A stretch of 64,000 bases of DNA from NCBI RefSeq assembly GCF_000204195.1, contig NZ_AFBG01000025.1, forward strand, positions 62,001 through 126,000. Direction: 5' to 3'. Numbering within the stretch: the stretch's first letter is position 1; each line of letters begins with the position of its first letter. Made by a program: the position numbers and the translations under genes. The DNA is from Acidovorax radicis N35. GTDB taxonomy: Bacteria; Pseudomonadota; Gammaproteobacteria; Burkholderiales; Burkholderiaceae_C. The notes under the pieces were generated by a model. It ran no database searches and was not told the DNA's origin. It saw only the letters and a program-made list of their open reading frames with translations. This document shows, piece by piece, positions 1 through 64,000 of this stretch.

Positions 1-375
1 ACGGCCTGCCGCGAGCAGACCCTGCCCTGGTTCACCGCACGTGCTGCACAGCCCGGCCACGCCCTGTGGCGCCTGTCCGTGCCCGCCACGGCCCCGGTGC
101 TGAGCTTGCCGGGCGGCGCGCAGCCGCTGGTCGAGTGGCATGGCGCGCTGCGCTGGGTGCAAGCGCCCGAATCCGCAGGCGACGCCCTGCGCGAAGCCGC
201 TCGGGCTGTGGGTGGGAACGCTTCTGTTTTTGTAGCTGCTAGCGCAGGTGGATCAAGCGCCAGGGGCACATTTGACCTTCAATCCAAGGCGCTGGAGCAC
301 ATTCACGCCCGGCTCAAGCACAGCTTTGACCCGGCCGGCATCTTCAACCCCGGCCGCATGGCGCGGGCCTGGTAG
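1..375 (+). CDS. glcE: Glycolate oxidase FAD-binding subunit GlcE, 3' end only
   Basis: The reading frame is open from the first base, so the gene starts outside the window; 124 residues remain. GlcE is the second FAD-domain subunit of the glycolate oxidase complex GlcDEF, which oxidises glycolate to glyoxylate at the cytoplasmic membrane. The C-terminus has the family's closing pattern, a His-x-Arg-Leu-Lys stretch followed by FDPAGIFNPGRM. glcF follows after one intervening gene, which supports the call. Residues around 76-90 are encoded by a copy of an interspersed repeat that is elsewhere intergenic, so this loop may be repeat-derived. Confidence 0.85.
   Translation, partial: TACREQTLPWFTARAAQPGHALWRLSVPATAPVLSLPGGAQPLVEWHGALRWVQAPESAGDALREAARAVGGNASVFVAASAGGSSARGTFDLQSKALEHIHARLKHSFDPAGIFNPGRMARAW
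226..276 (+). repeat. Family A interspersed inverted repeat, copy inside glcE
   Basis: GTAGCTGCTAGCGC, a short loop, then TCAAGCGCCAGGGGC and CACATTT. This matches the intergenic copies near 40.8 and 52.4 kb, but here it is in frame within glcE and encodes a Val-Ala-Ala-Ser-Ala-Gly-Gly-Ser-Ser-Ala-Arg-Gly segment. Confidence 0.6.
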
Positions 376-400
376 GCGCGCCATCACTGCGTCCTCCGCC

Positions 401-1222
401 ATGCGACGCCTTCGCCACCTCACAGGACACCACCGCACGGTGGCCAGCAACCGGGTGCTGGGCCTGTTGCTCGCCTTCAATGCCGGGGCGGTCAACGCCG
501 GAGGTTTTCTGGTGGTGCACCTGTACACCTCGCACATGACCGGCTTTTTGTCGTCGCTGGCGGACAACCTGGTGCTGGGCCAGATGAAAATCGTGCTGGG
601 TGCCATCGGCGCGCTGTGGGCCTTCATGTCGGGCGCGGGCACCACCGCCATCATGATCAACTGGGCGCGCCAGCGCAGGCTGCGCAGCACCTTCGCGCTG
701 CCGCTGGTGCTGGAGTCCGTGCTCATGCTGCTGTTCGGTCTGGTGGGCGCCATCACGCTCAGCTGGCCCACGCCGTTTGCCGTGCCGATGACGGTGCTGC
801 TGCTGTCCTTCATCATGGGCCTGCAGAACGCCACGGTGACCAAGATGTCCTCGTCGCAGATCCGCACCACCCACATGACGGGGGTGGTGACCGACCTGGG
901 CATCGAGATGGGCAAGATGCTGTACTGGAACCGCACCGGCACGGCGCCCGAATCCCAGGTGCGCGCCAACCAGGCCCGGCTGCGGCTGTTTGCTGGGCTG
1001 GTGGGCATGTTCCTGGTGGGCGGCATTGCGGGCGCGGCGGGCTTCAAGCATGTGGGTTTTGTGTTTGTGGTGCCCCTGGCGCTGGTGCTGCTGGCGCTGT
1101 CGCTGCCCCCGCTGTGGGCCGACCGTGCCCGGCTGCGCCACCCGTTGCGAAAGTCGCTCGCGCTCAATGTTCCGCTCGACCCACCCCTGGGCCCACCTGC
1201 TGACCCACCGGCCACGCGCTGA
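401..1222 (+). CDS. DUF1275 (YoaK family) multi-pass membrane protein
   Basis: This 273-residue protein has about six hydrophobic segments. The first carries the family signature of a small-residue helix (FNAGAVNAGGF) followed by SHMTGFLSSLADNLVLG, as in YoaK/DUF1275 proteins. The role of the family is unknown; it is sometimes assumed to be a permease. The frame stays open upstream to 248, but the ATG at 401 places a basic N-terminus before the first helix and avoids a long overlap with glcE. It lies 25 bp after glcE and 42 bp before glcF, so it is probably co-transcribed with the glycolate oxidase genes. Confidence 0.85.
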   Translation: MRRLRHLTGHHRTVASNRVLGLLLAFNAGAVNAGGFLVVHLYTSHMTGFLSSLADNLVLGQMKIVLGAIGALWAFMSGAGTTAIMINWARQRRLRSTFALPLVLESVLMLLFGLVGAITLSWPTPFAVPMTVLLLSFIMGLQNATVTKMSSSQIRTTHMTGVVTDLGIEMGKMLYWNRTGTAPESQVRANQARLRLFAGLVGMFLVGGIAGAAGFKHVGFVFVVPLALVLLALSLPPLWADRARLRHPLRKSLALNVPLDPPLGPPADPPATR

Positions 1223-1264
1223 ATCCGTCCTGAAATTTTCTGTTTCTTCGCCCAGGCATGCACC

Positions 1265-2524
1265 ATGCAAACCCAGCTTTCCCCTGAATACCGCGCCCGG
1301 GCCGATGGCCTGGAGGCCGAATCCATCCTGCGCAAATGTGTGCACTGTGGCTTTTGCACCGCCACCTGCCCCACCTACCAGCTGCTGGGCGACGAACTGG
1401 ACGGCCCGCGCGGCCGCATCTACCTCATCAAGCAGGTGCTTGAAGGCGAGACCCCCACGCGCAAGACCCAGATGCACCTGGACCGGTGCCTGACCTGCCG
1501 CAACTGCGAAAGCACCTGCCCCAGCGGCGTGCAATACGGCCACCTGGTCGACATCGGCCGCAAGATCGTCGATGAAAAAGTGCCCCGCCCCGTGGGCGAA
1601 AAAGCCCTGCGCTGGGCGCTGAAGGAGGGCCTGCCCTCGCCCCTGTTTGCCCCCGCCATGAAGGCCGGGCAACTGGTGCGCGGCCTGCTGCCTGCATCCC
1701 TCAAGGCCAAGGTGCCTGCGCCCCAAAATGCCGGGGCCTGGCCCACGCGCGAGCATGCGCGCAAGGTGCTTTTGCTGGCCGGCTGCGTGCAACCGGCCAT
1801 GATGCCCAACATCAACACCGCCACCGCGCGTGTGCTCGACGCCGTGGGCATCCAGACCGTGATTGCGCCCAAGGCCGGGTGTTGTGGTGCCGTCAAGTTC
1901 CACCTCAACGACCAGGAGGGCGGCAAGGCCGAGATGCGCGCCAACATCGACGCCTGGTGGCCGCTGGTGGAGCAGGGGCGGGGCGTGGTGGAGGCCATCG
2001 TCATGAACGCTTCAGGCTGCGGTGTCACCGTCAAGGAATACGGCCACATCCTGAAGGACGACCCGCAGTACGCGGCCAAGGCCGAGCGCATCAGCACCCT
2101 CACGCGCGACCTCTCGGAGCTGCTGCCCGCCCTGCTGCCCGAGCTGGCCGACAAGCTTGCCGGGCGCGTGCAGCGGCCCGACACGCTGTTTGCCTACCAC
2201 CCTCCCTGCACGCTGCAGCACGGCCAGAAGCTGCGTGGCGGGGTAGAGACGCACCTCAACCAGCTCGGCTTCAAGCTGCGCACCGCGCGCAACGACGCCC
2301 ACCTGTGCTGCGGCTCGGCAGGCACGTATTCGGTGCTCAACCCCGACCTGTCTTACCAGCTGCGCGACCGCAAGCTCGGCGTGCTCGGCGAGGCTTTTGG
2401 CGATCAGCCGCCCGACATGATCCTGTCGGCCAACATCGGCTGCATCACCCACCTGCAAAGTGGCACAGGCACGCCGGTGCGGCACTGGGTGGAGGTGCTG
2501 GACGAGGCGATGCGCGGGCAGTAA
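1265..2524 (+). CDS. glcF: Glycolate oxidase iron-sulfur subunit GlcF
   Basis: The 419-residue protein carries electrons from the flavin subunits of glycolate oxidase. Two 4Fe-4S motifs are visible: Cys25-x2-Cys28-x2-Cys31-x3-Cys35-Pro and Cys75-x2-Cys78-x2-Cys81-x3-Cys85-Pro. Two CCG (cysteine-rich) domains follow, with Cys174 and Cys206-Cys207 in the first and Cys315 and Cys348-Cys349 in the second. Length and domain order match GlcF of Escherichia coli and other proteobacteria. It lies downstream of glcE with a DUF1275 gene between them. The start is the first ATG ahead of the first cluster. Confidence 0.95.
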   Translation: MQTQLSPEYRARADGLEAESILRKCVHCGFCTATCPTYQLLGDELDGPRGRIYLIKQVLEGETPTRKTQMHLDRCLTCRNCESTCPSGVQYGHLVDIGRKIVDEKVPRPVGEKALRWALKEGLPSPLFAPAMKAGQLVRGLLPASLKAKVPAPQNAGAWPTREHARKVLLLAGCVQPAMMPNINTATARVLDAVGIQTVIAPKAGCCGAVKFHLNDQEGGKAEMRANIDAWWPLVEQGRGVVEAIVMNASGCGVTVKEYGHILKDDPQYAAKAERISTLTRDLSELLPALLPELADKLAGRVQRPDTLFAYHPPCTLQHGQKLRGGVETHLNQLGFKLRTARNDAHLCCGSAGTYSVLNPDLSYQLRDRKLGVLGEAFGDQPPDMILSANIGCITHLQSGTGTPVRHWVEVLDEAMRGQ

Positions 2525-2576
2525 CTGTTCTGCCCAGCCGCTACGACGGCTCCAATATTGTTAGAAAGGGCAGGCC

Positions 2577-3191
2577 ATGCGATTCGAGGGGACACTCACT
2601 CAGTGGAATGACGAACGCGGTTTTGGTTTCATCACGCCCGTCCCCGCAGGCCAGGCTGTCTTCGTACACATCTCGGCGTTTGCGCGTGACGGCCTGCGGC
2701 CGCAGTTGAACGAGGCGCTGAGTTTCGAGATCACCCTGAACAGGGACGGAAAGAAACAGGCGGTCATGGTGCGCCGCGACCTTTCCGCTATAGCGGCGCC
2801 TTCCTCCGCGCCTGCGCATACACGCCATCGCACGGGCCCGGCGCGCTCGGAGCCCAAGGGGCTGCCCACCCGCATCGTTGTGTTCGTGATTGCCTGCGCG
2901 CTTTTGGTTGCCGCCTACTGGCACTTCGACCGGAGGACACAGCGGGCCGCTGCTGCTCGGGCAGAGGCGGTAGCGCAGTCTCTGAAGGCGCCTCAGCAAC
3001 GCGCCCTCGCTGCCCCGGCGCAACCGTTGGCCTCTCTGTACCGCTGTGATGGTCGCCAGCACTGCTCGCAGATGACTTCATGTTCGGAAGCCAAGTTCTT
3101 CCTGCAGAACTGCCCCGACACCAAGATGGACGGGAACGGCGATGGTGTTCCTTGCGAACAGCAGTGGTGCACCCATCCGCTGGCAAAGTAG
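2577..3191 (+). CDS. Cold-shock-domain, transmembrane, Excalibur-domain protein
   Basis: This 204-residue protein combines three parts. Residues 1-68 are a cold-shock fold with RNP1-like GFGFIT (15-20) and RNP2-like VFVHIS (28-33). Residues about 98-117 form one membrane helix. Residues about 154-200 are an Excalibur-type calcium-binding segment with six cysteines (157, 163, 169, 179, 193, 198) and the loop DGNGDGVPCE. The cold-shock part would be cytoplasmic and bind single-stranded nucleic acid; the Cys-rich tail would then sit in the periplasm. Cold-shock domains fused to DUF1294 membrane segments are common, and Excalibur tails are also known, so function cannot be assigned beyond possible envelope-tethered RNA/DNA binding. 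Confidence 0.8.
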   Translation: MRFEGTLTQWNDERGFGFITPVPAGQAVFVHISAFARDGLRPQLNEALSFEITLNRDGKKQAVMVRRDLSAIAAPSSAPAHTRHRTGPARSEPKGLPTRIVVFVIACALLVAAYWHFDRRTQRAAAARAEAVAQSLKAPQQRALAAPAQPLASLYRCDGRQHCSQMTSCSEAKFFLQNCPDTKMDGNGDGVPCEQQWCTHPLAK

Positions 3192-3283
3192 TCCGTTCGC
3201 CAAGGCCGTTTGGCACCCATATCCCCAACGCTGGCATGATCGAGGGTTTTGTCGCCCCCATTTTTGCCCCGAACTGCAACGCC

Positions 3284-4195
3284 ATGACCGACTCCGTGTC
3301 CGCACAAGAACAACCCCACACAGCCCCTGCCGCACCGCTGGCAGCGCCTGTTGCGGCCGAGGCCGCCGCTGCCGTGGCAGCCACTGCGCCCATCGCGTCA
3401 ACCGAAGCCGGGGCGAACCAGCCACGCACAGGCGGCTCGCGCCGTGGTGGCCGCAACCGCCGCAAGCCCGAGGGCCGCGAGGCATCCCCGGGCGCGGCGG
3501 ACGTGGCTGCGCCCGCTGGGGCCGCACCTGGCGCGGGCCCACGCGCGCCCCAGCGTGTTCACCCTGCGCTGGAGCAACTGGCCGCGCTGTACCCCCCACT
3601 GTTCGGTGCGGTGTTTCGCCCGCTCAAACGGGGCATCTTCCAGGACCTGCTGGCCGCGCACCCCGAGCTGTTCGAGCGCGAGGCGCTCAAGGTGGCCCTG
3701 GGCATCCACACCCGCTCCACACGCTATCTGCAAAGCGTGGCGGCAGGCGACAAGCGCCACGACCTGCAAGGCCAACCCGTGGAAGACATGGCCCCCGAGC
3801 ATGTGCACCATGCGCTGCTGGAGGTCTATCGCCGCAAGAAGGCGCGCGCCACTGAAGACCTGCTGCCCAAGCTGCGCAACCGCATGATGGCCGCGTTCGA
3901 GGCCTCGGGCCTCACGCGCGAGGCGTATACCGAGCTGGTGCTGAGCCGCGATGACGCCGCCAACGCCATCCTCGAAGAAGCCTTTGCCGAATGGTCGGCG
4001 CGCAACGCCAGGGATGAGGCCCTGCTGCGCGCCTTTGAAGCCAGCGGCCAGACGCTGGACGCCTTTGCCGACATGTACGGCATGGTGCCCCGCACGGTGG
4101 GGCAGCAGCTGGAGCGCGCGCGCCGGCTGGCATCAGCGGCCACCGCAGCCGCCAGCGCTGCCGCCGCAGCAACACCTGCGCCCGAAGGCGCATAA
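3284..4195 (+). CDS. ProQ/FinO-domain RNA-binding protein
   Basis: This 303-residue protein has an Ala/Pro-rich, low-complexity N-terminus with a basic RRGGRNRRK patch (about 53-61). A ProQ/FinO domain spans about 92-190; its core includes the LFRPLKRGI-like segment FRPLKRGIFQ and a conserved TRSTRYLQSV stretch. A helical C-terminal half ends in an Ala-rich tail. FinO/ProQ proteins bind structured RNAs and act as post-transcriptional regulators. The frame is open back to 3080, but the ATG at 3284 begins a typical polar N-terminus and is 92 bp after the preceding gene. Confidence 0.85.
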   Translation: MTDSVSAQEQPHTAPAAPLAAPVAAEAAAAVAATAPIASTEAGANQPRTGGSRRGGRNRRKPEGREASPGAADVAAPAGAAPGAGPRAPQRVHPALEQLAALYPPLFGAVFRPLKRGIFQDLLAAHPELFEREALKVALGIHTRSTRYLQSVAAGDKRHDLQGQPVEDMAPEHVHHALLEVYRRKKARATEDLLPKLRNRMMAAFEASGLTREAYTELVLSRDDAANAILEEAFAEWSARNARDEALLRAFEASGQTLDAFADMYGMVPRTVGQQLERARRLASAATAAASAAAAATPAPEGA

Positions 4196-4282
4196 CTGAC
4201 CCGGCTGCGGCTGGCCTGCAGGGTGTGACCACCCTACGTGCGTGTTGACAGTCGTGCCGTGTGCACGCGCGTTGGAAAGACC

Positions 4283-4927
4283 ATGATGCGTGCGCCTGAA
4301 AAACTCATCTTCCTCCCGGGCGTGGGGGGCAACCCCGCCTTCTGGCGGCCTGTGGCGGACGCACTGCCACAGCCTGCAGCGCATGTGTTGCTCGGCTGGC
4401 CGTGGTTTGGTGCCGCGTCCCCGGCCGACCTGCCCGCCACGGGGGCCCGGGATATGCAGGACCTCGTGGCGGCCACCACGGTGCACATGGACCGGCCCTG
4501 CGCGCTCATTGCGCAATCGATGGGAGGCGTGGTGGCTCTGCTGGCCGCACTGGAGCGGCCCGAGTGGCTGACGCACCTGGTGCTGGTGGCGACTTCGGGC
4601 GGTGTCCCCATCGACGATCTGCACCCCGAGGATTGGCGCCCAGGCTTCCTGCAATCCAATCCCGCGTTTCCGCAGTGGTTGGCCGATGTGCGCCTGGACC
4701 TGTCCGCCCGCCTGCCCTCGGTGCAGGCACCCAGCTTGCTTTTGTGGGGGGATGCGGATGCCATCAGCCCCACTGCCGTGGGGCAGCGTTTGTCCGGGCT
4801 GCTGCCCCACAGCCAGATGCACGTGCTGGCGGGCGGTGGCCACGACCTGGCCGTGGCGCACGCGGGCGCAGTGGCTGCGCACATTGCAGGCCATCTGCAG
4901 GGCGCAGCACAGCGCCCCAAGGCGTAG
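4283..4927 (+). CDS. Alpha/beta-fold hydrolase
   Basis: The 214-residue protein has a nucleophile elbow AQSMGG (Ser79), an acid at Asp157 or Asp159 in LLLWGDADA, and His187 in GGGHDLA, which together make a plausible catalytic triad. There is no signal peptide, so it should be cytoplasmic. Two adjacent ATGs (4283 and 4286) follow a GGAAAGA ribosome-binding site; spacing slightly favours the second. The cap region is short. The substrate is unknown, and nothing in the neighbourhood points to a pathway. Confidence 0.8.
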   Translation: MMRAPEKLIFLPGVGGNPAFWRPVADALPQPAAHVLLGWPWFGAASPADLPATGARDMQDLVAATTVHMDRPCALIAQSMGGVVALLAALERPEWLTHLVLVATSGGVPIDDLHPEDWRPGFLQSNPAFPQWLADVRLDLSARLPSVQAPSLLLWGDADAISPTAVGQRLSGLLPHSQMHVLAGGGHDLAVAHAGAVAAHIAGHLQGAAQRPKA

Positions 4928-5116
4928 CGCACGGGCGGCTTAGAATGCCAGTTGTGACCCGGTTCATGGGTTGCCGTAAGCGTTTACGTCAATCAACGCG
5001 CCAACCAACACCGGCCCTGCCGGGGTGGTGGTCCCCGGTTCGCAAGTGGCACGGCAGGTCGTGCGGGCGTGCTGGGGGCGGCGCCTTGCTTGACCGGTTT
5101 GCTTTCTGGAACTTCA
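4928..5116. other. Intergenic region before the DUF2798 gene
   Basis: The only structure noted is a short inverted repeat CGTAA-N4-TTACG at 4975-4988. No promoter hexamers are convincing. Confidence 0.3.
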
Positions 5117-5413
5117 ATGAACCAACCTTCGTCTCCTCGCACCTCTGAGTCCTCGTCCTCCAAGACCTTTTTCGGCCTGCGCAAACTCCCTGCGCGTTCT
5201 GCGGCCTGGGTCACGCCGCTGTTGCTGTCGCTGCTCATGACCTTCATCGTGTCCCTGATCAGCACCCTGCGTGTGGTGGGCTTGTCGATGGACGTGCCCC
5301 GTCTCTGGATGAGCTCCTGGGCGTTGTCCTGGCTGGTGGCGTTCCCCACGCTGCTGCTGGTGCTTCCGCTGGTGCGCCGGGCCACGGCCGCGATCGTGGA
5401 GCCACAGGGCTGA
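5117..5413 (+). CDS. DUF2798 small membrane protein
   Basis: This 98-residue protein has a Ser-rich polar N-terminus, the family pattern RKLPAR, and two membrane helices (about 31-53 and 64-86). The first contains LLLSLLMTFIVSLISTLR, the second WMSSWALSWLVAFPTLLLVLPLVRR. This matches DUF2798 proteins, whose role is unknown. The ATG at 5117 starts the polar N-terminus; the frame is open back to 5069. A stem-loop follows 28 bp after the stop. Confidence 0.85.
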   Translation: MNQPSSPRTSESSSSKTFFGLRKLPARSAAWVTPLLLSLLMTFIVSLISTLRVVGLSMDVPRLWMSSWALSWLVAFPTLLLVLPLVRRATAAIVEPQG

Positions 5414-5440
5414 CAGCCTGTCCTCCCGGACCGCGCGGAA

Positions 5441-5467
5441 GCTGCTGACGCCCCGTGTCAGCAGCCT
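5441..5467 (+). terminator. Stem-loop after DUF2798 gene
   Basis: A perfect 9-bp inverted repeat, GCTGCTGAC and GTCAGCAGC, with a 7-nt loop and a weak T-run after it (CTTCT). It could be a terminator, or a diverged copy of the operator-like palindrome that follows at 5495. Confidence 0.5.
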
Positions 5468-5494
5468 TCTGCCTGCGGCTTGAAGAGCCTGCAC

Positions 5495-5520
5495 GCTACT
5501 GACATCAAGGTGTCAGTAGC
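5495..5520. promoter_or_regulatory. Perfect palindrome upstream of the GyrI-like / WYL regulator pair
   Basis: GCTACTGACA and TGTCAGTAGC with a 6-nt spacer, a perfect 10-bp inverted repeat 84 bp upstream of the effector-binding gene. CTGACA...TGTCAG dyads of this type suit dimeric HTH regulators, and the adjacent WYL/YafY-type regulator is the obvious candidate to bind it. Binding is inferred, not shown. Confidence 0.55.
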
Positions 5521-5604
5521 AGGCCCGCACCATTCGTCCCTCGCAGCTGCACACCCTGATCGATCTGCCGATTGATCCCATTCACTGACCAGAGAGGACC
5601 CGCC

Positions 5605-6093
5605 ATGACAAACACCCCCGCAACCATCCAGATTCCCGCATTCAGCGTGGCCGGCATTGCCGTGCGCACGCGCAACAGCGAAGAGATGAACCCCGCGATC
5701 GCACGCCTCGGAGGCCTGTGGGACCGATTTTTCAGCCAGAGCTGGGAGCGCAAATTGCCCAGCCGGGGCGACGACGGGCGTATCTTCGGTGTGTACAGCG
5801 GCTACGAGTCCAACGAACATGGCGCTTTCGATGTGACCGCCGGTGTGGCCGTGGCTGACCCGGATCTGGCTCAGGCCGTGCCCGGCGCTGCCCGCATCGA
5901 TATCCAGGAAGGCGACTACCTGGTTTTCACCGGCCAGGGCGACATGCCGCAGATGGTGATCGACACCTGGGTTCGCATCTGGCATTACTTTGCCGAGAAT
6001 ACGCAGGTGCAACGCCGCTTTGGCACCGACTTCGAAGCTTATGAAGGCCCGGACCGGGTGGCCATCCATATTGGCGTCATGCTTCCAAATTAG
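5605..6093 (+). CDS. GyrI-like / AraC effector-binding domain protein
   Basis: This 162-residue cytoplasmic protein consists of a single effector-binding fold. The features seen are an N-terminal beta strand (FSVAGIAVRTRNS), the FGVYSGYESNEHGAFDVTAGVAV strand region, and GDYLVFTGQGDMPQMVIDTWVRIW near the C-terminus. Such stand-alone GyrI-like proteins bind small hydrophobic or cationic compounds. The ATG at 5605 has a good AGAGAGGA ribosome-binding site. A WYL-type regulator gene follows on the same strand, and a palindromic operator-like site lies upstream, so the pair probably forms a small ligand-responsive unit. Confidence 0.85.
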   Translation: MTNTPATIQIPAFSVAGIAVRTRNSEEMNPAIARLGGLWDRFFSQSWERKLPSRGDDGRIFGVYSGYESNEHGAFDVTAGVAVADPDLAQAVPGAARIDIQEGDYLVFTGQGDMPQMVIDTWVRIWHYFAENTQVQRRFGTDFEAYEGPDRVAIHIGVMLPN

Positions 6094-6145
6094 TAGCGAT
6101 CAGCGCTTGTTTTTCAAGCGCTATTGCCCGAAATCACTGAAAAAT
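6087..6145 (+). repeat. Family A interspersed inverted repeat
   Basis: TAGTAGCGATCAGCGCTTG, TTTTT, CAAGCGCTATTGCC, then AAATCACTGAAAAA. The AGCGCTTG/CAAGCGCT arms are perfect, so the transcript would form a hairpin. It begins at the stop codon of the GyrI-like gene and fills the gap before the next gene. Confidence 0.75.
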
Positions 6146-6154
6146 CGAGATCCC

Positions 6155-6889
6155 ATGCGCCGCGCTGACCGCCTGTTCCAGATCGTCCAGCTCATCCGGG
6201 GGCGGCGCCTGTCCACCGCCGCCTTCCTGGCCGAGCGGCTCGAAGTCTCGGCCCGCACCATCTACCGCGATGTGGCGGACCTCCAGCACCAGGGCGTGCC
6301 CATTGAGGGCGAAGCCGGTGTGGGCTACCGCCTGGGCGCGGGCTTCGAGCTGCCGCCACTCATGTTCAGCCAGGGCGAAGCCAATGCGCTGGTGGCCGCT
6401 GCACGGCTGGCCCAGGCCTGGCTCGATGCCGGGCTGGCGCGCGAGGTGGAAGGCGCCTTGGGCAAGATCCTTTCGGTGCTGCCCCCGGCCGCGCGCGTGG
6501 CGGCCGAGGCGCAGGCGCTGTATGCGCCGTCCGTGGGGCTGGACCCGCGCGTCCAGGCCACCCTGCAGGCTCTGCGCGAGGCGGTGCACAGCCGGCATGT
6601 GGTGCAGATCGACTACGCCGACGTCCAAGGCCGTCCCAGCCTGCGCCGCCTGCGCCCGCTGGGCTGCTTTTATTGGGGCAAGGTCTGGACGCTTTCAGCC
6701 TGGTGCGAGCTGCGCGGCGATTTCCGGGGCTTTCGCATCGACCGCATCGTGGACCTGGTGGTGCTCGACGAACAGTTCCGCCAGGAGCCCGGCAAGACAC
6801 TGGCCGACATGCTGCGCAAGGTGGAGGCGGAGATGGGCTCGTGTCCGCCAGAGTGGCCGGCTGCGCAGACACCCGGGTTGAATGCCTGA
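6155..6889 (+). CDS. YafY-type HTH regulator with WYL domain
   Basis: This 244-residue protein has an N-terminal HTH_11 winged helix (RADRLFQIVQLIRGRRLSTAAFLAERLEVSARTIYRDV) followed by a WYL ligand-binding domain at about 135-215. The WYL core reads VQIDYADVQG...RPLGCFYWGKVWTLSAWCELR..FRGFRIDRI. WYL regulators respond to small ligands or nucleic acids. The ATG at 6155 is chosen because it starts directly at the HTH; the frame is open upstream through the repeat. It likely controls the GyrI-like gene before it. Confidence 0.9.
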   Translation: MRRADRLFQIVQLIRGRRLSTAAFLAERLEVSARTIYRDVADLQHQGVPIEGEAGVGYRLGAGFELPPLMFSQGEANALVAAARLAQAWLDAGLAREVEGALGKILSVLPPAARVAAEAQALYAPSVGLDPRVQATLQALREAVHSRHVVQIDYADVQGRPSLRRLRPLGCFYWGKVWTLSAWCELRGDFRGFRIDRIVDLVVLDEQFRQEPGKTLADMLRKVEAEMGSCPPEWPAAQTPGLNA

Positions 6890-6932
6890 GGGGTCCGCGC
6901 AGGCGCGCGCACCGGCTCGCATGCGTCACGCG

Positions 6933-7895
6933 CTATCGTGCCGTCGTCACCAGCCCGTCCCGGTACCGCCGGCTACAAGGCACGCTGCTCCCATCCTTCA
7001 TCACCAGACGCGCATCGCCGCTGTCCAGCGGCTCAATCTCGGCGATGGCGTCCAGATTGACGGCGTAGCTGCGGTGCACGCGCACGAAGCGTGTGGGGTC
7101 GAGCTGCGTTAGAAAGTCGGTGAGCGTGGAGCGCAGCAGGTAGTCGTGGCCGTTCACATGCAGGCCCACGTAGTTGGCCTCGGCCTGCAGCCAGGCGATG
7201 TCGCCCGCCGCGATCAGGAATTCGCGGCGCAGCTTGCGCACCAGGAAACGTTCGGGGCGTTGGGGGGGAGGCGCGGCCGGGGCCTCGGGCGTTGATGCCG
7301 GGGCTTGCGTGGCCGTGGCTGCCCCGGGCGCACCCGGCGTGTGGAGCGGCGGTTCTGGCTCTGCGGGCGGCTCGGGGGCATCCAGCACGCGGGCCTCGCC
7401 CTGCAGGCGCAGCAGCAAGAAGCGGTAGCTGACCAGCGCACCCAAGGTAAGCGTGTAGCTGCGCACATCCTTCAAATATTCATAACCCCACTGCGTCCAC
7501 CAGCCGGGCGGCTGGTAGTGCTCGCCCAGGGCCGCGTAGCCCGCATGGCGCAAGGCCCACATGCCCGCCAGATGCACGGTGCAGTACACCACGCTGGCCA
7601 GTACATGCCAGGGCAGATGGCGCCGGAGCGTGCCCCTGCGCAGCACAAAGCGCCGCTCGAACGCCACCACGGCCGGGATCAGTGCTGCGACCACTGCCAC
7701 GCTCGACAGCTCCCACAGCAGTGGCTCCCACGCCGCCACGGATCTGCCGGAGCCGCGCAGGTCGATCCATGTCACCACCGTGTTGAAGGCTGCCTGCACC
7801 AGCAGCACCACGGCCCAGAAGCCGACTTCGGCACGCCGCCGCAGGGCGCGGTCGTGGGGGTAGCGGTCGATCCAGGCGGGCGCGGGGGCGGTCAT
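6933..7895 (-). CDS. Membrane-bound LytTR-domain transcriptional regulator
   Basis: This 320-residue protein has four predicted membrane helices in its N-terminal half, a Pro/Ala-rich linker, and a C-terminal LytTR DNA-binding domain. The LytTR part starts around RFLVRKLRREFLIAAGDIAWLQAEANYVGLHV and ends with FVRVHRSYAVNLDAIAEIEPLDSGDARLVMKDGSSVPCSRRYRDGL, the classic LytTR pattern. There is no receiver domain, so signal input is probably through the membrane part. ATG at 7895 (start MTAPAPAWIDRY) is preferred over the upstream in-frame start. It is divergent from the acyltransferase gene 182 bp away, its likely target. Confidence 0.85.
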   Translation of the reverse strand: MTAPAPAWIDRYPHDRALRRRAEVGFWAVVLLVQAAFNTVVTWIDLRGSGRSVAAWEPLLWELSSVAVVAALIPAVVAFERRFVLRRGTLRRHLPWHVLASVVYCTVHLAGMWALRHAGYAALGEHYQPPGWWTQWGYEYLKDVRSYTLTLGALVSYRFLLLRLQGEARVLDAPEPPAEPEPPLHTPGAPGAATATQAPASTPEAPAAPPPQRPERFLVRKLRREFLIAAGDIAWLQAEANYVGLHVNGHDYLLRSTLTDFLTQLDPTRFVRVHRSYAVNLDAIAEIEPLDSGDARLVMKDGSSVPCSRRYRDGLVTTAR

Positions 7896-8077
7896 GGATG
7901 GCAAGTGTAGGCAGGGCCGTGCGCCGACGGGCGGGAGTTTCCCCCGGAGCGACTCCTTTTCGTCCCTGCCACCCGCCGCTCGTCCCTGCGGCGCCCCGGC
8001 CCGTCCCCTGGGAACACCGCACGATGGGGTGGGGGCCCAGCATCCCGCCCTGTGATCCACCCTGCCTGACTTGTGCC

Positions 8078-9307
8078 ATGTCTACCCCTTCCTGCGCCGC
8101 CGCCCCCGTCCGCCGCCATGACATTGACGCGCTGCGGGCGCTGGCCTTTGGCTTGGTCATCCTCTACCACGTGGCGATGTATTACGTGGCCGATTGGCAT
8201 TGGCACCTCAAGAGCCCGCACGCGGCCGAATGGCTGCAGACCCCCATGCGGGCGCTCAACCTCTGGCGCATGGACCTGGTGTTCCTGGTCTCTGGCCTGG
8301 CCTTCGGGCTGGTGCGCCGGGGGCAGACGGTGCCTGGGCTGGTGCGGCTGCGCAGCCTGCGCCTGCTGATCCCGCTGGCCCTCGGCATGGCGGTCGTCGT
8401 GCCCTACCAGCCCTATGCTCAGGGGGTGGCCAACGGCCTCATTGCGCCAGGCTTTGGCGCCTTTTTGCTGCGCTACTACGCTGGCAGCACCTGGCCGGCG
8501 GGGGCGTTCGATGGCTGGGAGGCGGGCGTCACCTGGAACCACCTCTGGTACCTGGCCTACCTGTGGGTCTACACCGTGGTGCTGGCCGCGCTGCTGCCCC
8601 TGGCCGAGTCTGTCGTCGGCCAGCGTGTGCGCCGTGCCTTCCTCCACCTGCGGGGCTGGGCGCTGGTGCTGATGCCCGTGCTGCCGCTGGCGCTGTACTC
8701 GGTACTGCTGTGGCGGCATTTCCCACCCACCCACGACCTGATCCATGACGGATGGCTGCATGCCGTGTACTTCACGGTGTTTGTCTACGGCTACTGGATC
8801 GGGCTGGATACCGGCTTGTGGACGGAACTCGTGCGCCTGCGCTGGCGCACCCTCGCCCTGGCGCTGGGGGTGTTGGCGCTGTACCTGGGGCTGCTCGGCT
8901 TGGCACAGCAGCACGGGATTCGGGCCGCGCGCTTGCCCCTGCGCGTGCTGGCGGACGTGTACCTGTGGGCCGCGCTGATCGCCATCCTGGGCTGGGCCCA
9001 CCACCGCCTCAACCGGCCCTGGCCCTGGCTGCGCTGGGCCAGCGAGTCGGTCTACCCGTGGTACATGCTGCACCAGACGGCCATCATCGTGCTGGTGGTC
9101 TGGCTGGCGCCTGTGCAACTGGGGCCCGTGGTGGAGCCGCTGGCCCTGGTGGCCGGGACGGTGGTTCTGTGCTGGGGGCTGACCGCTGTGGTGCGGCGTG
9201 TGGGATGGCTGCGGCCGCTGTTCGGGTTGCCGGGCCGAGGCAGGGTGCCGATGGCCCAAGGGGCGGTAGCGGGTTTGCGCGCAGACCCGCTACCGCCGGT
9301 GCGTTGA
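8078..9307 (+). CDS. Acyltransferase 3 family membrane protein
   Basis: This 409-residue protein has about ten membrane helices. It begins with the family signature RRHDIDALRALAFGLVILYHVAMYY, whose His is the proposed catalytic residue, and a second cluster YPWYMLHQTAIIV lies near the C-terminus. Family members transfer acyl groups to sugars, glycans or lipids at the cytoplasmic membrane. The frame is open back to 7898; ATG 8078 puts the family signature near the N-terminus. Divergence from the membrane LytTR regulator suggests that regulator controls it. Confidence 0.85.
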   Translation: MSTPSCAAAPVRRHDIDALRALAFGLVILYHVAMYYVADWHWHLKSPHAAEWLQTPMRALNLWRMDLVFLVSGLAFGLVRRGQTVPGLVRLRSLRLLIPLALGMAVVVPYQPYAQGVANGLIAPGFGAFLLRYYAGSTWPAGAFDGWEAGVTWNHLWYLAYLWVYTVVLAALLPLAESVVGQRVRRAFLHLRGWALVLMPVLPLALYSVLLWRHFPPTHDLIHDGWLHAVYFTVFVYGYWIGLDTGLWTELVRLRWRTLALALGVLALYLGLLGLAQQHGIRAARLPLRVLADVYLWAALIAILGWAHHRLNRPWPWLRWASESVYPWYMLHQTAIIVLVVWLAPVQLGPVVEPLALVAGTVVLCWGLTAVVRRVGWLRPLFGLPGRGRVPMAQGAVAGLRADPLPPVR

Positions 9308-9355
9308 GGGCCGCAACTTGCCCAGCCGGGACTGAGGAAGAAGGGTTTTCGGGGG

Positions 9356-9871
9356 GTGCCCGGAGACAATGCATCCGTGTCGTCCAACTCCCATGATTCC
9401 ACCGTCCTGCCCTTGGTGCGGCCCGCGACCGACGCCGACCTTGCCAGCCTGGCCCGCGTATGGCGCAGGGCCTGGTGTTCCGCCAACCCATCCGTGGCGT
9501 CGGTGGCTCCACCAGACCACTGGGAGGCGCGGGTCCGTGCGGAGTTTGGCCTGCCGTGTGTGACGCTGGTACGTGCGATCGGGCAAGAGGTCACGGCGTT
9601 TCTGGTGCTGAACATGGCCCACGCCCATCTGCACCAGCTGTTTGTGGACCCCGACTGCCAAGGCCAGGGCGTGGGGGCTGCTCTGCTGCAACAGGTGCAT
9701 CACCTGTGCCCAGGCGGCTGGACCCTGCATGTGGCCACCGCCAACCACAGTGCGCGGCGCTTTTATGCGCGGCATGGCCTGGTGGAGGGTGCTGTCGATA
9801 CCCATCCGGCCACGGGCCGGGAGCGCGTGCTGTGCCGGTGGCTCCCCCCTGCGGCAGCGGCCGCAGGCTGA
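9356..9871 (+). CDS. GNAT family N-acetyltransferase
   Basis: The protein of about 171 residues has the GNAT acetyl-CoA motif LFVDPDCQGQGVGAALLQ (motif A) and a motif B region HVATANHSARRFYARHGLVEG. The substrate is unknown. The start is uncertain: GTG at 9356 gives 171 residues, and GTG at 9377, with GGAGA upstream, gives 164. It lies 48 bp after the acyltransferase gene and may be co-transcribed with it. Confidence 0.8.
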   Translation: MPGDNASVSSNSHDSTVLPLVRPATDADLASLARVWRRAWCSANPSVASVAPPDHWEARVRAEFGLPCVTLVRAIGQEVTAFLVLNMAHAHLHQLFVDPDCQGQGVGAALLQQVHHLCPGGWTLHVATANHSARRFYARHGLVEGAVDTHPATGRERVLCRWLPPAAAAAG

Positions 9872-9885
9872 ACACGCTCTGAGCG

Positions 9886-10374
9886 TCAGGCGGCGAGCGC
9901 TGCCTCGATGTCGCCTGCCAGCTTCTTCGGCGCATCCTGCGGCGCGTAGCGGCGGATGACGCGGCCGTCCTTGCCGACCAGGAACTTGGTGAAATTCCAT
10001 TTGATCGCCTTGCTGCCCAGCAGCCCGGGGGCTTCGGCGGCAAGCCACTGGTACAGGGGCGACGCGTCGGCGCCGTTCACGTCGATCTTGGCCATCATCG
10101 GAAAGCTCACGCCGTAGTTGAGCTGGCAGAAGCTGGCGATCTCGTCGTTGCTGCCGGGGTCCTGGCTGCCGAACTGGTTGCAGGGGAACCCCAGAACCAC
10201 AAAGCCCTTGTCGGCATAGTCCTTGTGCAGTTCTTCCAGTCCGCCGAACTGGGGCGTGAAGCCACAGGCGCTGGCTGTGTTGACGATGAGCAGCACCTTG
10301 CCCTGGTACTGCGCAAGCGGCACGGTCTTCCCGTTCATTTGCTGGGCTTCAAAGTCGTAGATGCTGGTGGGCAT
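9886..10374 (-). CDS. Glutathione peroxidase (thiol type)
   Basis: This 162-residue protein belongs to the BtuE/Gpx family, which reduces peroxides using thioredoxin or glutathione. The catalytic residues are visible: Cys37 in NTASACGFT, Gln67 in GFPCNQFGSQDPG, and Trp126-Asn127 in KWNFTKFLV. It uses cysteine rather than selenocysteine. There is no signal peptide, so it is cytoplasmic. The frame is open far upstream across the next gene, but ATG 10374 gives the usual length. It is convergent with the GNAT gene, 14 bp apart. Confidence 0.93.
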   Translation of the reverse strand: MPTSIYDFEAQQMNGKTVPLAQYQGKVLLIVNTASACGFTPQFGGLEELHKDYADKGFVVLGFPCNQFGSQDPGSNDEIASFCQLNYGVSFPMMAKIDVNGADASPLYQWLAAEAPGLLGSKAIKWNFTKFLVGKDGRVIRRYAPQDAPKKLAGDIEAALAA

Positions 10375-10439
10375 GCGGAACCTCCGGGGTTGGGATGACG
10401 CCCCATGGTAGCCGTTGGCTCTCGGCGTGCGCCCCCCGC

Positions 10440-11336
10440 TCAGTGGGCCGTGGCGCCGGGGCGGCGAAACTGCAGCGCCGCGAGCAAGGACGCCAGCAGG
10501 ATCAGCGCCCCACCCAGCACGGTGCGCGTGCTCAGTGTGGCTGCGCCCAGCAGGGCCGACGACACGCTGGCAAACATCACCTCCGACAGCATCACCAGCG
10601 CCGTGGTGCCCGCCGCCAGGCGTGCGGCGCCGAATTGCAGCGCCCAGTTGCCCAGCATCAGCACCCCCGCCAGCAGGAGGCCGGTGACGACCCAGGTGCT
10701 GTTGGGGGCGGGGAAGGGCTCGACCACGCCCACCTGCAGCCCGATGCCAGCCACGGCCAGCGCCATGAGCATGCAGCCGCCGAACATGGTGACCATGCGC
10801 GCAGGCCCCGGCACGGCGTGCAGGCGGCGCAGCGTGACATTGGTGAGCGCGAACATGAAGCCGCCCAACAGGGCCAGGCCGTCGGCCAGGCTCAGGTTCT
10901 GCAGCAGGCGCGCCGCGGGCGCGCCCTCGGGCAACAGCACCAGCACCACGCCCGCGAAGGCCAGGGCCAGGCGCAGCAGTGCCGAGGGCGTGGGCCGCTC
11001 GCCCAGGATGCGCCAGGCCAGCAGCACGGCCCAGGCGGGCATCAGGTAGAACAGCAGGATCACGCGCACCACGTCGCCAATGGTCACGGCCCAGTTGAAG
11101 GCCACGTTGTTCAGGCCCGAGGCCAGCGCCAGCAGCCACAGCTGCGGGTGGTCGCGCACCTGCCGCAAGATGCCCGGCCGCCAGGCCAGCAGCGCCACCA
11201 GCACCACGGCGTACATCGACGCCGTGGCCCACAGCGGATGCAGCCCCGCCTGGTGCATGCGCTGGAACGGCCACCACGCCAGGCCCCAGACGAAAGCGTT
11301 GAACAGCAGGGCGGCAAAGGGCAGGGGTGAATGCAT
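10440..11336 (-). CDS. DMT superfamily (EamA) transporter
   Basis: This 298-residue protein has about ten membrane helices in two EamA repeats; the first begins at FAALLFNAFVWGLAWWPFQRM and the second around LADGLALLGGFMFALTNVTLRRL. Such permeases export amino acids or other metabolites. The substrate cannot be read from the sequence. It sits 65 bp upstream of the peroxidase gene on the same strand and may be co-transcribed. A family A repeat begins right at its 5' end. Confidence 0.85.
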   Translation of the reverse strand: MHSPLPFAALLFNAFVWGLAWWPFQRMHQAGLHPLWATASMYAVVLVALLAWRPGILRQVRDHPQLWLLALASGLNNVAFNWAVTIGDVVRVILLFYLMPAWAVLLAWRILGERPTPSALLRLALAFAGVVLVLLPEGAPAARLLQNLSLADGLALLGGFMFALTNVTLRRLHAVPGPARMVTMFGGCMLMALAVAGIGLQVGVVEPFPAPNSTWVVTGLLLAGVLMLGNWALQFGAARLAAGTTALVMLSEVMFASVSSALLGAATLSTRTVLGGALILLASLLAALQFRRPGATAH

Positions 11337-11338
11337 TG

Positions 11339-11408
11339 AGAATAAAAACAGGCTCTGGCGCTTGATGAATAAGCGTTAATAGCTATCAATTATGTAGCAA
11401 ATAGTTCC
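11339..11408 (-). repeat. Family A interspersed inverted repeat
   Basis: GGCGCTTGATGAATAAGCGTTA with the flanking AGCTATCAATTATGTAGC, in reverse orientation to the copy at 6.1 kb. It starts at the 5' edge of the DMT transporter gene. Confidence 0.65.
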
Positions 11409-11439
11409 ATGCAGCACAGCCGTTAAAACTGGCACGCTC

Positions 11440-11525
11440 CCCTACCAGTGCACCCGTGGAACTGGCTCTGCCAGGCCACGGGGTGCGTCCACCTCCCGCG
11501 CAGCGAGAGAGGGGGAAGGCGCGCA
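11440..11525 (-). repeat. Family B GC-rich interspersed repeat, copy 1
   Basis: Read on the minus strand this is GGCTCCCCCTGAGGCGCTGC, a GAGAGAGGGGG-complement block, GGACGCACC, GTGGCCTGGCAGAGCC and CCACGGGTGCAC. It closely matches 29,226-29,335. A second copy follows in tandem. No reading frame is supported here. Confidence 0.7.
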
Positions 11526-11612
11526 GCGCCTCAGGGGGAGCCTTCCGTGATTCCAGGCCACCGGGTGCGTCCCCCTCCGGGGGAAGCGGCGCAGCCGCAC
11601 AGGGGGGCTTCG
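11526..11612 (-). repeat. Family B GC-rich interspersed repeat, copy 2
   Basis: This is a tandem, slightly shorter version of the previous copy: GATTCCAGGCCACCGGGTGC, GTCCCCCTCCGGGGGAAGC, GGCGCAGCCGC. It ends just before the lplT stop codon, so it would be in the 3' untranslated region of lplT. Confidence 0.7.
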
Positions 11613-11622
11613 CAATCAGGAG

Positions 11623-12927
11623 TCAGTGATGCGTATCGTGCCGCGCAATGTGCAGCAGGTGGTTCACTTCGTCGCGGTAGTTGATGCAGTTGCGCTGGTG
11701 CCAGCGGCGGATGATCCACATGATCCCGGCCACCACGAGGCCGAAGGTGATGATCGCGCCAAACACCGACAGGCCGAGCTTGAGCGACAGGCTGTAGAAC
11801 GCGCCCAGCGCCAGGATGCACGCGTTTTCGTTGAAGTTCTGCACGGCAATCGACCGGCCCGCACCCATGAGGTTGTGGCCCCGGTGTTGCAGCAGTGCAT
11901 TCATGGGCACCACCAGGTAGCCGCCCAGGCCGCCCAGCAGGATGAGGAAGGGGATCGCCAGCCAGATGTTGTTGATGAACACCATCAGGATCAGCAGCAG
12001 CCCCATGGCGATGCCCAGCGGAATCACCTTGGTGGCCATGTCCAGGCGCATGCGCATCGAAGCCACTACCGCCCCCACGGCCGTACCGATGGCCACCACG
12101 CCGGTGAGGGCCGATGCCTGCGTGGTGTTGTAGGCCAGTGCGGCACCGGCCCAGGCCAGCACGATGAACTTGAGGTTGGCTCCCGCGCCCCAGAACAGGG
12201 TGGTGGTGGCCAGCGAGATCTGGCCGAGCTTGTCGCGCCACAGGCGACCGTTGCAGGCCCAGAAGTCGGGCAGCAGGCTCAGCGCGTTGGAGAACACGCT
12301 GCGCGCAGGATCGGCCCGCAGCGGGCGCATCTCCACCCCGGTGTGCGGGATGCGGGTGTTGAACCAGGCGGCCACTCCATACACGGCGATCAGTGCGGCG
12401 ATGGCCGATTCGGCAGGAGTGTCCACACCCGTGTCGATCATCGGAATGTCGATGCCCAGCAGCATCCCGGACAGATGCTGCCCCACCAGCTGGCCACCAA
12501 ACAGCACGCCGAGGATGATGGACGTGATGGTGAGCCCTTCGATCCAGCCATTGGCCTTGACCAGTTGAGAGGCTGGCAACAGCTCGGTGAGGATGCCGTA
12601 TTTGGCGGGCGAGTAGGCCGCAGCACCCAGCCCCACCACCGCGTAGGCAATGAGCGGGTGCGAGCCGAACAGCATCATCAGGCAGCCCACCACCTTGATG
12701 GCGTTGCTGACGAACATGACCTTGCCCTTGGGCAGGGCGTCGGCAAAGGCGCCGACGAAGGGCGCCAGCACCACATAGAACAGCGCGAACATGGGCACCA
12801 GGGCCGCGCGTTGCCACTCGGGGGCACCTTCTGTGCGCAGAAGCTCCACGGCGGCCACGAAAAGTGCGTTGTCGGCCAGCGAGCTGAAAAACTGCGCCGA
12901 CATGATGGTGTAAAAACCGCGCTTCAT
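11623..12927 (-). CDS. lplT: Lysophospholipid transporter LplT
   Basis: This 434-residue MFS protein has about twelve helices and the LplT opening [28 protein letters not shown]. LplT flips lysophospholipids across the inner membrane for re-acylation. In enterobacteria it works with Aas, but no aas gene is present in this window. The inter-helix motif [19 protein letters not shown] and the [14 protein letters not shown] stretch also fit LplT. It is divergent from alr, with 135 bp between start codons, an arrangement common in Burkholderiales. Confidence 0.9.
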
Positions 12928-13062
12928 CGAATGGCTGTTGGCTGCATCAGTTCGGCTGATGCCCTGTTAAATGTGGGGACCCTGGCAAGTGACGGACGGT
13001 TATATCACGCGGATAAACGGCCACGGTGCCAGAATCCGGTGCTTCCCACCCGGTCAAACCCC

Positions 13063-14178
13063 ATGCCCCGTCCCATTGCCGCCACCATCCACACCGCAGC
13101 CCTGCACCACAACCTGGAGCGTGTCCGACAGGCGGCCCCCGATGCCAAGGTCTGGGCCGTGGTCAAGGCCAATGCCTATGGGCACGGCATCGAACGCGCG
13201 TACGAAGGCCTGCGCGGCGCCGACGGCTTTGCGCTGCTGGACCTGGCCGAGGCCGAGCGCGTGAGGCAGCTGGGCTGGCGTGGGCCCATCCTGCTGCTCG
13301 AAGGCGTGTTCGAGCCACGCGATCTGGAACTGTGCTCGCGCCTGGGCCTGTGGCACGCGGTGCATTGCGACGAGCAGATCGACATGCTGGCCGCCCACAA
13401 GACGCAGGTGCCCCACCGCGTGTTCCTCAAGATGAACTCGGGCATGAACCGGCTGGGCTTTGCGCCGCAGCGCTTTCGCGCAGCCTGGGCGCGGCTCAAC
13501 GCGCTGCCGCAGGTGGACGAGATCTCGTTCATGACCCACTTCAGCGACGCCGATGGCCCCCGGGGCGTGGCCCACCAGTTGGCCCTGTTCAACACCGCCG
13601 CCCAGGACCTGCCCGGCGAGCGCACGCTGAGCAACAGCGCCGCCACCCTGCGCCACGCGGCGGACGCGCGCGTGCGCGCCGACTGGGTGCGCGCCGGCAT
13701 CGCGCTGTATGGCAGCGCCCCCGACTACCCGGAGCACACCGCCAGCCACTGGGGCATGCGCCCCACGATGACACTCGCCACCCGCCTCATCGCCACGCAG
13801 CAACTGCAGGCGGGCGACACCGTGGGCTATGGCTCGCGCTTCACGGCCGAGGGGCCTCTCTTGATCGGCGTGGCGGCCTGTGGCTATGCCGACGGCTACC
13901 CTCGCCACTGCGATACCGGCACCCCGGTGCTGGTCAACGGCGTGCGCACGCGGCTGGTGGGGCGGGTGAGCATGGACATGGTGACGGTGGACCTCACGCC
14001 GCTGCAACAGGCGGGCGTGGCCGCAGGGTTTGGCGCGGAAGTCACGCTGTGGGGCCAGGCCAGCAACGGCACGGTGCTGGGCGTGGACGAGGTGGCCAGC
14101 GCTGCAGGCACCGTCAGCTGGGAGCTGCTGACGGCGTTGGCCCAGCGTGTGCCTGTGTCGGTGGATGGCATCGGCTGA
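13063..14178 (+). CDS. alr: Alanine racemase
   Basis: This 371-residue PLP enzyme interconverts L- and D-alanine for peptidoglycan synthesis. The PLP lysine is Lys35 in [11 protein letters not shown]. The opposing catalytic tyrosine is Tyr256 in [10 protein letters not shown], followed by CGYADGYPR and the GRVSMDM segment. The frame is open about 1.4 kb upstream through the antisense of lplT, but the ATG at 13,063 begins the conserved N-terminus. Length matches DadX/Alr proteins. Confidence 0.95.
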
Positions 14179-14280
14179 GCCGATCCGTCGACAAGTTCAC
14201 GCAAGGCGGGGCGCGGGGCTGCACTGCCGGGCCAAAGTGGTGTGAAATGGCGCGGCGCCGGCACGCAACACCGCCGGCCG

Positions 14281-14290
14281 CCCCCCCCCC
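14281..14290. repeat. Homopolymer C10 tract
   Basis: Ten consecutive C residues lie 26 bp upstream of the following start codon. Tracts of this length can slip during replication. Here it is outside coding sequence, in the leader or promoter of the next gene. Confidence 0.9.
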
Positions 14291-14315
14291 TCTTTCCACC
14301 GCAGGTGTTTCCTCC

Positions 14316-15191
14316 ATGGCCACTTCCCGCAGCGACCGCAACAGCAATAGCAAGAAGAAAACTTCCACCTGGCGCTCTGTGCGCATGCCCCACCACGGCA
14401 CGGTGGCGCGCACCCTGCAGCAGCGCTACAGCCTGCGCTGGCATGGGCTGCTGATCGGCAGCTTCACGTTGCTGCTGATGTGGTGCACCTCCCACGTGCA
14501 GATGCTGGTGGGCGTGGAGTCGCTGGCGCTGCGGTATTTCGTCACCCTCTCGGTGGGCTACCTGGGGTATCTGCTGGTGCTGCGGGCCTGGGCGGCGCGG
14601 CTGGTGCGGCAGGACCGCGACACGGGTGGCGATGGCAGTGGTCCGGAGGTGCCCGACGTGTCCTGGCCTGGCAACGGGTCGTCCGGCGGTGGCAGTGGCC
14701 AGGTGCCGCTGCCGCGCACGGGTGGCGGTGATTTTGGCGGTGGCGGGGCGTCCGGCGACTTTGGCGGCGGGTGGACGCAAGGCCTGTCCAGCGGGGGCTC
14801 CAGCAGCGATTCCAGCGCGCTGGGCGACCTGGCCAGTGGCGCCGCCGACGCCCTGGGCAGCGCCGACGAAGGCGCCGTGGTGGTCGTGCCCGTGGTGGCG
14901 ATCTTCCTCATCGGCGCGGCGATCATTTTTGGCGCGGGCTCGCTGGCGATGCTGTTTTTTGGCTGGGACGTGCTGCTGACCGTGGCGGTAGAGATCGCCT
15001 TCTCGGTGGCCACGGCCCGCGCGGCCGTGGGCGTGGAGCGCGAGGGCTGGCTCACGGCCGCCGTGCGCCTGACCTGGAAGCCCTTGCTGGGCGCGCTGGT
15101 CTGCGCCGTGGTGCTGGGTGCCACCATCGACCATTTCATGCCCGGCGTGCAGTCGTTGCCCCAGGCCGTGCGCGTGATCCAGGGGCAGTGA
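14316..15191 (+). CDS. Membrane protein with a Gly/Ser-rich central linker, function unknown
   Basis: This 291-residue protein has a basic N-terminus, two helices at about 45-66 and 72-92, a low-complexity linker rich in Gly, Ser and Asp at about 100-180 (motifs GGGDFGGGGASGDFGGG), and two or three further helices from about 183 to the end. The linker is probably flexible. I do not recognise a named family. The frame is open far upstream, but ATG 14,316 begins a plausible polar, Ser/Lys-rich start. A C10 tract lies just upstream. Confidence 0.7.
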   Translation: MATSRSDRNSNSKKKTSTWRSVRMPHHGTVARTLQQRYSLRWHGLLIGSFTLLLMWCTSHVQMLVGVESLALRYFVTLSVGYLGYLLVLRAWAARLVRQDRDTGGDGSGPEVPDVSWPGNGSSGGGSGQVPLPRTGGGDFGGGGASGDFGGGWTQGLSSGGSSSDSSALGDLASGAADALGSADEGAVVVVPVVAIFLIGAAIIFGAGSLAMLFFGWDVLLTVAVEIAFSVATARAAVGVEREGWLTAAVRLTWKPLLGALVCAVVLGATIDHFMPGVQSLPQAVRVIQGQ

Positions 15192-15275
15192 TGGAAAAGA
15201 TAAATTGCTACTAAATTGGTAGCTATAAATATAGAACTATCCAGCGCTAGATCCCAATTTCACCATTTTTCCTCT
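15190..15275 (+). repeat. Family A interspersed inverted repeat, degenerate copy
   Basis: GCTACTAAATTGGTAGC followed by CCAGCGCTAGATCCCAATTT and CACCATTTTTCC. The right half of the repeat is recognisable but the left AGCGC arm is lost. It begins at the stop codon of the preceding gene and lies between convergent genes. Confidence 0.55.
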
Positions 15276-15315
15276 TTGAGCGGGGGGGCTGGCCTCCTGC
15301 GCCTCCTTCCCGTCG

Positions 15316-15789
15316 CTAGCGGCGGCAGTCCCGGCCGCCCTGGCAGCCGGTATCGATGGCGTCCAGGTTGCTGCGTACCTGCGCCAGCAGGGCGAGCAGC
15401 TGGGCCTGCGTGGCGTTGTCGCACCCTTTGAGCAGCGACGCCGCCAGCCCCCGGCGGGCGTCGCGCAGCGCCTGGTGCAGGGCCGCACCCTGGGCGCTCA
15501 GGCGCAGGCAGCGGCTGCGTTTGTCCTCGGCATTCGGTGCGCTCTCCAGCCAGCCCTTGTCCTGCAGCATGCCCACCATGCGGGCCACCTGCGCCTTGTC
15601 CGCGCCGCTGTGCGCCACCAGTTCACGCTGCGTGGTGCCAGGGTGGCGGCCCACGAACATCAGCGCCCGCACTTCGTTGTGCGTCAGGTCGGGGTGGATG
15701 GCGGCCATGGTGCGCACCATGTGCGCCCGGTAGACATGCAGCAGGTCGTGCATGGCTTCAAAGACATCGGCGGGCGCGTGGGTGGTCAT
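15316..15789 (-). CDS. MarR family transcriptional regulator
   Basis: This 157-residue protein has the MarR winged-helix core: LTHNEVRALMFVGRHPGTTQRELVAHSGADKAQVARMVGMLQDKGWL, then the wing DKRSRCLRLSAQG. It ends in a Cys-containing tail (CQGGRDC) that could be redox- or metal-sensitive. It is divergent from a siderophore-interacting protein gene, with two palindromes between them, so it is probably an autorepressor that also controls that gene. Confidence 0.9.
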   Translation of the reverse strand: MTTHAPADVFEAMHDLLHVYRAHMVRTMAAIHPDLTHNEVRALMFVGRHPGTTQRELVAHSGADKAQVARMVGMLQDKGWLESAPNAEDKRSRCLRLSAQGAALHQALRDARRGLAASLLKGCDNATQAQLLALLAQVRSNLDAIDTGCQGGRDCRR

Positions 15790-15798
15790 GGGGATTTG

Positions 15799-15817
15799 TG
15801 GTTGACAAAATCAACCA
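15799..15817. promoter_or_regulatory. MarR operator candidate 1
   Basis: TGGTTGA-CAAAA-TCAACCA, a perfect 7-bp inverted repeat with a 5-nt spacer, 10 bp upstream of the marR start codon. It shares the GTTGA/TCAAC half-site with the second palindrome at 15,833. Confidence 0.7.
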
Positions 15818-15832
15818 ATGCGCAGATCATTG

Positions 15833-15847
15833 GTTGATTAAATCAAC
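15833..15847. promoter_or_regulatory. MarR operator candidate 2
   Basis: GTTGATT-A-AATCAAC, a perfect 7-bp inverted repeat, 11 bp upstream of the siderophore-interacting protein start codon. It overlaps the expected ribosome-binding or promoter region, which fits repression. Confidence 0.7.
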
Positions 15848-15857
15848 ATTTTAAATC

Positions 15858-16679
15858 ATGAACGCACCCCTGCCTACCGCCACACCCCGCGCCGACGCTG
15901 CGCACCTTGCCGTCGAACGCGTTCGCCACCCCTTGCAAGCCCGCCACCTCCAGGTGGTGCGGCGGACCGCCGTCAGCCCCGGTTTCGTGCGGCTCACCCT
16001 GGCCGGGCCCGAGCTGGCCGGTTTTGTGAGCGCGGGGTTTGACGACCACCTCAAGCTCATCCTGCCCCAGCCAGGCCAGGAGCGCCCGTCGCTGCCGTCG
16101 ATGCAGGACGGCCGCCCCGTCTTCCCCGACCCACGCCCCGTGCTGCGCGACTACACCCCCGCGCGCCATGACGCCGCTGCGGGCGAGCTGGACATCGAAG
16201 TGGCCCTGCACGACGCAGGCCCTGCCACCGACTGGGCCGCGAGCGCCACCGTGGGCCAGTGGGTGGGCATTGCCGGGCCGCGCGGCAGCATGGTCGTACC
16301 CACCGGTTTTGACTGGCACTGGCTCATCGGCGACGAATCGGCCCTGCCGGCCATTGCCCGCCGCCTGGCCGAGCTGCCCGCCAGCACGATGGCCGTGGTG
16401 CGTATCTACGTGCGCAACCCGGCAGATCAGCGTGCGTTGGCCAGTGCCGCGCAGCTTGATGTGATGTGGGTGGACTCCTTGCGCGGCGCGGTGGATGCCC
16501 TGGTGCTGCCACCGGGCGCCGGCTACATCTGGGCCGCAGGCGAGCACAGCGACATGGCTGCCGTGCGCCGTGCCGTGCTGGCCAAGCCGGGCGTGGACGC
16601 CAAGCGCATGCGCATCTCCGCCTACTGGAAGCGCGGCGCTGCAGACCACCACGAAGACCTGGTCAGCGCAGCAGGGTAA
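15858..16679 (+). CDS. Siderophore-interacting protein (FAD-dependent ferric reductase)
   Basis: This 273-residue protein belongs to the ViuB/YqjH family, which reduces ferric siderophores in the cytoplasm to release iron. Seen are the FAD-binding RDYTPAR motif (about 97-103), the GPRGSMVVP segment, the GDESALPAIARRL nucleotide-binding stretch, and the C-terminal AYWKRGAADHHE tail typical of the family. It is divergent from a MarR regulator, with two palindromic operators between. Its 3' end overlaps the 3' end of the convergent argP-like gene by 17 bp. Confidence 0.9.
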   Translation: MNAPLPTATPRADAAHLAVERVRHPLQARHLQVVRRTAVSPGFVRLTLAGPELAGFVSAGFDDHLKLILPQPGQERPSLPSMQDGRPVFPDPRPVLRDYTPARHDAAAGELDIEVALHDAGPATDWAASATVGQWVGIAGPRGSMVVPTGFDWHWLIGDESALPAIARRLAELPASTMAVVRIYVRNPADQRALASAAQLDVMWVDSLRGAVDALVLPPGAGYIWAAGEHSDMAAVRRAVLAKPGVDAKRMRISAYWKRGAADHHEDLVSAAG

Positions 16680-17550
16680 GCGCCGCCGCTTGCTGCACCG
16701 CTTCGGTCATGTGGTGCAGCGCCTGCACGTTCAGGCGCCAGTATTGCCAGTACAACGGCACATCCACCGGCTTGCCCGGAATCAGTTCGACCAGCGTTCC
16801 GGCCTTCAGGTCGTGCTGCACCATCGGGTCCGGGGTCATGCCCCAGCCCAGGCCAGCCCGGGAGGCCATGACAAACGCGTTCGCCTCGGGCAGCCAGTGC
16901 ACGGGCGGCGCGAGTTTGCGGCGCGTGATGCGCCCCACAAAGCGCGCCTGCAGGGCGTCCTTGCGGTTGAACACCAGCATGGGTGCCTGCGCCAGGGTGG
17001 CGGCGTTCACCCCCTGGGCAAAGTGGCGCTCCATGAAGACGGGGCTCGCCAGCGCGCGGTAACGCAGCGTGCCCAATGGCAGCACCTTGCAGCCCTGCAC
17101 GGGTTGTGGGTCGGCCGTCACGGCGGCCATCACGCGGCCTTCGCGCAGCAGGTTGGCCGAATGGTCCTGGTCCTCCACATGGATGTCGAAGGTGATGCTT
17201 TGGCCTTCGGCCGCTTGGGCCATGGCATGGGGAAACCAGGTGGCGAGCGAGTCGGCATTGACGCCGATGGCCAGGCGCGTGGACGTGTGCTGCCCGCCGC
17301 CGAGGGTGGCCAGCGCGTCGGCCTCGCTCAGGGCCACTTCGCGGGCGTGCCGGTACAAGGCCTGCCCGGCCTCGGTGGGCGTGCAGGGCGTGGCACGGCG
17401 CACCAGCACCTGGCCCACGCGTTCTTCGAGCAGCTTGACGCGCTGCGACACCGCAGAACGCGTGACGTGCAGCACAGCGGCGGCGCGCTCGAAGCTGCCC
17501 TCGTCGATCACGGTGGCAAAGGCGTTGAGCTGGGCAGAGTCGAGGCGCAT
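16663..17550 (-). CDS. LysR family regulator, ArgP/LysG type
   Basis: This 295-residue protein starts with the ArgP-type HTH: LDSAQLNAFATVIDEGSFERAAAVLHVTRSAVSQRVKLLEERVGQVLVRR. ArgP/LysG regulators activate an arginine or lysine exporter in response to those amino acids. The divergent gene encodes a LysE-family exporter, which strongly supports this role. Start codons are 77 bp apart. Confidence 0.9.
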   Translation of the reverse strand: MRLDSAQLNAFATVIDEGSFERAAAVLHVTRSAVSQRVKLLEERVGQVLVRRATPCTPTEAGQALYRHAREVALSEADALATLGGGQHTSTRLAIGVNADSLATWFPHAMAQAAEGQSITFDIHVEDQDHSANLLREGRVMAAVTADPQPVQGCKVLPLGTLRYRALASPVFMERHFAQGVNAATLAQAPMLVFNRKDALQARFVGRITRRKLAPPVHWLPEANAFVMASRAGLGWGMTPDPMVQHDLKAGTLVELIPGKPVDVPLYWQYWRLNVQALHHMTEAVQQAAALTLLR

Positions 17551-17627
17551 GGGTGGTTAGCCATTCTGACGGATCGTTAAAAAGTATAGCTGGCGTGACC
17601 AGGATGCTGTGCCCAGAATCCACGCCC

Positions 17628-18236
17628 ATGAGCACCCCAGCCTTTCTTCACGGATTCACTTCGACGGCCATTCTGATCATGGCCATTGGCGCGCAAAACG
17701 CCTTTGTGCTGCGCCAGGGCCTGCGGCGCGAGCATGTGCTGCCGGTGGTGCTGGTGTGCGCCCTGTCCGATGCGGCGCTGCTGCAGGCGGGGGTGTGGGG
17801 CATGGGCGGCGTGCTCCTGGCCCGGCCGGAGTGGGCGCAGTTCATGCGCTGGGCGGGGGCGCTGTTTCTGGCCGCCTATGCCGTGCAGGCCGCAAGCCGG
17901 GCCTTCAAGCCCGCCCATCTGCTGGTGTCCGCCAACGGGCCGGGCGCCAGCATGCGCAACACCGTGCTCACGGTGCTGGCGCTGACCTGGCTGAACCCCC
18001 ATGTCTATCTGGACACCGTGCTGCTGCTGGGCACCATGGCCACCCCGTACCCCACCTGGGGGCGGGCCACCTTTGCCGCTGGGGGGTCGCTGGCCAGCGC
18101 CTTGTGGTTCCTGACCCTCGGGTTTGGCTCGCGATGGCTGGCGCCCATGTTTGCATCGCCCGGCGCATGGCGGGTGCTGGACGGGGTGACCGCAGCCACC
18201 ATGATGATTTTGGCGGGTGTGATGGTTCTAAGCTAA
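17628..18236 (+). CDS. LysE/ArgO family amino acid exporter
   Basis: This 202-residue protein has about six membrane helices with the LysE signature FTSTAILIMAIGAQNAFVLRQGLRREHVLPVVLVCALSDA and a second block TWLNPHVYLDTVLLLG. It should export lysine or arginine, with expression driven by the divergent ArgP-type regulator. The frame is open back to 17,553; ATG 17,628 gives the conserved length. Confidence 0.92.
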   Translation: MSTPAFLHGFTSTAILIMAIGAQNAFVLRQGLRREHVLPVVLVCALSDAALLQAGVWGMGGVLLARPEWAQFMRWAGALFLAAYAVQAASRAFKPAHLLVSANGPGASMRNTVLTVLALTWLNPHVYLDTVLLLGTMATPYPTWGRATFAAGGSLASALWFLTLGFGSRWLAPMFASPGAWRVLDGVTAATMMILAGVMVLS

Positions 18237-18310
18237 GAAGGACAAGTTCGTTCCGCAAAGCGGTGACTTGGGCGATAGTGGGGGACTGACTGATCTGGAG
18301 TGATTCCCCC

Positions 18311-19891
18311 ATGCGTTTCAAGACCCTTTTGCTGGCGGCCGCCCTGGCCACCGCCCTGCCGATGGCGGCACAGGCCAAGACCTTCCGCTGGTCCCGCTCG
18401 GTGGACATTTCCACCTGGGACATCCACACCCAGAACGTGGGCGTGAACAACACCATGCACGGCGCGGTGTACGACACACTGGTCGAATACAACAGCAAGA
18501 CCTTCAAGCCCGAGCCCTCGCTCGCCACCGAGTGGAAACTCATCAAGCCCACCCAGCTGCGCCTGACCTTGCGCAAGGGTGTGAAGTTCAGCGACGGCAG
18601 CGAGTTCACGGCCGACGATGCCAAGTTCTCACTGGAACGGGCCAAGGCCAAAAGCTCCAACTTTGCCGTGTACACGCAGGGCATCGACCGGGTCGAGAAA
18701 ATCGATGCCTACACCATCGACATCCACTCCGACCTGCCCAACCCCGTGCTGGTGAACCAGCTCACCGAGCTGCGCATTCTGAGCAAGGCCTGGGCCGAAA
18801 AGAACAAGTCGGTCGAGCCCAAGGACATCAAGACCAAGGACGAAACCTATGCCCACCGCAACGCGCTGGGCACCGGCCCCTACCAGCTCAAGCAATGGAC
18901 GCCTGACCAGCGCGTGGTGCTGGAGCCCAACCCCAACTGGTGGGGCAAGGGCAAGTACCCCACCAACCTGACCGAGATCGTCTACACCCCCATCAAGGCC
19001 GATGCCACGCGCACGGCGGCGTTGCTGTCGGGCGAGATTGATTTCGTGATCGACCCCAGCCTGCAGGATCTGGCGCGCATCAAGCAGACGCCCAACCTGC
19101 AGGTGCTGGAAGGGCCGGAGTACCGCACCATCTTCCTGGGGTTGGACCAGTTCCGCGACGAGCTGCCTGGCTCGGACGTGAAGGGCAAGAACCCGCTGAA
19201 GGACCTGCGCGTGCGCAAGGCGCTGTACCAGGCGATCGATATCCAGTCCATCCAGCGTGTGGTGCTGCGTGGCCTGGCGCAGCCCACCGGCACGCTGATC
19301 GCCAACCAGGTCAATGGCTGGAGCAAGAAAGCCGACGTGCGCTACCCCTACGACCCCAAGGCTGCGCAGAAGCTGCTGGCCGACGCGGGCTACCCCAACG
19401 GCTTTGAAGTGGACTTTGCCTGCAGCGCGGGCCGCTACATCAACGACGAGCAGCTGTGCCAGGCCATCACGTCGCACTGGGCCAAGGTGGGGGTGAAAGC
19501 CAAGCTGCGCTCGCTGCCGTTTGCCACGTATTTCCCGATGATCCAGCGCAACGAGGCCAGCATCTACCTGCTGGGCTGGGGCGTGCCCACGTTCGATGCG
19601 TTCTACAGCCTGCAGTCGCTGGTGCGCACAACGGGCGCGGGGGGCGATGGCAACTTCAACCTGGGCCGCTTCTCTGATCCGCAGATTGACGCCCTGGTCG
19701 AGCGTGTGAAGAAGGAAACCGACACCGCAACACGCAACCAGCTGATCGAGCAGGCGCTGATCAAGGAGCACGAGCTGGTGTCGCACATCCCGCTGTACAA
19801 CCAGGTGATTCCGTGGGCGGCGACGAAGAGGGTGGACATCATCCACCGTGCCGACAACCGCATCGACTGGCGCTATCTCAAGGTGAATTGA
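18311..19891 (+). CDS. ABC transporter substrate-binding protein, family 5 (peptide/nickel type)
   Basis: This 526-residue periplasmic protein has a clear Sec signal peptide (MRFKTLLLAAALATALPMAAQA, cut about 22). Family 5 landmarks are visible: YDTLVEYNSKTFKPEPSLATEW, FSDGSEFTADDAKFSLERAK, GTGPYQLKQWTPDQRVVLEPNPNWWG and the C-terminal PLYNQVIPWAA. Such proteins deliver peptides, opines or nickel complexes. No permease or ATPase genes adjoin it, so its partners must be elsewhere. A strong terminator follows directly. Confidence 0.9.
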   Translation: MRFKTLLLAAALATALPMAAQAKTFRWSRSVDISTWDIHTQNVGVNNTMHGAVYDTLVEYNSKTFKPEPSLATEWKLIKPTQLRLTLRKGVKFSDGSEFTADDAKFSLERAKAKSSNFAVYTQGIDRVEKIDAYTIDIHSDLPNPVLVNQLTELRILSKAWAEKNKSVEPKDIKTKDETYAHRNALGTGPYQLKQWTPDQRVVLEPNPNWWGKGKYPTNLTEIVYTPIKADATRTAALLSGEIDFVIDPSLQDLARIKQTPNLQVLEGPEYRTIFLGLDQFRDELPGSDVKGKNPLKDLRVRKALYQAIDIQSIQRVVLRGLAQPTGTLIANQVNGWSKKADVRYPYDPKAAQKLLADAGYPNGFEVDFACSAGRYINDEQLCQAITSHWAKVGVKAKLRSLPFATYFPMIQRNEASIYLLGWGVPTFDAFYSLQSLVRTTGAGGDGNFNLGRFSDPQIDALVERVKKETDTATRNQLIEQALIKEHELVSHIPLYNQVIPWAATKRVDIIHRADNRIDWRYLKVN

Positions 19892-19906
19892 TCACCTGCG
19901 CCCCGC

Positions 19907-19944
19907 AAAAAAGCCCCGGTGCTGCCAGAGCCCGGGGCTTTTTT
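19907..19944. terminator. Bidirectional intrinsic terminator
   Basis: The stem GCCCCGG/CCGGGGC is flanked by six A on the left and six T on the right. It lies between the convergent binding-protein gene (+) and GST gene (-) and would stop transcription from both sides. Confidence 0.9.
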
Positions 19945-19965
19945 CCCTGCCGCTCGCCGCAGGCT

Positions 19966-20589
19966 TCAGCCCAGGGCGCGCTGCACGGCGGGGCGTTGCA
20001 GCATGCGCTGGGTGTGGGCGTGCACCTTGGGAAAGAGCGCAATGTCCACACCATCGCTTGCCAGCCAGCTGGCGATGGTGAACAGGTACCCGTCGGCCAC
20101 GGTGTACTGCGCGCCCATGACCCAGGCGCCGTGTTCTGCAGGGGGCAGGTAGTGGGTTTCAATCAGGTTGAAGCAGTCGGTCATGTTCTGCGGCACCTTG
20201 CGCTGCATGGCGGCAATCGCTTCGGGATCGTCGGCCCAGCGGCTGGCGCGGGGGCGGTGCGCATGGGCGATGTGCACCGTGGAGGCCAGGTAGCTGTGGA
20301 ACTCCTGCAGGCGCGCAAAGCCGTGGGCATCGGCGGGCGCCAGGCGCGCCTCGGGGAAGCTCTGCGCCACGTAGGCCAGCAGGGCGGGTGTTTCGGTCAG
20401 GGTACCGTGGGGCGTGGCCAGTGCGGGCACGCGGCCCTTGGGGTTGACGGCGAGGTATTCGGGCGTGCGCTGCTGGCCCGCTGCAAAGTCCACGCGCACC
20501 AGTTGGTACGGGGCGCCGGCCTCTTCCAAAGCAATGCGAACGGCCTGCGCGCAGGTGCTGGGGGTGTAGTAGAGCGTGAGAGTGGTCAT
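19966..20589 (-). CDS. Glutathione S-transferase
   Basis: This 207-residue cytoplasmic protein has an N-terminal thioredoxin fold (LTLYYTPSTCAQAVRIALEEAGAPYQLVRVDF, Cys in the active-site loop) with the cis-Pro region NPKGRVPALATPHGTLTETPALLAYVA. The C-terminal helical domain includes GAQYTVADGYLFTIASWL. It conjugates glutathione to electrophiles; the substrate is unknown. ATG 20,589 is used because the longer frame runs into an intergenic repeat. Confidence 0.9.
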   Translation of the reverse strand: MTTLTLYYTPSTCAQAVRIALEEAGAPYQLVRVDFAAGQQRTPEYLAVNPKGRVPALATPHGTLTETPALLAYVAQSFPEARLAPADAHGFARLQEFHSYLASTVHIAHAHRPRASRWADDPEAIAAMQRKVPQNMTDCFNLIETHYLPPAEHGAWVMGAQYTVADGYLFTIASWLASDGVDIALFPKVHAHTQRMLQRPAVQRALG

Positions 20590-20662
20590 GGTTGATGTGC
20601 TATGAAATAAATAGCTATTGGCGCTTGATAGGTAAGCGCTAGTGGCCAATTTTCTTGAAATA
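20590..20662 (-). repeat. Family A interspersed inverted repeat
   Basis: TAGCTATTGGCGCTTGATAG, GTAAGCGCTAGTGGCCAATT, then TTCTTGAAAT. The GCGCTTG and AAGCGC arms pair. It fills the gap between the GST gene and the panE-like gene on the same strand. Confidence 0.75.
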
Positions 20663-20664
20663 TT

Positions 20665-21642
20665 TCAGTACAGGCCTCGTGTGCGTGCCATCAGGCGGGT
20701 CAGGCCCAGCAGTGCATCGGTGTGGGGTGTGGCCGTAAGGGTGATCTGCCCCAGTTCGCGCACGGCGCCCACCAGCGCGTCGATCTCCATGGGTTTGCCG
20801 GCCTCCACGTCCTGCAGCATCGAGGTCTTGAATGCACCCAGCTTGCGCGTGACGGCGTGGCGGTCCTCGGGCTGCTGGTCAATCGGCAGGCCCAGCTTTT
20901 CGCCAATGGCCTTGGCCTCCAGCATCACCGCGCTGACAAAGCCGCGCACCAGGTCGTCGTCCAGGATGCGGTCGGTGGTGGCGCCCGTCAGGGCGCTGAT
21001 CGGGTTCATGGTGAGGTTGCCCCAGAGCTTGAACCAGATGTCCTTCTGAATGCAGTCAGTCACCTCCACGTCGATGCCACCGCGCTGCAGCGTGTCGGCC
21101 AGGGTCTGCAGCCGCTCGCTGCGGCTGCCATCGGGCTCGCCCACGATGAGGCGGTTGCCAAAATGCTGGCGCACGAAACCAGGCGATTCCAGCGAGCAGC
21201 TGGTGTGCACCACGCTGCCCACGACGTTGCGCGCCGGGATGGCTTTGGCAATCACGCCGCCTGCATCCACCGACTGCAGGGCATGGCCCTGCGCCGCGCC
21301 GCCAAAACCGTCAAGGAACCACCACGGCACGCCATTCATGGCCGTGAGCACGATGGTGCCCGGCCCGATGAGCGGTGCCATGGCGCGCGCCACATCGGGC
21401 AGGCCCGGCGCCTTGACTGCGACCACCACCAGGTCCTGCACGCCCAGTGCCGCCGGGTCGTCGTGTGCGGTGACCGCCGCCTGTGCCAGCGTGCCATCGG
21501 CGCGCCGCATGCGCAGCCCGTCGGCCTGCAGGGCGCGCAGCGTGTCGCCCCGCGCCACCATGCTGACCGGGTTGCCCGCCTGGGCCAAAGCCATGGCAAT
21601 CCAGCCACCGATGGCGCCCGCGCCGTAAATACATGCTTTCAT
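20665..21642 (-). CDS. 2-dehydropantoate 2-reductase family protein
   Basis: This 325-residue protein has the N-terminal NADP-binding motif GAGAIGGWIA (about 7-16) and the ApbA/PanE C-terminal helix pattern with IWFKLWGNLTMNPISALTG, whose Lys and Asn contact the substrate in the family. PanE reduces ketopantoate in pantothenate synthesis. Family members also act on other 2-keto acids, so the exact substrate is open. A HpaI-type aldolase gene follows 66 bp upstream on the same strand, which hints at a joint keto-acid pathway. Confidence 0.85.
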   Translation of the reverse strand: MKACIYGAGAIGGWIAMALAQAGNPVSMVARGDTLRALQADGLRMRRADGTLAQAAVTAHDDPAALGVQDLVVVAVKAPGLPDVARAMAPLIGPGTIVLTAMNGVPWWFLDGFGGAAQGHALQSVDAGGVIAKAIPARNVVGSVVHTSCSLESPGFVRQHFGNRLIVGEPDGSRSERLQTLADTLQRGGIDVEVTDCIQKDIWFKLWGNLTMNPISALTGATTDRILDDDLVRGFVSAVMLEAKAIGEKLGLPIDQQPEDRHAVTRKLGAFKTSMLQDVEAGKPMEIDALVGAVRELGQITLTATPHTDALLGLTRLMARTRGLY

Positions 21643-21708
21643 GGTTGTAGAGCCTTTGTCTTCCAGGGAGTGTGGTTCTGAATGGTTGCGTTTGGCTTCG
21701 TGCGGACT

Positions 21709-22551
21709 TCAGTAGCCTGCCGGGCGCGCTGATGTGCCCACGGCACCGGCGCGAAAACGCCCGAGCAAATCCTGGGCGGCGCTGGCCAGCAGCATGGTAT
21801 CCACCCCCACAGCCACAAACAGGGCACCCGCCGCCAGCCACTCGCGCGCCTGCGATTCGGTGGTGGCCAGAATGCCCGGCGCCTTGCCCGCGCGCAGGAT
21901 GCGGGCGATGCCATCGTGGATGGCGGCCTGCACGTCGGGGTGCCCGGCATTGCCGGGGTGCCCCATGGAGGCTGACAGGTCGGCCGGGCCGATGAACACG
22001 CCGTCCACGCCCGGGGTGGCGGCAATCGCATCCAGATTCCCCATCGCTTCCACCGTTTCGGCCTGCACCAGCAGGCAGACCTGCTGGTTGGCCTCGTGCA
22101 CATACCGGGGGTAGGCCTGCCAGCGCGACGAGCGGGCCAGGGCGCTGCCCATGCCACGCACGCCTTCGGGCGCATAGCGCATGGCGCGCACAAGCTGCTG
22201 CGCCTGCTCAGCGGTGTCCACCATGGGCACGAGCAGGGTTTGTGCGCCGATGTCCAGGTACTGTTTGATGAGTGCGGTATCGCCCACGGGCACGCGGGCA
22301 ATGGGGTGGGGCGCCTGCGCGCCCGGGGGCAGGGCGCTGCTGGCGCTGGCAATGGCTTGCAGCTGGTGCAGGATGGAGCGCACATCGTTGGGCGCATGTT
22401 CGCCATCGACCAGCAGCCAGTCGTAGCCGGTGCCCGCGAGGATTTCTGCGCTGTAGGCGTCGGCCAGCCCAAGCCAGAGGCCGATTTGCGCCTGGCCCTG
22501 GGCCATGGCCTGTTTGAAAGGGTTGTTGGGTGTCTGCAATGTGAGCTCCAT
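21709..22551 (-). CDS. HpcH/HpaI aldolase family protein
   Basis: This 280-residue protein has the HpaI pattern [38 protein letters not shown], the [32 protein letters not shown] segment, and [11 protein letters not shown] near the metal-binding site. Class II aldolases of this family cleave 4-hydroxy-2-oxo acids to pyruvate and an aldehyde. It probably shares a transcript with the following panE-like gene. ATG 22,551 gives the usual family start. Confidence 0.9.
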
Positions 22552-22655
22552 GCGGCGGTGCCAAGCCCGCCATCGTACGGGCTGTGGCCCGCGTGTGTTG
22601 GCACGGCCGCTATAGTCGGCTGCCCCCACCTCGGGGCTCCTTACCGATACCTGCC

Positions 22656-24032
22656 ATGGCCAAAGAAAAAACGACGTTCACCTGCACCGAGTGCGGCGGC
22701 ACCAGCCCGCGCTGGCTGGGCAAATGCCCGGCCTGCGGCGCCTGGAACACGCTGATCGAATCGGTGGCCGAGGCCGGGCCGGGCAAGAACCGCTACAGCG
22801 GATCGCAGTTTGCGGGCCTGGCCCAGGCGCAGGCGGTGATGCCCCTGTCGGCCATCGAGGCCAGCGATGTGGAGCGCACACCGAGTGGCATCGACGAACT
22901 GGACCGGGTGCTGGGCGGCGGCATTGTGGAAGGAGGCGTGGTGCTCATCGGCGGCGACCCGGGCATCGGCAAATCCACGCTGCTGCTGCAGGCGCTCGAT
23001 GCCCTGCAGCGCGCCGGGCTGCCCACGCTGTATGTGACGGGCGAGGAAAGCGGCGCCCAGGTGGCGTTGCGCTCGCGCCGCCTGGGGCTGGACCACAGCC
23101 AGGTCAACGTGCTGGCCGAGATCCAGCTCGAAAAAATCCTGGCCACCATCGAGTCCATGCAGCCTGCGGTGGCCGTGATCGACTCCATCCAGACGGTGTA
23201 TTCCGACCAGCTCACGTCCGCACCCGGCTCGGTGGCCCAGGTGCGTGAATGTGCGGCGCACCTCACACGTTGCGCCAAGTCTTCGGGCGTGGCCATCGTG
23301 CTGGTGGGGCATGTGACGAAGGAAGGCGCCCTGGCCGGGCCGCGCGTGCTGGAGCACATGGTGGACACAGTGCTGTACTTCGAGGGCGACACGCACAGCC
23401 AGTTCCGGCTGGTGCGGGCCATCAAGAACCGCTTTGGCGCCGTCAATGAAATTGGCGTGTTTGCGATGACGGAAAAAGGCCTCAAGGGCGTGAGCAACCC
23501 GAGCGCCATTTTTCTGAGCCAGCACAGCGAGCCCGTGCCGGGCAGCTGCGTGATGGTGACGCTGGAAGGCACTCGCCCGCTGCTGGTGGAGATCCAGGCC
23601 CTGGTGGACAGTGGTGGCCCCAGTCCCCGGCGCCTGTCGGTGGGCCTGGACAAGGACCGCCTGGCCATGCTGCTGGCCGTGCTGCACCGCCACGCGGGGG
23701 TGGCGTGTATGGACCAGGATGTGTTTGTGAATGCGGTGGGGGGCGTGCGCATCAGCGAGCCAGCGGCCGACCTGGCGGTGATGTTGTCCATCACCTCCAG
23801 CCTGCGGGGCAAGGCGCTGCCGCGGGGTTTCCTGGCCTTTGGCGAAGTGGGCCTGGCTGGCGAGGTGCGGCCCGCACCGCGCGGGCAGGAGCGCCTGAAA
23901 GAAGCCGCCAAGCTGGGCTTTAGCGTGGCGGTGGTGCCCAAGGCCAATGCGCCCAAGAAACCCATTGAGGGGCTGACGATCCACGCGGTGGAGCGGGTGG
24001 AAGAGGCCATGAACGTGGTGCGGGGGCTGTAA
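22656..24032 (+). CDS. radA: DNA repair protein RadA
   Basis: This 458-residue protein processes branched recombination intermediates. It has the N-terminal zinc finger Cys10-x2-Cys13-x10-Cys24-x2-Cys27, the Walker [11 protein letters not shown] (99-108), the RadA-specific KNRFG motif (257-261), and a C-terminal Lon-like domain with [15 protein letters not shown]. Length and order match the family. ATG 22,656 starts just before the zinc finger. It is divergent from the aldolase gene. Confidence 0.96.
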
Positions 24033-24079
24033 GCAATCCCCACAGCGTGGTGTGTGCTACGCCGTAAGACAATCGACCC

Positions 24080-24496
24080 ATGAATTTGCGCAATATCTTG
24101 GTGCCCCTGGGCGCCGTGGGCCTGATCGGGTTTGGTTTCTACGCCTATGGCTGGGCCGGTGTGGCCGCCGTGGGCGGAGGGCTGGTCATGTGGGCCCTGC
24201 TGCATTTCACGCGGCTGGTGAATGTGATGAAGAAGGCCGCCAAGCGCCCCATCGGCTATGTGGGCAGCGCGGTCATGCTCAATGCGCGACTGGCCGAGGG
24301 CGTGAACCTGATGCATGTGGTGGCAATGACGCAGGCGCTGGGCGAGCTGCTGTCGCCAGAGGGTGCCGACCCCGAGATGTACCGCTGGACGGACGGCACC
24401 CAGTCGCACGTGACCTGTGAGTTCCGTCACGGCAAATTGGTGAAATGGACGCTGGTGCGGCCCGATACCAGTGCACCCGCCACACCGCAGGGCTAG
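24080..24496 (+). CDS. Small membrane-anchored protein, function unknown
   Basis: This 138-residue protein has two N-terminal hydrophobic segments (about 5-25 and 27-45) followed by a basic turn (MKKAAKRPIGYVGSA) and a soluble C-terminal part of about 90 residues. Similar proteins next to radA in Burkholderiales carry inconsistent names; nothing here supports a kinase or other enzyme. It lies 47 bp after radA and may be co-transcribed with it. Confidence 0.75.
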   Translation: MNLRNILVPLGAVGLIGFGFYAYGWAGVAAVGGGLVMWALLHFTRLVNVMKKAAKRPIGYVGSAVMLNARLAEGVNLMHVVAMTQALGELLSPEGADPEMYRWTDGTQSHVTCEFRHGKLVKWTLVRPDTSAPATPQG

Positions 24497-24670
24497 CCGC
24501 CGAAGGAGGCACTGGCGCAGCCGGGCCTGGAATGTCTGTGTGCCGTGGGGCGCCACAATCGCCGTCGGCGGGGTGCGATTTGCTGCACTGCACCCTTTTG
24601 CACGGATTCCGTGCATGCGGCGGCCCCGTAAAATCCCTGTTTTGCGACCCACAGCAACCAAAGGATTCCC

Positions 24671-25621
24671 ATGAGCCCCGTAGTTCCCTCGATGGCCGAC
24701 CGTGACGGCAAGATCTGGATGGACGGCCAGATGGTCGACTGGCGCGACGCCAAGATCCATGTGCTGACCCACACCCTGCACTACGGCTGCGGCGCCTTCG
24801 AAGGCGTGCGCGCCTACAACACGGCGGACGGCACGGCGATCTTCCGCCTTGAAGAACACACCGAACGCCTGTTCAACAGCGCCAAGATCCTGCGCATGAA
24901 GATCCCGTTCACCAAGGAAGAGGTGAACGAGGCCCAAAAGGCCGTGGTGCGCGAGAACAAGCTCGAATCGTGCTATCTGCGCCCATTGACCTGGATCGGC
25001 TCGCAAAAGCTGGGCGTTTCCCCCAAGGGCAACCAGATCCACCTGATGGTGGCCGCCTGGGCCTGGGGAGCCTATCTGGGTGAAGAGGGCATGAAGCGCG
25101 GCATCCGCGTCAAGACCAGCAGCTACACCCGCCACCACGTCAACATCACCATGACGCAGGCCAAGGCGGTGAGCAACTACACCAACTCCATCCTGGCCAA
25201 CATGGAAGCGCTGGACGACGGCTACGACGAAGCCCTGCTGCTCGACAGCTCGGGTTTTGTGTCCGAAGGCGCCGGCGAAAACATCTTTGTCATCAAGAAT
25301 GGCGTGATCTACACGCCCGACCTCTCGGCCGGGGCCCTGAACGGCATCACCCGCAACACCGTGTTCCACATTGCCAAGGACCTGGGCCTGGAAATTGTGC
25401 AAAAGCGCATCACGCGCGACGAGGTGTACATCGCCGATGAGGCCTTCTTCACCGGCACGGCGGCTGAAGTCACGCCCATCCGCGAACTCGACCGCATCGA
25501 GCTGGGTAAAGAGGGCTATGTGGGCTCGCGCGGCCCGATCACCGAAAAAATCCAGAGCGCCTTCTTCGACATCGTGGGTGGCCGCAATCCGAAATACGCC
25601 CACTGGCTCGCGAAAGTCTGA
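24671..25621 (+). CDS. ilvE: Branched-chain amino acid aminotransferase
   Basis: This 316-residue fold-type IV PLP enzyme performs the last step of valine, leucine and isoleucine synthesis. The PLP lysine is Lys165 in MTQAKAVSNYTNS. HYGCGAFEGVRAYNT (about 37-51) and the phosphate-binding GTAAEVTPIREL stretch are also present. An AAGGA ribosome-binding site precedes the ATG. The downstream zinc-finger gene follows after 163 bp. Confidence 0.95.
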   Translation: MSPVVPSMADRDGKIWMDGQMVDWRDAKIHVLTHTLHYGCGAFEGVRAYNTADGTAIFRLEEHTERLFNSAKILRMKIPFTKEEVNEAQKAVVRENKLESCYLRPLTWIGSQKLGVSPKGNQIHLMVAAWAWGAYLGEEGMKRGIRVKTSSYTRHHVNITMTQAKAVSNYTNSILANMEALDDGYDEALLLDSSGFVSEGAGENIFVIKNGVIYTPDLSAGALNGITRNTVFHIAKDLGLEIVQKRITRDEVYIADEAFFTGTAAEVTPIRELDRIELGKEGYVGSRGPITEKIQSAFFDIVGGRNPKYAHWLAKV

Positions 25622-25784
25622 CCAACCCCCTGAGCGGCCGCGCCGCATCCTCTTTCTTTCGGCTTTGCCGGGCAGGGGGACGGCGCAACCGCTACAGGGC
25701 GGCCCTTGCGCTGCGTCTGCGGGCGTGTGCCGCACCGATTTCAGCATCGCCCCCCGCGCGATGCACTATGGAGAACTGATACCT
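25622..25784 (+). other. Intergenic region after ilvE
   Basis: It contains CCCCCTGAGCGGC, TCCTCTTTCTTTCGG, GGCAGGGGGACGGCGC and GGGCGGCCCTTGCGC. These resemble blocks of the family B repeats in the same order, but are diverged. No terminator is clear. Confidence 0.45.
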
Positions 25785-25991
25785 ATGTCGCAAGCTGCCG
25801 TTGAATTGCTGGCCAAAGACCTGAACGCCCAGGGTGGTGTTTTCTGCCCGAGCCCCAAGGCCGAGATGAAGCTGTGGAACAGCCACCCCAAGGTCTACCT
25901 GGATGTGGCCCGCACGGGCGAAGCCAAGTGCCCGTATTGCGGGACGGTGTACCGCCTGAAGGCGGGCGAACACGTACACGCTGGCCACTGA
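25785..25991 (+). CDS. Zinc-finger CHCC domain protein
   Basis: This 68-residue protein has the zf-CHCC pattern with Cys21, His34, Cys49 and Cys52 (the last two in KCPYCGT). The family includes the C-terminal domain of mitochondrial complex I subunit NDUFS6; bacterial members have no firm role. ATG 25,785 is preferred over an in-frame ATG 24 bp upstream because GGAGA lies between them at good distance. The next gene begins 3 bp after the stop. Confidence 0.9.
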   Translation: MSQAAVELLAKDLNAQGGVFCPSPKAEMKLWNSHPKVYLDVARTGEAKCPYCGTVYRLKAGEHVHAGH

Positions 25992-25994
25992 TTG

Positions 25995-26810
25995 ATGCCA
26001 GTTGCAACCGGCGGCGCACCGGTGTCGCCCACGTTGACCGTTGCGGTGCTGACCCACAACGAGGCACACCGCGTTGAAGCCTGCCTGAAGAGCGCCGCGT
26101 TTGCCGACCAGTTGCTGGTGGTGGACAGTGGCAGCACGGACGACACGGTGGCCATCGCCACGCGCCTGGGCGCCGAAGTCCATAGCCACCCCGACTGGCA
26201 GGGTTTTGCTGTGCAGCGCAACCGGTTGCTGGCGCATGCACGTGGCGACTATGTGTTCTTCCTGGATGCCGACGAAGTGATGACGCCTGCGTTTGCCCAG
26301 GAGCTGCAAGCCATCGTCCGCTCGGGCGAGCAGGCGGTGTGGACCATTCGCTGGCGCATGGTGGCTTATGGGCACGAGCTCACGTATTTCCGCTCCCAAT
26401 CTCAGATCGAACGCCTGTTTGTGCGCGCGCTCGTCCGGGAATTTACCGGCGTGGTGCACGAGCAGGCCCAGCTGCATGCCTTGCCCGGCGGCGCAGAAGT
26501 GCCGCGTCGCCTCATCAAGGCGCGGCTGCTGCACTACTCCCGCACCACGGTGCGCGGCAGCCTGGAAAAGCTCACCCAGTACGTGATGCTGGGTGCCGCC
26601 AAGCGTGCCGAGAAGGGCCAGCGCGGCGGGGTGCTGCGCGGCCTGGCGTCGGGGTTGTCGATGTTCCTGCGGCTGTATGTGTTTCGCCTGGGCTTTCTGT
26701 GTGGTGGTGCGGGATTCCTGTACTGCCTGTTTGTGGCGCTGGAGGGTTTCTTTCGTTATGCCGCCCTGCACTACGACCGCGACAGCCTGACGGGGCGGGT
26801 GATTCGGTGA
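25995..26810 (+). CDS. Glycosyltransferase family 2, LPS-core type (WaaE/KdtX-like)
   Basis: This 271-residue protein has the GT2 fold: LTVAVLTHNEAHRVEACLKSA, LLVVDSGSTDDTVAIA, the metal-binding Asp91-Ala-Asp93 in FFLDADEVM, and a C-terminal hydrophobic helix pair near 225-255. WaaE/KdtX-like enzymes add a sugar to the inner core of lipopolysaccharide. The gene lies between the zinc-finger gene (3 bp) and the O-antigen ligase gene (stop and start overlap by 1 nt), so it is translationally coupled. This order is common in Burkholderiales. Confidence 0.88.
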   Translation: MPVATGGAPVSPTLTVAVLTHNEAHRVEACLKSAAFADQLLVVDSGSTDDTVAIATRLGAEVHSHPDWQGFAVQRNRLLAHARGDYVFFLDADEVMTPAFAQELQAIVRSGEQAVWTIRWRMVAYGHELTYFRSQSQIERLFVRALVREFTGVVHEQAQLHALPGGAEVPRRLIKARLLHYSRTTVRGSLEKLTQYVMLGAAKRAEKGQRGGVLRGLASGLSMFLRLYVFRLGFLCGGAGFLYCLFVALEGFFRYAALHYDRDSLTGRVIR

Positions 26811-28075
26811 TGACGTCTCAGCAGGACACCCGGCGCTGGTTTTCTCGCAGCGCCAGTGTGGGTGCGTTCATGGTTCCGGGGCTGGCGCTGTGGTTGCCCT
26901 CGGGCTATTCCTACGGTGCCGTCCTGCTGCTGCTGGCCACCCTGGCCAGTGCGCCGCTGTGGTTGCGCCGCCCGGCACCGCGTGCCGCCTGGTGGCTGAC
27001 GGCGGCTTTTTCATGCATGGCCGCGCTGTGGATGCTGGATGTGGGCGCCACCTGGGGCTGGGGCAGCATGGACCGCCCGATCAAATACCTGCTCGCCTTG
27101 CCCTGCATCTTCTTTTTGATGACCTTCGAGCCCCGCGCCGCCTGGCTGTGGATGGGCGTGGCGGTGGGCGCGGTGGGCAGTGGGTTGGTCGCGCTGTACC
27201 AGACCTACGTGATGGCATTGCCCCGCGCGAGTGGTTTTACCAATGCGATCCAGTACGGCAACCTGAGCATGCTGCTGGCCGTCATGAGTGGCCTGCTGCT
27301 GGTGGTGCAGTGGAAGCGCTGGCTGCTGTGGCAGCGCCTGCTGCTGGCCAGTGCCATCCTGCTGGGCGCCACAGGGTCGGTGCTGTCCCAGTCGCGTGGG
27401 GGCTGGCTGGCCCTGGTGTTGCTGCTGCCGGTCAGCGCGTGGCTGCTGGTGCGTACCACGGGACAACGCCGCGTGTACTGGGGCCTGTGTGCGCTGGCGC
27501 TGGCCGCGGCTGCGCTGTCGCAGGTGCCCGCAGTGGAGCAGCGGGTGGACGAGGCGCGCCAGGAAGTGCAGACCTACCAGAACCACGGCGATGGCCGCAG
27601 CTCGGTGGGCCAGCGGCTGGCGCACTGGCGCCTGGCATGGCAGATGGGCTGGGACCGGCCCTTCACTGGCTGGGGCCGGGCAGGGTATACCGAGGAAAAG
27701 GCACGGCGCGTGGCGGCCGGGCTGGCGCACCCGGTGGTGCTTGAATTTGGCCATGCGCACAACGAAATCCTGGACCTGTTTGCCAAGCGGGGGCTGCCCG
27801 GTGTGCTGCTGCTGATGGCTTTCTACGGCATACCGCTGGCGATGTTCTGGCCCACGGCCTGGCGCATCCGCGATGGGTCTGGAAAGATGGACAAGGAGTC
27901 GCTTTCATTGTGCCTGGTGGGTGTAATGGTTCCCCTGTCGTACATCGGCTTCGGTCTCACGCAGGTCTTCCTGGCCCACAACAGCGGCAACATGTTCTAC
28001 CTCTTCATGTGCCCCCTGGTGCTGGCAGCCCTGCATGAGCGGCGCACGCGCATGGGCTGTCCCCGCCCACTGTGA
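26810..28075 (+). CDS. O-antigen ligase / WaaL-like membrane protein
   Basis: This 421-residue protein has about eleven membrane helices and a large periplasmic loop. The Wzy_C/WaaL signature is visible: VLSQSRGGWLALVLLLPV, then FTGWGRAGYTEEK and EFGHAHNEILDLFAKRGLPGV, whose His is needed in ligases. It joins O-antigen or a similar polymer to lipid A-core at the periplasmic face. The ATG overlaps the previous stop (TGATG). A polymerase cannot be excluded, because no other O-antigen genes are in the window. Confidence 0.87.
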   Translation: MTSQQDTRRWFSRSASVGAFMVPGLALWLPSGYSYGAVLLLLATLASAPLWLRRPAPRAAWWLTAAFSCMAALWMLDVGATWGWGSMDRPIKYLLALPCIFFLMTFEPRAAWLWMGVAVGAVGSGLVALYQTYVMALPRASGFTNAIQYGNLSMLLAVMSGLLLVVQWKRWLLWQRLLLASAILLGATGSVLSQSRGGWLALVLLLPVSAWLLVRTTGQRRVYWGLCALALAAAALSQVPAVEQRVDEARQEVQTYQNHGDGRSSVGQRLAHWRLAWQMGWDRPFTGWGRAGYTEEKARRVAAGLAHPVVLEFGHAHNEILDLFAKRGLPGVLLLMAFYGIPLAMFWPTAWRIRDGSGKMDKESLSLCLVGVMVPLSYIGFGLTQVFLAHNSGNMFYLFMCPLVLAALHERRTRMGCPRPL

Positions 28076-28084
28076 AATGAAGCA

Positions 28085-28205
28085 CCCCATGAGTTGCTTC
28101 GCGCCTTCCCCCTCTCTCGCTGCGCGGGAGGAGGACGCCACCGGTCGCCTGGCAAAGCCAGTGCCACGGTGGCACTGGCTTGCGCCGCGCCAGTTTCAAC
28201 CGTTG
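28085..28205 (+). repeat. Family B GC-rich interspersed repeat, copy 3
   Basis: CGCCTTCCCCCTCTCTCGC, TGCGCGGGAGGAGGACGCC, ACCGGTCGCCTGGCAAAGCC and GTGCCACGGTGGCACTGG. It contains a perfect 12-bp palindrome, AGCCAGTGCCAC/GTGGCACTGGCT, at 28,156-28,180 with a 1-nt centre. It lies between the ligase and the glycosyltransferase. Confidence 0.75.
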
Positions 28206-28252
28206 CGGCCGGTGCCCAGCGCCATGGATTCCTGAGACGAGAGGCATTCTTC

Positions 28253-29227
28253 ATGCACATCCTGCTGGTCAACAACTCTCCCATCCCGGTCTACGGCTAT
28301 GGCGGTACCGAGCGCGTGATCTGGGACCTGGGCAAGACCCTGGTCCAGCAAGGCCACCGGGTGAGCTACCTGGTGCCCGAGGGCTCGACCTGCGACTTCG
28401 GCGACGTGCTGCCCATCCGCCCCGACGAGCCGTGGGAAGGGCAGATTCCGAAGGGTGTGGATATCACGCACTTCCAGTTCAACCCGCGCACCGAGCTGGC
28501 CAAGCCCTACCTGGTGACCGAGCACGGCAACGCGCGCAAGCCCAAGCCGCTGCCGCTGAACACCGTGTTCCTGTCGCGCGACCACGCGGCGCGGTACGGC
28601 TCCACCGAGTTCGTCTACAACGGCCTCGACTGGAGCGGCTACGGCCCGGTGGACTTCAACGTGCCACGCCCGCGCTACCACTTCCTGGGCAAGGCGGCCT
28701 GGGGTGTGAAGAACGTGCGCGGCGCGATCAAGGTGGCACTGCGCGCGGGTGTGGAGCTCGATGTGCTGGGCGGCACGCGCATCAACTTCAAGCGGGGCTT
28801 TCGCTGGACGCTGTCGCGCAAGATTCATTTCCACGGCATGGTGGGCGGCACGCAGAAGACCGGGCTGCTCAATGCATCGCGCGGGCTCATCTTTCCGGTG
28901 CGCTGGCACGAGCCCTTCGGCCTGGCGGTGATCGAGAGCCTGTACTTCGGGTGCCCGGTGTTCTCCACGCCGTACGGCGCGCTGCCCGAGCTGGTGCCGC
29001 TGCACTGCGGCGTACTGTCGGCCGAGGCGAACGTGCTGGCCGAGGCGGTGCGCAACAACCGCTTCGATGCCCGGGCCTGCCACCAGCATGTGGTCGACCA
29101 CTTTGGCGCCGAGCGCATGGCGCGCAATTACCTGCGGATGTACGAGCGCGTGCTGGCGGGTGAAAAGATCAACGCCCAGCCCCCTGTCATCCTGGGGCCT
29201 GCGCGCGAACTGCCCTGGACTGGCTGA
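28253..29227 (+). CDS. Glycosyltransferase family 1/4
   Basis: This 324-residue protein has an N-terminal Rossmann half (HILLVNNSPIPVYGYGGTERVIWDLGKTLVQQGHRV) and a C-terminal donor-binding half with RWHEPFGLAVIESLYFGCPVFSTPYGALPELV, the usual retaining GT-B signature with Glu-x7-Glu. It adds a sugar from a nucleotide donor; linkage and acceptor are unknown. Position after the ligase suggests a cell-surface polysaccharide role. ATG 28,253 is the first start after the family B repeat. Confidence 0.85.
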   Translation: MHILLVNNSPIPVYGYGGTERVIWDLGKTLVQQGHRVSYLVPEGSTCDFGDVLPIRPDEPWEGQIPKGVDITHFQFNPRTELAKPYLVTEHGNARKPKPLPLNTVFLSRDHAARYGSTEFVYNGLDWSGYGPVDFNVPRPRYHFLGKAAWGVKNVRGAIKVALRAGVELDVLGGTRINFKRGFRWTLSRKIHFHGMVGGTQKTGLLNASRGLIFPVRWHEPFGLAVIESLYFGCPVFSTPYGALPELVPLHCGVLSAEANVLAEAVRNNRFDARACHQHVVDHFGAERMARNYLRMYERVLAGEKINAQPPVILGPARELPWTG

Positions 29228-29335
29228 GGCTCCCCCTGTGTCGCCTGCGGCGCCTTCCCCCGGAGGGGGACGCACCCGGTGGCCCGGCAGAGCCGGTTCC
29301 ACGGGTGCACAGGCGGGGCCGCGCGCTTTGCAGAG
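29226..29335 (+). repeat. Family B GC-rich interspersed repeat, copy 4
   Basis: GGCTCCCCCTGTGTCGCCTG, CGGCGCCTTCCCCCGGAGG, GGGACGCACCCGGTGGCCC, GGCAGAGCCGGTTCCACGGG and TGCACAGG. This is the cleanest copy. It begins at the glycosyltransferase stop codon. Confidence 0.75.
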
Positions 29336-29440
29336 ACCGGGCTCTGGACCTGCGCGCCGCTGCCCGCGTCATCCTCCACCCGTTCGGTTTGAGCTTGTCT
29401 AAGCCAGTGCACTCACGGGACCACCTGCAGCCATGTGCCG

Positions 29441-29513
29441 GTGATTTTTTGATAAAAATAGGCTGCTAGCGCTTGTCCAGAAAGCGCTTTAAGCTATCGA
29501 ATAAATAGCGCTA
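29441..29513 (+). repeat. Family A interspersed inverted repeat
   Basis: TTTTTTGATAAAAATAGGCTG, CTAGCGCTTGTCCAG, AAAGCGCTTTAAGCTATCG. The AGCGCTT and AAGCGCT arms pair. It lies at the 3' end of the nitronate monooxygenase gene, between convergent genes. Confidence 0.7.
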
Positions 29514-30671
29514 TTACCCCTGCAGCAACGCCGCCTGCGCGGCCAGCGCCGCCCGCCACTCCGTTTCCAGCACCGCCACCAGGGCAGCGGCGGGCATGGG
29601 GCGCACAGCGGCCACACCCTGGCCGGCCCACAGCGAGAGGTGGTCGGCGCGGCCTGCCTCGGCGCTGGCGCGGCGCAGGGCACCGGTGAGGGCGTTCTGC
29701 ACGGGGTAGGCCGGCACATCGGTCTCGTGGGCGTGCAGCTTCTGCAGCATGGGGTTGACGATGCCGCGCGCCGGGCGGCCCGAGAACACGCGGGTGGTGC
29801 GCGTGTCGGTGGCGATGGCCTGGGCCATGGCGTCGCGGTAGGCGCGGCCGATGCCCGATTCGTCGCAGGCGAGGAAGGCGGTGCCCATCTGTACCGCCTC
29901 GGCCCCCAGGGCCTGCGCCGCAGCGATGCCGCGGCCGTCCATGATGCCGCCGGCCGCGATCACGGCCACGCCGCGGGGGCGCAGCGCATCAACGCACTGC
30001 GGCACCAGCGCCAGCGCGCCCACCATCGCGGCCGCGAAGTCGGCCTGCGATGGCACCCCCGTGCGCATGGTGGAGCCAGCAGGCGCAAGGCCCTCGGCCT
30101 GCGGCCGGCCCGTGGGCAAAAAGGTGCCGCGGTGGCCCCCGGCCTCCATGCCCGATGCGCAGACCGCGTCGGCCCCCACGTCGGCCCAGGCCACGGCCTC
30201 GGCCACCGTCGTGGCGGTGCCGATCACGTAGCAGCCCGCGCTGTGCAGGCGCTCGACCTGCGCGGCCGTGAGGATGCCGAAGGTGAAGCTGGCCACCGCG
30301 GGCCGGGCCTCGACCAGGGCATCGAACTGCGCATGGAAGTCTTCGCACCAGCGCGCGGGCACGGTGGCCTGCAGGCCGAACTCAGCGTACAGCGGGGCCA
30401 CGCGCGCCAGTGCCTGGTCAACGGTGGTGGCATCGGGCGTGGGGGTGTCCTGCACGAAGAGGTTGAGCCCGAAGGGCCGGTCCGTGCGGCGGCGCACCTC
30501 GGCGGCAGCCTCGGCTATGGCCGACGGCGAGCGCATGCCGCAACCCAGCGTGCCCAGCCCGCCCGCTGCGGACACTGCGGCCGCCAGGGCGGGCGTGTCG
30601 GCGCCAGTCATGGGCCCCTGCACGATGGGCAGGCGAAGGGAGAGGGCGGTGCGCAGGCTGCGGTCGGGCAT
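29514..30671 (-). CDS. Nitronate monooxygenase (2-nitropropane dioxygenase family)
   Basis: This 385-residue FMN enzyme has the family opening LPIVQGPMTGADTPALAAAVSAAGGLGTLG, the GADAVCASGMEAGGHRGTF segment (the catalytic His region), and VAVIAAGGIMDGRGIAAAQALGAEAVQMGTAFLACDES at the phosphate site. It oxidises alkyl nitronates such as propionate-3-nitronate. A LysR gene lies 67 bp upstream on the same strand. ATG 30,671 gives the standard start. Confidence 0.9.
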   Translation of the reverse strand: MPDRSLRTALSLRLPIVQGPMTGADTPALAAAVSAAGGLGTLGCGMRSPSAIAEAAAEVRRRTDRPFGLNLFVQDTPTPDATTVDQALARVAPLYAEFGLQATVPARWCEDFHAQFDALVEARPAVASFTFGILTAAQVERLHSAGCYVIGTATTVAEAVAWADVGADAVCASGMEAGGHRGTFLPTGRPQAEGLAPAGSTMRTGVPSQADFAAAMVGALALVPQCVDALRPRGVAVIAAGGIMDGRGIAAAQALGAEAVQMGTAFLACDESGIGRAYRDAMAQAIATDTRTTRVFSGRPARGIVNPMLQKLHAHETDVPAYPVQNALTGALRRASAEAGRADHLSLWAGQGVAAVRPMPAAALVAVLETEWRAALAAQAALLQG

Positions 30672-30738
30672 GGTGACGTTCCGTGAAAGAAAGAAGGAAA
30701 TAAAGTGGGAAATAAAGGGGGGAACGAGCTGAAGGCGG

Positions 30739-31608
30739 TCAGTCGACCAGCACCTGCTGCAGCGCATCGAGCGCGGCCGAGCGGTAGCCCTGGCGCCAGG
30801 CCAGCAAGGTGGTGATGGTGGTGATCTGCTGCTGGCTCAGCAGGGCCGCATGCGGCGAGATGCTGAGCACCGAGCGCGGCACGATGCCCGCGCAGCCGCC
30901 GCCCGCCACACTGGCCAGGATGGCGTGGTACGAGCCCAGCTCCAGCAACTGCATCGGCTGCCGCCGGGGCACAAACCACTCTTGCGCGATGCGGCGGTAG
31001 GTGCAGCCGGGCTCGAAAACCGCCAGCGTGCCGGGCTGCACCTGGTCGGGGCCGGCGGCATGCGGGTGGCCGGCGGGCAGGACCAGCAGCAGCTCTTCAG
31101 TGAACACCGGCCGGGTTTCCAGGGCCGGGTCTGCGGGCTGGCCTGGCGGCCAGGCCACCAGCACCGCGTCGAGCGCGTGCGCGCGCAGGCGCTCCACCAG
31201 CACGCGGGTCGCGGCGGTCGTCAGCTCCAGCGCCACGCCGGGCCATCGGCTGTGCAGCCGCGCCAGCGGCGCGGGCAGGCGGCTGGCGGCCGTGCTTTCC
31301 ATCGACCCCAGGCGCAGGCGCCCGGCGGGCGGGCCGGGTTGCAGCGCCTGCCGCGCCTCCTCGGCCAGCGCGAGCAGCCGGTCGGCATAGCCCAGCAGCA
31401 CCTGGCCCTCGGGCGTGAGCGCCATGCGCTTGCCCTCGCGCAGGAAGAGCGGCGTGCCCAGGTCGGCCTCCAGCTGGCGCACCCGCGTCGTCACGTTGGA
31501 CTGCACACGCGACAGCCGCTCGGCCGCGCGCGTGACGCTGCCCTCTGCCGCCACAGTGCGGAAGATGTCGAGGGTGGCGAGGTCCAGAAGGGGCGGGGCT
31601 TTGTCCAT
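30739..31608 (-). CDS. LysR family transcriptional regulator
   Basis: This 289-residue protein has the LysR HTH at about 9-68 (LATLDIFRTVAAEGSVTRAAERLSRVQSNVTTRVRQLEADLGTPLFLREGKRM) and a substrate-binding domain. It is divergent from a YbfB-type MFS transporter gene. The 17-bp dyad TGAAT-N7-ATTCA lies between the two start codons. It may control both that gene and the nitronate monooxygenase behind it. ATG 31,608 follows from the conserved N-terminus. Confidence 0.9.
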   Translation of the reverse strand: MDKAPPLLDLATLDIFRTVAAEGSVTRAAERLSRVQSNVTTRVRQLEADLGTPLFLREGKRMALTPEGQVLLGYADRLLALAEEARQALQPGPPAGRLRLGSMESTAASRLPAPLARLHSRWPGVALELTTAATRVLVERLRAHALDAVLVAWPPGQPADPALETRPVFTEELLLVLPAGHPHAAGPDQVQPGTLAVFEPGCTYRRIAQEWFVPRRQPMQLLELGSYHAILASVAGGGCAGIVPRSVLSISPHAALLSQQQITTITTLLAWRQGYRSAALDALQQVLVD

Positions 31609-31620
31609 CTTCAAAAAGTA

Positions 31621-31637
31621 TGAATCACAAAAATTCA
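31621..31637. promoter_or_regulatory. LysR-box candidate
   Basis: TGAAT-N7-ATTCA, an imperfectly spaced dyad with A/T-rich centre, 12 bp upstream of the LysR start and 13 bp upstream of the MFS start. This is the expected place for an autoregulatory LysR site. Confidence 0.5.
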
Positions 31638-31650
31638 ATCTCTTGTTAAG

Positions 31651-32958
31651 ATGATAAACACCCTCCACCGCCGTGGCAACCCTCCACCACCCTGCACCGT
31701 GACCCAGGCGTCTTTTTCTCCCTCCGCCGATCATCCGCACACCGACGGCGCCGCAGCGCTGCGCGTGGCCCTGGCCGGCATGGCCGCACTGGCCGCGGCC
31801 ATGGGCATCGGCCGCTTCGCCTTCACCCCGCTCTTGCCCATGATGCTGCACGACGGCGTGGTGGACATCGCCGCCGGCAGCTGGCTGGCCACGGCCAACT
31901 ACGCCGGCTACCTGGCGGGGGCGCTGCTGTACATGGCCTTGCCCTGGCTGGGCCGGCGCGTGGGCGCGGTGCCCGGCAATGCGGCCCTGGTGCGTGGCGG
32001 GCTGGTTGCCACGGTGCTGCTCACAGGGCTGTTGGCCCTGCCGTGGCCGGTGTCTTGGCCGCTGCTGCGCCTGCTGGCGGGCGTGGCCAGCGCGCTGGTG
32101 TTTCTGGGAACGGCCAACTGGTGCATGGGGCGGTTGGCGCACCTGGGGCGCCCGGCCTGGGGTGGGTTGATCTTCTGCGGGCCGGGGCTGGGTATTGTCA
32201 TCACCGGTTTGCTGACCAGCGCCATGGTGGCGGCGGGCTGGAGCGCTGCCGCGGGCTGGGCGGCCTTTGCGGTGCTGGCAGCGGTGCTGTGCACGGGTGC
32301 ATGGCGCGTCTTTCACGATGGCGATGCGTCAGCCACCGGTACATCCGGCGCCGCCGCCACCGGGTTGTCCATGCCCCCACCGCGCCCTGCAGCCGAGCGG
32401 TCGCTGCTGGCCGCCGCGTATGGCCTTGCCGGCCTGGGATACATCGTCACCGCCACGTTCCTGCCGGTCATCGCGCGCGCCGCCTTGCCAGCGGGGTCGG
32501 TGTGGCCTGATCTGTTCTGGCCGATCTTTGGTGCGGGCGTGGCGCTGGGCGCGCTGCTCTCCACGCGCATCAGCCCCGCGCGGGACCGGCGCCTGCTGCT
32601 GGCCGTGGCCTATGTGCTGCAGGCCGGCGGTGTGGCACTGGGCGTGTTGTGGCCCGGGCCTGCGGGCTTTGCGCTCGGCAGTCTGCTCCTGGGCCTGCCC
32701 TTCACAGCCATCACGTTCTTTGCGCTGCAGGAGGCCCGCTACCAGTGGCCGCAAGCGGGCGCGGGTTTCACGGGCTTGATGACCGCGCTGTATGGCATCG
32801 GCCAGATCGTGGGGCCGCCCATGGCGGCTGCGCTGCTGGCGCGCGCGGGCTCTCAGGCGCAGGGGTTCGATTGGGCGCTCGCCGTGGCGGGCTCGATGCT
32901 GGTGATGGGGGCGGTGATTTACGGCGTCATGGCGTGGCGCTGGCGCCAGCCGTGCTGA
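31651..32958 (+). CDS. YbfB/YjiJ family MFS transporter
   Basis: The protein of up to 435 residues has about twelve helices and the YbfB opening LAGMAALAAAMGIGRFAFTPLLPMML followed by LATANYAGYLAGALL. Members are putative exporters. The start is uncertain: ATG 31,651 has a weak ribosome-binding site, and GTG 31,699 would trim 16 residues of Pro-rich sequence. The last 32 bp overlap the 3' end of the convergent sensor-kinase gene. Confidence 0.85.
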   Translation: MINTLHRRGNPPPPCTVTQASFSPSADHPHTDGAAALRVALAGMAALAAAMGIGRFAFTPLLPMMLHDGVVDIAAGSWLATANYAGYLAGALLYMALPWLGRRVGAVPGNAALVRGGLVATVLLTGLLALPWPVSWPLLRLLAGVASALVFLGTANWCMGRLAHLGRPAWGGLIFCGPGLGIVITGLLTSAMVAAGWSAAAGWAAFAVLAAVLCTGAWRVFHDGDASATGTSGAAATGLSMPPPRPAAERSLLAAAYGLAGLGYIVTATFLPVIARAALPAGSVWPDLFWPIFGAGVALGALLSTRISPARDRRLLLAVAYVLQAGGVALGVLWPGPAGFALGSLLLGLPFTAITFFALQEARYQWPQAGAGFTGLMTALYGIGQIVGPPMAAALLARAGSQAQGFDWALAVAGSMLVMGAVIYGVMAWRWRQPC

Positions 32959-34189
32959 CCGGCAACCGCAGCACGAAGCAGGCGCCGCCGCCCTCGCGGT
33001 CTTCGCAGTGCACGGTGCCGTTGTGGCGCCCCGCAATGGACCGCACCAGTGCCAGCCCCAAGCCCACGCCACCGGCACGTTCGCTGGCGCCGGGCAGCCG
33101 ATAGAAGGGCTCGAAGATGCGTTCGCGGTGGGTCACAGGCACGCCCGGCCCCCGGTCGCTCACGCGCACTTCGGCATGGCCCTGGCGGCGGAGCACCGCC
33201 ACGGTGATGTCACCCGTGCTGTAGCGGCGTGCATTCTCCAGCAGGTTACGGATGGCGCGGCGCAGCAGCTTGGAGACGCCGCGCACATCCACTGAATCCG
33301 AACTCACATCCAGGTCGGCATCCACGCGCGCGCATTCCTCGGCGGCCAGGCCAATCAGGTCGACCAGCTCCACGGTGCCCACATCGGCCTCGCGCGCATC
33401 CAGGCGGCTGGCCAGCAGGATTTCGTCCACCAGCTGGTCCAGCTCGGCGATGTTGCGCAGGATCTCCTCACGGAAGGCGGGCGAGGGCTGCTGCCCGCCC
33501 ATCAGCTCCATGCCCATGCGGATGCGGGTGAGCGGCGAGCGCAGTTCGTGCGAGGCGTTGGCCAGCAGGGATTTGTGCGACTTGACCAGCGTTTCCACGC
33601 GCGCCGCGGCGGCGTTGAACTGGCGCGCGAGGTCGGCCACCTCGTCCTGCCCCTGCTCGGGCACACGCACCGACAAGTCGCCCTCGCCAAACTTCTGCAC
33701 GCTGCGCTGCAGCGCTTCCAGCCGCAGCGTGAGGCGCCGGATGATGGGGTACACGCCCACGGCCACGGCCAGGCCCACGATGCCTAGGAGCCACAGGAAG
33801 CCAAACGGCGGGCGGGTCCAGAACGCGGCGTCGCCCTGGTTGGGGCCCCCGCCTCCCGGCCGGCCGCCGCCTCGGTCACCCCGGGGCTGGCGGGGCGCCA
33901 TCTGGAGCGTGAAGGACTGGCCCGTGTCGGACTCAATATGGAACTCGGCCCCTTCGCCGGGTTCCGTGGGCTGGCGTGTGGCCAGGCCCTTCAGCACCAG
34001 GTTGCCCGTGGGGTCGCGCAGCACCATCTCGCGCGAGGGCGGCACAAACGGCTGCGTGGTCTGTGCCTTCTGCTCCTCGGCCATGCGCCAGGCCCAGCCT
34101 ACGGTCAGCGTGAGCACCGCGATGCCGCCGACCACGGCGAGCCAGATGCGCAGGTACAGGCGGCGGGAAAAGGGGGTGGAGAGGGACAT
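32927..34189 (-). CDS. Sensor histidine kinase (OmpR-pair type)
   Basis: This 420-residue protein has a first helix at about 11-35, a periplasmic segment of about 95 residues ending in a Gly/Arg-rich run, and a second helix at about 129-150. A HAMP domain (150-205) and a HisKA box with His214 in NASHELRSPLTRIRMG follow. The ATPase domain contains NLLENARRYS, DRGPGVP and GGVGLGLALVRSI. It should phosphorylate the response regulator encoded 46 bp upstream on the same strand. The signal is unknown. Confidence 0.93.
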   Translation of the reverse strand: MSLSTPFSRRLYLRIWLAVVGGIAVLTLTVGWAWRMAEEQKAQTTQPFVPPSREMVLRDPTGNLVLKGLATRQPTEPGEGAEFHIESDTGQSFTLQMAPRQPRGDRGGGRPGGGGPNQGDAAFWTRPPFGFLWLLGIVGLAVAVGVYPIIRRLTLRLEALQRSVQKFGEGDLSVRVPEQGQDEVADLARQFNAAAARVETLVKSHKSLLANASHELRSPLTRIRMGMELMGGQQPSPAFREEILRNIAELDQLVDEILLASRLDAREADVGTVELVDLIGLAAEECARVDADLDVSSDSVDVRGVSKLLRRAIRNLLENARRYSTGDITVAVLRRQGHAEVRVSDRGPGVPVTHRERIFEPFYRLPGASERAGGVGLGLALVRSIAGRHNGTVHCEDREGGGACFVLRLPVSTAGASATP

Positions 34190-34235
34190 TCAGCAAAGCG
34201 GGGGTGCGCGCCGTGGCAAGGCCGCGCTCCACCGG

Positions 34236-34958
34236 TCAGTCTTGTTGTTTCGCGAATACATAGCCCACGCCGCGCACGGTGAGGATGCGGCGCGGGTTCT
34301 TGGCGTCGGCCTCGATGGCGGCACGGATGCGGCCCATGTGCACGTCGATGGAGCGGTCGAACGCTTCCAGCTCGCGGCCGCGCACGGCCTCCATGATCTG
34401 GTCGCGCGTGAGCACGCGGCCCGCGCGCTCGGCGAGCGCCACGAGCAAATCGAATTGGTAGGAGGTGAGGTCGGCCAGCTCGCCGGCCACGGTCACGGTG
34501 CGAGCGTCGCGGTCGATCTCCAGTGTGCCGAAGCGCAGCACCTGCGTGGCCGCCGCCGCGTTGCCGCCATCGGTGCGGCGGCGCAGGATGGCGCGGATGC
34601 GGGCCAGCAGCTCGCGGGGTTCAAAAGGCTTAGGCAGATAGTCGTCGGCGCCCAGCTCCAGGCCAATGATGCGGTCCATGGGGTCGCCCTTGGCGGTGAG
34701 CATGAGCACCGGCACCTGGGCCGCGTTGCCTTGCAGCGAGCGGATGCGACGGCACACTTCCAGGCCGTCCATGTCGGGCAGCATGAGATCGAGGATCACC
34801 AGGTCGGGCAGTGGCCCGGCATCGGGCCCCTGCAGCTGCGCCAGGCCACTTTTGCCGTCCGCACGGTGCGTGACCTGCAGGCCCGACTGGCCCAGGTACT
34901 CGCCCACCATCTGTGCAAGGCGGGCATCGTCTTCGATCATCAGCAGTTGGGAGCTCAT
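34236..34958 (-). CDS. OmpR-family response regulator
   Basis: This 240-residue protein has a receiver domain with acidic Asp10-Asp11, phospho-acceptor Asp57 in LVILDLMLP, and Lys110 in LPKPF. A winged-helix domain at about 135-235 contains LTSYQFDLLVALAERAGRVLTRDQIMEAVRG and ends VRGVGYVFAKQ, as in RstA/OmpR proteins. The sensor kinase follows on the same strand. ATG 34,958 is used; the frame extends upstream without family support. Confidence 0.93.
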   Translation of the reverse strand: MSSQLLMIEDDARLAQMVGEYLGQSGLQVTHRADGKSGLAQLQGPDAGPLPDLVILDLMLPDMDGLEVCRRIRSLQGNAAQVPVLMLTAKGDPMDRIIGLELGADDYLPKPFEPRELLARIRAILRRRTDGGNAAAATQVLRFGTLEIDRDARTVTVAGELADLTSYQFDLLVALAERAGRVLTRDQIMEAVRGRELEAFDRSIDVHMGRIRAAIEADAKNPRRILTVRGVGYVFAKQQD

Positions 34959-35623
34959 GGGGGCAGTGTAGTGGGGGGTGCCTCTCATGGTGGCGACGGG
35001 CCGTCACGCGGTTTTATCGGCCAGGTAAAGCTTCCGTAAAGCAAATCCCGGCGTGCCGTGCCTGGACGGGAGCCAACGGTCAGTGGAGCGCAATAAAAAA
35101 AGCTCCCCTGGGGGAGCGTGAAAACGTGCCCTTGGCAGCACGGGTTGGATGCAGTCCGGTGACAAGCCCCGCTGGATGCACATGAGCCTCCAGGCTTTGG
35201 CGTCCAAGTGCCTCGCAGAAGTTGTTGTGCATGTGGTTTTGCCGATGACCATCGTGCCGCTCCGCGCCGCCTTTGCATCTGGAGCAGATGTGCCGGGACG
35301 GCCTTTGATGGATGAAGCACCACTGCGGGTCACGGCCGTTGGCGACAAGGCTCCGCCAGGCGTGCCCTTGGTCACCCGTTGATCTGACTTTCTCCAAACC
35401 ACGAAATGTGCGCATGCCATGAACATGGGAGCTGCGGCTTCTTGTGCGTCCCCTGCTTTGCCTCTACGCTTAAGCGCATGAAAATCGTCTTCACCTCCTA
35501 CATGGACGCGGCGAACCCCCTGGATTCAATGCGTGGGCCGCAGGCCAGGGATGTGCGGCAAGAGGGCGCTGAAATGGCGGCGAATGGGGCTTTGCAGCCA
35601 GAGACCAAGGCTCGGGCCCCCGC
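34959..35623. other. Gene-poor 665-bp region
   Basis: No frame here has clear homology or the strong third-position GC of its neighbours. Frames open on both strands (77 aa on +, 111 and 140 aa on -) conflict with each other. A minus-strand terminator-like hairpin lies at about 35,095-35,117. The 111-residue minus frame (35,080-35,415) contains a Cys-x2-Cys pair (ICSRCKGG) and His-rich stretch, but its end lies in the terminator. It may be a small-RNA locus or a decayed gene. Confidence 0.4.
35095..35117 (-). terminator. Intrinsic terminator reading leftward
   Basis: On the minus strand: GCTCCC, CAGG loop, GGGAGC, then TTTTTTT. It would stop a transcript coming from the right. No recognised minus-strand gene lies there, so what it terminates is unclear. 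Confidence 0.7.
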
Positions 35624-36304
35624 ATGAAATCCTCCGAGCACCGCTCCGCCGTGCAAGACCTGGGCATCTCCGTCGCTATCGTGGAAGACGACCCGCGCAC
35701 CCGTGAGCGCTTTGCACGGGCGCTCGCGCGTGCAAAGCGCCTGTGTCTGGCCTATGCCGCGGCCACAGTGAGCGAGATGGTCGCCTGGTTGCGCGAGAAC
35801 AGTGTGGATGTGCTCCTGGTGGATCTCGGTCTGCCGGATGGATCGGGTCTGGAAGTGATCCGCCAGTGCCAGAAATTGTCTCCAGGTACCGAGATCATGG
35901 TCATCACCATGTTTGGCGACGAGGCGAACATGATGCGCGCTTTCGAGGCGGGCGCACGCGGCTACCTGCTCAAGGATGGCACCGAAGACGATCTGGCGGA
36001 ACATGTGCTGAGCCTCAACGCAGGGGGTTCCCCGATGACGCCCATCATTGCGCGTCAGCTGCTGGCCCGGCTGTCCCCTGTGCCCTTGCCACAGGGGCCA
36101 TTGCCAGTCGCCGAAACCTTGACGGTGCGCGAGAGGGAAATTCTGGCCAAACTCGCACGCGGATTTACCTATGCCGAAGCCGCAGAGATCCTTGGCATCG
36201 CGCCGTCCACCGTCCAATCCCATGTCAAGAATATCTACAACAAATTGGCCGTTCACTCAAAGACGGAAGCGATTTTTGAGGCACGACAGCTGGGGCTGTT
36301 GTAG
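35624..36304 (+). CDS. NarL/LuxR-type response regulator
   Basis: This 226-residue protein has a receiver domain with Glu21-Asp22-Asp23 and phospho-acceptor Asp67 in VLLVDLGLPDGSG. A LuxR helix-turn-helix at about 164-224 contains LTVREREILAKLARGFTYAEAAEILGIAPSTVQSHVKNIYNKL. Its partner is the sensor kinase that starts just after it on the same strand. Target genes cannot be read from the sequence. Confidence 0.93.
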   Translation: MKSSEHRSAVQDLGISVAIVEDDPRTRERFARALARAKRLCLAYAAATVSEMVAWLRENSVDVLLVDLGLPDGSGLEVIRQCQKLSPGTEIMVITMFGDEANMMRAFEAGARGYLLKDGTEDDLAEHVLSLNAGGSPMTPIIARQLLARLSPVPLPQGPLPVAETLTVREREILAKLARGFTYAEAAEILGIAPSTVQSHVKNIYNKLAVHSKTEAIFEARQLGLL

Positions 36305-36317
36305 CAAGCTCCCGTGC

Positions 36318-38204
36318 TTGGGGCGTGCGTGGGCATGGCGTGTGGTGGTGGCTTTGTCGATGCTTCTGTGCAGCGCGGTGCAGGCGCAGGTGGGTGCGGA
36401 CACGATTGACATTGCGCAGGCGTACCTGGAGCCGGAGGGGGCTCCGGCCTGGTCAGGACAGGTGAAACTTCCTCATCTTTGGGACAAGGCCTATCCAGGG
36501 CTGGCAGGGCGCGCCCGCTACCAGCTCGTCCTGCCCCCGGTCGCCCCGGACGGCGTGCTGCGGGGTCTTTATTTCCCTCGTGTGGGAAACCAGGTGGAAA
36601 TATATGTGGGGGGTGATCTGATAGCGCATCGCGGCGTTCTCGGAGACAGCCGCAACGATGCAACCAAGGCGCCGCTGTGGGTGCCTGTACCTACAAGCCT
36701 CCTTTCCAGCACCGCTTCCACGGCGCTGGAGGTGCGTGTGGCGGTGCAACCCGTACGTTGGGGAGGGTTGGCCGCGCCACGTTTCGGGCCAGAGGCCACG
36801 TTGCTGCCGCAATACCGCGAGCGCTATATCTGGCGGCAGTGGGGCGCGGTGGCCGTGGTGTTTGCGCTGGCACTCACGGGCGTGGTTGCCGGGGGGCTGT
36901 GGCACCTGAATCGCGAGCCTGTGTATGGCTATTTTGCGCTTTGCGCGCCGTTCGGGATGCTGCGGTATGGCGATCGGCTGTGGGAGACATCCCCCCTGGG
37001 GTGGCCGCTATGGGGCGGCATCGTGGCTTTCTCGTTGACGGTTCACATGCTGTTGTTGGTGCGCTTCGCCTTGGCGCTGGTGGGCCGGGACGGTGTGGGG
37101 GCCAGGCGGGGCTTTTGGATGCTGCTGGCCGCCGAGGCGTCACTGGTCGTGGGGGGCTTTGGGTTTGGGCAGCCCTGGTGCTGGACTGCCGCCCTGGCAC
37201 TGCTGTTTGTGCCTGCATTCTGGGCGTATGCCGTTGCGGCACGAGAGGCGCTGGTGGCCCGGCAGCCAGAAGCCATCGCGTTGTGTCTTGCCAGCTTTAT
37301 TCCCATCGGCGCAGGACTTTACGATTTCCTGGAAATTCGGGTGTCCACAGAAAGTGTGGGCCGTTCTTCTTATCTGCCACTGGCCACCATGCTGTTCGTG
37401 CTGCTCATGGGATGGCTCATCCTGAACCGCTACGCCCGGCAGGTGCGTGCCTACCAGGGCTTGAGCAATTCGCTGGACGAGAAGGTTCGCCAGCGCGAGC
37501 AGGAGCTGCAGGTCAGCTACGCCCTGTTGCAGCAGGAGCACGCCCAGCATGCCGCGCTCCTGGAGCGCCAGCGCATCATGCGCGACATTCACGACGGCGT
37601 GGGTTCGCAACTGGTGGGGTTGCTCAGCCTCATTGGCAAAGGCCGCACCAACGCCCAGCTGCGCGAGCACGCGAATGCTGCGCTGGATGAACTGCGCATG
37701 GCCGTGGATGCCATCCAGCCGGTGGGTGGTGATCTGGCTACGGTACTGGCCACGCTGCGCTACCGGATGCAACCGCGCCTGGCGGCCACAGGCATCCAGG
37801 TGGATTGGCAGGTGGAGGAGCTCCCCGCCCTAGAAAGTCTCACGCCGCACATGGTGCTGCAGATCCAACGCCTCCTGCTGGAGGCATTCACCAACGTGCT
37901 GCGGCACGCGCAGGCCAGCACCGTGCGGGTGAGTGCCCGCCATCAGGATGGGCCGGGCCAGCCGCCGCATCTGGTGCTGGAGATTGCCGACAACGGAGTC
38001 GGCATGGAGAGTTCGGCCCAGCTTGGAGGGCAGGGGCTGGCCAACATGCGGGCCAGGGCGCAGGCCATTGGCGCGCAGCTGGAGATCACGGCTGCGCCGG
38101 GTCAGGGGACCTGTGTGCGGGTGGCGTTGCCGATGGCGCCCGAACCCGTGCAGCCAGCCATACCAGCACCAGCACCGGCAGCCCCAGCATCGCGGTGGCC
38201 GTGA
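36318..38204 (+). CDS. Sensor histidine kinase with 7TM input module (NarX-type HisKA_3)
   Basis: The protein is about 628 residues. A signal-like hydrophobic N-terminus and a periplasmic domain of about 170 residues are followed by about seven helices (roughly 175-365), which resembles the 7TMR-DISM arrangement. A coiled-coil linker leads to HisKA_3 with His425 in RIMRDIHDGVGSQLVGLL. The ATPase domain contains NVLRHAQAS, DNGVGM and GGQGLANMRARA. It pairs with the NarL-type regulator before it. The start is uncertain: TTG 36,318 keeps a basic signal-peptide n-region, and GTG 36,342 is an alternative. Its last 119 bp are antisense to ampG. Confidence 0.85.
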   Translation: MGRAWAWRVVVALSMLLCSAVQAQVGADTIDIAQAYLEPEGAPAWSGQVKLPHLWDKAYPGLAGRARYQLVLPPVAPDGVLRGLYFPRVGNQVEIYVGGDLIAHRGVLGDSRNDATKAPLWVPVPTSLLSSTASTALEVRVAVQPVRWGGLAAPRFGPEATLLPQYRERYIWRQWGAVAVVFALALTGVVAGGLWHLNREPVYGYFALCAPFGMLRYGDRLWETSPLGWPLWGGIVAFSLTVHMLLLVRFALALVGRDGVGARRGFWMLLAAEASLVVGGFGFGQPWCWTAALALLFVPAFWAYAVAAREALVARQPEAIALCLASFIPIGAGLYDFLEIRVSTESVGRSSYLPLATMLFVLLMGWLILNRYARQVRAYQGLSNSLDEKVRQREQELQVSYALLQQEHAQHAALLERQRIMRDIHDGVGSQLVGLLSLIGKGRTNAQLREHANAALDELRMAVDAIQPVGGDLATVLATLRYRMQPRLAATGIQVDWQVEELPALESLTPHMVLQIQRLLLEAFTNVLRHAQASTVRVSARHQDGPGQPPHLVLEIADNGVGMESSAQLGGQGLANMRARAQAIGAQLEITAAPGQGTCVRVALPMAPEPVQPAIPAPAPAAPASRWP

Positions 38205-39774
38205 AGAAGTGCGCGTAGCCGAAGGCATTCACATAGTCGCCCGAGAAGCCCGCTACAAATTTGGGCAGCAGCAGCATCATCGAGCTGAACAGTGCGTACT
38301 GCGTGGCCGAGTAGCTGACGTTGGTCAGGCTCGACAGGTAGGCGATGAACGCGGCCGAGGCAATCCCGCTGGCCAGGTTGTCGGCCGAGACCACGGCGAT
38401 CAGCGCGGTCACATCGTGCCCGTGGCCCGCCAGCCAGGCGAACAGCAGGTTGCTGGCGGCGCTCAGGATGGCGCCCAGCATCAGGATGCGCATCACGCCA
38501 AAACGCATCGACAGCACGCCGCCCACGAAAGCACCGGCCAGCGTCATGATCACGCCGTACACCTTGGTGACGGCGGCCACCTCGTCCTTGGTGAAGCCCA
38601 TGTCCACATAGAACGGGTTGGCCATGATGCCCATGACCACATCGCTGATGCGGTAGACGGCGATGAGCGCGAGGATGAGGATGGCTTGTTTGCCATAGCG
38701 CTGAACGAAGTCCTTGAAGGGGTAAAACACCGCGATTTCCAGCCAGGCCAACGAAGGGCGCAGCGCCGCTGGTGCGGGCACCCGAACGTTCTTGCGTGCC
38801 AGAGAGCGCAGCAGATATCCGAGCACAAGCAGGGTCAAACCGGTGCTGGCAACGTCCGCGACTAGCCCAAGCCACCGGGGCGGCGCCAATGAATACACCA
38901 GCAGCATTGGCAACTTTCCAAACCTGATCGCCACCGCCACCATGGGCACCACCAATAGGGCCCAAAGCGGCACGCCCTTGAGCGCCAGCCGCGTGATGGC
39001 CTGACTCAGCTCCAGTCGTTCTTCGGAGGCGGCCCGCGGCGCTGGCTCGCGCGAGAACAGGACCGTAACCACGCCCACGGCCATGGAGGCGGCCATCACG
39101 AGGTAGGCCTTCAGCCATGCGCTGTTCTGGTACGCCGCCGCGCCCTGCAACATGGCCTGGCCCACGGCGGGCGCGACCTCGGCGCGCGCCGCAATCCACA
39201 ACACGCCCGCACCGGCCCAGATCATGGCCAGGCGGTAGCCTGTCTGGTACGAGGCTGCCAGCGCGGCCTGGTGATTGGCGTCGGCAGATTCGATGCGAAA
39301 CGCATCCAACGCAATGTCCTGCGTGGCTGAGCCAAACGCCACCGCGAGCGCGCACCACACGATGGGTCCCAGCGTCTGGCGCGGGTCGGCCAGCGCCATG
39401 CCGATGAGCCCGCCTACGATGAGTGCCTGCGACAGCAGCAGCCAGCTGCGGCGGCGCCCCAGCGCCTGGGTGAGCAGCGGGATCGGCATGCGGTCCACCA
39501 GCGGCGCCCACACCCACTTGAAGCCGTAGGCCAGGCCCACCCAGCTCAGATACCCAATGGTGCTGCGGTCAATGCCCGCTTCGCGCAGGCGAAAGCTCAG
39601 CGTGCCCAGCACCAGCAGCAATGGCAGCCCGGCGGAGAACCCGAGCGTGAGCATGCGCAGGCTGGCGGGCTCCAGGTACACGCGCAGCGTCTGCAGCCAG
39701 GGCGTGCGCGGGGGCTTGTCCGGGGCGGTGCTGGGTGCGAGGCTGGGGCGGGAAGATGTGGAGGTGTCTGACAT
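38086..39774 (-). CDS. ampG: AmpG-family muropeptide permease
   Basis: This 562-residue MFS protein has about fourteen helices with the AmpG features YLEPASLRMLTLGFSAGLPLLLVLGTLSFRLREAGI, YGFKWVWAPLVDR and GSATQDIALDAFRIE. AmpG imports GlcNAc-anhydro-MurNAc peptides for cell-wall recycling. Two central helices beyond the usual twelve fit AmpG proteins. ATG 39,774 is used; the frame extends upstream without support. Its 3' end overlaps the sensor kinase gene by 119 bp. Confidence 0.88.
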   Translation of the reverse strand: MSDTSTSSRPSLAPSTAPDKPPRTPWLQTLRVYLEPASLRMLTLGFSAGLPLLLVLGTLSFRLREAGIDRSTIGYLSWVGLAYGFKWVWAPLVDRMPIPLLTQALGRRRSWLLLSQALIVGGLIGMALADPRQTLGPIVWCALAVAFGSATQDIALDAFRIESADANHQAALAASYQTGYRLAMIWAGAGVLWIAARAEVAPAVGQAMLQGAAAYQNSAWLKAYLVMAASMAVGVVTVLFSREPAPRAASEERLELSQAITRLALKGVPLWALLVVPMVAVAIRFGKLPMLLVYSLAPPRWLGLVADVASTGLTLLVLGYLLRSLARKNVRVPAPAALRPSLAWLEIAVFYPFKDFVQRYGKQAILILALIAVYRISDVVMGIMANPFYVDMGFTKDEVAAVTKVYGVIMTLAGAFVGGVLSMRFGVMRILMLGAILSAASNLLFAWLAGHGHDVTALIAVVSADNLASGIASAAFIAYLSSLTNVSYSATQYALFSSMMLLLPKFVAGFSGDYVNAFGYAHFFTATAMLGLPVLVLVWLAARVRAPSATPPAHRSPDPAQP

Positions 39775-39904
39775 GGGCGAGCGTGGGTTTTGTCTATCAT
39801 CGCCGACGCACCCTTGTAGCCAGTCTGTCGGCCTCCATCTGCGCAGCAGACTCTGGTGTGTTGTGTGCCAGCGCTGCTCATTATTCCTTTTGGGATTGCC
39901 TTGT

Positions 39905-40753
39905 ATGTGTCTTTTCTGCCCCGCTCCCTCTGTTGCGCCGTCGTCCCCATGGTCGGCGCGCCGCGCCTTCCTGCTGGCAGCAGGTGTCAGCGCTGCGGCG
40001 CCGGTGCTGGCGCAGGTGGATGTGGGTACCGCGTCCAGCCTGCGCAAGCTGGTGCCCGCCGAGACGCTGGAAAACTCTGCGGCCCAGCAGTACCAGCAGA
40101 TGCTGCAGCAGGCCAAGGCCAAACGTGCGCTGGCGCCCGACAACCACCCGCAGCTGCAGCGCCTGCACGCCATTGCCAAGCGGCTGATCCCGCACGCCAC
40201 GCCCTGGAACGAGCGCGCCAGGCAGTGGCGCTGGGAGGTCAACCTCATTGGCAGCCAGCAGATCAACGCGTTCTGCATGCCCGGCGGCAAGATTGCGTTC
40301 TATACCGGCATCCTCGACCAGCTCAAACTCACCGACGACGAAGCCGCGATGATCATGGGCCACGAAATGGCCCACGCGCTGCGCGAGCATGCGCGTGAGC
40401 GCATCGCCAAGACGCAGGGCACCAACCTGGCGCTGCGCCTGGGCTCGCAGCTGCTCGGCCTGGGAGACCTGGGCAATGCGGCTGCCAGCCTGGGCGGGCA
40501 ACTGCTCACGTTGCAGTTCAGCCGGTCGGACGAGACCGATGCCGACCTGGTGGGGCTGGAGCTGGCCGCCCGCGCGGGCTACCAGCCTTCGGCGGCCGTG
40601 AGCCTGTGGCAAAAGATGGGCAACGCCAGCGGCAACAAGCAGGGCGGGCTGGCCTTCCTCTCCACCCACCCCTCGGGTCCGGCGCGCATCAAGGAATTGG
40701 AAATGAACGTGCCGAAGGTGCAGGGCCTCTACCAAGCCGCCCAACGCGGCTGA
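39905..40753 (+). CDS. M48-family metalloprotease
   Basis: This 282-residue protein has a signal peptide with a twin-arginine start (SARRAFLLAAGVSAAAPVLAQ). The zinc site is His153-Glu-Met-Ala-His157 with Glu210 in SDETDADLVGLEL as third ligand. The C-terminal segment LAFLSTHPSGPARIKELE is typical of Oma1/YggG-like periplasmic peptidases, which take part in outer-membrane quality control. The frame extends upstream; ATG 39,905 is 24 codons ahead of the hydrophobic core. It is divergent from ampG. Confidence 0.88.
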   Translation: MCLFCPAPSVAPSSPWSARRAFLLAAGVSAAAPVLAQVDVGTASSLRKLVPAETLENSAAQQYQQMLQQAKAKRALAPDNHPQLQRLHAIAKRLIPHATPWNERARQWRWEVNLIGSQQINAFCMPGGKIAFYTGILDQLKLTDDEAAMIMGHEMAHALREHARERIAKTQGTNLALRLGSQLLGLGDLGNAAASLGGQLLTLQFSRSDETDADLVGLELAARAGYQPSAAVSLWQKMGNASGNKQGGLAFLSTHPSGPARIKELEMNVPKVQGLYQAAQRG

Positions 40754-40778
40754 CCTGTCGGGCGCCCCTGTGTGCCTG

Positions 40779-40852
40779 GATCTATCAAATTTGATAGCTG
40801 CCAGCGCTTGCTGAATAGGCGCTAGGGCCTGATTTTGTTCAAATTTCTGGCG
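40779..40852 (+). repeat. Family A interspersed inverted repeat
   Basis: CTATCAAATTTGATAGCTG, CCAGCGCTTGCTGAATAGG, CGCTAGGGCCTGATTTTG, TTCAAATTTC. It overlaps the 3' end of the DUF2218 gene region, between convergent genes. Confidence 0.75.
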
Positions 40853-41159
40853 CGACGCCAGCGCCTGGGCCGGTCTGCGCCGGCTGCCAGCACACGGCCA
40901 TGGGGCTCTTGCGCGAGAACAGCTCCACATGCGAGTCGATGGCGAACTGCACGCGCGCCAGGCTGGCATCGTCCTCGGCGCTGCAGTCGAAACGCAAGGC
41001 CTCGGTATCCGCGCGCAACACGCACAGGCCCCAGGGAAAGTGGGCCTCGCCATGGTGTGCGTCGTAGGTCACGCGGATCTTGCGGGTGAAGTGGTAACAC
41101 AGGCGCTGCAGGTAGCGGCTGGCCTCGGTGGTGGGCAGGTGGCCCTGGCGTTGCATCAT
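40839..41159 (-). CDS. DUF2218 protein
   Basis: This 106-residue cytoplasmic protein has the DUF2218 pattern: YLQRLCYHFTRKIRVTYDAHHGEAHFPWGLCVLRADTEALRFDCSAEDDASLARVQFAIDSHVELFSRK. Such proteins are often encoded next to iron or siderophore transporters; the role is unproven. Its start overlaps the stop of the upstream ATPase gene (ATGA), so it is translationally coupled to the siderophore transporter genes. Confidence 0.88.
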   Translation of the reverse strand: MMQRQGHLPTTEASRYLQRLCYHFTRKIRVTYDAHHGEAHFPWGLCVLRADTEALRFDCSAEDDASLARVQFAIDSHVELFSRKSPMAVCWQPAQTGPGAGVAPEI

Positions 41160-41977
41160 GGGTGCGGGGATGTTGTTGTGGGGGAAAAGGGTTCGGACAG
41201 TGGCAGCGCTGCATCGGCCAACACCAGCAAATTGCCTTTCGAGCAGCGCTCCACGCGGGCCTCGACGCCATAGGCACGCTGCAGCAGGGCAGGGGTGAGC
41301 ACCTGCGCGGGCTCGCCGGCAGCCAGCACCGTGCCGCCGCCCAGCACCAGCACGTGCTGGCAAAAGCGCAGGGCCAGGTTCAGGTCGTGCACGGCCACCA
41401 GGCCGATCGCGCCCTGCTGCTGCACCATGGCGCGCACGGCCTGCAGCACCTGCAGCTGCCAGCGCAGGTCGAGGGCGCTGGTGGGTTCGTCCAGCAGCAG
41501 CAGGCGCGGCGCGCGCACGATGACCTGGGCCAGACCCACCATCTGGCGCTGGCCGCCCGACAGTTCGTCGAGCCGGCGCAGCGCCAGCGCCTGCAGCCCC
41601 AGCGCCGCCACCACCGACTCGATGGCCGCCTCGCGCTGCGCGGTGCTCCATTCGCTGCGGCTGGCGCGCAGGGCGCTCTGCCAGGTCTCGTAGGCCACGA
41701 GCGAGGTGCTCTGCGGCAGTGCCTGGGGCAGGTAGCCCACGAGGCGCAGGCGTTCGCGCGGGGCCAGCATGGCCAGGTCGGTCCCTTCCAGCAGCACGCG
41801 CCCCTGTGCGGGCCGCAGCCCGGCCACGGCCTTGAGCAGCGTGGACTTGCCCACGGCATTGGGGCCCACCACGGCCACCAAGGTGCCGGCGGGCACGCAA
41901 GGCAGGTCCACGCCCTGCAGCACGGCCCGGCCGGGGTAGCCAGCGGTGAGTTGTTCGAGGGTCAGGCCTGTTGTCAT
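41156..41977 (-). CDS. Iron-siderophore ABC transporter ATP-binding protein (FecE/FepC type)
   Basis: This 273-residue protein has Walker A GPNAVGKST (38-46; Ala in place of the usual Gly), the signature LSGGQRQM (139-146), Walker B LLLLDEPTS (159-167), and the switch His in AVHDLNLAL. It powers import of ferric siderophores through the permease encoded upstream. A spacer with a family B repeat separates it from the permease gene. Confidence 0.93.
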   Translation of the reverse strand: MTTGLTLEQLTAGYPGRAVLQGVDLPCVPAGTLVAVVGPNAVGKSTLLKAVAGLRPAQGRVLLEGTDLAMLAPRERLRLVGYLPQALPQSTSLVAYETWQSALRASRSEWSTAQREAAIESVVAALGLQALALRRLDELSGGQRQMVGLAQVIVRAPRLLLLDEPTSALDLRWQLQVLQAVRAMVQQQGAIGLVAVHDLNLALRFCQHVLVLGGGTVLAAGEPAQVLTPALLQRAYGVEARVERCSKGNLLVLADAALPLSEPFSPTTTSPHP

Positions 41978-42034
41978 ATCAAGCCTCCATGGCGCTACGC
42001 ACCCTCAGCAGCCAATGAAACTGACGCGGCCCAG

Positions 42035-42146
42035 GCCAGCGCCCCCGCGCAAGGGCCGCCCCGCCGCGCTGGGGGCGTCCCCCTCCCGCATTGCGCGGCA
42101 ATGTGAGAGAGGGGGAAGACGCGCAGCGGCTCAGGTGGTGCTTCAT
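42035..42146 (-). repeat. Family B GC-rich interspersed repeat, copy 5
   Basis: CCCCGCGCAAGGGCCGCCCC, GCCGCGCTGGGGGCGTCC, CCCTCCCGCATTGCGCGGC and GAGAGAGGGGGAAGACGCGC. It lies between the ATPase and permease genes of the siderophore transporter, inside the operon. Confidence 0.7.
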
Positions 42147-43189
42147 GCAGCCCTTCTTTGGCGCAGCACCAGCACCATGAACAGCGGCACGCCCACCAGC
42201 GCGGTGATGACGCCGATGGGCAGCACCACGCCGGGCACCAGCGCCTTGCTCAGGATGGACGCGAGCGACAGCATCAGCGCCCCGGCCAGCGCGCTGCCCG
42301 GCAGGTAGTAGCGGTGGTCTTCGCCCAGCAGCATGCGCGCGATGTGTGGTCCCACCAGGCCCACGAAGCCGATGGTGCCCACGAACGACAGGGCGGTGGC
42401 CGCCAGCAGGCTTACGCGCAGCAGTGTCACCAGGCGCAGCCGCTCCACCGCGATGCCGAAGCTGCGCGCCTGGTCCTCGCCCGCGCGCAGCGCCGTGAGG
42501 GCCCAGGCCTGGTGCGCCGACCAAAGCATGCACAGCGCCAGCACGGTGCCCACGATGCCGATCTTGGTCCAGGTGGCGCGGCCCAGGCTGCCCATGGTCC
42601 AGAACACGATCTGCTGCAGCGCGTTGCTGTCGGCAATGAACTGCAGCAGCCACAGCAGCGCCTCGAAGCTGAACAGCAGCGCGATGCCGAACAACACCAC
42701 CGTGTCCACGCTGGCGCCCTGGCGCCAGGCCAGCAGCTGGATCAACGCCGTGGCACACGCTGCTCCAGCAAAGGCGCACAGCGGCACCGCGAGGTTCTCG
42801 CCCCAGGCCAGCAGCGTGAAACCGCTGACCACGGCGGCTGACGCGCCCACCGCCGCAGCGGCCGACACGCCCAGCGTGAACGGGCTGGCCAGCGGGTTGT
42901 TGAGCGCGGTCTGCATCTCGGCCCCGGCCAGGCCCAGGCTGGCGCCCACCAGCACGGCCATCACTGCATAGGGCAGGCGCACTTCCCACAGGATGACCTG
43001 CTGCGCCTGCGGCAGGGCGTCGGGCGCGAAGAGGCCGCGCAGCACGTCGGCAAACGCGAAGGTGGAGGGCCCGAGTGCAATGTCGGCCACGACGCTGGCG
43101 CACAGCACGGCCAGCAAGGTGGCCAGCAGCAGCAGACGCCGGCGCACGAAATGCCCGTAGCGCTGCGCGAGCGAATCGGTGGAGGCCAT
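42143..43189 (-). CDS. FecCD-family iron-siderophore permease
   Basis: This 348-residue protein has about nine or ten helices with the FecCD signatures IRLPYAVMAVLVGASLGLAGAEMQTALNNPLASPFTLGVSAAAAVGA-like (here VRLPYAVM...) and VGTIGFVGLVGPHIARMLLGEDHRYYLPGSALAGA. It forms the inner-membrane channel for ferric siderophores with the FecE-type ATPase. Only one permease gene is present, so it probably acts as a homodimer. ATG 43,189 follows an alternative longer frame. Confidence 0.92.
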   Translation of the reverse strand: MASTDSLAQRYGHFVRRRLLLLATLLAVLCASVVADIALGPSTFAFADVLRGLFAPDALPQAQQVILWEVRLPYAVMAVLVGASLGLAGAEMQTALNNPLASPFTLGVSAAAAVGASAAVVSGFTLLAWGENLAVPLCAFAGAACATALIQLLAWRQGASVDTVVLFGIALLFSFEALLWLLQFIADSNALQQIVFWTMGSLGRATWTKIGIVGTVLALCMLWSAHQAWALTALRAGEDQARSFGIAVERLRLVTLLRVSLLAATALSFVGTIGFVGLVGPHIARMLLGEDHRYYLPGSALAGALMLSLASILSKALVPGVVLPIGVITALVGVPLFMVLVLRQRRAA

Positions 43190-43286
43190 GGCTACGGGCA
43201 AGGGAGAGGCAGTGGCTGGGTTCAACGGAGGCAATTCCGGTATAGGGCGTGTGGTGCGCGAAAGGGTTTCAGAGCGTCCGTGTTTT

Positions 43287-44240
43287 TCAGCGGGGCTGCT
43301 GGGCCAATGCCAGGGCGTCGATGAGCCCCGGGGCCATGGCGCTGCCATGGTCCAGGCCGGGCAGCATGGCCATGTCCACGCGCAGCTCGGGCCACTGCAG
43401 AGCGCCCAGCTGGTCGGCCAGCGCCAGGGTGCGCTCGACCATGCGGCGCTCGACCTGTATGGCAGCGCGGGCTGCGGTGGGTGCCGTCTGCGCCTGTTCC
43501 AGGCTGCCCACGCGCAGCAGCAACTGCGCCCGGAAGGGGCGCGGCGCCATCGCGTGGACCTGTGCGAACTGCCCGGCCGTGCGCAGAAGCTGTGCGCCGT
43601 TCCACCACACCGAGGGGCTGGTGGCTGCGTACCGCGTGAATTGCGCGGGGCGCGTGAACAGTGCGTGCAGCACCAGCAAGCCGCCGAACGAATGCCCGCT
43701 CAGGGTCTGGCGCTGCGGGTCAGTGGCAAAGGCATGCGCCACGCGCGGCTGCAACTCGCGCGCAATGAAGTCGAGCAGGATGTCAGCGCCGCCTGCTTCG
43801 GGTGTGGCCGTGCTGCCGGGCACGGGAGGTGTGTAGTCGCGCTGGCGTTCTGCCGGGTGGATCACGGCGTCACCAGGGTGGCCGATGCCGACCACGATGG
43901 TGCTGTCGGTGCCCATGTCTCCGGGCCTCCCCGCGCTGTTGCGGGCCAGCTGGGCCGCCAGTGCAAAGGCGGCGTTGCCGTCGAGCAGATACAGCACCGG
44001 GTACCCCGTGGCGGGCGCGGGGCCCGCAGGCTGCTGCACCCAGATGCGCCAGGTGCGGCCGCTGGCCGGGTCGCGCAGATCCTGCTGGTGCGTGCCCGGC
44101 AGCTGGGCGGGTGCTGCCTGCAGCAGCGGTGGCGCCGTAGCCTTGCCGTGGGCGCACCCACCCAGCAAGCCCAGGCTCGCACCGGCGCCTGCGGCAAGCA
44201 GTGCGCGGCGCGTACCCTGTGGTGACAGGGGCACGGGCAT
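43287..44240 (-). CDS. Lipoprotein alpha/beta esterase (Fes/IroE-like), siderophore-linked
   Basis: This 317-residue protein has a twin-Arg start and lipobox-like LLGGC (Cys29), so it is probably a membrane-anchored lipoprotein. The esterase core has Ser184 in LSGHSFGGLLV and a late His in LPGLDHGSAM. Similarity is to the IroE/BesA group of esterases that cleave catecholate or other ester siderophores. It sits between the binding protein gene (1-nt stop/start overlap) and the permease gene. A role in releasing iron or processing the siderophore in the periplasm is inferred. Confidence 0.82.
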   Translation of the reverse strand: MPVPLSPQGTRRALLAAGAGASLGLLGGCAHGKATAPPLLQAAPAQLPGTHQQDLRDPASGRTWRIWVQQPAGPAPATGYPVLYLLDGNAAFALAAQLARNSAGRPGDMGTDSTIVVGIGHPGDAVIHPAERQRDYTPPVPGSTATPEAGGADILLDFIARELQPRVAHAFATDPQRQTLSGHSFGGLLVLHALFTRPAQFTRYAATSPSVWWNGAQLLRTAGQFAQVHAMAPRPFRAQLLLRVGSLEQAQTAPTAARAAIQVERRMVERTLALADQLGALQWPELRVDMAMLPGLDHGSAMAPGLIDALALAQQPR

Positions 44241-45394
44241 CAGAGGCTGGTCCAGTACACGCCGGTCAGCGGTATGGGCTGGAACTGGGTGAACAGGGTC
44301 TGCAGCGTGGCACGCGGGTCCAGGTCGGCAAACAGCGCGGGGTGCAGCCATTTGGCAAACACCTGCACCGCCACCACGTTGAAGGGGGAGTTGTAGTAGT
44401 GGTGCCAGATGGCGTGGGCGCGCCCGTTCTGCTGCACGGCCTCCAGCTGGGCGATGCCTCTGCGCTGGGTGGCACGCGCCAGCGATGCGCGGGCCGCCTC
44501 GGGCGTGGCGTCAGCGCCCAGCACGATGCGCAGAGGCGACTTCTCGGTAGTGGCCATGCTGCCGATGCCGGTGCCGATGTACAGCCGGGGCTGCGTGGCG
44601 ATCAGGAACTCGGGGTTGAGCGTGCCGTGCTCGCCCGGAATGCGGCCACGCGCCACGTTCTCGGCGCCAGCGGCATCGAGCAGCACGCCCACCAGGCCCA
44701 CCATGGTGGCGCAGCAGTCGTCGGCCAGCCCTACCCGGTTTTCGAGGAACACACTGGGGTGGCGGGTGCCGGCCGGCAGGGTGCGCAGGCGAGACTCGAC
44801 CCGTTCGAGCTGGGCCCGCCACAGGGTGTTGAAAGCGTCGGCCTCCTTGCGCTTGCCCAGCACGGCGCCCAGCAGTTCCATGCTGCGCGGCGTGTTCCTG
44901 AGCGGGTCATGGCGGAAGTCGAGGAACACTACGGCGATGCCGGCCGCCTCCAGCCGGGCCAGGGTCTCGCGGTCGTTCATGCTCGGCCCATGGCCACCCG
45001 CCAGGCCCAGGATGGCGACCTGCGGGCGCAGCGCTATCGCCTGCTCGTCGCTGAAGCTGCCGGCGTTGTTGCGGCCCACGCGGGGCACCTTGTCGAGCTG
45101 CGGGAAGCGGCTGCGCCACTGCGCATAGCCGGCGGGGTCCAGCGTTTCGTAGTCGCCCATCATGCCCACCAGGCGGCGTGCCACGTCGTCGCGCTCGAAC
45201 ACGCCCAGCGCAGGCAACAGCCGGCCTTCAGCCAGCAGGATGCGGTCCACCTTGGCGGGCAGGGTGACGGTGCGGCCTGCCAGGTCGGTGACGGTCTGGG
45301 GTGTGCCCTGGGCCTGTACCGGGGCTGTGGTGATGAGCACGGCGCAGAGCGCAACGCCCAGGGAGCCGAAAAAACGGGGGAGTGTGAAGGTCAT
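44240..45394 (-). CDS. ABC transporter periplasmic siderophore-binding protein (FecB-like)
   Basis: This 384-residue protein has a signal peptide (FFGSLGVALCAVLITTAPVQAQ) and an opening domain TVTDLAGRTVTLPAKVDRILLAEGRLLPALG typical of class III periplasmic-binding proteins. A conserved C-terminal VAVQVFAKWLHPALF segment follows. It binds ferric siderophores and hands them to the FecCD permease. It is the first gene of the minus-strand siderophore operon, with a Fur-box-like site upstream. Confidence 0.9.
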   Translation of the reverse strand: MTFTLPRFFGSLGVALCAVLITTAPVQAQGTPQTVTDLAGRTVTLPAKVDRILLAEGRLLPALGVFERDDVARRLVGMMGDYETLDPAGYAQWRSRFPQLDKVPRVGRNNAGSFSDEQAIALRPQVAILGLAGGHGPSMNDRETLARLEAAGIAVVFLDFRHDPLRNTPRSMELLGAVLGKRKEADAFNTLWRAQLERVESRLRTLPAGTRHPSVFLENRVGLADDCCATMVGLVGVLLDAAGAENVARGRIPGEHGTLNPEFLIATQPRLYIGTGIGSMATTEKSPLRIVLGADATPEAARASLARATQRRGIAQLEAVQQNGRAHAIWHHYYNSPFNVVAVQVFAKWLHPALFADLDPRATLQTLFTQFQPIPLTGVYWTSL

Positions 45395-45445
45395 GGACGG
45401 CTGCGAGGGGCTGGGGGCCCGCTGAAGAAGCTCCCAGGCAACAAG

Positions 45446-45474
45446 CAATATTGAGAATCATTTGCATTTATTAT
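45446..45474. promoter_or_regulatory. Fur-box-like site between fecB-like and AraC genes
   Basis: CAATATTGAGAATCATTTGC followed by ATTTATTATC, a run of A/T hexamers with GAGAATCATTTGC, close to the Fur consensus. It is 52 bp upstream of the binding-protein start and 180 bp upstream of the AraC start. It would repress both sides when iron is sufficient. Confidence 0.75.
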
Positions 45475-45653
45475 CGCAAGTTGCTAGCATCCCATGGCGC
45501 GGTGCCTGCCGTGTTTGCCCCGTGGAGAAAAACCTTTGCGCAAACGTCAGGCGTGGCCGGTGTGGTTCGGGTACATCCCTTGCCCACCCCGGGCCCGCAC
45601 CTTTTCACCGCGCTTTCATCCACACTTTTTTGCATCTCCTCGCACCTGCGCCC

Positions 45654-46646
45654 ATGTCCGTTGTCAGCCCCTTGAATGTCCAGCCAGCGGCGCCGCCGTC
45701 GGAGGGCATGCAGGCGTCGCTGCAGCGCCATCTGCAGCGGGTGCGGGTCTTGCGCCCCGGGCTGCACCTGCACGCCGACGATGCGGCCGACGCGCAGGAC
45801 TTCACCGCCAGTGGTGACATGGATGCGGGGCTGCGCATCGTGGTGCTGCTGGAGGGCTCGGTGGACGTGAGCTATGGCCCGCGACGCGTGGCGCTGTCGA
45901 GCGCTACTGCCCAACGCCCTCGGGAGCCAGGGCTGCCGCGCGCGCTGCTGGTGTCAGTGGCCCAGCCCGAGCGCTTTGAGCGCCGCGCCCGCCGGGGGGC
46001 CTACGCGCGCCGGGTGAGCGTGGGCCTGGGGGGCGAGTGGCTGGAGCAGGTGGCTGGGCCCGCAGCGTCCGATGCCATCGAGGCCTTTCGCCGCCAGCAC
46101 CTGGCCATGCACCACTGGCAGCCGTCGCCCCGCATTGCCGCGCTGGCAGAGCAGATCACCCATGCGCCGGACCTGAGCCCCCTGCTGCTGCACCTGTACC
46201 TGGAAAGCCGCGCGCTGGAACTGGTGGGCGAAGCCCTGGGCAGCCTGGCGCAGCACGCCCCGGGGCCAGCCCCAGCGCCCGCGCCCGCCCCGGCACCGGC
46301 CGCGGCGGCACTGCGCCTGCTGCCCCATGAGCACAAGCGCATGCGCGCGCTGCACGCCTTCTTGCAGACCGACGGTGCGATGGACATGTCGCTCGATGCG
46401 CTGGCGCGCCAGGCAGGCACCAATGCCAACACGCTGCAGCGGCACTTCCGCGCGGTGTATGGCACCACGGTGTTCGACTTTGTGCGCGAACACCGTCTGC
46501 AGCGGGCGCGCCACGCGCTGGAATGCGACGGCCTGACGGTAGGGCAGGCGGCCTTGGTCGCGGGCTACAACAGCGCCGCCAACTTCGCCACGGCATACCG
46601 CAAGCGCTTTGGCATGCCGCCCAAGCTGGCCCGGGCACGAATCTGA
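45654..46646 (+). CDS. AraC-type regulator (siderophore-responsive, PchR/AlcR-like)
   Basis: This 330-residue protein has an N-terminal sensing domain of about 210 residues and a C-terminal double HTH: MRALHAFLQTDGAMDMSLDALARQAGTNANTLQRHFRAVYGTTVFDFVREHRLQRARHAL, then the AALVAGYNSAANFATAYRKRFGMPP second motif. An Ala/Pro repeat run links the two. PchR/AlcR relatives activate siderophore receptor genes when the siderophore is present. Position before the TonB receptor gene fits. ATG 45,654 is chosen because upstream sequence has no family character. Confidence 0.9.
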   Translation: MSVVSPLNVQPAAPPSEGMQASLQRHLQRVRVLRPGLHLHADDAADAQDFTASGDMDAGLRIVVLLEGSVDVSYGPRRVALSSATAQRPREPGLPRALLVSVAQPERFERRARRGAYARRVSVGLGGEWLEQVAGPAASDAIEAFRRQHLAMHHWQPSPRIAALAEQITHAPDLSPLLLHLYLESRALELVGEALGSLAQHAPGPAPAPAPAPAPAAAALRLLPHEHKRMRALHAFLQTDGAMDMSLDALARQAGTNANTLQRHFRAVYGTTVFDFVREHRLQRARHALECDGLTVGQAALVAGYNSAANFATAYRKRFGMPPKLARARI

Positions 46647-47089
46647 AACCCCCCTGAGTCGCCTGCGGCGCCTTCCCCCAGAGGGGGACGCCGCCAGCGC
46701 GGCGGGGCGGCCCTTGCGCGGCGGCCCTGGCGGGGCCGCGCCCGCTGCAGGCGCGTGGGGAGATTCGAAGCCCCGGATTCCATGGCAGTGCGCTTCCCCA
46801 GGAAGGCGCTTCCAACGTAGCTTGGCCATGTGCTCTTTGCGGGCAGCGCGGGTGCCGCAAACATCTTTGTTGACCGTGCAAACACAGGTCCACGGGCCGC
46901 GTGGAACCATCGCTGCATGCCGGATGTAACAAGTCGGCACGCCTTGCAACACGTCCCGGGCACTTCGTTGTTACCGCTCCGTCCTGGAGCGGGTCTGTGT
47001 CCTGGATGAAATCGCACTCATTCTTGTTTGCAGTCCGTTGGCGGGGTGGCGTTCCCTTTTTCTACCGTTTTTGATTCAGGACTTTCTCT
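46647..47089 (+). other. 443-bp region before the TonB receptor gene
   Basis: It starts with a family B repeat (46,650-46,745). Next come two direct GCGCTTCC units (46,790 and 46,806), which could be AraC half-sites. A weak Fur-like stretch, CGCACTCATTCTTGTTTGC, lies near 47,013-47,031, about 60 bp before the receptor start. No coding frame is supported. Confidence 0.5.
46650..46745 (+). repeat. Family B GC-rich interspersed repeat, copy 6
   Basis: CCCCCCTGAGTCGCCTGCGG, CGCCTTCCCCCAGAGGGGG, ACGCCGCCAGCGCGGCGGGG, CGGCCCTTGCGCGGCGGCCC. It begins at the AraC gene stop codon. Confidence 0.75.
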
Positions 47090-49261
47090 ATGCAGACTCG
47101 CCGCCCATCCCGGGGTGCCACCCCGGCACACCCTTTTGCTTTGCGCCAGGTCGCCCGGGCCTGTGCGTGGACCTTGTTCGCCAGTGCCGGCGCAGCCTGG
47201 GCGCAAAGCCCGGCCGCCCCGGTGGTGCTCAAGGAAGTGACCGTGAACGCGGCGGCCGAGACGCCCGAAAGCCTGCCCGCTGCCGCGCCCGGTGGCCAGG
47301 TGGCCCGGGGCACGCGCCTGGGGGTGCTGGGCAATGTGGGCGTGATGGACACGCCCTTCAACATGACGGGCTACACCGCCGAAGGCATTGCCGACCAGCA
47401 GGCGCAGACCGTGGGCGCCGTGCTCAAGAACGACCCTTCGGTGCGCACCACCACCAACGAAGGCCACATCGTCGAGAACTTCATCATCCGGGGCTTCGGC
47501 GTGGGCGCCAGTTCCATGGCCATCAATGGTGCCTACGGCCTCGCGCCCGAGCAGAACACGCCCACCGAGATCTTCGAGCGCGTGGAAGTGCTCAAGGGCC
47601 CCGGCGCCATGATGATGGGGCTGCCGCCGTCAGGTGATGTGGGTGGCGCCATCAACCTCGTGCCCAAGCGCGCGGGCAAGGAGCCGCTCACACGCGTGAC
47701 CACCACCTATTCGTCCAAATCGAACGTGGGCGTGCACGCCGACGTGTCGCGCCGCTTCGGCGAAGGCCAGCGCCTGGGCGTGCGTGTCAACGGCGTGCTG
47801 TCGGGCGGCGAGACCTGGCTGGACCACCAGACCAAGGCGCGCGAGATCGGCCACCTGGCGCTGGACTACCAGGGCGAAGGCTGGAACGTGGAGGCCGATG
47901 CCTATTCGCTGAAGAACAAGGTGCGCAAGGGCTCGCCCATGCAGCCCATCATCACGGGCTGGACCACGGTGCCCAAGGCACCCGATGGTTCTACCAACTT
48001 CTTCTACGGCGAAGGCGTCTACAGCAATACGCTGACGCAGGGCCTCATCGTGCGCGGCCAGGCGCGGATCAATACCGGCTGGACGGCGTTTGCATCGGCG
48101 GGCAAGGCCGAGCATGCATACGACGGCTTCATTTTCGGCACGCGCCCGGTGTGGACGGCGGCGAACGCGGCTTCGGGCAACGCCACGGGCACGGCCTACA
48201 ACTCCTGGGGCGAGTACGACACCACCACGGCCGAGTTGGGCGTGCGCGGCCAGTTCAGCACCGGCGCCGTGGCCCACAAGCTGACCCTGGCCGCCAACGT
48301 GATGAGCTACCAGGGTGGCAGCCGGGCCAATGGCACGGCCGCCATCAACAGCAACATCTACAACCCCCGGCCCATTGCGATGCCGCCGGGCGGGGCGGCT
48401 TCCACCTACAACCCCCTCAACGACGACGTGATGACTGCAATGAGCGTGGTGGACACACTGGCGTTCGCCGACGACAGGGTGCAGCTCACCCTGGGCGTGC
48501 GCGCGCAGCAGGTCAACCAGAAGCTCAACAAGTACAAGGAGAGCGCCGTGACCCCACTGGTGGGCGTGGTCGCCAAGCCCTGGGGCGAGAACGTTTCGCT
48601 GTACGGCAACTACGTGGAAGGTCTGAGCGCCGGCACCACCGTGAAGGCGCCCTATGCCAACGAGGGAGAGAGCTTCAAGCCCTACAAGAGCAAGCAGGCC
48701 GAGGTGGGCGTGAAGTGGGTTGCGGGCAGCCTGACGCAGACAGTGAGCCTGTTCCAGATCAGCAAGCCTGCCCTGATCGAAGCCAACAACCGCCAGGTGC
48801 TGGACGGCGAGCAGCGCAACCGGGGCGTGGAGTGGAACGTGTTCGGCCAGCTGACCCCGGCCCTCACGCTGCTGGGTGGCGCGGCCTACACCGAGGCCGA
48901 GCAGACCCAGACCGCCAAGGGCGTGAACCAGGGCCGCGCGCAGTTTGGCGTGCCCAAGCTCACGCTGAACCTGGGCGCGGACTGGGCCATCCCTGGTGTG
49001 CAGGGCCTGTCGGTGAACGGCCGGGTGAACCACACGGGTGCACAGTGGCTCACGGGCGACAACAGCGTGAAGCTGCCGTCCTGGACCACGCTGGATGTGG
49101 GCGCCCGCTATGCGACGCGTTTTGGCGCACAACCCGTGGTGCTGCGCGCCACGGTGACCAACCTCACCAACCGCGCTTACTTTGAAAGTATCTGGGGCGC
49201 GGGCCGGGTGAACGTGGGTGCGCCACGCGCCGTGCGCCTGTCGGCCTCGTTCGATTTCTGA
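47090..49261 (+). CDS. TonB-dependent siderophore receptor
   Basis: This 723-residue outer-membrane protein has a signal peptide (cut about residue 37, AWAQ), then a plug domain with NFIIRGFGVGASSMAINGAYGL and EIFERVEVLKGPGAMMMGLPPSGDVGGAINLVPKR. The beta-barrel that follows ends in Phe (SASFDF). It takes up ferric siderophore using the TonB energy system. The exact ligand is unknown; the esterase in the island suggests an ester-linked siderophore. The AraC gene upstream and a long stem-loop downstream frame it. Confidence 0.95.
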   Translation: MQTRRPSRGATPAHPFALRQVARACAWTLFASAGAAWAQSPAAPVVLKEVTVNAAAETPESLPAAAPGGQVARGTRLGVLGNVGVMDTPFNMTGYTAEGIADQQAQTVGAVLKNDPSVRTTTNEGHIVENFIIRGFGVGASSMAINGAYGLAPEQNTPTEIFERVEVLKGPGAMMMGLPPSGDVGGAINLVPKRAGKEPLTRVTTTYSSKSNVGVHADVSRRFGEGQRLGVRVNGVLSGGETWLDHQTKAREIGHLALDYQGEGWNVEADAYSLKNKVRKGSPMQPIITGWTTVPKAPDGSTNFFYGEGVYSNTLTQGLIVRGQARINTGWTAFASAGKAEHAYDGFIFGTRPVWTAANAASGNATGTAYNSWGEYDTTTAELGVRGQFSTGAVAHKLTLAANVMSYQGGSRANGTAAINSNIYNPRPIAMPPGGAASTYNPLNDDVMTAMSVVDTLAFADDRVQLTLGVRAQQVNQKLNKYKESAVTPLVGVVAKPWGENVSLYGNYVEGLSAGTTVKAPYANEGESFKPYKSKQAEVGVKWVAGSLTQTVSLFQISKPALIEANNRQVLDGEQRNRGVEWNVFGQLTPALTLLGGAAYTEAEQTQTAKGVNQGRAQFGVPKLTLNLGADWAIPGVQGLSVNGRVNHTGAQWLTGDNSVKLPSWTTLDVGARYATRFGAQPVVLRATVTNLTNRAYFESIWGAGRVNVGAPRAVRLSASFDF

Positions 49262-49270
49262 CGCCGCATT

Positions 49271-49312
49271 GCAGGGGCCGGCGTGCATCCTGGTGGGCAC
49301 GCTGGCCCCTGC
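49271..49312 (+). terminator. Long stem-loop after the TonB receptor gene
   Basis: The stem GCAGGGGCCGGCGTGC pairs with GCACGCTGGCCCCTGC (one G-T wobble) around a 10-nt loop. It starts 10 bp after the stop and lacks a T-run, so it is either a terminator-like or an mRNA-stabilising hairpin. Confidence 0.6.
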
Positions 49313-49332
49313 GGCACGCGCAGAGGCACAGG

Positions 49333-49402
49333 GCTACTTCAAAAATAATAGCTGTCTGCGCTTTCTGGATAATCGCTAGAACCCAAAAATGCCAAAAAAA
49401 GG
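49333..49402 (+). repeat. Family A interspersed inverted repeat
   Basis: AAAATAATAGCTGTCTGCGC, TTTCTGGATAATCGCTAGAA, CCCAAAAATGCC. The arms are imperfect. It lies between convergent genes next to the hydrolase stop codon. Confidence 0.65.
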
Positions 49403-49403
49403 C

Positions 49404-50042
49404 TTACGTCCCACCCACATAGGGGTTGCTTTGGCGCTCACGCCCGAACGTGCTCTCAGGACCGTGCCCAGGGATGAACACCGTCTGGTTGCCCATGGGC
49501 CACAGGCGCTGGGTGATGCTGTCGATGAGCTGCTGGTGGTTTCCCTGCGGGAAGTCGGTGCGCCCCATGCTGCCGGCAAACAGCACATCGCCCACAAAAG
49601 CACGGTCAATCTGCGGCGCATGGAACACCACATGCCCAGGGGTGTGGCCGGGGCAGTGGCGCACATTCAGCGTCTCGTCGCCAATCTGCACCGTGTCGCC
49701 GTCGTGCAGCCAGCGCGTGGGCGTGAAGTGCTGGGCGGGCGGAAAACCAAACATCGCGCTTTGCTGCGGCAGGCCGTCAATCCAGAACTGGTCGCCCGGG
49801 TGAGGGCCGACGATGGGCAGCGAAAGCCGCTCTGCCAGCTCGCCCGTGCCGCCCGCGTGGTCGATGTGGGCGTGGGTGAGCCAGATCTGTTCGAGCGTGA
49901 GGTCAAGGCGCTGGATTTCTGCCAGCAGCACATCCAGGTCACCGCCGGGGTCGATCACGGCGGCTTTGTGGGTGGCGTCGCACCAGACGAGGGAGCAGTT
50001 TTGCTGGAACGCAGTAACAGGGACGGTGAGGTAGCGGAGCAT
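49404..50042 (-). CDS. Metallo-beta-lactamase-fold hydrolase (YcbL/glyoxalase II-like)
   Basis: This 212-residue protein has the zinc motif THAHIDHAGG (56-65), a further His-Cys-Pro-Gly-His at HCPGHTPGHVVF, and the closing GHGP motif. It is close in size and pattern to YcbL-type glyoxalase II proteins, which hydrolyse thioesters such as lactoylglutathione. The substrate is not proven. It lies 60 bp downstream of the LysR gene on the same strand. Confidence 0.9.
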   Translation of the reverse strand: MLRYLTVPVTAFQQNCSLVWCDATHKAAVIDPGGDLDVLLAEIQRLDLTLEQIWLTHAHIDHAGGTGELAERLSLPIVGPHPGDQFWIDGLPQQSAMFGFPPAQHFTPTRWLHDGDTVQIGDETLNVRHCPGHTPGHVVFHAPQIDRAFVGDVLFAGSMGRTDFPQGNHQQLIDSITQRLWPMGNQTVFIPGHGPESTFGRERQSNPYVGGT

Positions 50043-50102
50043 GGTGGGTGAGGATTGGTTTTGTGTATTTTGCGGGTCTGGCGCATGGCGGACGGGACAG
50101 GG

Positions 50103-51020
50103 TCAAGCCCGCGCCAGCCGATCAACGAGGAAATCCACCAGCACCCGCACGCGCAGCGGCATGTGCCGGTTGGCGGGGTACAGCAGCGAAAACGGGCGGG
50201 AGGCACCGGCATGTGCGGGCAGCACCTCCTGCAAGGCACCGCTGTGCAGGTCGGCTTCCACAATGAACCGGTAGGTCTGCAGCAGCCCTGCGCCGGCACG
50301 CGCCAGGGTCACGGGGCCCAGGATGTCATCGGCGCAGCGCAGGCGGCCTTGGGTGGGCACCTCCATATCGCGCCCGGCCGCGTCGCGCAGTATCCACGCC
50401 ACCGCCTGCCCGCTGCTGGGCAGCACGAACTGGATGCATTCGTGCGCCGCCAGGTCGGCCGCTTCGTGTGGCGTGCCGCAACGCGCCAGATACGCCGGGG
50501 CGGCGACCACCACCAGGGCGGCGTCCTCCAGCTTGCGTGCCACCAGCCCCGAGTCGATGGGTGCGCGACCGCGCACGGCCAGGTCAAAGCCTTCCTCGGT
50601 GAAGTCCACGTTGCGGTTGCTCAACTGCAGCTCCAGCTCCACGCCGGGGTAGGCCTGCGCAAATGCGGGCAGCAGGGGCAGGATGCGGCAGTGCCCATAG
50701 GAGGTGGGCAGGCTGAAGCGGACGAGGCCCGCCGGGCTTTGTTGCTGGCCTGACAGCTCGCGTTCTGCCTCGGCCAGCTGCCCCAGCGCCTGGCGGCATT
50801 GCTCGTAGTAGCGCTTGCCGGCGTCGGTCAGCCGCACCTGGCGTGTCGTGCGCTGGAACAGGCGCACGCCCAGGCGCGCCTCCATGCGTGCCACGGATCG
50901 GCTCACCGCCGCCGCCGTCAGCCCGGCCGCCTGGGCGGCGGCCGTGAAGCTTTGCCACTGCGCGGTCAGGCAGAACAGCTCGATGCTGCCCAGCTTCAGG
51001 TCGTCAAATTGGCGCGCCAT
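50103..51020 (-). CDS. LysR family transcriptional regulator
   Basis: This 305-residue protein has the LysR HTH at about 10-68 (GSIELFCLTAQWQSFTAAAQAAGLTAAAVSRSVARMEARLGVRLFQRTTRQVRLT) and a full effector domain. It is divergent from a GST-tautomerase-SnoaL operon, with two dyads (ATTAC-N5-GTAAT and CAGT-N6-ACTG) between, so it probably controls that operon. Confidence 0.92.
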   Translation of the reverse strand: MARQFDDLKLGSIELFCLTAQWQSFTAAAQAAGLTAAAVSRSVARMEARLGVRLFQRTTRQVRLTDAGKRYYEQCRQALGQLAEAERELSGQQQSPAGLVRFSLPTSYGHCRILPLLPAFAQAYPGVELELQLSNRNVDFTEEGFDLAVRGRAPIDSGLVARKLEDAALVVVAAPAYLARCGTPHEAADLAAHECIQFVLPSSGQAVAWILRDAAGRDMEVPTQGRLRCADDILGPVTLARAGAGLLQTYRFIVEADLHSGALQEVLPAHAGASRPFSLLYPANRHMPLRVRVLVDFLVDRLARA

Positions 51021-51029
51021 GTCTTGTTT

Positions 51030-51058
51030 ATTACTTCATGTAATCAGTGAAATTACTG
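51030..51058. promoter_or_regulatory. LysR-box candidates
   Basis: ATTAC-TTCAT-GTAAT (51,030-51,044) has the T-N11-A spacing expected of LysR sites. CAGT-GAAATT-ACTG (51,045-51,058) follows directly. Both lie between the LysR gene and the GST operon. Confidence 0.6.
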
Positions 51059-51131
51059 GTGCCTAGTTTATTGCTGTTTGCATCGCCAATACCATCGCTT
51101 CACCTTTCCACCACGCCCCCAAGGCCTCCCC

Positions 51132-51740
51132 ATGAAGCTGTACTTTTCCCCCGCCGCCTGCTCCTTGTCGCCCCACATCCTGCTGCTGGAATGTGGCTTG
51201 CCGTTTGCGCTGGAAAAGGTCGATACCGCGCGCCACCAGACGGCCGATGGGCAGGATTTCTATGCGATCAACCCCAAAGGCCAGGTGCCCGTGCTGGAGC
51301 TGGACGACGGCTCCCGCCTCACCGAAGGCCCGGTCATTGCGCAATACATCGCCGACCAGGCCCAGGCCACGCCACTGATGCCGGCCGCCGGCACGCGGGC
51401 GCGCTACCGGGTGATGGAGTGGCAGAACTACGTCAGCACCGAGCTGCACAAGTCCTTCACGCCCCTGTTCCACGCCGGGCTGGATGACAACGCCAAGGCC
51501 GCACTGGCCGCCCTGCTGCGCAAGAAGATGGAGTGGCTGGACGCGCAACTGCAGGACGGCAACTACCTGACGGGCGAGCACTTCACGGCGGCCGACGCCT
51601 ACCTTTTTGTGGTGCTGGGCTGGGCCAAGTTCGTGAAGCTGGACATCAGCGACCTGGCCCATCTGCAGGCGTTCATGCGCCGTGTGGCCGCGCGCCCCGC
51701 GGTACAGGCCGCGATGCGGGCCGAAGGGTTGCTGGGCTGA
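51132..51740 (+). CDS. Glutathione S-transferase, beta class
   Basis: This 202-residue protein has the beta-class start MKLYFSPAACSLSPHILLLE (Cys10), FYAINPKGQVPVLELDDGSRLTEGPVIAQYIAD, and the C-terminal helices LTGEHFTAADAYLFVVLGW. It conjugates glutathione to electrophilic substrates. It begins a three-gene operon with a tautomerase and a SnoaL-like protein. ATG 51,132 gives the conserved N-terminus. Confidence 0.93.
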   Translation: MKLYFSPAACSLSPHILLLECGLPFALEKVDTARHQTADGQDFYAINPKGQVPVLELDDGSRLTEGPVIAQYIADQAQATPLMPAAGTRARYRVMEWQNYVSTELHKSFTPLFHAGLDDNAKAALAALLRKKMEWLDAQLQDGNYLTGEHFTAADAYLFVVLGWAKFVKLDISDLAHLQAFMRRVAARPAVQAAMRAEGLLG

Positions 51741-51776
51741 GACGCCGTTCATTCATCCATCCACAAGGAACACGCC

Positions 51777-52004
51777 ATGCCTTACATCAACATCAAAGTG
51801 ACCCGCGAAGGTGTCAGCAGTGCGCAAAAGGCCGCACTGATCCAGGGGGCGACCGATTTGCTGGTGCGCGTTCTGAACAAGGAGCCCGCCACCACCTTTG
51901 TCGTGATCGACGAGGTCGAGACCGACAACTGGGGGGTGGCCGGTGAGACGGTGACCGTGCGGCGCCAGCGCGCTCGCGCCGCCACCGACGGGAGCGCGCC
52001 ATGA
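51777..52004 (+). CDS. 4-oxalocrotonate tautomerase-like protein
   Basis: This 75-residue protein starts Met-Pro-Tyr-Ile; after Met removal the Pro becomes the catalytic base of tautomerases. IKVTREGVSSAQKAALIQGATDLLVRVLNKEPATTFVVIDEVETDNWG fits the family. Its substrate is unknown. The stop overlaps the next start (ATGA), so the next gene is translationally coupled. Confidence 0.9.
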   Translation: MPYINIKVTREGVSSAQKAALIQGATDLLVRVLNKEPATTFVVIDEVETDNWGVAGETVTVRRQRARAATDGSAP

Positions 52005-52423
52005 GTGACCCGCGCTTCGACGCAGTCGCCGCCGTGCTGCAGGAGTATTTCGACGGCCTGTGCCACAGCGATACCCAGCGCCTGCGCCGCGTGTTCCACC
52101 CGCAGGCGGTCTATGCCTGCGCCACGGCCGAGCCTGCGGTGATCCTGCGCATGGAGGAATATTTCCCCATCGTGGACCAGCGCCCCTCGCCCGCGAGCCG
52201 GGGCGAGACGGTGCAGGAGCGCATCCTGTCGATTGAATTTGCCGGGCCGGTGACCGCCCTGGCCAAGGTCGAATGCGCCATCCTGCCCAAGCACTTCACC
52301 GACCTGCTGACCCTGATCCATGTGGATGGGCGCTGGCAGATCATTGCCAAGGTGTTTCACTACGAGCTGGATCGCCGAGGCGACGGCGTGAACAAGTCGG
52401 CGAGCGGGGCTCAATCCGGATGA
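52001..52423 (+). CDS. SnoaL/NTF2-like (putative lumazine-binding) protein
   Basis: This 140-residue protein has an NTF2 fold: VAAVLQEYFDGLCHSDTQRLRRVFHPQAVYACA, then a sheet region ending TLIHVDGRWQIIAKVFHYEL. The family has diverse ligand-binding or catalytic roles. It overlaps the tautomerase gene by 4 bp and closes the operon. Confidence 0.88.
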   Translation: MSDPRFDAVAAVLQEYFDGLCHSDTQRLRRVFHPQAVYACATAEPAVILRMEEYFPIVDQRPSPASRGETVQERILSIEFAGPVTALAKVECAILPKHFTDLLTLIHVDGRWQIIAKVFHYELDRRGDGVNKSASGAQSG

Positions 52424-52426
52424 CGC

Positions 52427-52496
52427 TCATTTTTTGATAGCTACTGGCGCTGATCTTTTAAGCGCCAGCGGCCATTTTTTTCACATTTTTCCAGCG
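52427..52496 (+). repeat. Family A interspersed inverted repeat
   Basis: ATTTTTTGATAGCTACTGGC, GCTGATCTTTTAAGCGCCAG, CGGCCATTTTTTTCACATTT. One of the clearer copies; the TGGCGC and GCGCCA arms pair. It lies between convergent genes. Confidence 0.75.
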
Positions 52497-52522
52497 GTAG
52501 CCATCGCCGGAGTGGGCGCACA

Positions 52523-54430
52523 TCACAGGTTGGTCGCCGCCACCACTTCCGACATGTCGGTCAACCCCTGCAGCACCTTCTCGATGCCGTCCTGGCGCAG
52601 CGTCAGCATGCCCGCGGCCAGTGCCGAATGGCGGATGTCCGAGGCGGGGGCGCGGTGGCGGATGTGCTGGCGGATGGCCTCGTCGCTCAGCATCAGCTCA
52701 TGGATGCCCAGCCGGCCGTGGTAGCCGTGGCCGTCGCACTTCGTGCAGCCCACGTGCCGCCACAGGCGCAGCTCGCCCTGTGCGCCGCCATGCTGCTGGC
52801 GCCAGCGCGCCACCTGCGCCTCGCAGGCCTCGGGCGTGTTGCGGGTGCCACTGTCCAGGTACTGCGACGCCAGGCCCAGCAGCGTGTCGTGGTCGGCCAC
52901 CCGCGGCTCGCGGCAGGCCGTGCACAGGCGGCGCACCAGGCGCTGGGCCAGGATGGCGAGCAGAGAATCCGAGAAGTTGAACGGGTCCAGGCCCATCTCG
53001 AGCAGCCGCGCAATGCTCTCGGGCGCCGAGTTGGTGTGCAGGGTGGACAGCACCAGGTGGCCGGTGAGTGAGGCCTCGATGGCGATGCGCGCGGTTTCCT
53101 CGTCGCGCATCTCGCCGATCATGATGACGTCCGGGTCGGCGCGCAGAAAGGTGCGCATTGCGGCTGCAAAAGTCCAGCCGATGCGCGGGTTCACCTGGAC
53201 CTGGCGCAGGCCCTCCTGCGTGATCTCGATGGGGTCTTCGGCCGTCCAGATCTTGCGGCCGGCGGTGTTGATGTCGCGCACCACCGAGTGCAGCGTGGTC
53301 GTCTTGCCGCAGCCCGTGGGGCCGCACACCAGCACCAGGCCGTAACTCTTTTGCACCACCGCCCGCAGGGCCTGCAGGTTGGGCGGGCTCAGGCCGATGT
53401 TCTCCAGCGGCAGCGGCTTGGCACCGGCCAGCAGGCGCAGCACCACGTCTTCCAGTCCGCGCGAGGTGGGCACGGTGACCACGCGCAGCTCCACCGGCGG
53501 GCCGCCGAAGCGGGCGAAGTCGATCTTGCCGTCCTGGGGCTTGCGGTGCTCCGAGATGTCCATGCCCGCCATGATCTTGATGCGCGCCACCATCGCGAAG
53601 CGGTAGCGCGCTGGCAGCTCCAGGTAGGGCGTGAGGTCGCCATCGATGCGCAGGCGGATGCGCACGTTCTGCGGCGCGGGCTCGGTCTCGATGTGGATGT
53701 CGGAGGCGCGGTGGTGGATGGCTTCGTCGATCACCGAGTTGATGAGCCGCACCAGGGTGTTGTCCGACTCGCTGATCACGTCGGCCTGCTCGGAGTCCGC
53801 GTCCGGGGCCGTGCTGCCGAGGTTGGCCGCCAGCTCGCGAGAGGTGGCGCGTGCGGCGGTGGTCGCGTCGGCGCCGCCACCGGGCTGGGTGCGGTAGGCG
53901 CGGTGGATGGCGGGCATCAGCGTGCCGGGTGCGGCCTGCAGCGGAAGGAGCCGGCGCTGTGTGAGAAACCGCAGTTCGTCCAGCAGCACGCGGTCACAGG
54001 GATCGGCCATGAGCAACACCAGCGCGTCTTCGCGGGCGATCAGCGGCAGCACGGATTCACGCTCTGCCACTGCGCGTGGCACCAGGGCCAGGGCCGTCGC
54101 TTCTGGCGCAATGTCGCCCGGGTGCACGGTGTACTCGCCCAGCCACGCGGCAATGACCTGGCGCAGCTGCTCCTGGGTGAGGACGCCGCCTTCCACCAGG
54201 ATCTGCCCGATCAGCCGGTGTTGCCCGGCGCCGCGCTCCTGCAATTGCTTCTTGAGGCCGTCTTCCAGAGCCGAGGGGGACAGCATGCCCGCATGGACCA
54301 GCGCCTCCCCCAGGTGGCGCGCCTTGCCGACGGTGGGGTGGGGGGTGGAGAGCTGTCTCCACAAAGATTCCGCGTTGGCGGGGCGGAAACCGTGGGGCGG
54401 GGGGGCGGTGGAGGCTGCGGTGTCGGGCAT
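52523..54430 (-). CDS. GspE/PulE-family secretion ATPase
   Basis: This 635-residue protein has an N-terminal MshEN-like region, then an ATPase domain with Walker A GPTGCGKTT (370-378), the Asp-box RADPDVIMIGEMRDEETA (431-448) and a C-terminal four-Cys zinc site (Cys503/506, CTAC; Cys562/565, CTKC) typical of GspE/PilB. It would power type II secretion or pilus assembly. No other gsp or pil genes are nearby. ATG 54,430 is used rather than the TTG one codon upstream. Confidence 0.9.
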   Translation of the reverse strand: MPDTAASTAPPPHGFRPANAESLWRQLSTPHPTVGKARHLGEALVHAGMLSPSALEDGLKKQLQERGAGQHRLIGQILVEGGVLTQEQLRQVIAAWLGEYTVHPGDIAPEATALALVPRAVAERESVLPLIAREDALVLLMADPCDRVLLDELRFLTQRRLLPLQAAPGTLMPAIHRAYRTQPGGGADATTAARATSRELAANLGSTAPDADSEQADVISESDNTLVRLINSVIDEAIHHRASDIHIETEPAPQNVRIRLRIDGDLTPYLELPARYRFAMVARIKIMAGMDISEHRKPQDGKIDFARFGGPPVELRVVTVPTSRGLEDVVLRLLAGAKPLPLENIGLSPPNLQALRAVVQKSYGLVLVCGPTGCGKTTTLHSVVRDINTAGRKIWTAEDPIEITQEGLRQVQVNPRIGWTFAAAMRTFLRADPDVIMIGEMRDEETARIAIEASLTGHLVLSTLHTNSAPESIARLLEMGLDPFNFSDSLLAILAQRLVRRLCTACREPRVADHDTLLGLASQYLDSGTRNTPEACEAQVARWRQQHGGAQGELRLWRHVGCTKCDGHGYHGRLGIHELMLSDEAIRQHIRHRAPASDIRHSALAAGMLTLRQDGIEKVLQGLTDMSEVVAATNL

Positions 54431-54452
54431 CAATGGTCAGAGGCGGGCATCG

Positions 54453-55268
54453 TCAAAGGCTGAAGTCATAGTCCACCGTGATGGGCGCGTGGTCCGAGAA
54501 CTTTTCACTTTTGTAGATGGATTCAGCACGTGCCAGCGCTGCGAGCGCGGGGGTGGCCAGGTGGTAGTCCAGCCGCCACCCCACGTTGTTGGCATACGCC
54601 TGCCCCCGGTTGCTCCACCATGTGTAGGCGGTGTCCGTGGCGGTAGGTTGTAACTGGCGGTAAACGTCTATGATGCCGCCGCCTTCATCAGTTGTGTGCA
54701 ACAACTTTGTCACCCAGGCCCGCTCTTCGGGCAAAAAACCACTGTTTTTCTGGTTGCTGCGCCAGTTTTTGAGGTCAATTTGCTGGTGCGCAATGTTGAT
54801 GTCGCCGCACAGGATGAAGTCGCGTTCGCCCTTGACTTTCATCAGATGGGGATGGAACTCGGCCAGAAACCGGAACTTGGCCTGCTGGCGCTCCTCGCCC
54901 GACGAGCCGCTCGGAAAGTACGCGCTGATGATCGACAGCTTGCGGGCCGGCGTGTCGAAACGCAGCTCCACATAGCGGCCTTCTGTATCGAACTCTTCAG
55001 AGCCATAGCCAATGACTACATCCGAAGGCTCGTGCCGCGTGTAGACGCCCACGCCGGAATAGCCTTTTTTCTGGGCATAGTGGAAGTGGCCTTGCAGGCC
55101 GGCCATGCGCTCGAAGCGGTTGGCCATGTCGGCCGCCTGGGCCTTCACTTCCTGCACACAAATACAATCCGGCCGCGTGGCTGCCATCCAGCTTTCCACG
55201 CCTTTGCTGGTGGCCGAGCGGATGCCATTGAGATTGAGGCTGGTTAACTTGAACAAGGAATTCCCCAT
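54453..55268 (-). CDS. xth: Exodeoxyribonuclease III
   Basis: This 271-residue AP endonuclease/3'-exonuclease has LTSLNLNGIRSATSKG, the metal-binding Glu in CVQEVKAQ, GDINIAHQQIDL, and closing SDHAPITVDYDF. Length fits ExoIII/ExoA. The ATG (55,268-55,266) overlaps the pyrE ATG (55,267-55,269) in a CCATGG. A TTG four codons in (giving MFKLTSLNLNG) has GGGGAA upstream and could be the real start. Confidence 0.93.
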   Translation of the reverse strand: MGNSLFKLTSLNLNGIRSATSKGVESWMAATRPDCICVQEVKAQAADMANRFERMAGLQGHFHYAQKKGYSGVGVYTRHEPSDVVIGYGSEEFDTEGRYVELRFDTPARKLSIISAYFPSGSSGEERQQAKFRFLAEFHPHLMKVKGERDFILCGDINIAHQQIDLKNWRSNQKNSGFLPEERAWVTKLLHTTDEGGGIIDVYRQLQPTATDTAYTWWSNRGQAYANNVGWRLDYHLATPALAALARAESIYKSEKFSDHAPITVDYDFSL

Positions 55269-55965
55269 GGTGGATGTTGGCGCGCAAACCTCTGGACAGG
55301 GCCAGCTGGCGCAGGATTTTGTACGTTTTGCCGTCGAATCGGGCGTGCTGCGGTTCGGTGAATTCAAGACCAAGGCGGGGCGCCTGAGCCCCTACTTCTT
55401 CAATGCAGGGTTGTTCGACGACGGCCGCAAGATGGGACGGCTGGCGGAATTCTATGCAAAAGCCCTGCTGGCCAGCGGCATCGAATTCGACATGGTTTTT
55501 GGCCCGGCCTACAAGGGCATTCCCCTGGCGGCCACGGTCGCGGTGGAGCTGGCCCGGCTGGGGCGCAACGTGCCTTTTGCCTACAACCGCAAGGAGGCCA
55601 AGGACCATGGCGAGGGCGGCACGCTGGTGGGTGCCCCCTTGAAAGGCCGGGTGCTGATCGTGGATGACGTCATGTCGGCAGGGACCGCTGCCCGCGAATC
55701 CATTGCGATCATCCGGGCCGCCGGTGCCACGCCGCATGCGGTTGCAATTGCGCTGGACCGCCAGGAAAAAGCCACAGAGAATGGCCAGGACGTGGACCAT
55801 AGCGCCGTGCAGTACGTGCGCGATCAGCTGGGCATGCAGGTGTGTGCCATCGCCCGGCTGGCAGACTTATTGCTGTATCTCTCGCAAAACGGGGAAGAAG
55901 GGATGCGCTCGCATCACGAAAAAGTGCTGGCCTACCGCCAGCGGTACGGCGTCAACGAAGGGTAG
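55267..55965 (+). CDS. pyrE: Orotate phosphoribosyltransferase
   Basis: This 232-residue enzyme makes orotidine 5'-phosphate in pyrimidine synthesis. The PRPP motif is VLIVDDVMSAGTA; FKTKAGRLSPYFFNAGLF, FGPAYKGIPLA and YNRKEAKDHGEGG (the flexible catalytic loop) are all present. An AAGGA ribosome-binding site lies 8 bp before the ATG. The next gene begins within 6 bp. Confidence 0.96.
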   Translation: MVDVGAQTSGQGQLAQDFVRFAVESGVLRFGEFKTKAGRLSPYFFNAGLFDDGRKMGRLAEFYAKALLASGIEFDMVFGPAYKGIPLAATVAVELARLGRNVPFAYNRKEAKDHGEGGTLVGAPLKGRVLIVDDVMSAGTAARESIAIIRAAGATPHAVAIALDRQEKATENGQDVDHSAVQYVRDQLGMQVCAIARLADLLLYLSQNGEEGMRSHHEKVLAYRQRYGVNEG

Positions 55966-55970
55966 ATGAT

Positions 55971-56675
55971 TTGAGCAAGTCGGCGTGGATCATGGGCGGG
56001 TTGGTGCTGCTCACCCTGGGCGTGGAGCTGGCCTCGGCGCAGCCTCAGGAAGCGTCTGGCGGCATCTACACGTGTGTGGACCGCAACGGGCGCCGGCTGA
56101 CGGCCGACCGGCCTATTCCGGAATGCCTGGACCGGGAGCAGCGCGAACTCAGCCCCTCGGGCATCACACGCCGCCAGATCGGACCCTCGCTCACGGAGCT
56201 GGAGCGTGCCGCCCAGGACGCCCAGAACCGCAAGGATGCCGAGGAGCGCGCCCGCATTGTCGAAGAGCGCCGGCGTGAACGCGTTCTCGTCGCGCGCTAC
56301 CCCGACAAGGCGTCCCACGATGTGGAGCGCACGGCGGCCATCCAGATGGTGGATGACGTGACGGCTACAGCAGAAAAGCGAATCACCGAGCTGAAGGCGG
56401 AGCGCAAGAAACTCGATGTGGAGATGGAGTTCTACAAGAAGGACCCCAACAAGGCGCCCATGACGCTGCGCCGCAAGATCGCTGAGATTGACGACAGCCT
56501 TGCCGAGCAGCAGCGCTTCATCACGGGACAGGACCAGGAAAAGCGCCGCGTGCACCAGCGCTTTGACGCTGAACTGGCCCAGCTGCGCAAGCTGTGGGAC
56601 CCTCAGCGCGTGTCCCCCGCAGCGGCTGCGAAACCCTCTGCCAGCGCGGTGCCTCCTGCCTCGGGAGCTCGATAG
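55971..56675 (+). CDS. DUF4124-like protein with signal peptide and coiled coil
   Basis: This protein of about 234 residues starts at TTG 55,971 (MSKSAWIMGGLVLLTLGVELASAQ, a good signal peptide), with GAAGGG at proper distance. GGIYTCVDRNGRRLTADRPIPECLDRE resembles the DUF4124 pattern. A long charged helix-rich part follows (about 70-210), likely coiled coil. It is probably periplasmic; its role is unknown. ATG 55,992 would cut the signal short. It is 5 bp after pyrE. Confidence 0.8.
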   Translation: MSKSAWIMGGLVLLTLGVELASAQPQEASGGIYTCVDRNGRRLTADRPIPECLDREQRELSPSGITRRQIGPSLTELERAAQDAQNRKDAEERARIVEERRRERVLVARYPDKASHDVERTAAIQMVDDVTATAEKRITELKAERKKLDVEMEFYKKDPNKAPMTLRRKIAEIDDSLAEQQRFITGQDQEKRRVHQRFDAELAQLRKLWDPQRVSPAAAAKPSASAVPPASGAR

Positions 56676-56744
56676 ACGAGGTTGGGGGGCTGAGCTGCAC
56701 AGAGCCCGCGCCGCGAAAATCACTTAAAGAACCGACTTCAGGAT

Positions 56745-56780
56745 AAAAAAACAAAGGGGCCTCGCGGACCCCTTTGTTCT
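56745..56780. terminator. Bidirectional intrinsic terminator
   Basis: ACAAAGGGG and CCCCTTTGT form a perfect 9-bp stem with a 9-nt loop. A-tract on the left and T-rich on the right, so it serves both the DUF4124-like gene (+) and gatB (-). Confidence 0.88.
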
Positions 56781-56807
56781 TTGCGCCTGTGTTTACAGGT
56801 CTTGAAA

Positions 56808-58262
56808 TCAGCCCGCCAGCTTGGCACGCAGCAGGTCATTGACCTGTTGCGGGTTCGCCTTGCCCTTGCTGGCCTTCATCGCCTGGCCCACCAGTGCATT
56901 GAACGCCTTGTCCTTGCCCGCGCGGAACTGGGCCACGTTGTCGGGGTTGGCGGCAATCACCTCGTCGATGATTTTCTCCAGCGCGCCGGAGTCGTTCATC
57001 TGCTTGAGGCCTTTGGACTCAATGAGGGTATCCACGTCTGCAGCTTCACCTTCCCACAATGCATCAAACACCTGCTTCGCTGCATTGTTGGAAATCGTGC
57101 CATCGGCGATCCGGCCAATCAGCGCAGCCAGTTGCACCGAAGTGACCGGCGCTTTCTCGATGCCGATCTCTCCCAGGTTCATGCGCCGTGACACTTCGCC
57201 CATGATCCAGTTGCTGGCCAGCTTGGGCTGACCGCAGGCCTTGGCTGCTGCCTCGAAATAGGCCGCCATCGCCTTGCTCTGTGTAAGTGTGGTGGCGTCG
57301 TATTCGGGCAGGCCGTAGTCCGCCACAAAACGCGCAGCCATGGTGCGGGGCAATTCGGCCATCAGCGCGCGTTGTTCCTGCACCCAGTGCTCTGAAATGT
57401 GCAGCGGAGGCAGATCCGGATCAGGGAAGTAGCGGTAATCCGCCGCGTCTTCCTTGGTCCGCATGGCGCGTGTTTCGCCCGTATCCGGGTCGAAAAGCAC
57501 GGTGGCCTGCTGGATGGCGTGGCCGTCCTCGATCTGGTCGATCTGCCAGCGGATCTCGTAGTCGATGGCCTGCTGCATGAACTTGAACGAGTTCAGGTTC
57601 TTGATCTCGCGGCGCGTGCCCAGCGGGCCGCCGGGCTTGCGGACGGACACGTTGGCGTCACAGCGGAAGCTGCCTTCCTGCATGTTGCCGTCGCAGATGC
57701 CGATCCAGGTCACGATCTTGTGCAACTCTTTCGCATAGGCCACGGCTTCGTCGGACGAGCGCATGTCGGGCTCGGTCACGATCTCCAGCAGCGGCGTGCC
57801 GGCGCGGTTCAGGTCAATGCCGCTTTGGCCGATGAAGTCTTCGTGCAGGGACTTGCCCGCATCTTCTTCGAGATGGGCGCGGACCAGGCGCACGGTTTTC
57901 TTTTCGTCGCCGAGAAAAAACTCCACCTCGCCGCCCTGCACCACCGGGATCTCGAACTGGCTGATCTGGTAGCCCTTGGGCAGGTCGGGGTAGAAGTAGT
58001 TTTTACGGGCAAAAATACTCACTGGCGCAATGTGGGAGCCCAGAGCCAGTCCTAATTTGATAGCGCAGGCCACTGCTTCGCGGTTCATCACGGGCAGCGT
58101 GCCGGGCAGGGCCAGGTCCACCGCGCAGGCCTGCGTGTTGGGCTCGGCGCCAAAGGCGGTGGGCGCGCGGCTGAAGATCTTGCTCTGCGTGGCAAGCTGG
58201 GTGTGGGTTTCGAAGCCGATAACGACTTCATAACCGTGGATCAATTTGCTGGTCGTCGTCAT
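56808..58262 (-). CDS. gatB: Asp-tRNA(Asn)/Glu-tRNA(Gln) amidotransferase subunit B
   Basis: This 484-residue subunit recognises the mischarged tRNA and phosphorylates its side chain. [64 protein letters not shown] and the C-terminal YqeY-like tail are present. It lies at the end of gatC-gatA-gatB, with 1 bp to gatA. Confidence 0.97.
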
Positions 58263-58263
58263 G

Positions 58264-59766
58264 TCACAGACCTCCGGGTTGGCGGAGGTGGAAATCGGTG
58301 GCTTGCTGCAGGCGGTGCGCGGCGTTCAGAAGGCGGGCTTCCTGGAAGTAGTTGCCAATCAGCTGCAGCCCCACGGGCAAACCCCCTTCGCCAAAACCTG
58401 CAGGCACGCTCATGCCGGGCAGGCCGGCCAGCGAGCCGGGCAGGGTGAAGATGTCGGCCAGGTAGTCGGCCAGCGGGTCGGCGCCATGCTCGCCCAGCTT
58501 CCAGGCCACGGTGGGGGCCACGGGGCCGGCGATGAGGTCGCAGCTCTTGAACGCGTTCTGGAAGTCGTCGGCGATCATGCGGCGGATCTTCTGCGCCTGC
58601 AGGTAATAGGCGTCGTAGTAGCCGTGACTCAGCACATAGGCGCCGATCATGATGCGGCGCTTGACCTCGTCGCCAAAGCCTTCGGCGCGGGTCTTCTTGT
58701 ACATGTCCACCAGGTCGGTGTAGTCCTTGGCGCGGTGGCCGAACTTCACGCCGTCGAAGCGGCTGAGGTTGGACGAGGCTTCGGCGGGGGCAATGATGTA
58801 GTACACGGGGATGGACAGCTCGGTGCGCGGCAGGCTGATGGGCACGAGCTTGGCGCCGAGCTTTTCGTATTCCTTCAGGGCGGCGTCCACGGCGGCGCGC
58901 ACATCGGGCGCCAGGCCTTCGCCAAAGAACTCGGCGGGGATGCCGATGCGCAGGCCGTCAATGCTGTCGTTGAGCTTCGCGCTGAAGTTCTCGGCAGGCA
59001 CATCGAGCGACGTGGAGTCGCGGTCCGGGTCGGGGCCGCACATGGCAGACAGCAGCAGCGCGCAGTCTTCGGCCGAGCGGGCCATGGGGCCGGCCTGGTC
59101 GAGGCTGGACGCAAAGGCGATCATGCCGTAGCGGCTGGCGCGGCCATAGGTGGGCTTGATGCCGGTGATGCCACAAAACGATGCGGGCTGGCGGATGGAG
59201 CCGCCAGTGTCGGTGCCGGTGACGGCCGGGGCCAGGCGCGCGGCCACGGCCACGGCGCTGCCACCCGACGAGCCGCCGGGGATGCGGCTGGTGTCCCAGG
59301 GGTTGCGCACGGGGGCCGGGGCGCCAAAGCCCACAGGGGCGACGGCGGAGTTCTCGTTGGACGAACCCATCGCGAACTCGTCGCAGTTGAGCTTGCCCAG
59401 CGTCACGGCGCCCGCATCGGCCAGCTTGGTGACGACGGTGGCATCAAAGGGCGACTGGTAGCCCGCGAGCATCTTGGAGCCCGCCGTGCTGGGGAAGTCG
59501 CGCGTGACGAAGATGTCCTTGTGGGCAATCGGCACGCCTTCCAGTGCGCCCGCCGTGCCAGCGGCAAGGTGCGCATCGGCGGCCTGGGCCTGGGCCAGGG
59601 TGGCGTCTTCGTTCAGGGCCACATAGGCGCCCAGATTCTGGTGCGCTTTGGCGCGGGCCAGGAAATGCTGGGCGGCTTCGACGGCAGAAAATTGCTTGTT
59701 GCGCAGGCCGGTGGCCAATTCGGAAACGCCCAGGTCGTGCAGGGCTTTGGTCGTTGTTGTGCTCAT
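58264..59766 (-). CDS. gatA: Asp-tRNA(Asn)/Glu-tRNA(Gln) amidotransferase subunit A
   Basis: This 500-residue amidase releases ammonia from glutamine. The Ser-cisSer-Lys triad is visible: Lys83 in IAHKD, Ser166 in PGGSSGGSA and Ser190 in [11 protein letters not shown]. It lies 7 bp after gatC on the same strand. Confidence 0.97.
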
Positions 59767-59773
59767 GCGCGTC

Positions 59774-60073
59774 TCACTCGATCACTTTGGGGACGAGGAA
59801 CAGGCCGCGCTCTACAGCGGGTGCGCTCTTCTGGTTGGCTTCACGCTGGTTGGGCTCGCTGGCCACGTCCTCGCGCAGCCGCAAAGCCACGTCCTGGATG
59901 GCAGCGACGGGGTGCGCCAGGGGCGTGATGCCCGAGGTATCCACAGCCCGCATCTGTTCCACGATGTCAAAGAAGCCATTGAGCTGGGTCAGCATGCGCT
60001 CACTTTCGGAGGGTGTCAGCTCAAGCCGTGCCAAATTGGCGATGCGGCCGATGTCCTGGGGGGTCAGTGCCAT
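59774..60073 (-). CDS. gatC: Asp-tRNA(Asn)/Glu-tRNA(Gln) amidotransferase subunit C
   Basis: This 99-residue subunit wraps around GatA and GatB. It has the family start [47 protein letters not shown], and length is usual. It is the first gene of the operon and divergent from mreB. Confidence 0.95.
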
Positions 60074-60134
60074 AGGGAGGAGAATCTAGAGAAACCAGAA
60101 GTAAAGCTGTGATCCGGGCCGCGCCGGAGGGAGT

Positions 60135-60180
60135 TATTCACAGGGGATGGGGTATTATCCCGGCTTTGCCGCAATACCCC
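60135..60180. promoter_or_regulatory. Structured gatC-mreB intergenic element
   Basis: TTATTCACA (60,135-60,143), one mismatch from a DnaA box, precedes a hairpin: GGGGTATT (60,149) pairs with AATACCCC (60,173), and inside it CGGC-TTT-GCCG. It lies 75-110 bp from either start codon. Confidence 0.45.
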
Positions 60181-60290
60181 CTTCACTGCCGGTTTTTGTG
60201 CGAAAAAAGCGATTTTTGACCCCCACCCACACCCTGACACACCTGGCGATGGCAGGCCGACGTGCATGCCGTGCCTGAGAGGATTTTTGA

Positions 60291-61334
<1,044 letters not shown>

Positions 61335-61463
61335 GCCTGCGGGCCTGTATGCTGCAGGCACTTTTTCGCTCTGAACTGCATGACCGCACCTGCTCCATTG
61401 CTTCTGTCTGAGCACATGCCCGTGGAGTTGCCTCCACGCGGCAGATCCTGACCGCTTCGCACG

Positions 61464-62387
61464 ATGCCACTGGGTACTCTTGAGCGCAGCGCTCCCCCTT
61501 TCTTCAAACAGGGCCCTTCGGCCCTGTCGCGTTTGGCCGTCTACAGCGCACTGGCGCTGTTTCTCATGGTGGCCGATGCGCGCTTTCAGCTCACCGGGCC
61601 TTTTCGGCAGGCGGTGGCCACCGTGCTCTATCCGGTGCAATGGCTGATGCTCAAGCCCGTGGAGTTTGCGAGCCACGGTGCGGACTATTTCCAGTCGCTG
61701 CAGACCGCCCAGGAAGGGCTGGATGCCGCGCGCCAGAAGATGACCCTGATGGGCCAGCGCGCCAACCAGGCGGAACAACTGGCCCTGGAAAACGGGCGGC
61801 TGCGACAGCTCTTGGCGCTGCGCGACCGCCTGGAAACCCCGGCGCAGGCCGCAGAGGTGATCTATGACACGGCCGACCCCTATACGCGCCGCGTGGTGAT
61901 CGACCGCGGGCAGATGGGCGGCGTGATGTTGGGTGCCCCGGTGATGGACGAGGCGGGCGTGCTGGGACAGGTCACGCGGGTTTTTCCGCTCGTGAGCGAA
62001 GTCACTTTGCTGGTGGACCGCGACCAGGCCATTCCCGTGCTGAACGTTCGCACGGGCGCGCGCGGGGTGGCCTATGGCGATCCCGTGGCCGGACACGGCG
62101 GCGGCATGGAGCTGCGCTTCATGCCTGCGAATGCCGACGTGCGCGAGGATGACCTGCTGACGACCAGCGGCGTGGACGGTTTGTACCCCTCGGGCCTGCC
62201 CGTGGCGCGGGTGCTGCGGGTGGAGCGCCGGGCCGACTCCGCCTTCGCCAGGGTCTACTGCACGCCCCTGGCCCAGGTGCAGGGGGCACGCCACGTGGTG
62301 GTCCTCCAGCCCTTGGCCGAGAACGCGCTGCCGCGGCCGGAGCCCGCGCACCCCGCGCCCGCGAAACGCGGAGGGCGCCGGGGATGA
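61464..62387 (+). CDS. mreC: Rod-shape protein MreC
   Basis: This 307-residue protein has one N-terminal helix (about 20-40), a coiled coil (about 65-110) containing QAEQLALENGRLRQLLALRDRL, then two beta domains with the VVIDRGQMGGVMLGAPVMDEAGVLGQV stretch. It bridges MreB to wall enzymes. 129 bp separate it from mreB; no second promoter is clear. Confidence 0.95.
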   Translation: MPLGTLERSAPPFFKQGPSALSRLAVYSALALFLMVADARFQLTGPFRQAVATVLYPVQWLMLKPVEFASHGADYFQSLQTAQEGLDAARQKMTLMGQRANQAEQLALENGRLRQLLALRDRLETPAQAAEVIYDTADPYTRRVVIDRGQMGGVMLGAPVMDEAGVLGQVTRVFPLVSEVTLLVDRDQAIPVLNVRTGARGVAYGDPVAGHGGGMELRFMPANADVREDDLLTTSGVDGLYPSGLPVARVLRVERRADSAFARVYCTPLAQVQGARHVVVLQPLAENALPRPEPAHPAPAKRGGRRG

Positions 62388-62428
62388 CGAAGTACGTGTC
62401 AAGGAGGCGGTGGCTGGACCACGGCCTG

Positions 62429-62457
62429 CGAAAGGGTGAACCCCTTTCGAAAGGGAG
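62429..62457 (+). promoter_or_regulatory. Alternative hairpins overlapping mreD ribosome-binding site
   Basis: CGAAAGGG (62,429) can pair with CCCTTTCG (62,442). The same CCCTTT can instead pair with AAAGGG (62,450) in the 14-bp palindrome CCCTTTCGAAAGGG. The second AAAGGGAG is the likely ribosome-binding site, 6 bp before the mreD ATG. Confidence 0.5.
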
Positions 62458-62463
62458 CGCGCG

Positions 62464-62982
62464 ATGATCATGCCGCGCGGCGAGCCGCTGCTGCTTCCGG
62501 TCAACCCGGTATTTATTGTCGCCAGCCTGGCTGTGGGGCTGGCCATCAACATGCTGCCACTGGGCCGCATCGTCTGGACGCCCGATGTGCTGATGGTGCT
62601 GCTGGTCTTCTGGGGCGTGCACCAGCCACTGCGCATCGGCATGGGCGTGGCGTTCCTGCTGGGTCTGTGCATGGATGTGAGCCAGTCGGCGCTGCTGGGC
62701 CAGCATGCGCTGTCCTACACCGTGCTGTCGTTTGGCGCGATTGCCATCCACCGCCGCCTGCTGTGGTTCAGTGTGCCGTCGCAGGCCTTGCAGGTGTTGC
62801 CCCTGTTTGCCCTTGCCCACGCCATCGAGCTCTTGCTGCGGATGGCGTCCGGGGGCATATTCCCGGGACTGTGGAGTTTTCTCGCGCCAGTGCTGGAGGC
62901 CCTGCTGTGGCCTCTGGCCAGCTGGGTGCTGCTGGCCCCGCAGCGACGCCCGCCCGACCGCGACCAGAACCGGCCTTTGTAG
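62464..62982 (+). CDS. mreD: Rod-shape protein MreD
   Basis: This 172-residue protein has five or six membrane helices (VFIVASLAVGLAINMLPLGRIVWTPDVLMVLLVFWGVHQ at the start) and the family pattern GLCMDVSQSALLGQHALSY. It is part of the elongasome with MreC and PBP2. 76 bp after mreC, with a leader that can form alternative hairpins. Confidence 0.93.
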   Translation: MIMPRGEPLLLPVNPVFIVASLAVGLAINMLPLGRIVWTPDVLMVLLVFWGVHQPLRIGMGVAFLLGLCMDVSQSALLGQHALSYTVLSFGAIAIHRRLLWFSVPSQALQVLPLFALAHAIELLLRMASGGIFPGLWSFLAPVLEALLWPLASWVLLAPQRRPPDRDQNRPL

Positions 62983-63080
62983 CCCATGCCTTCCTTGATG
63001 CCAGTGCGTTTTGCCAACGGTCCGTATTTGCCCGTGGACGGTAAGCACGGGCCTGCGTGTGCCCGAATGGGGGGTAGGGC

Positions 63081-64000
63081 GTGACCGAGGTGCGCAGCAG
63101 CGAAGCCGATGCGTCGCGCTTTCGGATGCGGGCGCTGGTCATCGGCGCACTGGTGTTTTTTGCGTTCTGCCTCATCGCTGCCCGGCTGGTGTATCTGCAG
63201 GTGGTCCGGCACGAAGACCTGGCGGCGCAGGCGGAGAGCAACCGGACGGCCGTCGTGCCCATCGTGCCCAACCGGGGGCTCATCCTGGACCGCAACGGCG
63301 TGGTGCTGGCCACCAACTATTCGGCCTACACGCTGGAGATCACGCCTTCGCGCGCGGGGGTGCTGGACGAGACCATCGATGAGCTGTCCAAGGTGGTGGA
63401 GATCCAGAGCCGTGACCGCCGCCGCTTCAAGCGGCTCATGGAAGAGTCGCGCAACTTCGAGTCCCTGCCCATCCGCACGCGCCTGACCGACCAGGAGGTT
63501 GCGCGTTTTACCGCCCAGCGCTACCGCTTCCCGGGTGTGGACATCAAGGCGCGCCTGTTCCGCAACTATCCCATGGGCGATGTCGCCAGCCATGCCATCG
63601 GCTACATCGGCCGCATCAACCAGACCGAGAAGGCGCGCATCCAGGATTCCGAGGACGAAGCCAACTACCGGGGTACGGAATACATCGGCAAGCTGGGCAT
63701 CGAGCAGAGTTTCGAGTCCGCCCTGCATGGCGCCACCGGTGTCGAGCAGATGGAAACGTCGGCGGGCGGGCGGGCGGTGCGCAAGCTGTCCAGCCACGCG
63801 GCCACGCCTGGTGACAGCGTGATGCTGTCCATCGACATCAAGCTGCAAAAGCTCATTGAAGACATGTACGGCAACCGCCGGGGTGCGTTGGTGGCCATCG
63901 ACCCGCGCAACGGCGAGATCCTGGCTTTGGTCAGCAAGCCCACGTTCGATCCCAATCTTTTTGTCGAGGGGATTGACGTGGAGAACTGGACGGCGCTCAA
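63081..64000 (+). CDS. mrdA: Penicillin-binding protein 2, 5' part
   Basis: The open frame starts at GTG 63,081 after a GGGGGGTAGGG ribosome-binding site and runs off the window, giving 306 residues. It has one N-terminal helix (FRMRALVIGALVFFAFCLIAARLVYLQVVRHED), the RGLILDRNGVVLATN start of the dimerisation domain, and IGYIGRINQTEK. It is the elongation transpeptidase; the active-site SxxK lies outside the window. Confidence 0.95.
   Translation, partial: MTEVRSSEADASRFRMRALVIGALVFFAFCLIAARLVYLQVVRHEDLAAQAESNRTAVVPIVPNRGLILDRNGVVLATNYSAYTLEITPSRAGVLDETIDELSKVVEIQSRDRRRFKRLMEESRNFESLPIRTRLTDQEVARFTAQRYRFPGVDIKARLFRNYPMGDVASHAIGYIGRINQTEKARIQDSEDEANYRGTEYIGKLGIEQSFESALHGATGVEQMETSAGGRAVRKLSSHAATPGDSVMLSIDIKLQKLIEDMYGNRRGALVAIDPRNGEILALVSKPTFDPNLFVEGIDVENWTAL

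What the first reader, a model, noticed from the sequence alone, without database searches (positions are those of the whole stretch)
40839..49261. Self-contained xenosiderophore uptake island with a lipoprotein esterase
Receptor, AraC activator, binding protein, esterase, permease, ATPase and DUF2218 lie around a Fur-like site, without biosynthesis genes. The esterase has a lipobox and is coupled to the binding protein, so hydrolysis may occur in the periplasm before import, which differs from cytoplasmic Fes. The role of DUF2218 is unknown.
Basis: partly seen in the sequence, partly recalled or inferred. Interest (0 to 1): 0.6.

Follow-up and report, generated by a model that had tools for sequence, protein, structure and literature searches.

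The report
Iron-piracy locus with exported siderophore esterase
An Acidovorax-type bacterium carries a seven-gene cassette that probably steals another microbe's iron carrier and cuts it open outside the inner membrane; the plan is largely known, but the lipid-anchored cutter and a small unstudied helper protein make it worth testing.

Summary
Seven genes at 40839-49261 encode DUF2218, ATPase, FecCD permease, PF00756 esterase, binding protein, AraC regulator and TonB receptor, with a conserved Fur-like box between binding protein and AraC. Twelve of 47 same-genus genomes carry the block (one without the receptor); in most non-carriers examined the two flanking genes are adjacent. The genome has no NRPS condensation domain, and its one NIS-siderophore cluster has its own uptake genes, so the island's ligand is probably foreign. 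The esterase is nearest to periplasmic PfeE. All 13 island copies show twin arginines and a lipobox without Asp at +2, which predicts a Tat-exported, probably outer-membrane lipoprotein. Periplasmic siderophore hydrolysis itself is known (PfeE, Cee). Newer points are the Tat-lipoprotein form, its coupling to a single-permease ABC importer, and a lead on DUF2218: it is fused to siderophore-interacting flavin reductases in 9 of 9 long forms scanned, and 16 of 60 stand-alone copies lie beside two or more siderophore gene types (0 of 20 control windows). It probably acts in cytoplasmic iron release. Ligand, activity and localisation are untested. New variant of a known kind; interest about 0.4.

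The parts
40839..41156 (-). DUF2218 protein (PF09981), 105 aa, no visible signal peptide
   Evidence: 88.2 bits against cut-off 29.1; start by eye from the reading frame; solved homologue 2jpi, E 1e-9
41156..41977 (-). ABC transporter ATPase of the siderophore/heme/B12 type
   Evidence: ABC_tran 95.3 bits
42143..43348 (-). FecCD-family permease, a single gene; the real start is probably further in, near 43189
   Evidence: FecCD 278 bits over residues 82-396
43287..44240 (-). PF00756 siderophore-type esterase with twin-arginine signal and lipobox (TRRALLAAGAGASLGLLGGC); start ATG overlaps the binding-protein stop
   Evidence: Esterase 75.6 bits; best solved relative PfeE, E 5e-36; signal and GHSFGG motif; TGATG overlap
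44240..45394 (-). Periplasmic ferric-siderophore binding protein, YiuA type
   Evidence: Peripla_BP_2 31.8 bits; YiuA 6b2x, E 7.8e-97; the five pocket residues named for YiuA are identical
45447..45475 (.). Fur-like box between the binding-protein operon and AraC
   Evidence: 14 of 19 positions, 0 of 200 shuffles
45654..46646 (+). AraC-family regulator
   Evidence: HTH_18 76.2 bits
47090..49261 (+). TonB-dependent siderophore receptor, FemA/BauA branch
   Evidence: TIGR01783 331.4 bits against cut-off 223.5; FemA, E 1.5e-136
15858..16679 (+). Stand-alone siderophore-interacting flavin reductase (FAD_binding_9/SIP), 25 kb from the island; possible partner, not part of the block
   Evidence: PF08021, E 4.7e-33 at G000:C6:77951-78289, window 15951-16289; reading frame

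Best explanation
A Fur-repressed, AraC-controlled cassette for a foreign ferric siderophore that contains at least one ester bond. The receptor imports the ferric complex into the periplasm. A Tat-exported esterase lipoprotein, probably on the inner face of the outer membrane, hydrolyses the ester. The YiuA-type binding protein passes the loosened ferric product to a homodimeric FecCD permease and its ATPase. In the cytoplasm DUF2218 helps to remove the iron, probably with a siderophore-interacting flavin reductase such as the one encoded 25 kb away. Shown by sequence: gene content, synteny, Fur-like box, export signal, catalytic motif, binding-pocket residues. Inferred: ligand chemistry, the order of hydrolysis and import, the membrane side, AraC activation of the receptor, and the DUF2218 step.
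For: Families of all seven genes. Block conserved in the window plus 11 same-genus genomes (10 of the 11 with the receptor) and, rearranged, in G056. Fixed site: flanking M48 and MBL genes within about 1.5 kb in 15 of 20 non-carriers and 0 of 9 carriers. Fur-like box and TGATG coupling. Twin arginines, lipobox and GHSxGG in 13 of 13 copies. Esterase nearest PfeE, binding protein nearest YiuA with identical pocket residues. No condensation domain; the only NIS cluster has its own uptake genes. DUF2218 fused to SIP reductase domains in 9 of 9 long forms scanned and beside two or more siderophore gene types in 16 of 60 loci against 0 of 20 control windows. Reductase gene in 12 of 12 carriers against 20 of 35 other same-genus genomes, p 0.004, uncorrected for relatedness.
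Against: No activity, binding or localisation data. G017 keeps the block without a receptor in the stretch read. G020 keeps DUF2218 but has no esterase or binding-protein hit, so DUF2218 can outlive the island. Thirty-nine of 60 DUF2218 loci show none of the siderophore gene types sought, and with one type enough the contrast is not significant (21 of 60 against 3 of 20, p 0.076). Two of the nine fused DUF2218 domains score below the Pfam cut-off. The reductase gene is also in 20 of 35 non-carriers.
Confidence: 0.58

Rival explanations
1. PfeE-type release: the esterase frees the iron in the periplasm, and the ABC system carries the freed iron, or a different or unhydrolysed siderophore.
For: PfeE is the nearest solved esterase, and in P. 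[quoted passage not shown] In G050 and G145 a receptor of the same branch and an esterase stand with a PepSY-TM gene and no ABC genes in the stretches read.
Against: In the island the esterase is translationally coupled to the binding protein and sits inside the ABC operon in 12 of 13 copies. Pocket residues for a chelated metal are kept. No PepSY gene was found in the same-genus island stretches.
Confidence: 0.17
2. The intact ferric siderophore is imported; the lipoprotein esterase only destroys the iron-free ligand or detoxifies ester-linked siderophore antibiotics.
For: The signal shows only that the enzyme is exported; its substrate is unknown. The esterase is the least conserved gene of the block among most same-genus copies.
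Against: Siderophore esterases are the nearest solved relatives, and close linkage with the uptake genes is kept in all 13 copies.
Confidence: 0.13
3. The island is a second uptake route for the strain's own NIS siderophore.
For: The NIS cluster carries paralogous receptor, binding protein, permease and ATPase, 39, 39, 51 and 42% identical to the island's.
Against: That cluster already has a complete uptake set. Its synthetase is nearest FslA (rhizoferrin), 259 bits against a cut-off of 1000; products of that kind are amide-linked (recalled), so there is no ester to cut.
Confidence: 0.07

Closest known systems
PfeA-PfeE enterobactin piracy, Pseudomonas aeruginosa (PMC8001512, passages)
   Same: Foreign siderophore, receptor gene next to an exported PF00756 esterase; PfeE is the best solved relative of this esterase
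   Different: Receptor here is of the FemA/BauA branch, not FepA type; regulator is AraC rather than a two-component system; own ABC importer; twin-arginine lipobox signal
YiuRABC of Yersinia pestis (PMC5683015, passages)
   Same: Binding protein with the same five pocket residues and a locus without biosynthesis genes
   Different: No esterase or DUF2218 is mentioned in the passages seen; its natural ligand is also unknown
XusABC of Bacteroidota, with esterase BDI_3403 in Parabacteroides (PMC13142918, passages)
   Same: Xenosiderophore operon with a putative periplasmic esterase
   Different: Surface-exposed binding lipoprotein and a PepSY reductase instead of ABC import
vctA / VCA0233 region of Vibrio cholerae (PMC7600106 and PMC11317620, passages)
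   Same: AraC regulator, xenosiderophore receptor, ABC importer and a DUF2218 gene close together
   Different: Enterobactin/vibriobactin system; no esterase is mentioned in the passages seen
Fes of Escherichia coli
   Same: PF00756 esterase domain
   Different: Cytoplasmic; E. coli-type Fes entries match only at E 1.8e-3 or worse, and NCBIfam enterochelin esterase scores 35.2 against a cut-off of 222

Membership tests
IroE/PfeE-type exported siderophore esterase | PF00756 esterase domain | tested here: met
   75.6 bits against 22
IroE/PfeE-type exported siderophore esterase | Ser nucleophile motif and downstream His | tested here: met
   GHSFGG and GLDHG in the window copy; across islands GHSxGG 13 of 13 and the His pattern 12 of 13, not matched in L040
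IroE/PfeE-type exported siderophore esterase | Export from the cytoplasm | tested here: inconclusive
   Signal by sequence pattern only: twin arginines and lipobox in 13 of 13; no predictor program and no localisation experiment
IroE/PfeE-type exported siderophore esterase | Hydrolysis of a ferric ester siderophore | not testable with these tools
   Needs an enzyme assay
Enterobactin system of PfeA or FepA type | FepA-type receptor | tested here: not met
   FepA-family model 20.6 bits against 493; best solved relatives are FemA and BauA
Fhu hydroxamate system | Double-length FhuB permease | tested here: not met
   The permease is a single FecCD unit; the best FhuB model scores 178.2 against 849
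YiuA-type siderophore binding protein | Basic triad Arg64, Arg165, Arg223, with His331 and Tyr334 | tested here: met
   All five align with identical residues, read by eye and taking the chain numbers as the UniProt numbers of PMC5683015
DUF2218 | PF09981 over the gathering score | tested here: met
   88.2 bits against 29.1
Endogenous siderophore locus | Biosynthesis genes next to the uptake genes | tested here: not met
   None in the island; no condensation domain in the genome; the NIS cluster lies on another contig with its own uptake genes

The most novel reading that the evidence does not exclude
A two-stage iron-release pathway: a Tat-exported lipoprotein esterase opens a foreign siderophore at the outer membrane, a dedicated single-permease ABC importer takes up the opened ferric product, and DUF2218 is a cytoplasmic hand-over subunit for siderophore-interacting flavin reductases, which would give this unstudied family its first defined step.
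Probability: 0.3. Interest if true: 0.6.

Novelty: new variant of a known kind. Interest (0 to 1): 0.4.

Why it matters
If true, a foreign siderophore is cut in the periplasm and its product is still imported through a dedicated importer, a mix of the PfeE and Fep strategies. It would also make the role of DUF2218 directly testable. That family occurs in 75 of 398 sampled genomes of the phylum. The two papers of the held library that name both DUF2218 and siderophores give it no tested role in the passages seen.

Tried and rejected
Ligand from receptor similarity: dropped. FemA (mycobactin) is the best solved relative of the island receptor (460 bits), but it is a better one of the receptor in the genome's own NIS cluster (580 bits) and of G145's receptor (505 bits), so the branch does not name the ligand.

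Ligand from relatives with biosynthesis genes: G141 (L053) has DUF2218 and an esterase inside an enterobactin-type cluster. G120 (L202) has an esterase and AraC beside a Cir/FepA-like receptor and a gene like the first 433 residues of EntF. The G120 receptor is of another branch, and in L053 no receptor of the island's kind was found in the stretch read, so this hints at catecholates without showing it. In G145 an aryl-AMP-ligase-like gene beside the receptor and esterase lies with enoyl-CoA hydratase and short-chain dehydrogenase genes, which may be catabolic.

DUF2218 fold: an AlphaFold2 model from three sequences was weak (pLDDT 68.8, pTM 0.53). Foldseek gave no match under E 0.001, and its own homologue 2jpi ranked eighth. 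No function follows.

DUF2218 and any one siderophore gene type: 21 of 60 loci against 3 of 20 control windows, p 0.076, not significant; with two or more types 16 of 60 against 0 of 20, p 0.0055. The two-type cut was set after the first result was seen in the plan of the same script. The control windows were placed by me at arbitrary distances on contigs of 20 of the same genomes.

Rfam: nothing at gathering scores in 38000-51000. The genome-contig scan with a single protein found only two close relatives, both Acidovorax; an alignment query might have reached further, and that scan is spent.
Full report
What is there. The window lies in a 5.5 Mb genome in 30 contigs, listed as 100% complete. 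Two named records with the island are Acidovorax; one of them, L118, appears to be the same contig as same-genus genome G017 (both 55,683 bases). On the minus strand from 45394 down to 40839 lie the genes for binding protein, esterase, FecCD permease, ATPase and DUF2218. On the plus strand lie AraC (45654-46646) and the TonB receptor (47090-49261). The binding-protein stop and esterase start overlap as TGATG in 12 of 13 islands; L047 differs. A Fur-like box between binding protein and AraC matches 14 of 19 consensus positions, reached in 0 of 200 single-base shuffles. Its core is identical in 12 of 13 islands with one change in L047; in L045, L047 and L049, 1, 2 and 6 of 200 shuffles reached the same score as the site. 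Upstream of the receptor the best match is 10 of 19, which is not evidence of a site. That AraC activates the receptor is an inference.

A block at one site. Of 148 genomes searched, 21 have DUF2218 and 45 have a match to the esterase, the own genome included in both. I read the surroundings of the other 20 DUF2218 genomes. Eleven further same-genus genomes hold DUF2218, ATPase, permease, esterase, binding protein and AraC in the window's order; ten of the eleven also show the receptor, and G017 (L039, L118) shows none in the stretch read. G056, of another genus in the family, has the same genes with the receptor moved behind DUF2218. The draft genome G031 has a binding-protein match beside a partial esterase on one contig and DUF2218 on another and is not counted as a carrier. 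Around the flanking MBL gene I read 30 loci from 30 of the 47 same-genus genomes: the M48 gene lies within about 1.5 kb in 15 of 20 non-carriers and in 0 of 9 carriers. The remaining genome, G020, keeps a DUF2218 gene 0.3 kb from MBL, with no esterase or binding-protein hit. So the island has been gained or lost as a block at a fixed place.

Is the ligand foreign? The genome has no condensation domain and one IucA/IucC synthetase. That synthetase sits with an SbnA-like enzyme, an octopine-dehydrogenase-type enzyme, a PLP decarboxylase, an MFS exporter, and its own receptor, binding protein, permease and ATPase. Its best NCBIfam match is FslA (rhizoferrin), 259 bits against a cut-off of 1000. 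Products of that kind are amide-linked carboxylates (recalled), not ester substrates. The island's ligand is therefore probably foreign, though this is not proven; other kinds of biosynthesis gene were not searched.

The esterase. Nearest solved relatives are PfeE (E 5e-36), a Bacillus BES protein, fungal siderophore esterases and IroE; E. coli-type Fes entries score 1.8e-3 or worse. It is one of nine PF00756 matches in the genome, seven of them over the cut-off. All 13 island copies have twin arginines, a hydrophobic stretch and a lipobox cysteine, no Asp at +2, and GHSxGG; a downstream His pattern was matched in 12 of 13, not in L040. By recalled Tat and Lol rules this predicts a Tat-exported lipoprotein of the outer membrane. 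Among 20 other related esterases the pattern scan found a lipobox in three (L200, L203, L213); L202 and L210 may have one by eye, and the rest have other signal peptides or none visible. Lipid anchoring is thus constant in the island and uncommon outside it. Periplasmic hydrolysis is known: PfeE and Campylobacter Cee (PMC8001512, passages) and a putative Parabacteroides esterase (PMC13142918, passages). A library search with siderophore esterase, lipoprotein, twin-arginine and periplasm (any two) returned 6,620 papers; none of the 15 listed holds the phrase siderophore esterase. This is weak evidence that a lipoprotein form is undescribed.

Import. The binding protein is closest to YiuA (E 7.8e-97), and the residues named for YiuA's pocket (Arg64, Arg165, Arg223, His331, Tyr334) align with identical residues, read by eye. 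The permease is a single FecCD gene, so a homodimer is likely (inference). In two related loci, G050 and G145, a receptor of the same branch and an esterase stand with a PepSY-TM gene and no ABC genes in the stretches read. PepSY proteins of that kind are linked to periplasmic reduction (HiuB, PMC12424826, passages; XusC, PMC13142918, passages). G056 has both kinds; the same-genus islands show no PepSY gene in the stretches read. This looks like a swap between reduction in the periplasm and ABC import.

DUF2218. The protein has no visible signal peptide. PMC11317620 (passages) notes DUF2218 in the methylolanthanin and rhodopetrobactin clusters and VCA0233 beside xenosiderophore uptake genes, and suggests a part in regulation or transport. 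PMC7600106 (passages) lists VCA0233 among the genes that change in a regulator mutant. New here: of 20 weaker DUF2218 matches fetched I scanned nine of 343-404 aa, and all nine read DUF2218, FAD_binding_9, SIP, the domains of ferric-siderophore reductases; seven of the nine DUF2218 domains pass the Pfam cut-off. The other eleven were not scanned. In G064 of the own family a weak DUF2218 match and a FAD_binding_9 match share one 385-aa frame. Such fusions may be listed in public domain databases (not checked). In the phylum sample 75 of 398 genomes have DUF2218. I read 60 strong matches there, leaving out the own genome, G101 (already read) and the weaker ones: 21 have at least one siderophore gene type nearby and 16 have two or more, against 3 and 0 of 20 control windows. 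Thirty-nine of 60 show none, so DUF2218 is not confined to siderophore loci. A stand-alone siderophore-interacting reductase lies in this window at 15858-16679. It occurs in all 12 carriers and in 20 of 35 other same-genus genomes (G020 and G031 counted among the 35; p 0.004, uncorrected for relatedness).

Verdict. What is left is a variant: a lipid-anchored esterase coupled to an ABC importer, and a concrete lead for DUF2218.

Noticed in passing
L010 3727-16039 (own genome, contig C11:52000-71000): Single NIS synthetase (FslA-like) with SbnA-like, octopine-dehydrogenase-type and PLP-decarboxylase genes, an exporter and its own receptor and ABC genes: possibly a rhizoferrin-like siderophore with a diaminopropionate step.
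   Followed up: partly
L053 5103-18512 (G141): DUF2218 and a PF00756 esterase lie between isochorismatase and an EntF-like NRPS in an enterobactin-type cluster.
   Followed up: partly
L056 4573-12865 (G059): Another genus of the family has AraC, Cir-like receptor, DUF2218, binding protein, FecCD, ATPase and esterase in one stretch, a parallel arrangement with a catecholate-type receptor.
   Followed up: partly
L204 1965-11060 (G145): Aryl-AMP-ligase-like, enoyl-CoA hydratase and short-chain dehydrogenase genes beside receptor, esterase and PepSY genes: perhaps use of the released aromatic part as food.
   Followed up: partly
L004 1261-2178 (own genome, contig C6 near 6447): A second PF00756 protein whose start reads like a twin-arginine lipoprotein signal (TRRAALTAAVAAALAAC).
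   Followed up: no
L277 166-1414 (G020): DUF2218 gene left beside MBL with the rest of the island not found, at a contig edge: a possible relic.
   Followed up: partly
L130 6215-8328: DUF2218 beside a PadR regulator and a rubrerythrin-VIT1 protein, a possible iron-export context.
   Followed up: no
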